DNA from: Bacteroidales bacterium
GTDB lineage: Bacteria; Bacteroidota; Bacteroidia; Bacteroidales; VadinHA17
Assembly (NCBI GenBank): GCA_021157415.1
Contig: JAGGWN010000007.1
Coordinates: 1 to 43,729, forward strand
DNA length: 43,729 bases
Reading direction: 5' to 3'
Shown: positions 1 through 43,729 of the stretch, in pieces
Layout: each line of letters begins with the position of its first letter
Position numbering within the stretch: the first letter of the stretch is position 1
Notes under the pieces: generated by a model
Seen by the model: the letters and a program-made list of their open reading frames with translations, nothing else
Database searches by the model: none
Told to the model about the DNA's origin: nothing
Position numbers and translations under genes: made by a program

Positions 1-34
1 AAAGATCTAACTAGGCCGGCATTCTAACCAATCC

Positions 35-71
35 CGAAAAACCGCAGATCTTTGATCTGCCTGGTTTTTCG
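35..71. repeat. Inverted repeat (long hairpin)
   Basis: Two arms, CGAAAAACC (35-43) and GGTTTTTCG (63-71), enclose an inner palindrome CAGATC-TTT-GATCTG (45-59). The whole can fold into one long stem. It lies downstream of the decayed MntA/HepT remnants, which run on the minus strand. It could be a terminator or the end of a lost element; there is no clear U tract. The arms are seen directly; the role is not known. Confidence 0.6.
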
Positions 72-79
72 AGGATGCA

Positions 80-99
80 CGTCCCGGCTTGCCGGGACG
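80..99. repeat. Perfect 9-bp inverted repeat
   Basis: CGTCCCGGC and GCCGGGACG are perfect reverse complements separated by two bases. The GC-rich hairpin sits 8 bases past the previous palindrome. A single such unit could be a dispersed REP-like palindrome; no second copy was seen in this window. Confidence 0.55.
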
Positions 100-107
100 G
101 CACTGAA

Positions 108-314
108 CTACGTGACCTTTTCAGCGAGTGCAAAAATAATCATTTTTTTCTTCTGGACAATATCCCGTTCTGTTTTATATCCAAAAAGAATGATATTATT
201 GTGATGAAAGGATAAAAATACAACTTCGCAACTTTCTCTTTTGAAATAAAACCAATTTACCCGATTGGAATACAGGGTAATGCCGTCACGGTCAATATGT
301 TCTTTCAATACCCG
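108..314 (-). pseudogene. MntA-type nucleotidyltransferase, C-terminal remnant
   Basis: The first 15 or so codons (314 down to about 270) read RVLKEHIDRDGITLY, which resembles the C-terminal end of the small minimal nucleotidyltransferases (MNT/MntA antitoxins) that pair with HepT. The frame stays open to 108, but the rest is not recognisable and runs past the usual end of the family. The nucleotidyltransferase core (the GSR and DxD motifs) is absent. The fragment overlaps the end of the broken HepT frame directly upstream. This suggests that an internal deletion joined the late part of hepT to the last codons of mntA. An ORF starting at a TTG at 308 exists but is unlikely to be a gene. Confidence 0.5.
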
Positions 315-636
315 TTTGCGGATCGTAAGTATGTGATGTCAGATTACGGCTCAGGTGCATACGCATCCATGCCTCACCATCCAGATACGCATCCTAATAG
401 CTCTGCTCTATAACTGGTTTGGGCCCAACGATTCCTTCATATCCTTTTTCTTTCAGGAGATCCTGTAAGGTCTTCCATGCCAATTCATATGTGTCTTCAG
501 AAGATTTTATCAATCTCTGTTTTTCCAGGTCATTCAGGTCGGATTGCGTAACATATTTTTCCATCTGTGAGAAAGCCTTACAAAAGCTGTCAAACCTTTG
601 CAGCCATCTGATATCTTTTTTCTTATTTTTTTCCAT
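292..636 (-). pseudogene. HepT-like HEPN toxin / nucleotidyltransferase substrate-binding protein, interrupted
   Basis: Starting at 636, an 80-codon frame resembles the HI0074/HepT family (helical HEPN fold), with a typical start DIRWLQRFDSFCKAFSQMEK and a middle that includes YELAWKTLQDLL. It stops at an in-frame TAG (394-396). The reading continues in the same frame after the TAG for 33 codons, including GEAWMRMHLSRNLTSHTY. That stretch holds the RX4HXY motif expected for HepT RNase or AMPylation-target chemistry. The frame ends at 292 and lacks the usual C-terminal helix. The premature stop, the shortened end and the fusion to an MntA tail point to a dead toxin-antitoxin pair. Suppression of the amber codon is a remote alternative. 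Confidence 0.7.
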
Positions 637-908
637 AACTTACTAATATTCAATATTACTGTAAATATACAAAAAACCGTCTATAAGAGGTGCCGGATAT
701 TGGTTGCGTATGGCTGTGATCCTGTCATCTCGCGGCGCTGGCGCCGGGAAGTTTTTGAGTCTGACTTTGATTGAAAATGATCAATTTATATCTCGATTTT
801 TCTGCTAATAATAATGCCATGTTCCCGGCTGGCGTGGAAAGTTTAGGGGGTGGAAACATTTAGATCTGATTATATATTCAGTAACTACGGGCCTGAAACC
901 GGGGGGTA
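637..908. other. Gene-free spacer
   Basis: No convincing ORF, tRNA or terminator was seen. It holds a short GC palindrome (GGCGC-TG-GCGCC near 756) in otherwise AT-rich DNA. It separates the broken HepT gene from the orphan gene upstream of it; both are on the minus strand. Confidence 0.4.
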
Positions 909-1424
909 TTACGATTTATTAATATTGCTGAATGAAAAGATTTTCCATTCCTTTTCCTTTACATTCCGGTTAAAATAGTTATGGGTGAATTCCCAGTCTA
1001 TGAGGTGATAGGTTCTGTAATCCCAGATATCTTCATACGCCGGTTCGTCAATATTTATATCCTCATCACAGTCCCATTTTTTAATGGATTCTATTTTAAA
1101 CCATTTGCCTTTGAACCGGCTTACCTCCTCATGGGTTGCCCCGACACCCAGTTTCAAATATCCTCCGAATTCCCTGAGGATCATTTCGGCCACGGGAAAA
1201 ATTACATCGGCCCAGCCGCAGACAACGATCTCCTGTGCCGGAAGATAACCGATACTGCTGATAATTTGCATCTTTTCATAATGTGATACTATTTCGATCA
1301 GATCGAAACGAATGTTGAACTCTGATGAGAACCCGTTAATAAAATCCTGGTATCTCGATAGAACAAGTTTCTGGCTCTCATCAACTGTTTTTTCCCTCCA
1401 GATATCAATACATCCGCCCTCCAT
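909..1424 (-). CDS. Hypothetical protein, 171 aa
   Basis: An ATG at 1424 opens a 171-codon frame with no recognised family. The product is acidic and rich in aromatic residues in its second half (several W, Y and F), has no signal peptide and no membrane segment, and should be a soluble cytoplasmic protein. Base composition is AT-rich like the surrounding accessory DNA. It stands alone between a decayed toxin-antitoxin pair and a long gene-poor stretch, so it may be a cargo gene of a lost element. An immunity-protein-like role is possible but has no direct support. The opposite strand carries a shorter open frame, which is taken to be a shadow. Confidence 0.55.
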   Translation of the reverse strand: MEGGCIDIWREKTVDESQKLVLSRYQDFINGFSSEFNIRFDLIEIVSHYEKMQIISSIGYLPAQEIVVCGWADVIFPVAEMILREFGGYLKLGVGATHEEVSRFKGKWFKIESIKKWDCDEDINIDEPAYEDIWDYRTYHLIDWEFTHNYFNRNVKEKEWKIFSFSNINKS

Positions 1425-2274
1425 AGTTTGGATTTCAAATGATTAAATTGTTGTTGCAATATAATGTATTTGATAATAATTTCATCCTGGTTTGTTTGTG
1501 ATAATATGCATTTTTTACACTTCCCTGTTTTTTTAGCTGTATTTCGGTGAAAGAGATCAAAAAATACGGTGAATGCAGCACCCGCCTCCTCGTCCTCGAA
1601 GCCTATGATCGCTTCGCTCCCTCCCGGGAGGGACATGGACACCCACCTCCGTTGCCTCAAAGAGCTGTGGAAGAAATGCCGGGAAGACGTCTCCTTCTCA
1701 CATAAATATTCACTGGATCAATACACCCCTACACTAAAAGTTGTTGATCCCGGTAAAGGCTGTGGGTAGGAGAAGCTATTTTAGACTAAAAAAAATAATG
1801 ATAAAAATAAGGCGGACTAAAGAACACGATGTTAGCCAAGAATCGATTAAACTGGAATTGCTGGTAATCTTTGTATATAAAATGGGTACTTCTGTTGAAT
1901 TCTTGTTATATATGGTGGAACAACTTTTCCAATTCTTTTTTTTAATGTTTTTTCTGATGCATTCCTATTTTTAATCCGCCTTCGCGTTCCGCTATGACGG
2001 ACGAGAAGAAATGGGTTAATGAATGGGTTTTGGGCATTTTCTGCATAATGCGGTTTTATCGGTAATCGATCCTAAGAAATTTGGCAAAAGAAAGACACCC
2101 TCTTCAAAAAAATGAGATGCATGTTCATCGGTTGATTTTGCTCCCGCCCCGGAATCTTACCGCATGTTTTTCCTTCCGGGAGGAGATCCGGGGCCGGGCC
2201 GGGCATGCAACGAAAAAACGATTTGCAGGATGATCAGTGCAAAAAGTAATTTCCTCTGAACCGTCCTCTGTTTA
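1425..2274. other. 850-base stretch without a supported gene
   Basis: Open frames here (minus 1298-1660; plus 1569-1769 and 1741-1974) overlap one another, match no family known to me and have uneven composition. A GC-richer patch at about 1570-1740 sits within AT-rich DNA and may be a degenerate coding fragment. Imperfect arms CCCGGAA (2148-2154) and TTCCGGG (2174-2180) lie beyond the rsmD stop but lack a U tract. This is probably eroded accessory DNA. Confidence 0.4.
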
Positions 2275-2850
2275 TTACTCCGGTGAAAAAGACTCTTCCT
2301 CTTCGGTTTTTTTTTGCTCTCCGAAGAAGCTGAAATGCACCTGCCCATATTTTTTCATGAAGAGAAAACGGGGATGATCCTCAAAATGATATTGTTTCGG
2401 ATGTTCCAGGATAAACCATCCTCCGGATGTCAGCAAGTTCCGTTTAAAAACCATGTCCGGTAGTTTTTCGATATCAGGCAGATTATACGGGGGGTCGGCA
2501 AAGATGATGTCATAAGAATGGGGGAGGGCATGCCGCAAAAAAGGGAATACATTGCCCTGAAGGGGTTCCACCTGCCGGAAATGGAGGTTGCGGAGAGTGT
2601 CGCGGATAAAACGTATGTGACGTTTGTTCATCTCCACCAGGGTAACATGTGGTGTGCCCCGCGAAGCAAATTCGTAACTGATACTCCCCGTACCTGAAAA
2701 AAGATCCAGTACGGCGACCTCCCCGAGGTCAAAGTTATTTTCCAGGATATTGAATAAGGATTCTTTGGCCAGGTCGGTGGTGGGCCTGAGATGCAGGTTC
2801 CCGGGAGGCAGGATCCTGTGTCCCCTGTATGTACCGCGTATTATACGCAA
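2275..2850 (-). CDS. rsmD: 16S rRNA (guanine966-N2)-methyltransferase RsmD
   Basis: This 191-residue protein is a class I SAM-dependent methyltransferase that methylates G966 of 16S rRNA in the 30S subunit. The N-terminus MRIIRGTYRGHRI is typical of RsmD. SAM motif I, LDLFSGTGS, is at residues 48-56, and the catalytic DPPY motif is at 119-122. Length is normal for the family. The only reasonable start is a TTG at 2850, which overlaps the end of the preceding DUF3822 gene by 10 bases, so the two are probably translationally coupled. The C-terminal tail is rich in Glu and Ser. The DUF3822-rsmD order is common in Bacteroidota. Confidence 0.93.
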   Translation of the reverse strand: MRIIRGTYRGHRILPPGNLHLRPTTDLAKESLFNILENNFDLGEVAVLDLFSGTGSISYEFASRGTPHVTLVEMNKRHIRFIRDTLRNLHFRQVEPLQGNVFPFLRHALPHSYDIIFADPPYNLPDIEKLPDMVFKRNLLTSGGWFILEHPKQYHFEDHPRFLFMKKYGQVHFSFFGEQKKTEEEESFSPE

Positions 2851-3695
2851 GGATATAGGTTGAACAGGTTTGCAAAAGAATGTTCCGTGACCATATTCAG
2901 CGTGTAACTGTATGTAAATGCCGGATTTCTTTTGGCCAGGGTGATATGCTTTACATACCGGTGCAAGGACTGCAGCAGACTGGATTCCGGGGTTACCTTT
3001 CCCATAAGCACCAGGGGAATGGTGGAAGGATCTGCTTTTATTGTTTTTAAAGCGTAGAGGATAAAATAGACCAGATCGTTTACCTGCCTGTAGTAAAAGG
3101 CATTGATAATCTCCGGATTTTGTTCTCTGAAAACAACCAGGTCGAAAAATTCGTCATGGATATTCACAAAAACAGTCTGGCCGGTGTTTTTCGGTGCCGG
3201 GTGCCGGATGATATTTGCCAGAAAAGGGGTGTTCTGGTGAAAAACAGGGATGTCCTGAAAGAACTCTCCGAATAGTGCCGTAAGGTCCCGGGGTACGGTG
3301 AACAGGTTCCAGGCATCCATTTCCCTGATCCTGTTGGCCATCACCTGTTCGTGATCCTCCAGGGCATGGTTGAACCGGAAATAGGTCTCTCCATCCTTCT
3401 CACCATACAACGGAGCAGGGACCAGGGTGGATTTATAAGAGACCGTCATGATTGCCCTGCTTTTGTATTCTTTCAGCAGAAACTCATCTTTTTCAATGGT
3501 CTTCCGTAACAGGTCGGGGAAAGAAGTGTTTTTTTCTACTACGGGCAGAGGATAGTGTTTAAGGGCAATGTATTTCTGATTGACGGTATTCAGAATACAA
3601 AAAGAAAGTCCATTCAGGGATATCTGAATGGACAAATGATACAGTGATGTCTGGTTAATATCCAGTGATTCATCCAGGTAAGCAAATTCGGCCAT
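2841..3695 (-). CDS. DUF3822 family protein
   Basis: This 284-residue protein has the Bacteroidota-specific DUF3822 pattern (opening with LDINQTSLYHLSIQI). The function is not established. Members have an actin/FtsA-like ATPase look and commonly sit directly upstream of rsmD, as here. There is no signal peptide or membrane segment. The ATG at 3695 lies 10 bases after the stop of the membrane-anchored hypothetical gene upstream, and its own stop overlaps the rsmD start. The three genes 4332-2275 therefore look like one operon. Confidence 0.85.
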   Translation of the reverse strand: MAEFAYLDESLDINQTSLYHLSIQISLNGLSFCILNTVNQKYIALKHYPLPVVEKNTSFPDLLRKTIEKDEFLLKEYKSRAIMTVSYKSTLVPAPLYGEKDGETYFRFNHALEDHEQVMANRIREMDAWNLFTVPRDLTALFGEFFQDIPVFHQNTPFLANIIRHPAPKNTGQTVFVNIHDEFFDLVVFREQNPEIINAFYYRQVNDLVYFILYALKTIKADPSTIPLVLMGKVTPESSLLQSLHRYVKHITLAKRNPAFTYSYTLNMVTEHSFANLFNLYPCV

Positions 3696-3705
3696 GGAAA
3701 CATTG

Positions 3706-4332
3706 TTATTCCCAGTTACCGGCGTTATTGGTAGCTTGTTCCAGGGAGCCCACTTTCAAGCCGGGAAAACCAACAATTTTTTCTCTTTCCGCATTGTAGT
3801 TGATGATCAGTTGCTTATTAAGTCCGTGCAACAACACCTCGTTGAGAACGTGCGCTTCAAAAACGGGTACTTTTACTTTGGAAGCTGTTTCAATCACCCC
3901 GGCACCCAGGAAGAACTGGGCCGTGTCACAGTAAGGAATGTACCTTATCGAATCGATGTGGAAATTTTTCCCGAACAAAGTGTCAATGACAGGAATATAG
4001 GATGTGTCCCGTACGATGATTCCTCTCTTAATGGCTTCTTCATCCGTGATGACCCCGTACAGACTGTCAGGGATACTCCCGATAGCCTTGATAATCGGAA
4101 AAGAATCATATTTGACAAAATGGATCAACGTATCAAAACTCCCTGTATATTTTCCGTATTTTGTCTTATAAGCAACTTCAGCCTTCCGTATATCTTTTAA
4201 TCTTTCAATGGCTGCCTTCTCCCGTTTATCTTTCTCCCGGTTGAAACGGATAGGCTCCATAATGCTCTGATACAGGTAATAGGATAATACGACGATGACA
4301 ATAAACAAAATAACTCTGATAGCAGTTCTCAT
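3706..4332 (-). CDS. Membrane-anchored hypothetical protein, 208 aa
   Basis: An N-terminal hydrophobic segment (about residues 5-23) precedes a charged linker and a soluble domain of about 170 residues. This is the layout of an inner-membrane protein with a periplasmic domain, or of a pilin-like N-terminal anchor. The stretch RKAEVAYKTKYGKYTGSFDT resembles the post-helix region of type IV pilin-like or pseudopilin proteins, but no prepilin peptidase site is evident. It is first in the operon with DUF3822 and rsmD. A -7 box TAAATTTG lies 28 bases upstream of the ATG. The function is unknown. Confidence 0.75.
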   Translation of the reverse strand: MRTAIRVILFIVIVVLSYYLYQSIMEPIRFNREKDKREKAAIERLKDIRKAEVAYKTKYGKYTGSFDTLIHFVKYDSFPIIKAIGSIPDSLYGVITDEEAIKRGIIVRDTSYIPVIDTLFGKNFHIDSIRYIPYCDTAQFFLGAGVIETASKVKVPVFEAHVLNEVLLHGLNKQLIINYNAEREKIVGFPGLKVGSLEQATNNAGNWE

Positions 4333-4359
4333 GTTAAAAGTTTATTTTAAGTTTGCTTG

Positions 4360-4367
4360 CAAATTTA
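4360..4367 (-). promoter_or_regulatory. Putative -7 box for the 4332-2275 operon
   Basis: TAAATTTG on the minus strand matches the Bacteroidota -7 consensus TAnnTTTG exactly. The -33 element is less clear (a TTTC/GTTT run about 18 to 19 bases upstream). The start codon of the 208-residue gene is 28 bases downstream. The 82-base spacer also has to hold the plus-strand promoter of the helicase gene (a near-match TTTCTTTG at about 4403). Confidence 0.45.
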
Positions 4368-4414
4368 TAATAAAATTCGGATTTTGAAACAGAAACTTTT
4401 GTTTTCTTTGGAAA

Positions 4415-5842
4415 ATGTTGCAGGAACATTTAAAAAAACAGCTCACAGCCTATCTTGAATACGAACCCACACAGGGTCAGGAGGATTTATTTGAACGGAT
4501 GTCCGCTTTCATTTCCCGGCCCGGGCAACCGGAGATTTTACTGGTAAGAGGATATTCCGGCACCGGAAAGACCACCTCGGTACGAGCCCTGGTGCGGTTA
4601 CTGGATGATATGGAACACGCATCGGTGCTCCTGGCACCCACTGGACGTGCTGCCAAAGTCTTATCCGAATATACCGGCAAGGAAGCTTATACCATCCATA
4701 AAAAGATCTATCGTCAAAAATCTTCCAAAGACGGTTTCGGAAAGTTTGTTTTGAATTTTAACCGTGCTTATGAAACTATTTTTGTGGTGGATGAAGCCTC
4801 CATGATCTCTAACCGTTCATCCGAAAGCTCTTTGTTCGGTTCCGGGGCACTCCTGGATGACCTGATCGACTTCGTTTTCGGAGGGAAACGCTGTAAGCTT
4901 GTTCTGATAGGAGATACTGCGCAGCTCCCGCCGGTAGGGACATCCTTGTCAGAGGCCCTGGATAAAGAGAAACTGGAACATTACGGATACCCGGTCGTTG
5001 AGGTGCTTCTGGATGAAGTGGTGCGGCAGGCCAAAGATTCGGGAATCCTCAGCAATGCCACGGCTATCCGAAAACAGATTGCTACGGACGATATCAGAAT
5101 TCCAAGGTTTAAGGTAGAATATTTCAGGGATATCAGCCGTATCTCGGGACGGGAAGTGACCGAGCTGCTTGAGGATTATTATCAGGGAGGAGAACCGGAC
5201 GATACCATCATTATTGTTCGCTCCAATAAAATGGCCAACAAGTATAACGAAGGTATCCGCCGGCAGATCATGTTTAAGGAGGAACAAATTACCGCCGGCG
5301 ATCTGGTCATGGTGGTGAAAAATAACTACTACTGGCTGCCGGAAACAGAAGAAGCCGACTTTATCGCCAATGGGGATATCCTGCATATCGACCGTATCCG
5401 TGGCTTTGAAGAAATATATGGCTATCATTTCGCCGATGTGACCCTTTCCTTTACCTCACGGGATTTGCCCCCTCTCGAGGTGAAGATACTGCTGGATACG
5501 CTGTGGCTGGATACACCGTCCCTGACTTCCGAACAAAACAAAGAACTGTTTTATAAAGTGCTGGAAGATTATCCGGCAAAGAAAAACAAAAGAAAAGCCT
5601 TCGACCAGGTCAGAAACGATCCTTTTTTCAATGCCCTGCAGATAAAATTTGCTTATGCCATCACCTGCCATAAAGCACAGGGAGGACAATGGAAAACCGT
5701 TTTTCTCGATCAGGGATTCATCCCGAAAGAACAGATCACCGTCGAATACATGAGGTGGCTGTACACTGCTGTCACCCGCGCCACCGACAAGCTTTACCTG
5801 GTCAACTTTCCGGATTTTTATTTTGATGGAAGCATGGTTTAA
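4415..5842 (+). CDS. ATP-dependent RecD-like DNA helicase
   Basis: This 475-residue superfamily 1 helicase belongs to the short RecD-like group common in Bacteroidota. Walker A GYSGTGKT is at 46-53 and the Walker B motif DEAS at 126-129, followed by the typical IGDTAQLPPVG motif III. The C-terminal UvrD_C_2-type part carries ITCHKAQGGQW and YTAVTRATDKLYLV. It lacks the long N-terminal region of RecD/RecD2, so it is probably a stand-alone helicase in DNA repair or recombination rather than part of RecBCD. It is transcribed divergently from the rsmD operon and ends at the terminator shared with the RRM gene. Confidence 0.9.
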   Translation: MLQEHLKKQLTAYLEYEPTQGQEDLFERMSAFISRPGQPEILLVRGYSGTGKTTSVRALVRLLDDMEHASVLLAPTGRAAKVLSEYTGKEAYTIHKKIYRQKSSKDGFGKFVLNFNRAYETIFVVDEASMISNRSSESSLFGSGALLDDLIDFVFGGKRCKLVLIGDTAQLPPVGTSLSEALDKEKLEHYGYPVVEVLLDEVVRQAKDSGILSNATAIRKQIATDDIRIPRFKVEYFRDISRISGREVTELLEDYYQGGEPDDTIIIVRSNKMANKYNEGIRRQIMFKEEQITAGDLVMVVKNNYYWLPETEEADFIANGDILHIDRIRGFEEIYGYHFADVTLSFTSRDLPPLEVKILLDTLWLDTPSLTSEQNKELFYKVLEDYPAKKNKRKAFDQVRNDPFFNALQIKFAYAITCHKAQGGQWKTVFLDQGFIPKEQITVEYMRWLYTAVTRATDKLYLVNFPDFYFDGSMV

Positions 5843-5920
5843 TCCGCTTTCTTGTACCACCACCATCTTTGTTTGTCAATCATCCTGTTTTATTGTTCGT
5901 AAAGCCTTGCTTATCGGTTA

Positions 5921-5950
5921 AAAAAAACGGCACCTTCCGGCACCGTTTTT
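5921..5950. terminator. Rho-independent terminator between convergent genes
   Basis: On the minus strand a 12-bp stem (AAAAACGGTGCC with GGTGCCGTTTTT, two G-U pairs) closes a GGAA tetraloop and ends in a run of U. It would terminate the RRM gene. Read on the plus strand, the stem keeps its outer 8 pairs and also has a U run, so it can serve the helicase gene as well. Confidence 0.85.
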
Positions 5951-5968
5951 CTTAAAGAAAATCTCGTC

Positions 5969-6217
5969 CTAATACTCACGTGGCCTGGCCTGGCTCACTT
6001 TAATATTTCGACCTTTGATATCGGCTCCGTTCAACTCGTCAATACTTTTGAGCGCTTCGTTGTCATTTTTCATTTCAACGAACCCAAAGCCTTTACTTCT
6101 TCCGGAATACTTGTCAGTGATTACCTTAGCGGTTTCAACTTCACCGTACTCTTCGAAAATTTCTTTAAGATCTTCTCCTGTAACATCGTAATGGAGATTA
6201 CCAACATAAATGTTCAT
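5969..6217 (-). CDS. RNA-binding protein with a single RRM domain
   Basis: This 82-residue protein is one RNA recognition motif. RNP2 IYVGNL is at residues 3-8 and RNP1 KGFGFVEM at 42-49. Such stand-alone RRM proteins are abundant in Bacteroidota, where they have been linked to global post-transcriptional control of gene expression. The gene is monocistronic. It is preceded by a TATCTTTA box about 40 bases upstream of the ATG and followed by a strong hairpin terminator. The short C-terminal tail (QARPREY) lacks the Gly/Arg-rich extension of some relatives. Confidence 0.93.
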   Translation of the reverse strand: MNIYVGNLHYDVTGEDLKEIFEEYGEVETAKVITDKYSGRSKGFGFVEMKNDNEALKSIDELNGADIKGRNIKVSQARPREY

Positions 6218-6292
6218 AGTAATAAAAATTAAATAAGAAATTAGTTAACACGGTAAAGATAAGGGTATTTTTCGGGAAATAGTGAGAAAATG

Positions 6293-6335
6293 GAAAAAAA
6301 AGCTTTATATGAGTGGATTATATTATAATCACTCC
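6293..6335 (-). terminator. Terminator overlapping the sulfotransferase stop codon
   Basis: In minus-strand RNA, GAGTG-ATTAT and ATAAT-C-CACTC pair (6334 down to 6311) around an AAT loop with one bulged C. A run of U follows about 10 bases later (6300-6293). The 5' arm contains the TGA stop of the sulfotransferase gene. It is weaker than the terminator at 5921 because of the gap before the U tract. Confidence 0.55.
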
Positions 6336-7450
6336 TTTATAATTACTTCTTCCGGAACATCGTAATGATAAAGATCCATAAACTTTTTAAGACGTGTATT
6401 GATTTTATCCATAAACGGCCGGTCAATCTCATAAAGATTTTTTATATATCCTCTTGCCGAAGTAAAATAGGTTGAGAAAATGTCCTGTACGGCATCAAAA
6501 TCCTTATGTAAAAGCTGTGTATAAATGGTTTTAATAAACTTTTCGGGATATTTTTCAAACTCTTCATACTTGATTTCCAGAAGATCTCCCGGTGGAATCA
6601 GATTTTTCTGATTCAGATAATCGGTGATCATACGGGTATAAACCTTGAAAACCATTTCTTCAATGGCATGGTGGTTTGTTTTCTGTAACGTTAAGGAGGG
6701 AATGAGTTTTTGTAAAAAAAGACGAGTGGACAAAAAGGTAGAAACAGGATTGCGATAGATATAAATAAATTTGGCGTTGGGAAAAAGCTTCAGGATCTGT
6801 TTGATACGTGCCGTATTGACCGGATTTTTAACGATAAGTTGTTTTCCTTTGGTGTTGAGCATTGCTTTTTTGAGCAGATTCCGATAAGTGGCGAACCATC
6901 TTTGTTTTTCTTCCGGGGATAATCCTTTATGATGGACCGATTGGTCATAGATGGTTTTATACTTATCCGGAAAATAAAAGATGGTATAATAGGCATAGGG
7001 TTGACAGTTGCTGAATGCCAGTTCATCTTCCTGGGGATAATCCGTATGAAGGGGCATATTGTCGGAAGGCCGGCGTCGCGGCATCTTCATTGCCATGAGG
7101 GACTTAAACAACCATTTACTGGCCAGGTTATTGGGGAAGACCGAGTGATAGGTAGTTACATACCCTGCTTCCGGGTCTTTGCAAAGCGCAGTGTGTAATA
7201 AGGTAGTGCCGCTCCGCCAGTGCCCTAAAATGAAAACCGGGGGCTCTTTGAAATGATACCCTTTGAGTTTCTTCCCGAACCATATTTTTTCCCACAGATG
7301 AAACGGAGTGGCTATAACAATGATCAGAAACGTAAGAAAAAACTTTAAGTAATAACCCGGGTCTATATGTCCTTTCTTTATTACGCGGAAAAAGTTGGGC
7401 AGGGTAGAACCCAGCAACGGTGAGACCGGCGGTATCCTGAACTGATCCAT
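6329..7450 (-). CDS. Sulfotransferase family protein
   Basis: This 373-residue protein is a PAPS-dependent sulfotransferase-like enzyme (Sulfotransfer_3 type). The 5'-phosphosulfate-binding loop is GHWRSGTTLL at 76-85. The 3'-phosphate-binding motif is YRNPVSTFLS, with Arg233 and Ser237. A hydrophobic stretch at about 37-55 may attach it to the membrane. The acceptor is unknown; glycans or lipids of the envelope are possible substrates, by analogy. It is a single-gene unit between gltD and the RRM gene. No PAPS synthesis genes (cysD, cysN, cysC) are in the window. Confidence 0.85.
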   Translation of the reverse strand: MDQFRIPPVSPLLGSTLPNFFRVIKKGHIDPGYYLKFFLTFLIIVIATPFHLWEKIWFGKKLKGYHFKEPPVFILGHWRSGTTLLHTALCKDPEAGYVTTYHSVFPNNLASKWLFKSLMAMKMPRRRPSDNMPLHTDYPQEDELAFSNCQPYAYYTIFYFPDKYKTIYDQSVHHKGLSPEEKQRWFATYRNLLKKAMLNTKGKQLIVKNPVNTARIKQILKLFPNAKFIYIYRNPVSTFLSTRLFLQKLIPSLTLQKTNHHAIEEMVFKVYTRMITDYLNQKNLIPPGDLLEIKYEEFEKYPEKFIKTIYTQLLHKDFDAVQDIFSTYFTSARGYIKNLYEIDRPFMDKINTRLKKFMDLYHYDVPEEVIIKE

Positions 7451-7602
7451 TTTAGATGCAATGATTTCATCCTGTTAACATAATAAAGTTAATGATTTTA
7501 AATGAATGAAAAAACCATGCACCTGAAATATACCTTAATTCATAGGTAGAGTACCCCTTATTCAAGGTTTAATGATCCACTCCTTTCAGAGCATAGGCAA
7601 TT

Positions 7603-9018
7603 CTATTTGCGGCCTCTTTTCATCAGATATTCATGAATAACCCGGGCTGCCTTTTGACCGGATTCGATGGCTTTCACCACCAGTGAAGGACCTGTAGCAA
7701 CATCTCCCGCCGTAAAAACGGGTGCCTCCTTTTCAGCTCCACTGACATTTCCCCGTTCATCAAAGATTAACGGAAGATTTTTCAGCAGTTTGTCTTTTAC
7801 TGGATGGAGAAATCCCATGGCCAGGATGATCATGTCGGTTTCCAGGGTAAGTCTTTCTCCTGTTTCTGCGGGGATCATTCTGCCGTTTTCCCTTTTCCAT
7901 TTCAGTTTGCTCATCTCCACTTTATGGATGCGGCCATCCTTGCCGATGATCCGGTTGGTTCTGAGGCTCCACAGCCGCACACATCCTTCTTCGTGTGAGG
8001 AGGAGGTTCTCAGGGTATTGGGCCAGTAAGGCCATGGGTTGTCTTCCGTACGTTGCAGGGGTGGTTCGGGCAGGATTTCCACTTGTGTGACTGAGCGTGC
8101 TCTTTGCCGTATGGCCGTTCCTACACAGTCTGACCCGGTGTCACCACCACCGATCACGATTACATGTTTGCCTTTGGCTGAGATTCGTTTTCTCCCCGGG
8201 ATATTGGCGCCGGCATTGATCCTGTTCTGCTGGGAGAGGAAGTCCATGGCAAACCATATTCCCGGAAGGTCCCTGCCGGGAACTTCCAGATCACGCGGTT
8301 CTCTGGAGCCTACCGCCAGGCACAGGGCATCAAATGTTTCCAGGAGTTGACGGGCGGAGATATCCTTACCGGCATAAACGCCTGTCCTGAAGACCACCCC
8401 CTCTTTTTTATAGATATCAATGCGTCTGTCTATCACAGCCTTGGTCAGTTTGAAATCCGGGATGCCGAAGCGTAACAAACCTCCCGGATCTTCATCTTTT
8501 TCAAAAACGGTCACTTCGTGGCCTGCGCGGTTCAGGCGGCTGGCTACGGTTAGCCCTGCCGGTCCCGAGCCTATTACGGCCACTTTCCTGCCGGTTCGGC
8601 GTTTCGGGAGGTAAGGCTTGATCAGTCCCATTTTAAAAGCCATTTCAGCCAGGGCTACCTCATTCTCACGAATGGTTACCGGTTCTTCATGGATGGCCAG
8701 AACACAGGCTTTCTCACAAAGAGCGGGGCACACCCTTCCGGTAACCTCCGGCAGATCGTTGGTGAGATGCAGAAGATTGATGGCTTTTTCCCACTGTTCC
8801 CGGTACAGGGCGTCCTGCCATTCCGGAATGCGGCTGTGAGTACTGCAAGCCCAATGACAAAAAGGTACACCACAGGCCATGCATCGGGATGCCTGTAAGA
8901 TGCGGTCACGCGTATTCAATACCTGTTCCACTTCCGAAAAATCGGCTACCCGTTCGTTGACAGGACGGTATCCTGCTTCTTTTCTTGATATGTCCATAAA
9001 ACCTTTCGGATTTCCCAT
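7603..9018 (-). CDS. gltD: Glutamate synthase, NADPH-dependent small (beta) subunit
   Basis: GltD feeds electrons from NADPH to the GltB subunit, which makes two glutamates from glutamine and 2-oxoglutarate. The N-terminal part carries two Cys clusters (CMACGVPFCHWAC and CPALCEKAC) for [4Fe-4S] centres, followed by the FAD fold VIGSGPAGL and the NADPH fold VIGGGDTGSDC. I chose the ATG at 9018, preceded by GGAAA, over an upstream in-frame TTG at 9027; this gives 471 residues, normal for the family. It follows gltB by a short spacer and is the last gene of the ilv-leu-glt block. Confidence 0.95.
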   Translation of the reverse strand: MGNPKGFMDISRKEAGYRPVNERVADFSEVEQVLNTRDRILQASRCMACGVPFCHWACSTHSRIPEWQDALYREQWEKAINLLHLTNDLPEVTGRVCPALCEKACVLAIHEEPVTIRENEVALAEMAFKMGLIKPYLPKRRTGRKVAVIGSGPAGLTVASRLNRAGHEVTVFEKDEDPGGLLRFGIPDFKLTKAVIDRRIDIYKKEGVVFRTGVYAGKDISARQLLETFDALCLAVGSREPRDLEVPGRDLPGIWFAMDFLSQQNRINAGANIPGRKRISAKGKHVIVIGGGDTGSDCVGTAIRQRARSVTQVEILPEPPLQRTEDNPWPYWPNTLRTSSSHEEGCVRLWSLRTNRIIGKDGRIHKVEMSKLKWKRENGRMIPAETGERLTLETDMIILAMGFLHPVKDKLLKNLPLIFDERGNVSGAEKEAPVFTAGDVATGPSLVVKAIESGQKAARVIHEYLMKRGRK

Positions 9019-9044
9019 GATTTCCAAATTGAAAAATAAAACAA

Positions 9045-12000
9045 CTATTCTGCAAAATCAGGATCAAACTCTGCCCGTTTCAGCTTCATATTTATCTCCC
9101 TGAGTTTTTGTTCATTCAGGATCTTTTTATATTCAAGGGGTGTTACCTTGACAAACTTAGAGAAATAAGCTTCCCAGTTCGACAAGATATCTTCGGCCAG
9201 TTTGCTGCCAGTATTGTGCCAGTGTTCTGCGATCAGTTCCTGCAGTTCCGACACCTCGTCGTAGTCCTGCAGATGCGTCATCTCCACCAGTTCCTGGTTA
9301 CAGTAGTAGGCAAAGTCGCTCTCCCTGTCCAGGACATAGGCAATCCCGCCGCTCATACCGGCTGCAAAGTTTCTGCCGGTTTTTCCCAGCACTACCACAC
9401 GGCCACCGGTCATATACTCACAGCCATGGTCTCCGACCCCCTCCACCACAGCGTAAGCTCCGGAATTCCTGACTGCAAAACGTTCTCCGGCGACTCCGTT
9501 GACAAACAGATAACCGGCAGTAGCACCATAGAGGACGGTGTTTCCTATGATGATGTTTTCTTCCGGTTTATAAGTGATCCCTTTGGGAGGTGCCACAATG
9601 ACTTTCCCGCCGGAGAGGCCTTTTCCCAGATAGTCGTTGGCGTCACCTTCGATGCGGAAAGTGACACCGCTGCACAGAAAAGCCCCGAAACTCTGGCCTG
9701 CTGAACCGTAAAAAGTACATTCGATGGTATCCGTGGGTAAGCCTTTCTCGCCGTACAGCCGTATGATCTCTCCCGACAGGGTGGCGCCGGTAGCTCTGTC
9801 GGTGTTGTGAATCTCCCGGGAGATCCATACCCGTTCTTTCCGCTGCAATGCCCTTTCCGAAAGACGTATAAGTTCCTTATCCAGCCCGTTCTCCTGGATC
9901 TGTTGCAGACCGGGAACGAAATGTGTCGGGAAATTATCTGCATGCTCCGGGTAATACAACAGCCTGCTGAGGTCTACGGTACGGGCTTTTTCATGGTGGA
10001 TATCTTTCCTCTGTACCAACCGGTTGCTGCGGCCCACCATTTCTTCAAAGGTCCTGAATCCCAGCAGTGCCATATATTCTCTCACTTCCTGTGCCAGAAA
10101 ACGAAAATAGTTCTCAAGATGCTCAGGTTTACCCTCAAAGCGTTTACGCAGTTCCTTATTCTGTGTGGCTATGCCGGCAGGGCAGGTATTCATGTGGCAT
10201 TTGCGCATCATAACGCATCCCAGGGTGATCAGGGGCAAGGTGGCAAAGCCGAACTCTTCGGCGCCCAGCAGGGCTGCGATCACTACATCTCTGCCTGTTT
10301 TCAGTTGTCCGTCTGCCTGCAGGCGCACACGTCCCCGCAGGTTGTTTCTGACCAGGGTCTGATGGGTCTCGGCCAATCCTGTTTCCAGTGGGGCCCCGGT
10401 ATATTTGATGCTACTCACGGGGCTGGCGCCGGTACCCCCTTCCGTACCGCTGATAACGATCAGATCGGCGTGGGCCTTGGAAACCCCGGCAGCTACTGTG
10501 CCAACACCGTTCTCCGATACCAGCTTGACGCTGATGTATGCTCTTGGGTTGGTACTCTTCAGATCGTAAATGAGCTGTGCCAGGTCTTCGATGGAATAGA
10601 TGTCGTGATGGGGGGGAGGTGAGATGAGAGTGATCCCCGGGACGGAATGTCTTACCCGGGCAATGATTTTATCTACTTTATAACCGGGCAACTGACCTCC
10701 TTCGCCGGGCTTGGCCCCCTGGGCAATCTTGATCTGTATCTCATCGGCATTGATGAGGTAATGAGTGGTTACCCCAAAGCGTCCCGAAGCTACCTGTTTG
10801 ATTGCGCTGCGGCGGTTTTTCTGCGGTTCTTTGACGATAAAACGGGCAGGATCTTCCCCTCCTTCGCCCGTGTTGCTGCGCCCTCCGATACGGTTGACAG
10901 CGATGGCGATGGTCTCATGGGCTTCCTTGCTGATAGAACCGTATGACATGGCCCCGGTGACAAATCTTTTCATGATTGATTCAACTCCTTCCACTTCCTC
11001 CAGAGGGATAGGATTTTCTCTGAAATCAAGGAGTCCCCGGATGAACAAAGGGGTACGTGTATGTGCATCCGCGGCGGCTGTAAATTTTCTGAAGCGCTCG
11101 TAGTTGCCTGTTCTTACTGACCATTGCAGCAGGGCGATGGTGTCCGGGTTCCAGGCGTGTTTTTCTCCTTCCCATTGGTAACTGTAGATTCCTTTGTGAG
11201 GAAGATAGCCGATACCGTTGTCGGGGAAGAAAGTCTCCTGATGCGTTTTCATGATCTCCCGTGCCAGCTCGGCGATGCCGATGCCCCCGATCTGCGAGGG
11301 GGTGCCGGAGAAATATCTGTTGATCATCTCTTCGCTCAACCCGACGGCCTCAAAGATCTGTGCCCCGAAGTAACTCCTGAGTGTGGAAATGCCCATCTTA
11401 GACATGATCTTCATGATTCCTTTGTCAATGGCCTTGATATAGTTCTTGCGAGCCTGCGAATAAGGCATGTTAATCTCTCCCTGCCTGACCAGATCGTCCA
11501 GGACCGCAAAGGGAACATACGGGTTGATAATGCTTGCCCCAAAAGCAAGCAACTGGGCAAAATGGGTTACTTCACGGGCTTCCCCTGTTTCCACAATAAG
11601 ACCTACCTGCATCCTTTTTTTCTTACGGATCAGGTGGTGATGCACCGCCGAGACAGCCAGCAGGGAGGGTACAGGTGCCATATCTTCAGAGATATCCCGG
11701 TCGGAGAGAATGATGAAATTGGTTTTCCTGTTAACAGCTTCTTCTGCTTTCTTACATAAGGTATTAATGGCTTTCTTTAGCCCTTTGGCCCCCGTATTTA
11801 CCGGATAGACCATCGGCAGGGTGACATGGGTGAACATCTGGTGCCGGAGGTCTTTGATCTTGCCCAGATCGGTGTTGGTGATGATGGGCGACCTGAATTT
11901 GATCAGCCGGGCATGTTCCGGACTCTCCTCGAGGATGTTCTTCTGAATGGATCCGATGTAATTGGTCAACGACATGACCAGCCCTTCCCTGATAGGGTCG

Positions 12001-13556
12001 ATGGGAGGATTGGTGACCTGGGCGAACAACTGCCGGAAGTAATTGAATATTCTCTGTGGTTTATCCGAGAAAACAGCCATGGGGGCATCATTGCCCATAG
12101 AGTTGATCGGTTCTTTTCCCTGCTCGGCCATTGGTTTGATCAGCACTTCAATGTCTTCTTTGCTGTAACCGAAAGATTTCAGATATACCGGGAGCTTATC
12201 TCCCAGACCCGACGGTTTTCTGTTGATCACCTCGATCTGTTCCATCTCCAGCCGGTTTTCTTTCAACCAGTTCCCATAAGGATAACGACGGGCAAGGGTG
12301 GCTTTAACTTCATCATTCGGGATGATTATGCCCAGCCGGGTATCTACCAGCAACAGCTTGCCGGGTTTCAGACGTCCTTTTTCGCGGATCTCTTCCGCCG
12401 GAAATTCCTGTACGCCGGTTTCCGATCCCATAATGATCAGGTCGTTTTTGGTGATCAGATAGCGCGATGGACGCAGACCATTGCGGTCGAGGGTTCCTCC
12501 CACATATCGTCCGTCAGAGAACAGGATAGCCGCCGGACCGTCCCAGGGCTCCATGAACGTTGAGTGATATTCATAAAACGACTTCAGGCTTTTAGGTATG
12601 GGATTCTTATCGTTCCACGACTCCGGGATGAGCATACTCAGAGCGTGCGGAATGGTGCGACCTGTTCTGACCAAAAATTCTATGGCATTATCCAGCGAGG
12701 CTGAATCGCTTTTGCCCGGTTCAATGATCGGGAACACCTTTGGCAGATCATCCTGAAAAAGCTGTGACCGCATCAGCGACTCCCGGGCATGCATCCACAG
12801 ACGGTTGCCGCGGATGGTGTTGATCTCGCCATTGTGGGCGATGAACCGGAACGGCTGGGCCAGATCCCATGAGGGGAACGTGTTGGTGCTGAACCGCGAA
12901 TGAATCAGAGCAATGGCGCTTTTGTAATCAGGATGCTGCAGATCGGGATAATAATCACGCAGTTGATCCGGGGTGAAAAGCCCTTTGTAGATAATGGTAT
13001 GCGAGGAGAGACTGGGGATATAAAAAAGATCTTTGTCTTTAAGCTGTGACTGTCTTACCTTCGTTTCGATCTGTTTGCGGACAATATACAGTTTTCTCTC
13101 CAGCTCATCCTGTTCCTCTTCACTGCCGATGAAGACTTGCTCTATGCGGGGTTCCGATGCCAGGGCAATTTCTCCAAGGATGCTGTTGTTCACGGGTACT
13201 TCCCGGAAAGCAAGAAGTCTTAGCTTTTCCTGTGTGATGATTTCTTCCAGCCAGTTCTTGCATTGTTCCGTTTGTTTTTTATCTCTTGGAAGAAAGAGCA
13301 GTCCGGTACCATAACTGCCGGGAGCAGGCAGGCGGATCCCCGAACGAACGAAAAAAGCGTGGGGTACCTGTGTCAGGATACCGGCACCGTCGCCTGTTTT
13401 GTTGTCGGCACTCTCTGCCCCCCGGTGCGTCAGGTTAATCAGAATCTGCAGTCCCCTTTCCACAATGTCATGCGACTGGTTCCCGTGGATGTGAGCCACA
13501 AAGCCAATGCCGCAATTATCATGTTCGTTTTCCGGTCTGTACAACGACTTTTCCAT
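9045..13556 (-). CDS. gltB: Glutamate synthase large (alpha) subunit
   Basis: This is a 1503-residue GltB. The class II glutaminase domain begins after a short propeptide: the catalytic Cys is residue 15 in NCGIGF, so processing should remove about 14 residues. The central and FMN-binding synthase domains follow, with the [3Fe-4S] motif CVMMRKCHMNTCPAG. The C-terminal GXGXG beta-helix domain contains repeats such as GDHGCEYMTGG. The ATG at 13556 has an AAGGA site upstream and is preferred to a TTG at 13589. It lies 129 bases after leuB without an obvious promoter, so it may be transcribed by read-through from the ilv-leu operon and supply glutamate for branched-chain transamination. Confidence 0.95.
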   Translation of the reverse strand: MEKSLYRPENEHDNCGIGFVAHIHGNQSHDIVERGLQILINLTHRGAESADNKTGDGAGILTQVPHAFFVRSGIRLPAPGSYGTGLLFLPRDKKQTEQCKNWLEEIITQEKLRLLAFREVPVNNSILGEIALASEPRIEQVFIGSEEEQDELERKLYIVRKQIETKVRQSQLKDKDLFYIPSLSSHTIIYKGLFTPDQLRDYYPDLQHPDYKSAIALIHSRFSTNTFPSWDLAQPFRFIAHNGEINTIRGNRLWMHARESLMRSQLFQDDLPKVFPIIEPGKSDSASLDNAIEFLVRTGRTIPHALSMLIPESWNDKNPIPKSLKSFYEYHSTFMEPWDGPAAILFSDGRYVGGTLDRNGLRPSRYLITKNDLIIMGSETGVQEFPAEEIREKGRLKPGKLLLVDTRLGIIIPNDEVKATLARRYPYGNWLKENRLEMEQIEVINRKPSGLGDKLPVYLKSFGYSKEDIEVLIKPMAEQGKEPINSMGNDAPMAVFSDKPQRIFNYFRQLFAQVTNPPIDPIREGLVMSLTNYIGSIQKNILEESPEHARLIKFRSPIITNTDLGKIKDLRHQMFTHVTLPMVYPVNTGAKGLKKAINTLCKKAEEAVNRKTNFIILSDRDISEDMAPVPSLLAVSAVHHHLIRKKKRMQVGLIVETGEAREVTHFAQLLAFGASIINPYVPFAVLDDLVRQGEINMPYSQARKNYIKAIDKGIMKIMSKMGISTLRSYFGAQIFEAVGLSEEMINRYFSGTPSQIGGIGIAELAREIMKTHQETFFPDNGIGYLPHKGIYSYQWEGEKHAWNPDTIALLQWSVRTGNYERFRKFTAAADAHTRTPLFIRGLLDFRENPIPLEEVEGVESIMKRFVTGAMSYGSISKEAHETIAIAVNRIGGRSNTGEGGEDPARFIVKEPQKNRRSAIKQVASGRFGVTTHYLINADEIQIKIAQGAKPGEGGQLPGYKVDKIIARVRHSVPGITLISPPPHHDIYSIEDLAQLIYDLKSTNPRAYISVKLVSENGVGTVAAGVSKAHADLIVISGTEGGTGASPVSSIKYTGAPLETGLAETHQTLVRNNLRGRVRLQADGQLKTGRDVVIAALLGAEEFGFATLPLITLGCVMMRKCHMNTCPAGIATQNKELRKRFEGKPEHLENYFRFLAQEVREYMALLGFRTFEEMVGRSNRLVQRKDIHHEKARTVDLSRLLYYPEHADNFPTHFVPGLQQIQENGLDKELIRLSERALQRKERVWISREIHNTDRATGATLSGEIIRLYGEKGLPTDTIECTFYGSAGQSFGAFLCSGVTFRIEGDANDYLGKGLSGGKVIVAPPKGITYKPEENIIIGNTVLYGATAGYLFVNGVAGERFAVRNSGAYAVVEGVGDHGCEYMTGGRVVVLGKTGRNFAAGMSGGIAYVLDRESDFAYYCNQELVEMTHLQDYDEVSELQELIAEHWHNTGSKLAEDILSNWEAYFSKFVKVTPLEYKKILNEQKLREINMKLKRAEFDPDFAE

Positions 13557-13685
13557 GTTTTTCCTTAAATTTTTACATACAATTATCAATCTCAGATATC
13601 CCGGGCGGGATGTCTGTGCCGGAACAACCGACTGTTCTCTCTCTCCTGAAAACCTGCCGGTAACTAAAACGGATCGGTACGCTGG

Positions 13686-14753
13686 TTATTTTTCCCTGAT
13701 ATAATCAACGATCCATTGGCCGACTTCTGATGTATGCCTGGCATTTTTCGCCCCGATATCTTCCGTTACGAATCCTTCTTCGAGGGATTTCCCTACGGCT
13801 TCACGGATCATGGTTGCTTCTTCCTTCAGTGTGAGACCTGTCTCCAGCATCATGGCTGCCGACAGGATCATAGCCAGTGGATTGGCAATGTCTTTTCCGG
13901 CAGCCTGCGGATAAGAACCGTGCACCGGCTCGAACAGGGAAGTCAGACTGCCAACCGAGGCCGAAGGGAGCAAACCCATCGACCCGGTGATGACACTGGC
14001 TTCGTCGGTGAGGATATCCCCGAACATGTTTTCCGTAACCATCACATCAAACCGGCCCGGGTTCTGGATGATCTGCATGGCGGCATTGTCCACAAACAGA
14101 TAATCCACTTCTATGTCGCTGTTCTCTTTCGCCATTTCCTGGGCGATTTCCCTCCACAGGCGTGAGGTGACGAGTACGTTGGCTTTGTCCACCACCGTAA
14201 GTTTTTTTCTTCTGTTGCGGGCATATCCGAAGGCCACTTTCAGGATACGTACAATCTCCTCCCGGGAATAGATATTGGTTTCAAATGCTTTGTTCCCGTC
14301 TTCCGATCTACCCCGGGGTTCTCCGAAATAACTGCCTCCCGTAAGTTCACGGATCACTATAAAATCCACATTCTCTACCAGATGTTTGCGGAGTGGTGAC
14401 TTGTCAAGCAGGGAGGGGAAAGTGGCAACAGGCCTGATATTGGCAAACAGTCCCAGTTTCTTGCGCATGGTGAGTAAGCCCTGCTCAGGTCTGACCTTGG
14501 CTTTGGGATCATGGTCGTATTTGGGATCGCCGATGGCCCCGAACAAAACGGCATCGGCATCGCGGCACAACGCAAAAGTTGCCTCGGGAAAAGGCTCTCC
14601 CGTATGATCAATGGCAACCGCTCCCACATCTCCGTATTGAAAATCAAAATGATGTGAGTATTTCTCTTCTACGGCATGTAAAACGGCAACGGCCTGTTCC
14701 ATGATCTCCGGCCCGATACCATCCCCGGGCAAAGTGGCAATAGTGAATTTCAT
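13686..14753 (-). CDS. leuB: 3-isopropylmalate dehydrogenase
   Basis: LeuB oxidises and decarboxylates 3-isopropylmalate to 2-oxoisocaproate with NAD+. It may also act on 3-methylmalate (erythro-beta-methylmalate) to give 2-oxobutanoate if the citramalate route runs here. The 355-residue protein has the family start [10 protein letters not shown], the substrate-binding [14 protein letters not shown] loop, the Mg-binding region [19 protein letters not shown] and the nucleotide-binding [18 protein letters not shown] segment. It is 53 bases after the citramalate/isopropylmalate synthase paralogue. ilvE and ilvA are not in the window. Confidence 0.96.
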
Positions 14754-14806
14754 TGGCTTATATTTTCGTTAGGTTTACCTTCATGAGATAAAGATAAAAG
14801 GATTGA

Positions 14807-16342
14807 TTATGCTTTTTGCATTTGCCGGATATTTTCAACAATGTTCAGCATTTTCCCCGTAGCTTTGATGGCGGCCTCCGTCTGGTCGGCATCCAGCCCG
14901 TGAGTTTTAAACTCGTGATCCTGATATTTCCAGGTGATATTGGCCCTTACCAGCGCATCGGTACGGCCCCCGGGAGGAATGGTCACAATATAATCCGCCA
15001 GAACGGGATGTTCTATGTTCAGTTTGTCATAGATTTTCCACAGCGCTCGCATAAAAGCATCATACTGACCGTCTCCCGTGGCATTTTCCTTATATACATC
15101 CCCGTGGATCTCAACGGAAATGTTGGCGATCGGCTTTAAGCCGGAGGACAGGGTGAGCGCATAGTTAAGAATCTTAACCGGCTCATGCAGTTGGTTGTTA
15201 CTGTTCAATACATCTGCAATGATATAGGGAAGGTCTTCTTTGGTGATCTGTTCTTTTTTATCCCCCAGTTCGATCACCCTTTCCGTGATCTTGCGGGTAG
15301 ATTCAGGATCCAGATCTATGCCCATCTCTTCCAGGTTCTTCAGGATGTTGGCTTTGCCGGAGGTCTTGCCCAGGGCATACTGCCGTGAACGTCCGAAACG
15401 TTCGGGCAGCAGATCGTTGTAATACAGATTGTCTTTTGTGTCGCCGTCGGCATGTACCCCGCAGGTCTGTGTGAATACATTCTCCCCGACGATGGGTTGG
15501 TTGGAGGGAATGCGTATGCCGGAAAAGGTCTCAACAATTTTACTGATCCTGGTAAGTTGCGACTCCTCCAGATTATGCTCTGCCTGCAGATGATCGTTCA
15601 GCAGCACTGCCACACTGGCCAGCGGGACGTTCCCGGCTCTTTCTCCCAAACCGTTTACCGTGGTATGTACCCCGTTTACCCCTTCCCGGATGGCGGCCAG
15701 TACATTGCCTGTTGCCATATCATAATCGTTATGGGCGTGGAAATCCAGGTGTAACTTCGGATATTGCTCACGTACCTGACGGATAAACCGGGCAGTCTGG
15801 TATGGGTTGAGGATGCCCAGGGTGTCAGGCAGCATAAAACGCTCAATGGGTTCGTCTTGCAGCCCGTCCATCAGGAAAAAAACATAAGCAGGACTGTTGA
15901 TCATGCCGTTCGACCAGTCTTCGAGATACAGGTTTACCATCATCTTTTTGCTGCGGGCATAATGAATAGATCTTTTTATATCCCGGAGGTGTTCTTCCGG
16001 TTCTTTGTGCAACTGCTCCCTTACATGCCGTAATGATCCTTTGGTGAGCAGGTTGGCCACGCGTCCTCCTGCTTCAGCGATCCATTCAATGGAGGCTGTG
16101 CCGTCTATGAAAGCCAGGATCTCAATCTTGTCCAACTTTCCCTTCCGGGAAGCACAGGAGGTGATGCGACGTACCGCCTCAAATTCTCCGGTGGAAACAC
16201 GGGCCGAAGCTACCTCAATGCGGTCCACACCCACTTCGTCTAATAACATCTTGGCAATGGTTTCTTTTTCTACCGGACTGAAAGAGACCCCCATGGTCTG
16301 CTCTCCGTCGCGAAGGGTGGTGTCCATGATCTCGATAAACAT
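14807..16342 (-). CDS. Citramalate synthase or second 2-isopropylmalate synthase (LeuA2/CimA-like)
   Basis: This 511-residue protein is an HMGL-like acyl-transferring synthase with a C-terminal LeuA dimer (regulatory) domain. The metal and catalytic motif DTTLRDGEQ is at 7-15, HAHND at 202-206 and NGLGERAGN further on. It differs from the neighbouring LeuA in the substrate region (DGEQTMGVSFS against [11 protein letters not shown]). The cluster has LeuC, LeuD and LeuB for isomerisation and oxidation but no threonine deaminase. The likely role is therefore condensation of pyruvate and acetyl-CoA to citramalate for isoleucine. Annotation as 2-isopropylmalate synthase is the alternative. The C-terminal domain suggests feedback control, probably by isoleucine if it is CimA. 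Confidence 0.8.
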   Translation of the reverse strand: MFIEIMDTTLRDGEQTMGVSFSPVEKETIAKMLLDEVGVDRIEVASARVSTGEFEAVRRITSCASRKGKLDKIEILAFIDGTASIEWIAEAGGRVANLLTKGSLRHVREQLHKEPEEHLRDIKRSIHYARSKKMMVNLYLEDWSNGMINSPAYVFFLMDGLQDEPIERFMLPDTLGILNPYQTARFIRQVREQYPKLHLDFHAHNDYDMATGNVLAAIREGVNGVHTTVNGLGERAGNVPLASVAVLLNDHLQAEHNLEESQLTRISKIVETFSGIRIPSNQPIVGENVFTQTCGVHADGDTKDNLYYNDLLPERFGRSRQYALGKTSGKANILKNLEEMGIDLDPESTRKITERVIELGDKKEQITKEDLPYIIADVLNSNNQLHEPVKILNYALTLSSGLKPIANISVEIHGDVYKENATGDGQYDAFMRALWKIYDKLNIEHPVLADYIVTIPPGGRTDALVRANITWKYQDHEFKTHGLDADQTEAAIKATGKMLNIVENIRQMQKA

Positions 16343-16355
16343 GGCCTTTTCTTTT

Positions 16356-16952
16356 TTATTTGTGATGTGACTGTTCGTATGCTGTAATTTTATCTTTGTT
16401 GCTTAACAGATAATCGATATCGTCATATCCGTTCAGCATACATTCTTTTTTGTAAGCATTGATTTCAAACCCTTCATATTCTCCGGTGGTTACAACGGTG
16501 ATTTTCTGTTCCGGAAGATGAATTTCCAGGAGAGTGTCCGGATTTTTTACGGAGAGTTCAAACAGCCGCTGCAGGAACCCTTCGGAGACCTGCACGGGCA
16601 GCAATCCGTTGTTCAGGGCATTGTTCCGGAAGATGTCTGCAAAGAAGCTGGATACCACCACACGGAAACCGTAGTCATACAAGGCCCAGGCAGCATGTTC
16701 GCGGCTGGAACCGGAACCGAAGTTTTTACCTGTCACCAGTATCTTGCCCGTGTACATGTCTTTGTTCAGGACGAATTCCGGGTTGGGCGTTCCATCGGAA
16801 GTGTATCTCCAGTCGCGGAAGAGATTGTCTCCAAAGCCTTCGCGGGTAGTGGCTTTCAGAAAACGGGCCGGGATGATCTGGTCTGTGTCCACGTTGTCAA
16901 CAGGCAGCGGAACAAAAGGAGACCGGAGTATGGTGAATTTTTCTCTTGGCAT
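16356..16952 (-). CDS. leuD: 3-isopropylmalate dehydratase small subunit
   Basis: LeuD is the swivelling small subunit that pairs with LeuC to isomerise 2- to 3-isopropylmalate. The 198-residue protein has the substrate-recognition loop [13 protein letters not shown] near residue 20 and the aconitase-family motif [13 protein letters not shown]. Length is normal for a bacterial LeuD. It sits 27 bases after leuC and 13 bases before the LeuA2/CimA gene. LeuCD probably also converts citramalate if the paralogue is CimA. Confidence 0.95.
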
Positions 16953-16979
16953 GTTAAGCTCATTTATCGGTTTTGTGAT

Positions 16980-18377
16980 TCAAAGAAATTCCCGGGGGTC
17001 GGTGATCTTTCCGGTAACGGCTGCCGCAGCAGCGGTCAACGGACTGGTCAGCATGGTGCGGGCTCCCGGACCCTGACGACCTTCAAAGTTACGGTTAGAG
17101 GTGGAGACACTATACTTACCTGCCGGGATCTTATCATCATTCATAGCCAGACAGGCCGAACATCCGGGTTGCCGCAGCTCAAAACCGGCTTCTTTCAGGA
17201 TCTTGTCCAGCCCTTCTTCCAGGGCTTGTTTTTCTACCTGCTTAGACCCCGGAACAATCCAGGCTACTACATTTTCTGCCTTTTTATGCCCCCGGATCAT
17301 ATGGACAAAAGCCCGCAGGTCTTCTATACGTCCATTGGTGCAACTGCCCAGAAAAACATAGTCCACAGGCTTGCCTATCATGGGCTCTCCGGCCCGAAAG
17401 CCCATATAATCCAAAGATTTATAGTATGAAACAGCGTCCGGATCGTTCTTGTTCACTACAGGGATGGTTCCCGTAACCGGGATGCCCATGCCCGGATTGG
17501 TTCCGTAGGTGATCATGGGTTCAATGTCGGTGGCATCGTAAGTAATCTCCCTGTCAAAGACAGCTCTTTCATCCGTTTTCAGCGACAACCACTGTTCAGC
17601 CATCTTGTCAAAATCTTCACCTTTGGGAGCAAACTCCCGTCCCCGTACATATTCGATAGTGGTTTCGTCGGGTGCGATCAGCCCGCCGCGGGCGCCCATC
17701 TCGATGCTCATATTACAGAGGGTCATGCGGCCTTCCATGCTCAGCGAGCGGATGGCGCTGCCGGCATATTCGATGAAGTAGCCCGTGCCTCCGCTGGCAG
17801 AGATTTTTGAGGTGATGTACAGGATCATGTCTTTGGCGGTAACTCCTTTTCCTAGTGTTCCTTCAACCGTGATCCTCATTTTTTTGGGTTTGGGTTGCAG
17901 GACACACTGGGTGGCCAAAACCATCTCCACTTCACTGGTGCCTATACCGAAAGCGATGCTCCCGAAAGCTCCGTGGGTGGAGGTGTGACTGTCTCCGCAT
18001 ACGATGGTCATGCCCGGTTGTGTCAGCCCCAGCTCGGGGCCTATCACATGGACTATGCCCTGCCACGGATGACCCAGACCGTATAAGGGAATGCTGTGAT
18101 GCCGGCAGTTTTCTTCCAGCTTCTGCACCTGCAGACGTGACAGCTCTTCCCGGATCGGGAGATGCTGGTCCCGGGTAGGTACATTGTGGTCGGCAGTGGC
18201 TACCGTCCTGTCGGGACGAAAAACTTTTACACCCCGTTGTTCAATGCCGGCGAAAGCCTGTGGACTGGTTACTTCGTGGATCAGATGCCGGTCAATATAC
18301 ACAACATCGGGTCCCCCTTCAATATGCTCAACTACATGATTGTCCCAGATTTTGTCAAATAATGTTTTTGGTTCCAA
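16980..18377 (-). CDS. leuC: 3-isopropylmalate dehydratase large subunit
   Basis: LeuC is the [4Fe-4S] catalytic subunit of isopropylmalate isomerase. The 465-residue protein has the family start [13 protein letters not shown], the [12 protein letters not shown] motif, and the cluster cysteines in GSCTNGR and CSACLAMN. The only in-frame start compatible with the family is a TTG at 18377; a TAA stop lies 5 codons upstream and no clear Shine-Dalgarno site precedes it. A weak start here could lower LeuC relative to LeuA, which ends 19 bases upstream. Confidence 0.95.
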
Positions 18378-18396
18378 GCGTTCTTGTTTTTATTTT

Positions 18397-19893
18397 TTAT
18401 ACAATCTTGCCTATAGCGTCCAGGAATGCTTCCACCGAAGCCGTGATGATATCGGTATTGGCCGAGAAACCGTAGTAGGTCTGTCCGCGGTTCTCTATCT
18501 GTACATGTACTTTTCCAAGGTCATCGCTGCCCTTGGTGATGGCCTGGATCAGGAACTCTTCGAGAGTGACTTTTCGTTTGATCAGTTGCTTGACCGCCGA
18601 AAAAGCCGCATCAATGGGTCCGTTTCCGGTGGCGGTGGAGGTGAAGGATTCCCCATTGATTCTGACACGTACCATCGCTGTGGGAAAGACGGATTTTCCG
18701 GAAAAAACCTGTAACCTCTCCAGCTTAATATTGCGGTCTTCTTTTTTGAAAGTACCCATCAATACCTCCAGGTCCTCATCCTTGATCTCTTTTTTCTTGT
18801 CTGCTAAATCCAGAAAACGTTGATAGACATCGTCCAATGCCTTTTTAGACAAGGTATATCCCAGCACTTCCAGTCTGTGTTTCAGAGCAGCATGGCCGCT
18901 GCGGGCCGTCAGGACGATGCTCGACTCTTTGATCCCTACATCTTTCGGGTTGATGATCTCATAATTCTCTCTTTTTTTCAAAACCCCATCCTGATGTATT
19001 CCTGACGAATGGGCAAAGGCATTGCGTCCGACAATAGCTTTGTTGGGCTGTACCGGCATGTTCATCAGCGAGGAAACCATTCTGCTGGTCTTATAGATCT
19101 TTTTCGTGTTGATACCCGTGGTGAAGTGCAGGTCTTTATACCGGCTTTTCAGGATCATGGCCACTTCTTCTAGAGAGGTGTTCCCCGCTCTTTCGCCAAT
19201 GCCGTTGATGGTCACTTCTACCTGCCGGGCGCCGTTGATGATACCGTTGATTGTGTTGGCCGTGGCCATACCCAGATCATTGTGACAATGTGTGGAGATA
19301 ACGGCTTTATCTATGTTTGGCACATTTTCCACCAGATAGCGTATCTTGGCCCCGAATTCTTCGGGCAGGGCATAGCCGGTAGTATCCGGGATGTTCACAA
19401 CGGTAGCCCCGGCCTTGATGACTGCTTCCACAACACGGGCCAGATACTCATTCTCGGTGCGGCCGGCATCCTCGGCATAGAATTCCACATCATCTACAAA
19501 CTTGCGGGCATATTTGACTGCCGCTATGGCACGCTCAATGATCTCTTCCGGATTAGAATTTAGTTTGTAATGTATGTGATGGTAAGAAGTGCCGATGCCT
19601 GTATGAATACGCGGATGCCTGGCATGTTGCAGAGCCTCGGCGGCCACCTCGATGTCTTTTTTAATGGCTCTGGTAAGCCCGCAGATTACCGGACGTGTCA
19701 CGGCTTTGGAGATATCCACCACCGATTTGAAATCGCCAGGGCTTGAAATGGGAAACCCGGCTTCAATGATATCTACCCCCAGTGCTTCCAGTGCCAGAGC
19801 CACTTCAATCTTTTCAACGGTGTTGAGCTGACACCCGGGGACCTGCTCTCCGTCACGGAGGGTAGTGTCAAATACATATACTCTTTCGTCCAT
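18397..19893 (-). CDS. leuA: 2-isopropylmalate synthase
   Basis: LeuA condenses 2-oxoisovalerate with acetyl-CoA, the committed step to leucine. The 498-residue protein shows the HMGL-like TIM barrel with [12 protein letters not shown] (9-20), [14 protein letters not shown] and [11 protein letters not shown], and a C-terminal LeuA dimer domain that normally binds leucine for feedback inhibition. It starts with ATG 7 bases after ilvC and is followed by leuC. Together with the LeuA2/CimA-like gene, this is one of two synthases in the cluster. Confidence 0.95.
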
Positions 19894-19900
19894 GATCTTA

Positions 19901-20947
19901 CTATTTGTTTTCTGGTCTCAGTTTGCGGACCTGTGCCCCTGTCGTCCACATTTCTGAGTTGTGGATTTCTTCCAGTTCTTTTGCCAGTTTTTCGCGATAG
20001 TCGGGTTTCCGGTTAGCTTCTATGGTGATGCGTGCTTCATTGCCGGAAGCTACGCTGTCGTACAACTCCTCAAACACCGGTTTGACAGCATCCCGGAAAC
20101 GGTTTTTCCAGTCCAGGGCTCCCCGTTGTGCGGTGGTGGAACAATTGGCATACATCCAATCCATGCCGTTTTCAGCTACCAAAGGCATAAGGCTCTGTGT
20201 CAGTTCTTCTACGGTTTCGTTGAAAGCCTCCGAAGGGGAATGCCCTCTGGACCTTAACAGGTTGTACTGGGCTTCCATGATGCCGGCAATGGCCCCCATC
20301 AGGACTCCGCGTTCTCCGGTGAGGTCACTGTACACTTCTCTTTTGAAATCGGTCTCAAAAAGATAACCGGAACCGATACCCACACCGATAGCCAGCACCC
20401 TGTCTTTGGCTCTGCCGGTAGCATCCTGGTATATAGCATAGCTGGAGTTGATGCCTTTGTTCTGCAGGAAGAGTCTGCGCAGAGAGGTACCTGAACCTTT
20501 CGGGGCTACGAGGATCACATCAATGTTATCAGGAGGGATGATTCCCGTCTGGTCGCTGAAGGTGATGCCGAAGCCGTGAGAGAAATACAGTGCTTTTCCT
20601 TCGGTAAGATGTTTCTTCATGACCGGCCAGGCTGCGATCTGTCCCGCATCCGACAACAGGTTCAGGAGGACGGTGCCTTTCTCACAGGCTTCTTCTATCT
20701 CAAACAGGTCTTTCCCTTCCACCCATCCGTCGTCCAGGGCTTTCTGCCAGGACCCCGATCCTTTGCGCTGTCCTACGATCACATGAAATCCGTTATCTTT
20801 CAGATTCAGTGCCTGTCCGGGACCCTGAACACCGTATCCTATCACTGCAAGCGTTTCGTCTTTCAGTACTTCTTTTGCCTTGTCAAGAGGGAATTCTTCT
20901 CTGGTAACAACATTTTCCAGAACGCCTCCGAAATTGATCTTTGCCAT
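19901..20947 (-). CDS. ilvC: Ketol-acid reductoisomerase
   Basis: IlvC converts acetolactate and acetohydroxybutyrate to dihydroxy acids with NADPH and Mg. The 348-residue protein has the Rossmann motif GYGVQGPGQ at 37-45. The following [10 protein letters not shown] loop contains the Arg and Ser residues expected to bind the NADPH 2'-phosphate. The C-terminal knotted helical domain carries the metal-binding acidic residues ([16 protein letters not shown]). It is separated from ilvN by 150 bases, the second-longest spacer in the block, but no promoter or terminator could be supported there. Confidence 0.95.
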
Positions 20948-21097
20948 AATAAATATTATTAATGAATGAAATGTTTATTTTAAATAAATCTTTTTTAACT
21001 GAAATATCTTTTCTGATAGATAAGTAACAGACACATAGTCGGTAACAGGATTATGCCAAGCTCCGGTCACCTGGCCTCCTGCTTTGTGTCGGTCTCA

Positions 21098-21646
21098 TTA
21101 GTCGTTTGTGTAATTCGTTGCTTCTTCCAGTTCCTGCAGGTGGACGGCCAGCTCTTTCATCGGCTTGGTAATAGCCACTCTTCCAGAACGAACGAATTCC
21201 AACAAGCCAAATGGTTTTAGCTTTTCCAAAAGTTCCTGTGTGTCTTCCTTGTGACCTGTTTTTTCGATGGCCGTATATTCGGGAGTGACCTCCAGAATGC
21301 GGGCATTGTATCTGCGAACCAGATTTTCTATCTCGTTGCTTTCCAGTAGGGCAGAGGTGGGTACTTTATATAGTGCGATTTCCTGATAGATGATCTCGTC
21401 AGAATGATAATAAAAAGCTTTCATAACATCTACCAGTTTCTGGATTTGTGAAATGATCTTTCTGATCATGGTTTCGGTCGAGTTGACAACAATGGTGAAA
21501 GAGTGAACACCGGGAATGTGATATTCCGAGGTGGTCAGGCTTTCAATATTGATCTTGCGTCTGGTGAAAATAATGGTCAGACGGTTCAGCAAACCGATGT
21601 TGTTTTCGCTGTAAACTTTGATGGTGAATTCTTTAATTTTTTCCAT
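21098..21646 (-). CDS. ilvN: Acetolactate synthase small (regulatory) subunit
   Basis: This 182-residue regulatory subunit of acetohydroxyacid synthase has an N-terminal ACT domain (KVYSENNIGLLNRLTIIFTRR, the valine-binding region) and the ALS_ss C-terminal domain. It follows the large subunit by 21 bases. It should give valine feedback inhibition and full activity to IlvB. Length and order are typical of Bacteroidota ilvBN. Confidence 0.94.
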   Translation of the reverse strand: MEKIKEFTIKVYSENNIGLLNRLTIIFTRRKINIESLTTSEYHIPGVHSFTIVVNSTETMIRKIISQIQKLVDVMKAFYYHSDEIIYQEIALYKVPTSALLESNEIENLVRRYNARILEVTPEYTAIEKTGHKEDTQELLEKLKPFGLLEFVRSGRVAITKPMKELAVHLQELEEATNYTND

Positions 21647-21667
21647 AATGTTGGTTTTTGCAACTTT

Positions 21668-23407
21668 CTATTCGGTTACCATGTGAGATACGGAGGCTCC
21701 GGCCGGGACCATCGGAAACACATTTTGTTCTTTCATCACTTTTACTTCAAGAAGGAAGGGCCCCTCAGTATCCAGCATCTCATCCACTGCCTTTTCCAGA
21801 TCTTCCCGTTTTTCGATATACCTGGAGGCAATGCCGTACCCCTCGCTGGCGATTTTGGTAAAAGCAGGGTTGGCTAGCTCGGTGAAAGAATATCTTTTAT
21901 CAAAAAACATATCCTGCCATTGTCTTACCATACCCAGGAAAGAATTGTTTAGCAGGATCATTTTTACAGGCAGTTTATGCTGTGCTATGGTGCCCAGTTC
22001 CTGGATGGTCATCTGAAACCCGCCGTCACCGGCAAAACCCAGTACCACGCGGTCGGGACGGGCCACTTTGGCACCCACCGCCGCCGGTAAGCCGAAACCC
22101 ATAGTCCCCAGTCCGCCCGAAGTGACAAAACTGCGGGCCTGCTTGAAACAGTAGTTTCTGGCCACTACCATCTGGTGTTGTCCCACGTCGGTGACCACAA
22201 TGGCCTGACCATCGGTCTTATCAGAGATCAGGTGAACGACCTCATCCATCTTGATGTCCAAACCTTTGGACTCACGGGCAGGCTTGATGACTTTTTCATA
22301 CTCTTTCTTATATTCTTTACGAAAAGATTCAACCCACTCCTTGTGATCATTTTCTTTGACCAAAGGGAGCAACCTGGACAGTGCGTCTTTGGCGTCTGCT
22401 ACAATGGCCACATCTGACGTGACGTTTTTGCCAATCTCTGAATGATCTATTTCGATGTGTATGATCTTGGCCTGGTTGGCATAATCGTCCAGCCGGCCGG
22501 TGATACGGTCGTCAAAACGCATGCCTATGGCAATCAGCAGGTCACATTCGTTGGTCTTAATATTGGGGGCCATATTGCCGTGCATACCCGGCATCCCTAC
22601 ATTCAGCGGATGATCAACCGGAAAGGAAGAGAGCCCAAGCAAGGTGGTGGTCACCGGAATGTCTGCTTTGGTGACCAGGTTCATCAATTCTTCCTCCGCT
22701 TTGGAAATCAGGATGCCCCGTCCTGCAATCAATAAAGGTTTTTGGGCTTTGTTGATCAGATGGGCCGCTTTTTCCACTTTATCCATCTGTACTTTGGGAT
22801 AGGGAAAATAACTACGTATCCTTCGGCATTTTTCGTAATGCCATTTTATTTTTCCGAATTGTGCATCTTTGGTAATGTCTATCATTACCGGACCCGGCCG
22901 GCCGGTGGAGGCGATATAAAAAGCTTTGGCCACGATTTCGGGGATTTCTTCGGCCGATGTGATCTGATAGTTCCATTTGGTTACCGGCATGGTAATGCCG
23001 ATAACATCGGTCTCCTGAAAGGCATCTGTGCCCAACAGATTGGAAGAAACCTGACCGGAGAAGGCTACCATGGGGACCGAATCGATCATGGCATTGGCCA
23101 GGCCGGTGACCAGGTTGGTGGCTCCGGGACCTGAGGTGACCAGAACCACACCGGTTTTTCCCAGTATCTTGGCATAGCTTTCTGCGGCATGGGCAGCCCC
23201 TTGCTCATGCCGTACCAGAACATGGTTGAGCTGATCCCGGTAATCAAACAGAGCATCATAAACAGGCATAATGGCTCCGCCGGGATACCCGAAAATCGTA
23301 TCTGCATTTTCTTTCAACAGGGAAAAGATAAGGGCTTCCGATCCTGTAATTACCGTGCCTTCCGCCGGAAGTTCTTTTCCGGCTGTTTTTTCTTCGTTTG
23401 TTTTCAT
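21668..23407 (-). CDS. ilvB: Acetolactate synthase large (catalytic) subunit
   Basis: This is a thiamine-diphosphate enzyme that makes acetolactate (valine and leucine branch) and acetohydroxybutyrate (isoleucine branch). The 579-residue protein has the catalytic Glu68 in VRHEQGAAHAAESYA and the TPP/Mg-binding motif GDGGFQMTIQELGT, with the paired NN at the end of that motif region (LLNNSFLGMVRQWQ). An N-terminal extension of about 18 residues precedes the usual TGSEALIFSLL start. The ATG at 23407 is 26 bases after the ilvD stop. Confidence 0.96.
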   Translation of the reverse strand: MKTNEEKTAGKELPAEGTVITGSEALIFSLLKENADTIFGYPGGAIMPVYDALFDYRDQLNHVLVRHEQGAAHAAESYAKILGKTGVVLVTSGPGATNLVTGLANAMIDSVPMVAFSGQVSSNLLGTDAFQETDVIGITMPVTKWNYQITSAEEIPEIVAKAFYIASTGRPGPVMIDITKDAQFGKIKWHYEKCRRIRSYFPYPKVQMDKVEKAAHLINKAQKPLLIAGRGILISKAEEELMNLVTKADIPVTTTLLGLSSFPVDHPLNVGMPGMHGNMAPNIKTNECDLLIAIGMRFDDRITGRLDDYANQAKIIHIEIDHSEIGKNVTSDVAIVADAKDALSRLLPLVKENDHKEWVESFRKEYKKEYEKVIKPARESKGLDIKMDEVVHLISDKTDGQAIVVTDVGQHQMVVARNYCFKQARSFVTSGGLGTMGFGLPAAVGAKVARPDRVVLGFAGDGGFQMTIQELGTIAQHKLPVKMILLNNSFLGMVRQWQDMFFDKRYSFTELANPAFTKIASEGYGIASRYIEKREDLEKAVDEMLDTEGPFLLEVKVMKEQNVFPMVPAGASVSHMVTE

Positions 23408-23433
23408 CGTTGGAAAGGTTTAACTTTATATAG

Positions 23434-25266
23434 CTAATGGTTAATTTGCCTGATGGCTCCTTTGTCGGCCGAGGTGACCATGTGTGCATATGCCTGCAAT
23501 GACACCGGGATCATGCGGTTACGTGTGGAAGGGGTATAGGCCTTTTCCCCTCTCTTTTCTTCTGCCTCTCTGCGTGCTGTCAGTTCTTCTTCGGATAAGC
23601 GGACTTGGATGCTTCTTTCGGGGATATTGATGTCAATGATATCCCCGTCTTTTATCAGAGCGATCTCTCCGCCGGCAGCTGCTTCGGGAGAGACATGACC
23701 TATGGAGAGGCCGGCGGTGCCGCCCGAGAAACGTCCGTCGGTGATCAGAGCACATGACTTGTCCAGTTTCATGGACTTGATGTATGAAGTAGGATAAAGC
23801 ATCTCCTGCATGCCGGGGCCTCCCCTGGGCCCTTCGTAGCGGATGACCACCACATCTCCCGCCGTTAGCTCATGACCCAGAATGGCATCACAGGCTGCTT
23901 CCTGCGATTCGTAAACACGCGCCCTGCCACTGAAGGAATAAAGCGATTCATCTACCCCGGCGGTCTTGACGATGCATCCGTCACGGGCGATGTTCCCGAA
24001 CAGTACGGCCAGACCGCCTTCCTTGCTGTAAGCATGATCATAATCGCGTATGCAGCCTTTGCTGCGGTCCCTGTCCGGTTCGTCATAGTAGTTCTCCTGT
24101 GATCCCATTTCCAGATTCTGGAACATACCGGGTGCACTGGTGAATATTTTTTTGGCATAACCGGTCACTGTGGGACGCATAAGGTCAAAGTCGTTGAGAG
24201 CGTCCTCCAGTCTGGGATAATCAACTCTTTTTACCGAATGATCAATCAGTCCCAGACGGTCCAGTTCTCCCATAATAGACAGGATCCCTCCGGCTCTGTT
24301 GACATCCTGCACATGATAGTGCGAGCTGGGTGCTACCTTGCAAAGATTGGGAATGCTGCGGGAGAGGTCATCAATGTCTTTCATGGTGAAATCCACGTCT
24401 GCCTCATGGGCGACGGCCAGCAGATGCAGAACGGTATTGGTGGATCCCCCCATGGCTATGTCCAGTGACATGGCATTCAGGAAGGCCTCACGGGTGGCGA
24501 TGCTTCGGGGCAGGACAGAGGGGTCTCCCTCTTCATAATATTTATTGGTGTTCTCAATGATCAGATCTACGGCTTTGTCGAACAGGGCAATCCGGTTTTT
24601 ATGGGTGGCCACAATGGTCCCGTTTCCGGGGAGGGCGATCCCCAATGCTTCAGCCAGACAGTTCATGGAATTGGCGGTGAACATGCCCGAACAGGAACCA
24701 CAGGTGGGACAGGCATTGCGCTCTACCTCCAGCAAAGCCTGGTCACTGATTGCCGGATCGCCGGCCATGACCATGGCATCCACCAGGTCGTACATCTTAT
24801 CCCCTACCACACCAGCTTCCATAGGGCCCCCCGATACAAAGATCGCAGGGATATTAAGCCGCATAGCAGCCATCATCATCCCGGGAGTGATCTTGTCACA
24901 GTTGGAGATACATATCATGGCATCGGCCATGTGGGCATTGACAACATACTCCACACTGTCGGCAATCAGATCGCGTGACGGCAGGGAATACAACATGCCC
25001 TGGTGCCCCATGGCGATGCCGTCATCAATGGCGATGGTGTTAAATTCGGCAGCAAAATAACCCCGGGCTTCGATCTTTGCCTTTAATTCCTGCCCGATAT
25101 TATGCAGATGAACATGCCCCGGCACAAACTGGGAAAATGAGTTGACAATAGCAAAAACCGGACGGCCGAAATGAAATTCTTTCATTCCGTTCGCCCGCCA
25201 AAGACTGCGCGCACCTGCCATGACCCGGCCCTGTGTGGTTGTGTTACTGCGAAGTGGTATTTTCAT
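23434..25266 (-). CDS. ilvD: Dihydroxy-acid dehydratase
   Basis: IlvD dehydrates dihydroxyisovalerate and dihydroxymethylvalerate to the 2-oxo acids. The 610-residue protein has Cys123 in CDKITPG and the [15 protein letters not shown] segment (Cys186, 189, 192) that together bind the Fe-S cluster, and the C-terminal [13 protein letters not shown] motif. It is the first structural gene after the attenuator at 25308-25424. The ATG at 25266 is preceded by AAGGAAG about 20 bases upstream and an A/T-rich stretch. Confidence 0.96.
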
Positions 25267-25307
25267 TCTAATTTTTTTTTATTTTTAACTTCCTTACTTA
25301 CCCCTAT

Positions 25308-25340
25308 AAAAAAGAACCGTCCCCTGGGTGAGAACGGTTC
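25308..25340 (-). terminator. Attenuator terminator (segments 3:4) upstream of ilvD
   Basis: In minus-strand RNA, GAACCGTTCTC (25340-25330) pairs with GGGGACGGTTC (25324-25314) around an ACCCA loop, an 11-bp stem with two G-U pairs. Six U follow directly (25313-25308), then AUAG. It lies 28 bases after the leader-peptide stop codon and 41 bases before the ilvD ATG. Segment 3 (25338-25327) within its 5' arm can alternatively pair with segment 2, which would dissolve the terminator. Confidence 0.92.
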
Positions 25341-25393
25341 GGATATAATCTTTATACCATTCTCACCTCATCCCCTGCGCAGGATAAGAACGG
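25314..25393 (-). promoter_or_regulatory. Transcription attenuator with competing segments 1:2, 2:3, 3:4
   Basis: Segment 1, CCGTTCTTATCC (25393-25382), lies inside the leader peptide over its Val-Leu-Ile-Leu codons. Segment 2, GGTGAGAATGGT (25367-25356), begins at the base after the leader stop. Segment 3, ACCGTTCTCACC (25338-25327), is nearly a copy of segment 1. Segments 2 and 3 pair over 12 bp with one G-U. Segments 1 and 2 pair over 11 bp with one bulge. Segments 3 and 4 form the terminator. A ribosome stalled on the branched-chain codons would mask segment 1 and let 2:3 form (read-through). A ribosome that reaches the stop would mask segment 2 and let 3:4 form (termination). Pairings are seen directly; the mechanism follows the known his, leu, ilv and trp attenuators. 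Confidence 0.88.
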
Positions 25394-25424
25394 AAAGAAT
25401 GATATTGATAATCGAATGGATCAT
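25368..25424 (-). CDS. Branched-chain leader peptide of the ilv-leu operon, 18 aa
   Basis: The 18-codon frame ATG...TGA encodes MIHSIINIILSVLILRRG. Ten of 18 residues are Ile (6), Leu (3) or Val (1), and they are concentrated between residues 5 and 15. The stop codon abuts attenuator segment 2. The ATG lies about 20 bases after the predicted -7 box, so the 5' untranslated region is very short and has no Shine-Dalgarno site, as is usual in Bacteroidota. The codons are mixed (ATC, ATT, CTT, GTT, CTG). The composition of all three branched-chain amino acids fits control of an operon that makes all three. Confidence 0.88.
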   Translation of the reverse strand: MIHSIINIILSVLILRRG

Positions 25425-25444
25425 ATTTACTGTTAATGAGACAA

Positions 25445-25475
25445 CAAAAGTATACATCCTTTTTTCATGACCAAA
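25445..25475 (-). promoter_or_regulatory. Promoter of the ilv-leu(-glt) operon
   Basis: On the minus strand TTTG (25475-25472), a spacer of exactly 19 bases, and TACTTTTG (25452-25445) match the Bacteroidota consensus TTTG-N19-21-TAnnTTTG at every defined position. The start of transcription should be near 25440, about 16 bases before the leader-peptide ATG. A second, weaker candidate -7 box (TATGTTTG, 25508-25501) lies further upstream without a good -33 partner. Confidence 0.8.
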
Positions 25476-25632
25476 TATTTTCACAATTTTTTTATGCTGT
25501 CAAACATAATATGATTTGTATCAGGCAGAAAATTAGGCAAATATAAATATGAAAAGTTTCCTTAACCTCCTGGGTGCCGGGAAGGAACAAACGATTGCAG
25601 ACGTGGGTATGCTGTATAAATATACAGAAAGA

Positions 25633-26364
25633 TTATATAAATCCTACACGTTGGTCCCCCAGACTATCTACAAAGTTATTTATTACGATCCTTCCATAAT
25701 CCGGGGGAGTAATCTGTTCCAGGAGGTTCTTTACCGACTTGCCGTTTTTTTCAATCTGTTCTTTTTGCTCCATGATCTGGGCCCGCATAATTTCTTCCGT
25801 ATATTCCGGGTGAAACTGCACCCCGACGGCGTTGCGGATCCGGAAAGCCTGCGTCGCTTCAAAATCGTTGTATGCCAGCAAACGGGCTTCGGGCGGTGGC
25901 GTCAGTACCGTCTGGGCATGGTTGAGATGTACCGGAAAAACCGGGGGCAAACCTTGAAACAACGGGTCGTCCCGTCCTTCTTCTGTCAAGGTGATCTTCA
26001 CGGTGCCCAGCTCTTGTCCGACGGGATGACCCCCGACATGACCTCCGGCAGCATAGGCCAGTACCTGGTGTCCGAAGCAGACCCCCAGGATGGGATGGTC
26101 GTCCGACATCGCTTCTGTCAGCCAGGAAGTCAGCTTCTCTATCCACGGGGTGTGATCTGTCACATTATCGTGCGAGCCGGTTACGACCGTACCGGCAAAA
26201 TCATGATAGTCGGGCCAAGCCACCTCTTCCATGAATACTTCTGCCACCAGATCTTCCCTGGGAAGGTTGATTTTGGCCCGGAACCAATCCTCAAAATCCC
26301 CGTAATAACGGATCACCTCCGGAAATGTGCTCCCGGCTTTCAAGATCAATAATGGTTTTTTCAT
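25633..26364 (-). CDS. Class I glutamine amidotransferase (GMP-synthase-like)
   Basis: This 243-residue protein is a triad-type glutamine amidotransferase standing alone. The nucleophile Cys96 is in GVCFGHQ, and His185 and Glu187 are in FHPEYTEE. It resembles the glutamine amidotransferase-related proteins close to the GuaA N-terminal domain; no synthetase domain is attached, so its acceptor is unknown. A deglycase or peptidase-like role is an alternative for such orphans. The ATG at 26364 is preferred to a TTG at 26373. The gene follows the small membrane protein gene 13 bases downstream, and the two probably form one transcript. A 7-bp hairpin (25612-25627) lies just after its stop. Confidence 0.85.
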   Translation of the reverse strand: MKKPLLILKAGSTFPEVIRYYGDFEDWFRAKINLPREDLVAEVFMEEVAWPDYHDFAGTVVTGSHDNVTDHTPWIEKLTSWLTEAMSDDHPILGVCFGHQVLAYAAGGHVGGHPVGQELGTVKITLTEEGRDDPLFQGLPPVFPVHLNHAQTVLTPPPEARLLAYNDFEATQAFRIRNAVGVQFHPEYTEEIMRAQIMEQKEQIEKNGKSVKNLLEQITPPDYGRIVINNFVDSLGDQRVGFI

Positions 26365-26377
26365 GTCGGTCAAAAGT

Positions 26378-26680
26378 TTATTTGGACCATCCCCACCGGT
26401 ACAGGTCCATCACCAGGCAGGATGACACTTTGGTTTGTGCCGTCAGTTTTTTCAGCAACCATCCTCCGGCAAACTGTCCCAGAAAAAAAGCGCCTACAAG
26501 AGCCGGGTACGTGTAAAGCTGAAATCCCAGATGCCCGATGAAACGCAGGGCAATGACAAACGGCACCGGTACGTGTACCGCCAGAAACCATTGCAATGAC
26601 AGTTTTTTAACATGGGCCCTCCAGTATCCAAACGGGACATTCAGGAAAAAGACAATCAGACTGATGTATAACAGATTCAT
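26378..26680 (-). CDS. Small integral membrane protein, 100 aa
   Basis: The 100-residue protein has about three hydrophobic segments (residues 3-18, 30-50 and 55-77) and a short charged tail. It resembles a conserved uncharacterised Bacteroidota membrane protein (start MNLLYISLIVFFLNVPFGYWR). It is co-directional with the amidotransferase gene directly downstream. A candidate promoter places the -7 box only 4 bases before the ATG, so the mRNA may be leaderless. The function is unknown. Confidence 0.75.
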   Translation of the reverse strand: MNLLYISLIVFFLNVPFGYWRAHVKKLSLQWFLAVHVPVPFVIALRFIGHLGFQLYTYPALVGAFFLGQFAGGWLLKKLTAQTKVSSCLVMDLYRWGWSK

Positions 26681-26684
26681 ATCC

Positions 26685-26716
26685 CAAAATAAAGCAACAT
26701 CCCGATAAATATCAAA
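26685..26716 (-). promoter_or_regulatory. Putative promoter abutting the start of the small membrane protein gene
   Basis: On the minus strand TTTG (26716-26713), a 20-base spacer and TTATTTTG (26692-26685, 7 of 8 to TAnnTTTG) precede GGAT and the ATG at 26680. With the usual start position of such promoters the transcript would begin at or within a few bases of the ATG. Confidence 0.5.
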
Positions 26717-26905
26717 AAAACCCTGAGATTTAATAAAATTTATCCCAAAATCAACAATAAAGAAACACAGATGTTTTTCGTTTCCAATCGCTTTTGCATA
26801 GCTTTAGCGGCGCAAAGGAGTAACCAAAACTAACTCATCTGTCCGGCTTTTCCGGGCTTCAAAAAGCATATTTTGATGTTTTATAAATATGATTGATATA
26901 TAACT

Positions 26906-26931
26906 AATCTACGTATGCGCCTACGTAGATT
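26906..26931. repeat. Perfect 10-bp inverted repeat
   Basis: AATCTACGTA (26906-26915) and TACGTAGATT (26922-26931) are perfect reverse complements around TGCGCC. The stem is long enough for a dyad operator or an RNA hairpin. It is not followed by a U run on either strand, which argues against an ordinary terminator. It lies between divergent promoters, about 165 bases upstream of the epimerase start. Confidence 0.75.
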
Positions 26932-27043
26932 TAAAATATTTTTCAAAACGAGGTTTCTGAAAATGCATCATCATACATGATGTTTTCCCGGATGATATAA
27001 TCTGGAGTTCACCCATGACTTCAACCAAAAAAGATCTCTTGAC

Positions 27044-27075
27044 TTTCAACTCTAAACATATTTCTCCTATCTTTA
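27044..27075 (+). promoter_or_regulatory. Putative promoter of the dipeptide epimerase gene
   Basis: TTTC (27044-27047), a 20-base spacer and TATCTTTA (27068-27075) match the Bacteroidota promoter pattern with one mismatch in each box. The ATG is 21 bases further downstream. Confidence 0.5.
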
Positions 27076-27096
27076 GTCCGTCAAAAAGATCGGGTC

Positions 27097-28239
27097 ATGA
27101 AAAGAAAGGAGTTTATTGCGTTTTCGGGGGTTGCCGGGATGAGTATGGCTTTTCGCAAGGCGTTCGGGAAGATAACTGCCGAAGACAACACCTCAGGCAA
27201 GCGTGCGGAAAAAGCGGAAATAACCTACGAAAAAATCCATCTGGAACTGTTCCATCCATGGACGATCACCCGGGGCACAGCAGCCTACAAAGAGAATGTG
27301 CTGGTCTATTATAAAAAGGATGGTATTATCGGTGTGGGAGAAGCCGGTCACATGACGGCTGCCGGTCAGAATGCCGACCGGACGATCCGGGAGCTACTCC
27401 CTCTGATCCCCCTCTACCGCGACACCGATCCTTTTCTTTTCTATGAACTTCCGGATAAAGCCCGTGAGATCGTTCCCGGGCTCTCACCGGCCAAGGCAGC
27501 CCTGGACATAGCCCTGATGGACTGGATCGGGAAAAAACTTACGATCCCCATTTATCAGTTTCTCGGCGTGGATCCCAAGTCGGAGGTGAAAACCTCTTTT
27601 TCCATAGGCCGTGACAAACCGGAGGTGATGAGACAAGAGGTAAAAGAAACGACTCCCTACGGGATCCTTAAGGTGAAAATCACCGGCCGGGGAGACCAGG
27701 AAGCCATACGTGCCATACGCAGTATGACGGATAAACCCATACGGGTGGATGTGAATGAAGGTTGGAAAGATAAAGAAAAAGCTATCAAGGAGATTGAGTG
27801 GCTGGCTGCGCAGGGGGTGGAGTTTGTCGAGCAGCCTATGCCGGTGGAGATGCTGGAGGAAACCCGCTGGCTGAAAGAACGTTCTCCCATCCCTATTGTG
27901 GCGGATGAGGCGGTAAACACTTCTGAAGATGTTTTGAAAATCGCGGATGCATACGACGGAATCAACATTAAGCTGATGAAATCGGGCGGGATTACCGAAG
28001 CCTATCGTATGACCCTGCTTGCCCGCCTGCTGAAACTCGATATCATGCTGGGATGTATGATAGAGACCTCTGTGGGTATTGCTGCTGCCGTGCAGTTACA
28101 GGCGCTGGCACGCTGGGTGGATCTCGACGGGAACCTGCTGATAAAAAATGACCCTTATACCGGACTTACCCTCAGGGAGGGCCAATGGGTGATGTCGGGG
28201 AAGCCCGGGATAGGCGTGAGGAAAACCGGCAATACCTGA
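27097..28239 (+). CDS. Dipeptide epimerase (L-Ala-D/L-Glu epimerase type), enolase superfamily
   Basis: This 380-residue member of the muconate-lactonising subgroup of the enolase superfamily probably epimerises L-Ala-D-Glu or related dipeptides from murein turnover. The KxK motif is LKVKI (Lys192 and Lys194). The metal ligands are Asp218, Glu245 and Asp270, and the second catalytic Lys is near 292 in NIKLMKSGG. The first 25 residues (KRKEFIAFSGVAGMS) look like a weak export signal of the Tat-like type found on many Bacteroidota enzymes, but without the twin Arg. The exact dipeptide specificity cannot be read from the sequence. Confidence 0.88.
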   Translation: MKRKEFIAFSGVAGMSMAFRKAFGKITAEDNTSGKRAEKAEITYEKIHLELFHPWTITRGTAAYKENVLVYYKKDGIIGVGEAGHMTAAGQNADRTIRELLPLIPLYRDTDPFLFYELPDKAREIVPGLSPAKAALDIALMDWIGKKLTIPIYQFLGVDPKSEVKTSFSIGRDKPEVMRQEVKETTPYGILKVKITGRGDQEAIRAIRSMTDKPIRVDVNEGWKDKEKAIKEIEWLAAQGVEFVEQPMPVEMLEETRWLKERSPIPIVADEAVNTSEDVLKIADAYDGINIKLMKSGGITEAYRMTLLARLLKLDIMLGCMIETSVGIAAAVQLQALARWVDLDGNLLIKNDPYTGLTLREGQWVMSGKPGIGVRKTGNT

Positions 28240-28370
28240 TTCCCGAAACCTCTCCGCTTTTCTGCTTCCCTTGGAACCAGGCCTTTTAACATTCTTTAAC
28301 AAACAAGCGTAACTTGCAGACATACAGTGTTATGTTGGTTTGATGACGGTGTCTCCGGATTTCCGGGGTC

Positions 28371-28401
28371 TTGACAGATATTTTCCTGCCATATAAATTT
28401 G
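28371..28401 (+). promoter_or_regulatory. Promoter of the NEW3-ABC operon
   Basis: TTGA (28371-28374), a spacer of exactly 19 bases and TAAATTTG (28394-28401) fit the Bacteroidota promoter, with one mismatch in the -33 box. A strong AGGAGG site follows at 28431-28438 before the ATG at 28445, which is unusual in this window. Confidence 0.7.
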
Positions 28402-28444
28402 CTTCCCGTTCAGTATGTGTAATCTTTTAAGAGGAGGATAATAT

Positions 28445-29587
28445 ATGTCATGTAGTAAAAAGTTCGTCAAGCGGTTTATTATTTCCCTGATAGGGTTTGC
28501 TTTGCTTAATGCTTCCGTTTCGGCACAAGGCGTGACGCTGTACACGCCTTATACAAAAATCGCTGTGCCACCGGGTGAAACCATCAATTATACCATAGAT
28601 GTGATCAATCACGGGAACGCGAGGAAGAACGTGGACATCCGGGTGTCGGCGATGCCGCAGGGATGGACGTATGACCTGAAATCCGGGGGATGGAACGTAA
28701 AACAACTTTCGCTTTTGCCAGGTGGGAAAAAGACGCTTTCGCTGAAAGTCAACGTACCCTATAAGGTAAAAAAAGGAACCTTCCGTTTTAAGGTGATAGC
28801 CGGCAGTCAGGTGCTCCCCCTGTATGTGGAAGTCTCCAGACAGGGTACTTATAAAACCGACTTTACCTGCAAACAAACCAACATGGAAGGGACTTCCAAA
28901 TCCGGTTTTACATTCAGTACCGAATTGAAAAACCTGACGGGTGAGAAACAGCGTTATGCCCTGCAGTCGGCTGCCCCGCGGGGTTGGTCGGTGATCTTCA
29001 AGCCAAACTATAAGCAGGCGACCTCGGTGGAGATTGAGCCCAACCAAAAAGTGAATATGACCATCGAAGTCAAACCACCTCACAGCGTTCAGGCGGGGAC
29101 CTATAAAATACCGGTGCGGGTCGTAACAAACAATTCTTCGGCAGCGCTGACCCTGGAAGTGGTGATCACCGGGAACTATGACATGGAACTGACTACACCG
29201 ACAGGCTTGCTGAGCACTAAAATAACTGCAGGCGACGAGAGAAAGGTAGAACTTCTGGTCAGAAATACCGGATCGGCTAAGCTGGACAATATCCAGTTCC
29301 TTTCGACAAAGCCCGTAAACTGGGAGGTGACTTTTGATCCCAAAACAGTGGATGAGCTGGGTCCGGGACAGACGGCTGAGGTGTATGCCACCATAAAAGC
29401 TTATAAGAAAGCTGTGGCAGGAGACTATGTGGCCAAAATAAGGGCGAGGACACCGGAAGTGTCTTCCAGCGTGACTTTCAGAATTACCGTTAAGACGCCC
29501 ATGCTAATGGGGTGGCTCGGCATCTTTATTATTCTGGTAGCACTGGGTAGTGTGTGGTATCTGTTCCGGAAATTTGGGAGGAGATAA
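28445..29587 (+). CDS. NEW3-domain protein with signal peptide and C-terminal membrane anchor
   Basis: This 380-residue protein has a signal peptide (about 1-28, ending SVSAQG), three successive beta-sandwich modules of the NEW3/alpha-galactosidase-associated CARDB-like type (patterns such as PPGETINYTIDVINHG, EIEPNQKVNMTIEVKPP and LGPGQTAEVYATIKA), and one transmembrane segment at about 353-372 followed by the basic tail RKFGRR. The bulk should be in the periplasm. It is the first gene of an operon with an ABC ATPase and permease. It is probably the extracytoplasmic partner of that transporter; the substrate is unknown. Confidence 0.85.
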   Translation: MSCSKKFVKRFIISLIGFALLNASVSAQGVTLYTPYTKIAVPPGETINYTIDVINHGNARKNVDIRVSAMPQGWTYDLKSGGWNVKQLSLLPGGKKTLSLKVNVPYKVKKGTFRFKVIAGSQVLPLYVEVSRQGTYKTDFTCKQTNMEGTSKSGFTFSTELKNLTGEKQRYALQSAAPRGWSVIFKPNYKQATSVEIEPNQKVNMTIEVKPPHSVQAGTYKIPVRVVTNNSSAALTLEVVITGNYDMELTTPTGLLSTKITAGDERKVELLVRNTGSAKLDNIQFLSTKPVNWEVTFDPKTVDELGPGQTAEVYATIKAYKKAVAGDYVAKIRARTPEVSSSVTFRITVKTPMLMGWLGIFIILVALGSVWYLFRKFGRR

Positions 29588-29590
29588 GCC

Positions 29591-30559
29591 GTGACCGGGA
29601 AGATCATAGAACTGAATGGCCTGACAAAAAAATACGGCGATTTTACTGCCGTTGATCACCTTGACTTGTTGGTAGGGAAAGGAGAGGTGTTCGGACTACT
29701 CGGGCCTAATGGTGCCGGAAAGTCCACCACCATCCTCATGCTCCTGGGACTGACCGAGCCGACGGAAGGGTCTGTAAAAGTGTGTGGTATCGATCCGGTA
29801 AACCGGCCGGCAGAGGTTAAGAAAAAGGTAGGTTACCTGCCGGAAGATGTGGGGTTTTATGAGAAATACAGCGGCCTGGAAAACCTGGTCTTTACCGGCA
29901 GACTCAACGGTCTGCCGGAAAGCCAGGCAAGGAAAAAAGCCCTGGAGCTGATCGAAAAAACCGGTCTGGCGGAACAGGCTTCCAAAAAAGCCGGTCTGTA
30001 TTCCAGAGGCATGCGTCAAAGGCTGGGACTGGCAGATGTGTTGATCAAGGAGCCGGAAGTGATCATCCTGGATGAACCCATCCTGGGAATAGATCCTTAC
30101 GGGGTGCGTGAGTTCCTGGAAATGATCGTGAAACTTAGCAAGGAAGAAGGACTTACCGTGCTCTTCTCTTCACATCACCTCTACCAGGTGCAACAGGTAT
30201 GCGACCGCGTGGGATTGTTCGTTGGAGGAAAATTGCTGGCGGAAGGTGATATCAATACCTTATCCCGGAAATTGTTCGGAAACAGCCCTTTTGCCGTCGA
30301 GGTGGGAGTGCCCGGCAATGCGGAAAGAGATCCGGCCATACATGCTGGATTTATAGAAACCTTAATGAGCGTGAAAGGCGTCCTGAAAATAAAAGAGAAA
30401 AATCATAAGATGTTGATAGAGTGCGTACAGGATGTGACCCCGGATATTTCCCGGACGATTATACAGGCGGGTTTTGAACTGACTTATCTTACGAAAAAAG
30501 AATACGGACTGGACGATATCTATTACCGGTATTTTGAAGGAGGAACAGATCATGACTGA
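29591..30559 (+). CDS. ABC transporter ATP-binding protein
   Basis: This 322-residue protein is a nucleotide-binding subunit of the ABC-2 export type. Walker A GPNGAGKST is at 38-46, Walker B VIILDEP at 157-163 and the switch His in SSHH at 195-196. The signature motif is YSRGMRQ instead of the usual LSGGMRQ, a change seen in some ABC-2 ATPases; activity is probably kept. The start is GTG, 3 bases after the NEW3 gene stop, with GGAGG upstream. A C-terminal domain of about 90 residues follows the ATPase core. The gene overlaps the permease gene by 8 bases. Confidence 0.9.
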   Translation: MTGKIIELNGLTKKYGDFTAVDHLDLLVGKGEVFGLLGPNGAGKSTTILMLLGLTEPTEGSVKVCGIDPVNRPAEVKKKVGYLPEDVGFYEKYSGLENLVFTGRLNGLPESQARKKALELIEKTGLAEQASKKAGLYSRGMRQRLGLADVLIKEPEVIILDEPILGIDPYGVREFLEMIVKLSKEEGLTVLFSSHHLYQVQQVCDRVGLFVGGKLLAEGDINTLSRKLFGNSPFAVEVGVPGNAERDPAIHAGFIETLMSVKGVLKIKEKNHKMLIECVQDVTPDISRTIIQAGFELTYLTKKEYGLDDIYYRYFEGGTDHD

Positions 30560-31607
30560 CACCGTCGAACAAATACAGGCCTCTCACGGGAAAGGAATGA
30601 CGGGAAGGCTCCGTTTTGTGCTCTTTTCCGGGGTGCGGAAGAAAAGAGAAAACCATGTGGTTCATCCTTTCAGGGTGATCGTCGAAAGGGAAATCGGAGA
30701 TCAGATCAGGAGCTGGCGTTTTATCATACTGATCCTGATCATTGCCCTCACAACCCTGGGGTCTCTTTATACGGCCCTGACCAATATTAGCGAGGCGATA
30801 AAACCCGACGACCCGGCCGGCTCTTTTATCTTCCTGAAACTGTTTACCATTTCGGACGGGACGTTGCCTTCTTTTATCGTTTTTATCAGCTTTCTGGGAC
30901 CGTTGCTGGGCATTGGTCTGGGGTTTGATGCGGTCAACTCCGAACACAACAACGGCACTTTAAGCCGGCTTTTGGCGCAGCCCATACACCGCGATTATAT
31001 CATCAATGCCAAATTTGTGGGATATCTTACCGTTATCAGTGAGATGTTTTTTGCGCTGGGCTTTCTGGTGATGGGAATCGGGATCATTGCGACAGGTATT
31101 GCTCCATCCCCCGAAGAGTTTTTGCGTATTGTCCTGTTTCTCTTGCTGAGTATTATCTATGTGGCTTTCTGGCTGAATATGTCTATCTGGTTCTCAGTGC
31201 GTTTCCGTCAGCCGGCTACCGCAGCGTTGACAGGTATTTCCGTATGGATATTCTTCACGGTGTTCTATCCCCTTATTGTGAGTCTTATCATGAAGGGAAT
31301 ATCAAACCCTGCCTGGGTATCCAACCCCTCTTATCAGATACTTCTTGAAAAGCTGAAGCTGGGGTTGATGCGTTTTGCCCCGAATGTACTTTTCAGTGAA
31401 GCCACCGGCACGCTGTTGATGCCTACGGTACGCAGTCTGGGTCCTTTGACCATGGAGCAGATAGCCGGTACGGTCCCCGGCCCTTTACCTCTCGGACAAA
31501 GTGTCCTGCTGATATGGCCGCATGTGACGGCCCTCATCTCAGGCACCGTCCTCTTTTTTGTCCTGGCATATGTGCCGTTTATGCGGAGAGAGATAAGGTC
31601 GAGATAA
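30552..31607 (+). CDS. ABC-2 type transporter permease
   Basis: This 351-residue membrane protein has about six hydrophobic segments. A large extracytoplasmic loop lies between segment 1 (about 63-80) and the next, and a charged N-terminus precedes them. The order and layout match ABC2_membrane_2 permeases. The ATG at 30552 has a full AAGGAGG site 8 bases upstream and overlaps the ATPase stop; an in-frame TTG at 30534 is less likely. With the NEW3 protein and ATPase it should form one complex. Substrates of relatives include polymers, ions and lipids; nothing here decides among them. Confidence 0.88.
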   Translation: MTDTVEQIQASHGKGMTGRLRFVLFSGVRKKRENHVVHPFRVIVEREIGDQIRSWRFIILILIIALTTLGSLYTALTNISEAIKPDDPAGSFIFLKLFTISDGTLPSFIVFISFLGPLLGIGLGFDAVNSEHNNGTLSRLLAQPIHRDYIINAKFVGYLTVISEMFFALGFLVMGIGIIATGIAPSPEEFLRIVLFLLLSIIYVAFWLNMSIWFSVRFRQPATAALTGISVWIFFTVFYPLIVSLIMKGISNPAWVSNPSYQILLEKLKLGLMRFAPNVLFSEATGTLLMPTVRSLGPLTMEQIAGTVPGPLPLGQSVLLIWPHVTALISGTVLFFVLAYVPFMRREIRSR

Positions 31608-31714
31608 GACAGAAATAAATATGATTTGCATTATGCGGCCGCAACCGTTCCTGCCCGAATGAATTTGTTCAGGCGGGCGGACCTGCCCCGGGGTAGTTCA
31701 TGAGACAATGAAAG

Positions 31715-32010
31715 AAAGCGTTAGACGAGGACTTTCTTTACATGCGAACCAGTGGATATTATGGTGACAGTAGTCAAACAAGCATAGACCCGGTCATTTT
31801 GTACCAACTATGTTTGGCAGGTTATTTAGAAAACCTGAGCCGTGACCGCATGTTTATTGAATATAGCAGTATGCGCATGGACATTCTCTGCTTTTTGGGC
31901 GATGATTTTGATGAGCCCTTGCCCCGGCACAGCACCCTGAGCAGAGCCCTTCAATGAGGTCCCGGAAGTTTGGTTTGTCCTGCAGATGTGCTTCTTACTG
32001 CCTAATGAAA
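31715..32010 (+). pseudogene. IS1182-type transposase, N-terminal remnant
   Basis: From about 31715 the frame reads KALDEDFLYM, then SSQTSIDPVILYQLCLAGYL and FLGDDFDEPLPRHSTLSRAL. This is the N-terminal region of IS1182-family DDE transposases (family pattern: SIDPVVL, GYL, FLG-D-DEP-P-HST-S). The frame stops at a TGA (31955-31957). A shifted frame continues as EVPEVWFVLQMCF, which fits the next family segment, so at least one frameshift or small deletion is present. The DDE catalytic domain is missing. It may be expressed as a 71-residue ORF from 31742 but is surely not functional. Confidence 0.75.
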
Positions 32011-32453
32011 TGATTAAACATCTCGGAACAATTGTCGTCTGTATCCTTTGGAAAATCGTTCAATAATAAAGAATCCTGCCCTACCCAAACATCCATTTTA
32101 TTATTGATATTGTTGTTTAACAAAATTACAAAATGATACTTATAGGGGCCCTCCCCAGTCACGTTTTTTGATTCGAAAACGACCCTTTCTTTCCAAATAA
32201 TCGCATGGTTCGTGTAAAAGATCACCTTTCCCTTTTCCAGAAATTCCAATGAATATGTATGGTGTGTTTGTGTCGAATCGATCAGCTGATAGTTCCAGAG
32301 CGTATCGGCATCACAATGGTTGCGAACCTCATACGTCTCTGTCCAGTTCCATGTACCGATCAGTATTGACATTTCTCCTTCCAACTTATCTTTTTCACAA
32401 GCCGCAACAGCAAAGACGCATAAGCAGAGTATCAGCAAACGAAATGACTTCAT
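31995..32453 (-). CDS. Predicted lipoprotein, 152 aa
   Basis: The signal peptide (residues 1-18) ends in the lipobox VAAC with Cys19 as the lipidation site. The mature part is about 134 residues and begins after a short linker with IGTWNWTETYEV, a pattern of the small lipocalin-like lipoproteins of Bacteroidota. It contains a Cys pair, one near the front of the mature part and one near the C-terminus. The 3' end overlaps the shifted end of the transposase remnant by about 15 bases, which suggests the remnant was cut by the event that brought these sequences together. No function can be assigned. The promoter lies directly next to the ATG. Confidence 0.75.
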   Translation of the reverse strand: MKSFRLLILCLCVFAVAACEKDKLEGEMSILIGTWNWTETYEVRNHCDADTLWNYQLIDSTQTHHTYSLEFLEKGKVIFYTNHAIIWKERVVFESKNVTGEGPYKYHFVILLNNNINNKMDVWVGQDSLLLNDFPKDTDDNCSEMFNHFIRQ

Positions 32454-32457
32454 AAAT

Positions 32458-32488
32458 CAAATATACGATTTTTTGTATGCCTTACAAC
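32458..32488 (-). promoter_or_regulatory. Promoter abutting the start of the lipoprotein gene
   Basis: On the minus strand GTTG (32488-32485), a spacer of exactly 19 bases and TATATTTG (32465-32458, full match to TAnnTTTG) are followed by ATTT and the ATG at 32453. The transcript would start at or within a few bases of the start codon, so the mRNA is probably leaderless. Confidence 0.6.
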
Positions 32489-32574
32489 GGGGTTGCCAAA
32501 CGCAGTTCCGTACCGGGGGCGTAAGCTGCCGGGCTCCAATAATTATGACTGCTTGACCTTTTTCTAATTTCTGT

Positions 32575-32934
32575 TTAATGGGTCAGGTTAAAAATGAGCT
32601 TGAGGTAAACTTTCTTACCGGCAAAGGGAGCGTAGAGATCCTGATACTTGTTTAATTTTTCAATGTTCGAAGCTACTTCTTTTTTCATCTGGTCATAGAC
32701 ACAATTACAAGCTGTTACCTTAAAACTTCCGTTTTCCTGAATAGTAATCTCGACGGTTACACAACATTCGATATTGTCATCCAGAGCAAATTTGGGATAA
32801 TCAAGATTTTCCTTAAGATAACTGGCTACCGATCTGGAGACAGCCCTGGAAGCACGGACAGATTCATTGGCAAAGACATTTGCTGAGAAAAAAATGCCTG
32901 ATACCATTACTAAAATTGCGATTCGTGTTTTCAT
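32575..32934 (-). CDS. Exported TonB-C-like protein, 119 aa
   Basis: A signal peptide (about 1-22, ending NVFANE) precedes a domain of about 95 residues. The pattern LDYPKFALDDNIECCVTVEITIQENGSF, followed later by VASNIEKL, is like a degenerate TonB C-terminal or energy-transducer fold (YP..A..., then V.V...I...G). Three or four Cys occur in two close groups (CC and CNC). No transmembrane anchor or proline-rich linker is present, so it is not a TonB protein itself. It may be a periplasmic protein of unknown function. It is co-directional with the lipoprotein gene but has its own 121-base upstream spacer. Confidence 0.7.
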   Translation of the reverse strand: MKTRIAILVMVSGIFFSANVFANESVRASRAVSRSVASYLKENLDYPKFALDDNIECCVTVEITIQENGSFKVTACNCVYDQMKKEVASNIEKLNKYQDLYAPFAGKKVYLKLIFNLTH

Positions 32935-33264
32935 TTTTGTAAATTTAATGAATAAATAGATGCATAAATAAGCCTTGAAGTTCGCTCAATGATAGCTATA
33001 TGGTCAAGAATACATATATTATGAAATCCGGAGGAAAGGATGGACGAACCGAATAAGCCTGATTTTTTCATGATCGTCATATTTCTAGGTAGATAGTTGG
33101 GCTGTAGTTCATTTGAATGACGACCGGAAAAGGGATTCGTTGCAGGATCAGCATAATAAAATGATTTTTATTAAAACAGGCTTACATGAGGCTTAATGGA
33201 CAAATTGGTTGATAAAAACCTTTGAAATCGTTACTATTATTAGTTTTGAAGCAAATCAAAACCT
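32935..33264. other. Spacer with a short, well-placed mini-ORF
   Basis: This 330-base AT-rich spacer has no long gene. It contains an 18-codon plus-strand frame, 33040-33096 (MDEPNKPDFFMIVIFLGR), placed right after GGAGGAAAGG, a strong ribosome site for this genome. It could be the truncated 5' end of a lost membrane protein gene or a real small protein. Confidence 0.35.
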
Positions 33265-33382
33265 ATGAATAAAAAAATGTATTCACAGTGGCAGCCCAAT
33301 GGTGAAAAAAAACGGTATTGTAAAAGGGAAACAGCTATATAGATGTCATGTATGTGGCAAACAATTTTTGGGAGGAGCAAGG
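33265..33382 (+). pseudogene. Zn-ribbon N-terminus of an IS256-type (variant Zn-binding) transposase
   Basis: From 33278 one frame reads CIHSGSPMVKKNGIVKGKQ and then LYRCHVCGKQFLGGAR. This is the N-terminal zinc-ribbon pattern C..C-G...VKNG..KGKQ.YRC..CG.QFLGG of IS256-family transposases of the variant Zn-binding type. The likely start ATG (33265) is in another frame, and the second Cys of the first knuckle reads Ser, so the sequence is already mutated. The rest of the element is missing: the similarity ends 12 bases before the stop codon of the fused LeuCD gene on the opposite strand. Confidence 0.65.
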
Positions 33383-33394
33383 TTATTTCCTTTT

Positions 33395-35173
33395 TTATTC
33401 TTCCCGGATCCAGTTCACCAGTCCTTTTTTCCGGATGATCTCCATCAACTTATCCGGGAGCGGAGTGAAGGAGAAGGTTTTATCCGCTATTTGAATCGTT
33501 CCGCCATTCAGATCAACCGATACTGTATCGCCGGGTTGATAAGCATCCACAGCTTGTGGCAATACGATCAACACCAGTCCCTGGTTGACGGCCGAGCGGA
33601 AGAAGATACGGTTGACCGATTTAACGAGGACAGCCTGTACACCTGCATGGGCCAACCCTACAGAAGGATGTTCGCGTGAGCTGCCGCAACCGAAATTTTC
33701 ACCGGCGATAATGATATCTCCCGCCATGACGTTCCCGGAGAAATTAGGATCGAAACCTGCAAACAGATGGGGGAGGATGGCTTCGGGATCGGAGCTCAGC
33801 ACTTTGTACGTGAGATGGCCGGCAAACATCTGATCGGTGTTGAGGTCATTTACATCTTTGTAGTTCCATACGCCGTTTACCCTGCGACTTTCCCCTTCGG
33901 GAATGGTCAGGGTGGGCGAGGGTTCGTGACGGTAAGGAAAGGTTTCCTGGCCCGGTTGGGGCCGCGGGTCAGTAATGACTCCGCGAACGGCCGAAACGGC
34001 TACTGTCGCCGGTGAGGCCAGGTAGATGGAAGCGTTTTTGTTGCCCATGCGTCCGAGGAAGTTACGGTTGGCGGTCGAGATTACGTTGTAGCCGTCGGCG
34101 GGGATCCCCTGGCCGGTACCCAGACAGGGACCGCAGGAGGGGGTGAGGATCGTAGCTCCGGCCTCCACCAGCGTCTCGACGGTGCCGTCTTTCATGGCGG
34201 CAAGGTAGATCTCCCGCGAGGCCGGGGAGACCAGCAGTTGAAAGCCTTCCTTCACTTTCTTTCCACGGATGTAACGGGCGGCCAGTTGCAGATCGTCCAG
34301 GCGGCCGTTGGTGCAGGTACCGATCAGTCCTTCGTTCAGCGGGGTGCCGGCCACCTCTGCCAGTGCTCTGACGTTATCTACGTAGTGCGGTGCGGCTACC
34401 AGCGGGAAGAGATCATCCAGGTTGATCTCTATCTCACGGATATAACGGGCACCTTCGTCGGCCCAGATACCATTAAGGTGTTTCTCTCCGTAAAAAGAGG
34501 CCAGCACTTCGTCGGCGGGAAAGACAGCATTCTTAGCACCCATCTCCGAGGCCAGGTTAGCCAGTGTCATACGCTCGGAGATACCCAGCGTCTTTACTCC
34601 CGGACCATGATATTCGATAGAGAGGTAGTTGGCGCCCGACGAGGTGATCATGCCGATGATCCAGAGAGAGAGGTCCTTGGCAAAAACCTCCTCAGGCAGT
34701 TGGCCGTAAAGAGTGATCTTGAGGGATTCGGGCACACGTAACCAGGTCTCTCCTCTTTTCCAGATGCCCGCTGTCTCGGTGCGGTCGATACCGGCTGCCA
34801 GCGCATTGAAAGCGCCGGCTGTACAGGTATGACTGTCACTGCCGACGATGATCATCCCGGGCCGGGCATGATACGACATGATCTGATGGCAGATACCCCG
34901 GCCTGCATCATAGAACATTCTGATGCCTTGCTCCCTGACCATGTCCCGGATAGCCTGGTACTGTGTGGCCAGGGTGGCACTGGTGGGAGGTGCGTTGTGA
35001 TCCAGTACGACCAGCAGACGCTCCGGATAAGCGATCTTCTCGCCGTTCATCTTCTGAAAAGTCTGGTAGATGCTGGCTGTGTTGTCATGGGACAGGACAA
35101 TGTCCGGCTGCCGGAAAACAATGCTCCCTGCCGGAGCCCCCAGGATCTTTTCTGCAAATGTCTGTGATGCCAT
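33395..35173 (-). CDS. Fused LeuC-LeuD (aconitase-superfamily) hydro-lyase, paralogue 2
   Basis: This 592-residue protein fuses a LeuC-like catalytic part (about 1-415) to a LeuD-like swivelling part (about 435-592). The Fe-S cysteines lie in GTCTNGR and CGPCLGTG. The swivel part has the canonical GCGSSREH at 495-502. The specificity loop DLNTDQMFAGHLTY differs from true LeuD. The single-chain form resembles the LeuC/LeuD and DmdAB (dimethylmaleate hydratase) group and the Aquifex-type putative aconitases. The substrate is unknown: aconitate, methylmalate- or citramalate-type acids are candidates. It lies 77 bases after its paralogue, presumably in the same operon; no synthase or dehydrogenase partner is adjacent. 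Confidence 0.85.
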   Translation of the reverse strand: MASQTFAEKILGAPAGSIVFRQPDIVLSHDNTASIYQTFQKMNGEKIAYPERLLVVLDHNAPPTSATLATQYQAIRDMVREQGIRMFYDAGRGICHQIMSYHARPGMIIVGSDSHTCTAGAFNALAAGIDRTETAGIWKRGETWLRVPESLKITLYGQLPEEVFAKDLSLWIIGMITSSGANYLSIEYHGPGVKTLGISERMTLANLASEMGAKNAVFPADEVLASFYGEKHLNGIWADEGARYIREIEINLDDLFPLVAAPHYVDNVRALAEVAGTPLNEGLIGTCTNGRLDDLQLAARYIRGKKVKEGFQLLVSPASREIYLAAMKDGTVETLVEAGATILTPSCGPCLGTGQGIPADGYNVISTANRNFLGRMGNKNASIYLASPATVAVSAVRGVITDPRPQPGQETFPYRHEPSPTLTIPEGESRRVNGVWNYKDVNDLNTDQMFAGHLTYKVLSSDPEAILPHLFAGFDPNFSGNVMAGDIIIAGENFGCGSSREHPSVGLAHAGVQAVLVKSVNRIFFRSAVNQGLVLIVLPQAVDAYQPGDTVSVDLNGGTIQIADKTFSFTPLPDKLMEIIRKKGLVNWIREE

Positions 35174-35219
35174 GGTGGTGAGGCTTAATGGTTATTGGTG
35201 CTGGAATTAGGGTTTAGGA

Positions 35220-35246
35220 TATTCGTTATTCGACATTTCTTATTCG
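35220..35246. repeat. Three TATTCG hexamers in the linker between the fused LeuCD genes
   Basis: TATTCG occurs at 35220-35225, 35227-35232 and 35241-35246, within the 77-base spacer and just after the stop of the upstream paralogue. The rest of the linker is unremarkable. It may be a small decaying tandem repeat. Confidence 0.45.
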
Positions 35247-35250
35247 ATAT

Positions 35251-37059
35251 TTAAAATAATCCTCCGTGCTGATAGATTTCCATTTGCACTTCCGAGAAAG
35301 GATGTACTTTCCCTTTTTTACCGTTCCTTAGATTTTCCAACTCTCCGGTCTCCAGGTTCAGACGTATGATATCGCCCTGCCGTACCTCCGGTTCGCCGAG
35401 GTCATCGTAGGTAAGCACGGGAAAAGCTGCGTTGATGGCATTGCGTTCGTAGATAGCGCCGAAAGAGCGGGCCAGGATGGCCTGTACGCCCAGGCTTTTA
35501 AAACAATCTACAGCCTGCTGCCGGGAGCTGCCGGCGCCGAAGTTTTTTCCTGTAATGATGATATCGCCCGGCCGGACTTCTTTGGGAAAATGTTCATAAC
35601 CCTCCAGGTTGTTCAGGGCATACTGTCCCATTTCTTTGATGTCGGTGACCGTCAGGTAACGGTTATGGAAGATCATGTCGGTGTCAATGTTATCCCGCTC
35701 AATCACCCACACCCTTCCTTCCAGGACCACCGGCAGGTTATGGGGTTTTTGTTTTTCTGCAGATTTCCGTATGCGTTCTTCTTTTTCCCTGATGTCGAAT
35801 ACCGCCGGCTTCTCTGGGATGTCATCGGCAGTGGTGATGTAACCTGCCACGGCTGAGGCTGCCACTACGGCAGGGGAAGCCAGATATACTTCACCTTTGC
35901 CCTGTTTTCCCGGAAAGTTACGGTTTCCGGTGCTGATGGTGACCTCACCCGGTCCGTTCTGTCCTACCTGGCCGGCGGCACAACCGGCACATCCCGCATT
36001 GGAGACCAGGGCGCCGGCGTCCTTGAAAATTTTCAACAGTCCCTCTGTCAGGCATTGTACCCATACTTTGTCGGTGGTAGGGACAATCTTCAGCACCACC
36101 CCGGGTGCCACTTTCTTCCCTTTCAGAATATCTGCCACCACACGCATGTCTTCAATGCGCCCGTTGGTACAGCTTCCCACAAATGCCGAGTCGATCTTGG
36201 TTTTTTTGACCTGATCAACAGGCACCGTATCATGCGGTTTACCGGGCCGGGACACCCGGATAACAAAGCTCCCCGCATCCAGATCAATAACCCTGTCGTA
36301 ACGTGCATCCGGATCGGCATAGACCGGCTCGATCTCTTTTCCGGTGCGACTTTCGCAATACTGCATCACTTCCTTGTCGGGCGGAAAAAGAATGGTGATA
36401 GCTCCCATCTCGGTAGCCATCGAAGCGATGGTGATACGGTCATACAAATGCAACCGGTTCACCACATCCCCATACATCTCTATGGAATAGCCCAACAGTT
36501 CATTGGCACCGAAACGGGCCAGCAGGTTCAGCACCACTTCTTTGGCTGTGATGCCGGCAGGCACTTTACCGTTCAGGTTTAGCTTAACCGAAGGAGGTAC
36601 TTTGAACCAGACACTGCCCTTGGCCCAGGCGGCAGCGATGTCTTTGTCACCCATACCCTGTCCGAAAGCACCCACAGCCCCCAGGATGTTGGCATGCGAG
36701 TCGGTAGAGACGGCTGTTACTCCCGGGTACACCAACCCTTCCTCAATGAGCAGGTGCGTGCCTATGCCGGAGTTGATGTCATATACTTTGATCCCGTGCT
36801 TCCGGGCAAAAATACGACAGATTTGCTGGTTGGTGGCGTATTTCTGGTCTGAACCGGTAGGGTTGGTGTCAAAGGTAAAAAACGTGCGGGCCGGATCAGC
36901 CAGGGTCAAGGCATGATCCTCCATGTTTTTGACCACATTGGCTCCCCCGAAATCCCGGGCTACCCGTACGTCGATAAACACATCCACGATCTCTCCCGGA
37001 TGCACTGCTTTTTTGCCGGCATGTGCCGCAATGATCTTCTCGATGATCGTCATTCCCAT
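35251..37059 (-). CDS. Fused LeuC-LeuD (aconitase-superfamily) hydro-lyase, paralogue 1
   Basis: This 602-residue single-chain relative of LeuC+LeuD starts with TIIEKIIAAHAGKKAVHPGEIV. The Fe-S cysteines are in GSCTNGR and CAGCAAGQ. The LeuD-like part begins near 440 with DNIDTDMIFHNRYLTVTD. The motif that is GSSREH in true LeuD reads GAGSSRQQ (508-515) here, so the group at that Arg-Glu-His position has changed, which probably affects the substrate or the swivel contacts. It is clearly different from paralogue 2, so the pair is unlikely to be a recent duplication. Two isomerases in tandem suggest two steps, or two substrates, of one pathway that is otherwise encoded elsewhere. A TATCTTTA box lies 19 bases upstream of the start. 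Confidence 0.85.
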   Translation of the reverse strand: MGMTIIEKIIAAHAGKKAVHPGEIVDVFIDVRVARDFGGANVVKNMEDHALTLADPARTFFTFDTNPTGSDQKYATNQQICRIFARKHGIKVYDINSGIGTHLLIEEGLVYPGVTAVSTDSHANILGAVGAFGQGMGDKDIAAAWAKGSVWFKVPPSVKLNLNGKVPAGITAKEVVLNLLARFGANELLGYSIEMYGDVVNRLHLYDRITIASMATEMGAITILFPPDKEVMQYCESRTGKEIEPVYADPDARYDRVIDLDAGSFVIRVSRPGKPHDTVPVDQVKKTKIDSAFVGSCTNGRIEDMRVVADILKGKKVAPGVVLKIVPTTDKVWVQCLTEGLLKIFKDAGALVSNAGCAGCAAGQVGQNGPGEVTISTGNRNFPGKQGKGEVYLASPAVVAASAVAGYITTADDIPEKPAVFDIREKEERIRKSAEKQKPHNLPVVLEGRVWVIERDNIDTDMIFHNRYLTVTDIKEMGQYALNNLEGYEHFPKEVRPGDIIITGKNFGAGSSRQQAVDCFKSLGVQAILARSFGAIYERNAINAAFPVLTYDDLGEPEVRQGDIIRLNLETGELENLRNGKKGKVHPFSEVQMEIYQHGGLF

Positions 37060-37077
37060 GGTTTAATTTCTTTGGTG

Positions 37078-37106
37078 TAAAGATACAATATTTGTATAAA
37101 CCCAAA
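37078..37106 (-). promoter_or_regulatory. Putative promoter of the fused LeuCD pair
   Basis: On the minus strand TTTG (37106-37103), a 17-base spacer (slightly short) and TATCTTTA (37085-37078) resemble the Bacteroidota promoter. The TTTG lies inside dispersed repeat copy A. Confidence 0.4.
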
Positions 37107-37143
37107 GGCTGCATCAGAAAGCTCGAGAGCGCCGAACTGATGT
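37098..37143. repeat. Dispersed repeat, copy A
   Basis: This roughly 46-base sequence is shared with 43547-43591: AAACCCAAA, three variable bases, TGCAT, then AAGCTCGAGAG, GCC, and ACTGATG, in the same order and spacing. Both copies lie upstream of a minus-strand gene and next to its promoter. The CTCGAG core is a palindrome. It could be a protein-binding or RNA element, or an eroded mobile repeat. Confidence 0.6.
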
Positions 37144-37223
37144 GTTCGTTGGGGTAATGTTGGGGATAAAGATAAGGAGGATGTTTGGAGACGGATGATC
37201 GTTTCCGGAAGCAGTGATGAGCA

Positions 37224-39104
37224 TTATTTTGCCGGCACCAACTGATTCTGGAAAATTAATTTCGTCCTGACATTATCCTTGTATTCACTGACATTGAGGA
37301 TCTTTCCGGATTTGTTTTTGATGGTAACCAGTCCGTTTAACTTATCGTTTACCCAGGTTCCTTCAAGGATTAACCCGTTTGTGGCATATAAAACGCCTTT
37401 CCCGTTTTTCAGGTTATCCTTCCATCCCCCCACATACTTCTGGCCGTTGGGCCATACATAGGTTCCCCGGCCGTTCTTTTTATCATCCTTCCATGTTCCC
37501 CAATATCCCAGTTCGGGCAGGAAACGCATAAAATAAGTGTCTGGATTCTTGAGATGCTTCAGGATCTTGAATTTCTCAGGATACCTTTTTATGGCAGGGA
37601 AAAGATATCGTTTGGTGGAGGCAAAGCCCAATTGCTCCAACACCACATAATCCGTGCTTTTGCTTTTCAGATATTCAATTTGTTTTTCCTTGTCCAGGGT
37701 ACTGGCATAGCCCGTAACATACCTCCGCGAAAAAAGGTAGAACAGTTGTCCTTTCCGGCAGGCAATGACCGACGTGTCGGGTGTGTTTTTATAAGCCCAG
37801 CGTGCAATCTCAAAGTAGTTATTGTATTTCTTCGGATAAGGGGCTTTTGCACGGAACTCCAGAATCCTTAAAGATTCTTTTCCATAGCTTTTGATGGCAA
37901 AAAGACTTATTGCCACCAGGGTGAGAGGGATAATCAGCGGATTACGGAGTTTGATTGTTTTTTGTTCTATCAGGGTAAGGAGTTCGATGATCCCGTTGAT
38001 AAAAAGAAAAGTAAGAAGCGGAATGAACGGTAACAGAAACCGGACTCCTATCCATACCACAGGCCAGAGCAGCAGGATGCCAAAGGTGGCCAATAAATAA
38101 TAAAAGAAAAAATCCGCATATTTTCTCAGTCTGATTAGTCCGTAGATCATGATCAGAACCACGATGATCCCGATGATCCATTCTTTCATCGCAATCGGAT
38201 TTTTATAATTGGTTACCTGTATGAAATCAAAGATTCCCGAAGGAATCTCCCGGGTTATATATCTTTCCAGATTCTGGAAGAAACGGGAAAACCAATCCCC
38301 GAAATGCATAGGTCCCAGCTCGGGACGGTATGGGTTTACCATGAACATGGAGTGCACATACGGACTGCCTCCCAGCTTCTGGGTGCGGATAACCCAGGGC
38401 AGAGCCAACAGGATAAAACCGGCGGTTATGGTAGCCAGGTATTTCCAGTTCTTCCTGACCCCAAGATATAAAGCAATTCCTACAAAAAGGGATAACCCTG
38501 TGGCTCGGATGTAATAATTGAAAGATAACGTAAGTATCAACAGCAGGAAAATTCCGTTTTTTAACAGGGGTTTTGAGAAATCGGTCTTCATGAATAACCA
38601 GATGGCCAGGAGCGAGAAGAACAGGAATGGGATCTCACTCATCATGATGAATGAGTAGTTCAATAGATGAAAATTGTATATCAGAAACAAGACCGTTATA
38701 AAAGGAACATGGTTGTTGCCCGTCAGTTGCCGTATGATGAGATAAAGCAAAGCCAGTGACAAAAACAGAAAAAACCCGTTTAGTTTTTTAATGAAGATAA
38801 TGTTGGTTGAAAAAATCTTCATGGCAGCGGCAATGATCACGGGATAACCGGGAGGAAAATGATTGTGCGGAGTCTTTTCAATGCTGTGGATATTGGTATA
38901 TCCCTGTCCGGTAGCCAGAGCGGTGCCCAGAATATAATAGCCTGCATTGTCTCCCCCCAAAAAAATCTTTTCGTCAAAAACTTTGTGATAAGTCTTGAAG
39001 AAAGAAGCTGAGAGGATGATGACATATAAAAACAGAAGGACTACATGCATGACCTTCCCAAAGGATGCTGATTTGTCATTATTGTCCTTTTCCGGTTTCC
39101 TCAT
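37224..39104 (-). CDS. GT-C fold glycosyltransferase with a C-terminal MORN-repeat tail
   Basis: This 626-residue membrane protein has about ten to eleven hydrophobic segments. The acidic motif FLGGDNAGYYILG after the first segment is typical of GT-C glycosyltransferases that use polyprenyl-linked sugars (the ArnT/PMT and PMT_2-like group). After a soluble part of about 110 residues, residues 532-612 contain three to four MORN-type repeats (GYWGTWKDDKKNGRGTY, KYVGGWKDNLKNGKGVLY and EGTWVNDKLNGLVTI). Fusion of MORN repeats to a GT-C enzyme is unusual. The tail may tether the enzyme or bind lipid or protein. The acceptor and donor are unknown. Confidence 0.8.
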   Translation of the reverse strand: MRKPEKDNNDKSASFGKVMHVVLLFLYVIILSASFFKTYHKVFDEKIFLGGDNAGYYILGTALATGQGYTNIHSIEKTPHNHFPPGYPVIIAAAMKIFSTNIIFIKKLNGFFLFLSLALLYLIIRQLTGNNHVPFITVLFLIYNFHLLNYSFIMMSEIPFLFFSLLAIWLFMKTDFSKPLLKNGIFLLLILTLSFNYYIRATGLSLFVGIALYLGVRKNWKYLATITAGFILLALPWVIRTQKLGGSPYVHSMFMVNPYRPELGPMHFGDWFSRFFQNLERYITREIPSGIFDFIQVTNYKNPIAMKEWIIGIIVVLIMIYGLIRLRKYADFFFYYLLATFGILLLWPVVWIGVRFLLPFIPLLTFLFINGIIELLTLIEQKTIKLRNPLIIPLTLVAISLFAIKSYGKESLRILEFRAKAPYPKKYNNYFEIARWAYKNTPDTSVIACRKGQLFYLFSRRYVTGYASTLDKEKQIEYLKSKSTDYVVLEQLGFASTKRYLFPAIKRYPEKFKILKHLKNPDTYFMRFLPELGYWGTWKDDKKNGRGTYVWPNGQKYVGGWKDNLKNGKGVLYATNGLILEGTWVNDKLNGLVTIKNKSGKILNVSEYKDNVRTKLIFQNQLVPAK

Positions 39105-39307
39105 GAAAAAGGAAAATTAAGGAACGTCATTTTCCAAAACGATACTCCGTCCCGGATATTTCATTCCAGTTCGACTTAATGAAGAAGAATTAAAAGTATA
39201 AAAGTATAAAAATATTTGTTCGGATGGCAAATCCGTTGTTTATTTTACCAGTTTCAGGCAGAGGTCATTTCCTTTGAGCTCTCACTGTATGTATGGTCTG
39301 TCAGCCA

Positions 39308-40903
39308 TCACTCTTCCTCGTTATCGTTCCACCGGACCAGGGGGGAGTGATAAAAATTAATCCCCATGATGTCAAGCCGGGAAGCAAAGTGTCCCAGGCG
39401 TATCTTATAATGATCCCATGTTCTTTCGGAAGCCGGGGTCCAGCCTATCTCGGCATGGCCGGCCAGGCGTGGGAAGACCATATATTCCAGCTCTTTCATA
39501 TTCGTAATGGTTTCCGTCCAAAGCGGGGATTCGACGCCCAGGATATTTTTCTTATCCACGCCGGGTACCAGGGTGGCAGGATCCCAGTCATAGGCTTTGT
39601 CAACTTCGACATAGCCCGCCCAATGCAGCCCCAGGGTACAGGTGGAGTCATATTGCATGTCCAGGTAGGTCCTGGAGGCGGGCGACATAATCACTTGTGC
39701 TCCCTGGCGGACTCCTTTCAGTGTGTTCTCGTTGTTGGCCCAGAATTGAATGACCGTACTCTTATCTATGACGGAGTTGGCGATTTCATCCCAGCCGATC
39801 ACATACTTTTTGTGAGCCCATACGATCTCCTGCGTTCGTTCTATAAACGGGATGTAATCTTTCATGGGAGTAACATGCGACTCGTCCCCGCCGATATGGA
39901 TCCAGGGACCGGGTGTTATGGCAGCCAGTTCTCTCATCACATCATCGATAAAGCTGTACACCGTATCCTTCGAGGTGCATAGCGTGCTGAAACCTACGTT
40001 GGTCCCCGTGTAAAGTTTACGGGGTTTGTTATCACAATTCAGCACTCCGTATGAGGCCAGGGCGGCGTTGGTATGGCCGGGCATATCGATCTCCGGAATG
40101 ATCGTGATAAATCTGTCAGCAGCATATTTTACCAGGTCTTTATATTCTTCCCGGGTATAAAACCCTCCCTGGCCACCCCCAACTTCGGTGCTGCCACCCG
40201 TTTCGGTAAGTTTCGGCCAGGACTTGATCTCTATACGCCATCCCTGATCATCCGAGAGATGCAGGTGCAACATGTTGATCTTGAAAAAAGCCAGCATATC
40301 CATATATGCTTTCACATCTTCCGGCGGGAAGAAATGACGTGCTACATCCAGCATAGCACCCCGGTAAGCATACTCCGGCTTGTCGGTTATCGTTCCGGCA
40401 GGCACCAGCCATGACACTCGCTGTACGGATTTTTGCTCTATCTCATCGGGCAATAACTGTCTCAGGGTCTGCACCCCATAGAACAGTCCGGCCGGTTGGT
40501 AGGCCGTGATTGAAATCATCTCCGGGGAAACCCTCAGGACATATCCTTCTTTGCCCAGTTTTTCCTCGTTCCTGGAAAGAAACAGAAAAATGTCCTTTTT
40601 CCCTTTGGTCTTGTTGGTCGCTTTGACAGGTAATTTATAACCGGTTGCCGTATGAAGAAATGCAGAAAGATAATCCCCTACCCGGAAAGCTTCATCCGAG
40701 CCGTTGGAAACATAAATGACAGCCCCTCTTTTAAGCCTGAAAGCACCATCTGCCGGAACGACTTTCGCCGGCAGGGGGATCAGACTTGCTTTATCCATGG
40801 GGGCCGTTGTTTCTTTGGTACAGTGACTGATTATCAGAGCAGTCAGTATTACAAAAAACACCCCTCCAAAAATCTTCAGATAACGAAACTTTCCTTTCTT
40901 CAT
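39308..40903 (-). CDS. Beta-N-acetylhexosaminidase (GH20)
   Basis: This glycoside hydrolase family 20 enzyme removes terminal N-acetylglucosamine or N-acetylgalactosamine from glycans by substrate-assisted catalysis. The start at ATG 40903 gives 531 residues with a hydrophobic N-terminal segment. A GH20b-like domain (about 40-170) is followed by the catalytic barrel with LHLHLSDDQGWR and the catalytic pair Asp340-Glu341 in HIGGDESH. Cys28 (ISHC) could be a lipoprotein site but the -1 His is atypical. A longer frame from 41032 lacks a signal peptide at its start and is rejected. Export to the periplasm or outer membrane fits glycan scavenging. Confidence 0.92.
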   Translation of the reverse strand: MKKGKFRYLKIFGGVFFVILTALIISHCTKETTAPMDKASLIPLPAKVVPADGAFRLKRGAVIYVSNGSDEAFRVGDYLSAFLHTATGYKLPVKATNKTKGKKDIFLFLSRNEEKLGKEGYVLRVSPEMISITAYQPAGLFYGVQTLRQLLPDEIEQKSVQRVSWLVPAGTITDKPEYAYRGAMLDVARHFFPPEDVKAYMDMLAFFKINMLHLHLSDDQGWRIEIKSWPKLTETGGSTEVGGGQGGFYTREEYKDLVKYAADRFITIIPEIDMPGHTNAALASYGVLNCDNKPRKLYTGTNVGFSTLCTSKDTVYSFIDDVMRELAAITPGPWIHIGGDESHVTPMKDYIPFIERTQEIVWAHKKYVIGWDEIANSVIDKSTVIQFWANNENTLKGVRQGAQVIMSPASRTYLDMQYDSTCTLGLHWAGYVEVDKAYDWDPATLVPGVDKKNILGVESPLWTETITNMKELEYMVFPRLAGHAEIGWTPASERTWDHYKIRLGHFASRLDIMGINFYHSPLVRWNDNEEE

Positions 40904-41012
40904 GATATCATTTTTTAAATTATAAAAAACCCCAAAAATCATTCCAAATAAGGTAATATAACGTAGATTTTGAAAATAAATTTTTTTCAGAAGGTATTTT
41001 TTGCTTATGCAC

Positions 41013-43439
41013 TCAGAAGGAATAATATACACTGACCTTATATGCGAAATTATCTTGCACCGCCGGGAACCTGTACGGTCCGTACCGGTAAAGCATCCCC
41101 AGCCCCAGGTCGGTGAACTGCAGGTTCAGCAGCCGCCGGATCACGAATCCGGATTCATAATATCCTTTTTCCGGAGTGTTGAAGTTATAATTCCGGTGAT
41201 ATCCGGGATGAGAGAGAGTGCCGAAGGTCATATTCGTTACCAGCAGCAACCGGGGTTTCCATTTACGCACATGGACAAGCAGATCCCGGAAATCCCACGT
41301 GAGGAAGAGTGATGCATACCGGTCGGAGAGGAACTCATCGGTACGCATGGTGCCGAAAGAATTGGGTGCATAGAGTGTGAAATTGCGGTAGGTGCCGTTG
41401 GCAGCAAATAATTCGGTAGCCGGTGTGCTGCCCGTGACGATGCCTGCGTTAAGCGTCCAGATCAGGTCGCCGTAATAATTTGTTTTCAGGATGTCAGAGA
41501 TACGCAGGTCGAAGCGGTTGTATGAAAAATCTCCATCCCAGACTCCTTTTAGTCCGCGGGTGTATTTGAACCGGACCACCGGATAATCCGACCCCAGCGA
41601 TACAGGCCCCCGGGTTGTTTCGATGACTTTCTCACGGAAGGCAAAACGGAATTCGGCCGTGGCAAAAGTGAGACGATAGGTTTGCGAGGTGTCCACAGCG
41701 CTAAAAGGAATATACATGTAATTTTTAAAAGCCGATTTGTTTTGCCGGACGAAACCCAGGTTCCACTTGAAGTCCCGCAAAGGTTTCATGCGAAATCCGT
41801 AATGCATCTCTATTCCTTCTGTTTTATTCATCCGCCGGGTAAAAAAGTCACTGTAGCTGTTGAGGTCGATCCAACGGAAACGTTCTCCCTCAAAGGAAGA
41901 TTTTCCGCCCGGAATGGCTTTATAATAATAGTCAAGGCGCACTACCGATTCGGAAGATTTGTGTATGTTAAAGGAGAGGCTGGTGCCATATTTGGCGGTT
42001 TTATCACGGAAACCGTATCCACCGAAACCTCCCAGACGGATAACCTTCGAAAAACGACGGTTGGTATGTATGCCCGCACCCAGGTATAACCCTTCATAGT
42101 CGTTGTAACGCATCAACTTGTCCGGTTCAATATCTACGGGTCCTGCAGGGATGGAACCGGTCATAAGGGTCTGAACAACATCTGCATACTTGTCAAAGTT
42201 TTCGGCTTTGCCGATAGAATCAATGATATGGTACGTTTCTTTTTCCTTGCCGGTAAGGGGTGACACGCGGTACTGCTGCCAGAAATCTTCTTTCTTCCGG
42301 ATGGCCCCGGGCTCTATCTCCACCTCATGTAATCCGAAATCTTTCTTCCTTATATCTGGGTTCAGGTCAATGTCTCTGAGATAACTGATGCCATGAGCGA
42401 CAAGGTTATAGGTTTTGCCATTGTGTTCGAAATTGGCTGTCTTGAAAATAAGGTCCGTATTCAGTTGTACCGGAAACCAAATGCTGTCGATCCTTTGATA
42501 TGCCTGTTGTATTTTTACCAGAATGCCCATGGTGTCTTTGGCCAGTTCGGCTTTGACATTCCGTATGGCCCAACCCCGGCTGTTGATGGAAAGAAATCCT
42601 TTCAGCCCGTCAAATTTAGTGTTCCGTTTTGGGCGAAAAGAGATGATATACGTTGTGTCGCCCGGACTGTGGAGCACCGTATCCTCCATGAGAAAGAAAT
42701 ATTTTTTCGTGCTGCCCCTGCTGACAGGATTGATATAGGTCTTGCTGAGGATGTTTATCTTTTCACGGTAAAAAGTGGTGGATTGTAACTGAGAGATCAT
42801 AAAGACAATAATAGGATCCCTGAATCCTGACACCTTGGTGGCCAATACCTTCTCCTGATTCAGCTCAGGCTTGATATACAAGCGCCGGATAACCGTTTCC
42901 ATCAGGAAGAGATGCTGCTTCTCCAGCAGTTTACGGAGCTTCAGCTCGGAGGAGTCGAGTTGGGTGGTGTCTTTCATCCATAGCGAATCAATATCGACGG
43001 TGAAGGTCATTTTGTCATACGAGACATAACTGAATTTTTTCAGTTTCTCCGGGTCATTGCGGCTGCGGTTATCCACAGCTAGCCGGATGATGCGATGAGC
43101 CGGATTCTCTCCGGGAAAGACCTTCACTGCACCCAGTTGCACCGGCTTGTAAACCATCTTAATGTTCTGAATTTCCCGGGTATAATCAATGTGCCAGATC
43201 AGGGGTTCATAGCCCACGTAGGATAGCCTGAGACAACAAGTGTTCTGGGGAATGGTCAGGGAGAATTTTCCTTCGATATCGGTGGTGGTTCCCTGTTGGC
43301 CGTCTTCGGTGACGATGTTCACAAAGACCAGTGGAGAGTGATCACTAGCATCGGTAACCCTCCCTTTGATGACGGTCTCCTGTGCCGGCAAAAGAGAAGG
43401 GATAAGCCATAAGATCATGAATGATAGAAACTTGTGCAT
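41013..43439 (-). CDS. DUF5686 outer-membrane protein with carboxypeptidase-regulatory-like domain
   Basis: This 808-residue protein has a signal peptide (MHKFLSFMILWLIPSLLPAQ). A CarboxypepD_reg-like beta-sandwich follows (about 24-100, with GRVTDASDHSPLVFVNI and FSLTIPQ), as on many Bacteroidota TonB-linked proteins. The rest fits DUF5686, with a C-terminal beta-barrel ending in an aromatic residue (VYYSF). Members are predicted outer-membrane proteins of unknown function. The ATG at 43439 is preceded by GGAG and by a full TATCTTTG box, so it is preferred to a TTG at 43466. Its 3' end lies 109 bases upstream of the hexosaminidase start, and the two may form one transcript. Confidence 0.85.
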   Translation of the reverse strand: MHKFLSFMILWLIPSLLPAQETVIKGRVTDASDHSPLVFVNIVTEDGQQGTTTDIEGKFSLTIPQNTCCLRLSYVGYEPLIWHIDYTREIQNIKMVYKPVQLGAVKVFPGENPAHRIIRLAVDNRSRNDPEKLKKFSYVSYDKMTFTVDIDSLWMKDTTQLDSSELKLRKLLEKQHLFLMETVIRRLYIKPELNQEKVLATKVSGFRDPIIVFMISQLQSTTFYREKINILSKTYINPVSRGSTKKYFFLMEDTVLHSPGDTTYIISFRPKRNTKFDGLKGFLSINSRGWAIRNVKAELAKDTMGILVKIQQAYQRIDSIWFPVQLNTDLIFKTANFEHNGKTYNLVAHGISYLRDIDLNPDIRKKDFGLHEVEIEPGAIRKKEDFWQQYRVSPLTGKEKETYHIIDSIGKAENFDKYADVVQTLMTGSIPAGPVDIEPDKLMRYNDYEGLYLGAGIHTNRRFSKVIRLGGFGGYGFRDKTAKYGTSLSFNIHKSSESVVRLDYYYKAIPGGKSSFEGERFRWIDLNSYSDFFTRRMNKTEGIEMHYGFRMKPLRDFKWNLGFVRQNKSAFKNYMYIPFSAVDTSQTYRLTFATAEFRFAFREKVIETTRGPVSLGSDYPVVRFKYTRGLKGVWDGDFSYNRFDLRISDILKTNYYGDLIWTLNAGIVTGSTPATELFAANGTYRNFTLYAPNSFGTMRTDEFLSDRYASLFLTWDFRDLLVHVRKWKPRLLLVTNMTFGTLSHPGYHRNYNFNTPEKGYYESGFVIRRLLNLQFTDLGLGMLYRYGPYRFPAVQDNFAYKVSVYYSF

Positions 43440-43463
43440 GGGCTCTCCATTGATTTTGAACTT

Positions 43464-43471
43464 CAAAGATA
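43464..43471 (-). promoter_or_regulatory. Putative -7 box of the DUF5686 gene
   Basis: TATCTTTG on the minus strand matches TAnnTTTG fully and lies 24 bases before the ATG. A clear -33 TTTG at 19-21 bases is not present; TTGAC upstream is closer than usual. Confidence 0.5.
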
Positions 43472-43495
43472 GAAACTCTTTTTTGTCAATCTGAG

Positions 43496-43531
43496 AAATA
43501 CATATTTAAATGCATATTTAAATATGTATTT
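43496..43531. repeat. 15-bp AT-rich palindrome upstream of the DUF5686 gene
   Basis: The left arm 43496-43510 (AAATACATATTTAAA) and the right arm 43517-43531 are perfect reverse complements separated by TGCATA. It sits just upstream of the putative promoter. It may be an operator or only AT-rich structure. Confidence 0.55.
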
Positions 43532-43546
43532 AAATAAATATATTTT

Positions 43547-43591
43547 AAACCCAAATCGTGCATTGGGAAGCTCGAGAGAGCCGGACTGATG
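43547..43591. repeat. Dispersed repeat, copy B
   Basis: This is the second copy of the element described at 37098-37143, with the same order AAACCCAAA ... TGCAT ... AAGCTCGAGAG ... GCC ... ACTGATG and no insertions or deletions between the copies in the core. It is followed by AT- and GT-rich DNA to the end of the window without a recognised gene. Confidence 0.6.
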
Positions 43592-43729
43592 CGCAGGTTG
43601 GTGTTGGGTTTCGTTGTGTGTCCTGCGTTACCACAGGGTACGAAGATAAATAAAAGTTCTTTGAAATGGTAACGAAACTGTAATCAAGATGGTAGACAGT
43701 AAACTGCTGAATAGGCAACGAGCCAAACC
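43592..43729. other. End of window, no gene seen
   Basis: These 138 bases at the window edge have no supported ORF, RNA gene or hairpin. A gene further right could begin beyond the edge. Confidence 0.4.

Follow-up and report, generated by a model that had tools for sequence, protein, structure and literature searches.

The attenuators of the enterobacterial trp, his, leu, ilvGMEDA, ilvBN and pheA operons combine a leader peptide rich in the end product, the alternative RNA pairings termed 1:2, 2:3 and 3:4, and a terminator with a U-run. For the Bacteroidota, our searches of open-licence PMC papers yielded no description of an ilv or leu attenuator, of its covariation, of a residue code or of tandem forms. 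A comparative survey by Lopatovskaya et al. from 2010 is said possibly to list Bacteroidetes among the phyla with predicted attenuation, which would lower the novelty of the findings reported here. The phylum was not blank before, because leader-peptide hints are reported in passages of two papers. One (PMC9723704) states that leader-peptide attenuation is strongly hinted at upstream of amino-acid operons in Flavobacterium psychrophilum, and the other (PMC7366714) describes short ORFs reminiscent of leader peptides in the long 5' UTRs of Bacteroides thetaiotaomicron, an organism whose post-transcriptional control it calls sparsely known. The initial annotation of the DNA studied here had proposed that an ilv-leu attenuator of this kind may be undescribed in Bacteroidota; because leader-peptide attenuation had already been suggested for F. 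psychrophilum this was too strong. No Rfam family covers the element.

The element lies on the minus strand of the window, by which we mean the whole 43,729-nt stretch of a Bacteroidales genome that was analysed, upstream of a long row of biosynthetic genes. The row begins with ilvD (23434..25266; NCBIfam TIGR00110/NF009103) and continues with ilvB (21668..23407; TIGR00118), ilvN (21098..21646; TIGR00119), ilvC (19901..20947; TIGR00465), leuA (18397..19893; TIGR00973), leuC (16980..18377; TIGR00170) and leuD (16356..16952; TIGR00171). There follow a citramalate-synthase-like (cimA-like) gene (14807..16342), which matches NF042433 with 631 bits, under the curated cut-off of 950, and leuB (13686..14753; TIGR00169). 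The last two genes are gltB, for the glutamate synthase large subunit (9045..13589; Pfam PF00310, PF01645, PF04898 and PF01493), and a gltD-like gene for the small subunit (7603..9027; Pfam Fer4_20 and Pyr_redox_2), whose name is inferred from its place after gltB. The order ilvDBNC-leuACD-cimA-like-leuB-gltBD lies on one strand throughout, with 7 to about 150 bases between neighbours. The locus had been called an ilv-leu(-glt) operon; the row does extend through gltB to the gltD-like gene, and the gene spacing suggests a single transcript from ilvD to its end. In one genome of the same genus (G003), ilvD is 95% identical to that of the window.

In the direction of transcription the element consists of a promoter, a leader ORF, segments 1 to 4 and six U, followed by ilvD. 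The annotated promoter, TTTG-N19-TACTTTTG, is present, with TTTG as the -33 element (25472..25475) and TACTTTTG as the -7 element (25445..25452), 19 nt apart. The latter is of the TAnnTTTG class, the consensus being taken from passages of PMC7366714, and lies 20 bases from the leader ORF. With TAnnTTTG at -12 to -5 relative to the start, as given in part of PMC9723704, transcription is predicted to begin at 25440, which would leave the leader ORF a 5' UTR of 16 nt. The ORF (25368..25424) has 18 codons and encodes MIHSIINIILSVLILRRG, in which we counted the ten Ile, Leu and Val codons that had been claimed (six Ile, three Leu and one Val), and it ends in a UGA stop at 25370-25368. A second in-frame ATG, 33 nt further upstream (25457), precedes the predicted transcription start.

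Segment 1 (25395..25405), assigned from the minimum-energy fold and a synonymous-codon test, lies over the Ile/Leu control codons. In that fold 25405-25395 pairs with 25364-25354 in 11 consecutive pairs, or in 13 pairs with one mismatch if extended; the eleven annotated pairs of 1:2 are thus there, and no bulge is needed to reach them. Segment 2 (25354..25367; fold and alignment) is at the same time the 5' arm of the antiterminator. Its stretch GGTGAGAATGGT (25367-25356) begins on the base directly after the UGA stop, as had been noted, and across 17 bases pairs with ACCGTTCTCACC (25338-25327) in 12 pairs, one of them G-U. Segment 3 (25327..25340) is common to this antiterminator 2:3 and to the terminator 3:4, of which segment 4 (25314..25324) is the 3' arm, both being placed by fold and covariation. 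In 3:4, 25340-25330 pairs with 25324-25314 in 11 pairs including two G-U, followed by the six U at 25308..25313, so that 2:3 and 3:4 agree with their earlier description. The leader stop is 101 nt from ilvD, with the terminator in between. Folding of 25305-25430 yields -40.4 kcal/mol (z = -3.63), and none of 200 shuffles was equal or better.

There is little doubt in our minds that the element is a ribosome-mediated (leader-peptide) transcription attenuator before the ilv-leu-glt row. RNA polymerase would start about 16 nt before the mini-ORF, in whose later part Ile, Leu and Val codons predominate, and the leader would be translated. When charged branched-chain tRNA is short, the ribosome would stall on the control codons and leave segment 2 free; 2:3 would then form before segment 4 is made, with read-through into ilvDBNC-leuACD-cimA-like-leuB (-gltBD). 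When charged tRNA is plentiful, the ribosome would reach the UGA and cover the first bases of segment 2, 3:4 would form, and transcription in the cell would stop near 25308. If the leader is not translated, 1:2 may shield segment 2. The initial annotation had read the element in the same way, and the relatives bear this out: 2:3 and 3:4 covary, the Ile/Leu/Val-rich mini-ORF and the promoter are conserved, and the geometry of control codons, stop and segment 2 is fixed.

The relatives of ilvD came from 40 related genomes, 28 of which had a match, and from 80 loci of named genomes. A strict detector searched up to 500 nt of upstream DNA for three features together: an intrinsic terminator; a competing pairing, 7 pairs or longer, in which the 5' arm of the terminator takes part; and a mini-ORF that starts with ATG, contains six or more Ile, Leu or Val residues and ends near segment 2. 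It passed 54 of 82 Bacteroidota ilvD loci, including that of the window, and 3 of 410 dinucleotide-shuffled upstream regions. An earlier count with the detector was 56 of 84 loci; left out before the 82-locus count were L029 (no N-terminus), L032 (the same stretch as L003) and L031 (a near-duplicate fragment), and removal of L106 as a false pick after it leaves 53 leaders. The conserved branched-chain-rich mini-ORF sought upstream of ilvD in related Bacteroidales was found in these. None of 25 ilvD loci of other phyla passed despite similar ilvD sequences, four of the 25 having less than 250 nt of upstream DNA. Carriers by name include Bacteroides graminisolvens (L062), Phocaeicola faecalis (L080) and Alistipes (L082). 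Odoribacter laneus (L083) failed the strict ORF rule and has a terminator, 2:3 and an ORF rich in Ile, Leu and Val. The 28 loci that fail include other near misses, with a non-ATG start, a different terminator shape or cut-off DNA. At the Prevotella-type loci L102, L104 and L105 no such leader was seen by eye, which suggests loss or another form of control there. Two loci (L024 and L075) have a variant core, AATCCTACAGGTATATATTGATGCGCTTGCCTGC..., instead of the GAGAAnGG type, and keep the mini-ORF and terminator.

The -33/-7 promoter, written as TTTG-N17..22-TAnnTTTG, is found in 39 of the 53 leaders at a distance of no more than 110 nt from the ATG that the detector chose; of 1060 shuffled regions, 5 had any such site. 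Its distance to the ATG is 11-37 nt in 38 leaders and 76 nt in one. At the window locus (L002) and some others the detector took the longer in-frame start, which alters the ORF length, and because of this choice the promoter count is conservative.

For the pairings, 46 leaders of 64 candidates were aligned with MAFFT (alignment A1), the 18 with a more divergent core being excluded by eye, and A1 was scored against the window's own pairings, with column shuffles that keep the relatedness among rows. In 2:3, 89.4% of cells are paired, against 46-53% in slid controls, and 36 cells have both sides changed; the covariation is 0.236 against 0.139 in shuffled alignments, with none of 500 as high. The corresponding values for 3:4 are 95.8% of cells against 39-65%, 46 cells with both sides changed, and a covariation of 0.385 against 0.226, again with 0 of 500 as high. 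An alignment-free test on 71 loci that had not been chosen by 2:3 ranked each locus's own partner against those of all 71; it came in the top 4 at 22 loci, where about 4 were expected, and at 20 when counted from the segment 3 side. The column common to 2:3 and 3:4 (88-156-179) underwent at least 16 state changes on an ilvD protein tree built by a quick method, and its fully paired states TGC, TAT and ATA occur in different parts of that tree. It is the most variable of the shared columns, and its 2:3 pair is missing in 11 of 46 rows.

Pairing 1:2 is different. It has 69.2% of cells paired in A1 against 43-59% when slid, and a covariation of 0.148 against 0.133 shuffled, with 22 of 500 shuffles as high (345 of 500 for pairs with both sides changed). 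Because this covariation barely exceeds the shuffles, 1:2 is not independently supported by the alignment. Compensatory changes in all three pairings had been suggested as a check, and they were found for 2:3 and 3:4; for 1:2 the signal is weak beyond near relatives. The synonymous-codon test, which asks whether the codons used let the leader pair with segment 2 better than synonymous variants would, is moderately positive: the mean z for 1:2 is -1.02 over the 53 leaders, 11 of which fall in the best 5%, and in the window 4 of 300 variants were as good. On these comparisons pairing 1:2 is the weakest part of the element, likely to be real in the genus of the window and uncertain elsewhere.

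A GGTATGTA-like stretch recurs just after segment 2 in A1, and the window has GGTATAAA at 25358-25351. The motif YRTG occurs within 9 nt after segment 2 in 13 of 46 rows, against a shuffled mean of 5.1 and a highest shuffled value of 12, a modest enrichment. The pause of the trp leader would sit at the place of this stretch.

The 53 leaders also agree in geometry. The share of Ile, Leu and Val is 0.06 at the last codon before the stop, 0.11 at the second last and 0.49-0.92 at codons -4 to -14; such control codons concentrate 4-15 codons before the stop, and their share drops further upstream. Segment 2 begins at most 5 nt from the stop in 45 of the 53. We folded the part of each RNA left free by the ribosome, which was assumed to cover 14 nt counted from the A-site codon. 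With the ribosome stalled on the last six Ile, Leu or Val codons, 2:3 forms in all 53 fold models. With the ribosome at the stop, 51 of the 53 models have 2:3 blocked, and all 53 form 3:4. With no ribosome, the RNA up to segment 3 favours 2:3 in 35 of 53 models, including that of the window. The leaders and ilvD itself differ strongly in the Ile, Leu and Val codons they favour, GTC being at 0.44 in the leaders against 0.17, CTA at 0.155 against 0.03 and ATT at 0.67 against 0.42. This preference may reflect sensitive isoacceptors or limits set by the pairing.

Related elements were sought before other genes with R1, a covariance model of A1 whose structure is 3:4 only. We searched 295 genomes of the order and 296 of the phylum with it, and at E <= 0.01 it matched 167 and 140 of them, respectively; these counts are rough, because weak matches inflate them and strict filters lose some. 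Weak or partial matches in the window's own genome (L179, L180 and L182) were rejected as plain terminators or AT-rich stretches that have no matching leader. A search of 6 genomes for the exact core pattern recovered the site of the window and, in G024, two others that were unconvincing. A core-only model (R2) was set aside: of 119 class genomes it matched 3 at E <= 1e-4, the window's own genome included.

The downstream gene was examined for 127 matched stretches, some of them overlapping, in two sets. The first, of 67, consists of 47 loci from the two R1 searches and 20 hand-chosen stretches; the second, of 60, was picked by hand among the matches listed, with second matches per genome favoured. 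The shares of operon types in them are no census, because R1 was built from branched-chain leaders and favours them. The set of 67 led mostly to ilvD and leuA, and also to two glutamate synthase genes (one checked) and one metY-like gene; its genomes outside the order contributed ilvE (one checked, above cut-off) and ilvN-like genes (under cut-off). The set of 60 gave 25 leuA, 22 ilvD, 3 gltB, 2 ilvB and 1 metY, with 7 unplaced by BLAST. NCBIfam models identified two of these seven as hisG and one as cysE-like (147 bits, cut-off 211), and gave nothing for the remaining four (L218, L243, L244 and L245), which were set aside as having no placed gene or matching leader.

A leader picker returned 89 distinct leaders from the 127 stretches, the rest being repeats or having no ORF of the required geometry. 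Over the last 16 residues, leuA leaders average 0.19 Val (n=21) and ilvD leaders 3.67 (n=48; p = 8e-9), a comparison in which two visibly wrong picks among the ilvD leaders (L124 and L132) were retained. Val is absent from these residues in 18 of the 21 leuA leaders, and Ile and Leu are higher there than before ilvD. The Ile share is 0.42 in ilvE leaders and 0.59 in ilvN-like leaders. The two hisG genes (L214 and L217) are preceded by the His-rich leaders MTFLTLHLHHSHSGPQAS and MNNQLHHRHFNTGYQAR. No metY or cysE-like leader passed the picker, and those peptides were read directly from the stretches. The leaders of metY, which encodes O-acetylhomoserine sulfhydrylase, are rich in Met and Cys (MCMMMCCCC and MCMMMCCAC in L154 and L238), and a leader with CICCCC precedes the cysE-like (serine O-acetyltransferase-like) gene (L235). 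The five gltB leaders (L172, L174, L187, L208 and L213) are partly rich in Lys or His and have no runs of Glu or Gln, so that they show no simple match to their operon. The matches between leader residues and operon would be hard to explain unless the leader codons are read.

At the two hisG loci a core-like stretch downstream of segment 2 is kept (..ATGGTATGTGTAA in L214), and the antiterminator uses other bases.

Some of these elements occur in series. Two or three R1 matches in a row were present in eleven genomes among the matches listed, and we read nine of the tandem stretches (L159-L167, from G569, G380, G237, G129, G162, G339, G536, G278 and G169). They precede ilvE, an ilvN-like gene, ilvB or ilvD, and by reading each unit has its own terminator. 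A mini-ORF rich in Ile, Leu and Val is found in both units of eight tandem pairs, and in L159 there are three units, of which the first begins its mini-ORF with a codon other than ATG. With two gates in succession, basal expression would be expected to fall and the response to become steeper. The window has one attenuator unit only.

The same terminator/antiterminator logic would serve a metabolite riboswitch or a protein-controlled terminator or antiterminator, with the reading frame incidental. We consider this very improbable, because the matching of residues to operons and the spacing from stop to segment 2 require translation. Moreover, by eye nothing in A1 resembles an aptamer besides the mini-ORF and the covarying arms. 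Rfam, which includes a T-box family, had been named as the place to look for existing models; at gathering thresholds it gave no family match in the window, and no family reached threshold on the attenuators of 20 related loci, T-box included in both cases. At permissive thresholds the attenuator region drew four weak matches, each well short of its gathering score, the best being Phe_leader RF01859 (21.9 bits against a threshold of 55; E 0.16). A borderline SAM-II match (44.3 bits against a threshold of 44) occurs in one related locus, on its minus strand (L146:1282-1391), at a distance of about 110 nt from the attenuator match and on the opposite strand from it.

Less probable still is that the hairpin is the ordinary intrinsic terminator of the upstream gene, accompanied by a chance mini-ORF, with the ilv row transcribed by read-through or from another promoter. 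A GATase-type gene on the same strand (25633-26373) does end about 290 nt before the terminator, and the weak R1 matches elsewhere in the genome are such terminators or AT-rich stretches. Against this, a plain terminator has no need of 2:3, yet 2:3 covaries, and the composition of the leader tracks the operon downstream. The leader also stays with ilvD while the longest upstream ORF varies: by this crude measure 42 of the 46 aligned loci have such an ORF, in 32 clusters, and in 14 of the 42 it is on the other strand. The promoter furthermore intervenes in 39 of the 53 leaders. Just as improbable is that the leader acts mainly on ilvD translation through the reinitiation that passages of PMC4833913 propose for short leader genes, which in Bacteroidetes peak 11-14 bp before structural genes, or that it encodes a functional small protein, since 101 nt, with a terminator among them, separate its stop from ilvD, and the peptide sequence drifts between loci while its Ile, Leu and Val content stays.

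With the leader-peptide attenuator as the preferred reading, we think it somewhat probable that the Bacteroidota possess a phylum-wide family of attenuator RNAs outside Rfam, in which a shared core is combined with interchangeable leader peptides that set the amino acid sensed, and in which two or three units can be stacked in series as successive gates. The shared switch core is about GAGAAnGG ... CCnTTCTC ... GAGAAnGG, and before hisG it is kept only in part. On this interpretation the sensed residues would be Ile, Leu and Val before ilvD, Ile and Leu nearly without Val before leuA, mostly Ile before ilvE and ilvN-like genes, His before hisG, Met and Cys before metY, and Cys before cysE-like genes.

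If such a family exists, it would imply close coupling of transcription and translation in the Bacteroidota. To our knowledge this phylum does not use classical Shine-Dalgarno sites, and the attenuator would offer a handle on the coupling of ribosome and RNA polymerase where these are lacking. From a conserved attenuator with so legible a peptide code one can readily predict which amino acids each operon senses, and the element is also a candidate for a new RNA family. Leaders of leuA with almost no Val, and units in tandem, open codon-specific sensing and the sharpening of the signal to direct tests with reporters. The principle of attenuation itself is classical, and the interest for specialists lies in the phylum-wide, modular and tandem picture.

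Mechanistically, the sequence tests run here place the element in the classical ilv/leu/trp attenuator class, and it matches no Rfam family. It shares with the enterobacterial type, as commonly described, a leader peptide rich in end-product residues, the 2:3 and 3:4 alternatives (with 1:2 clear in the window and near relatives), the U-run terminator and a multivalent Ile/Leu/Val leader before ilv genes. It differs in its -33/-7 promoter, in a weakly conserved 1:2, in reaching no Rfam family threshold, and in that one model also finds leuA, ilvE, ilvN-like, hisG, metY, gltB and cysE-like leaders.

Among the other described systems, the Corynebacterium ilvB-II and the ilvB-OMG and Leptospira ilvB motifs have, in the descriptions given in passages of PMC10272879, a branched-chain-rich uORF before ilvB, and ilvB-II has a terminator stem. 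They are set apart by description, since the first gene here is ilvD and the lineage is another. The Veillonella ilvD (WRC-18-2) motif is likewise a structured region before ilvD, in some cases with a terminator; according to parts of PMC8632094 it is exclusive to Veillonella, and its authors regard it as a weak riboswitch candidate. The F. psychrophilum cases (PMC9723704) are from the same phylum, and there, too, operons for amino-acid biosynthesis are preceded by structured 5' regions that show features of a leader peptide. Passages of that account give no operon names, pairing or motif, and its main text has no word starting with ilv. The leucine-rich attenuator peptide of Staphylococcus aureus (PMC5794164) is a leader peptide over branched-chain synthesis genes in a different phylum. 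Finally, the tandem forms recall the Salmonella mgtCBR leader, which according to parts of PMC3641672 contains two short ORFs and attenuators in series; mgtCBR is not an amino-acid operon, whereas the tandem copies described here repeat one type of switch.
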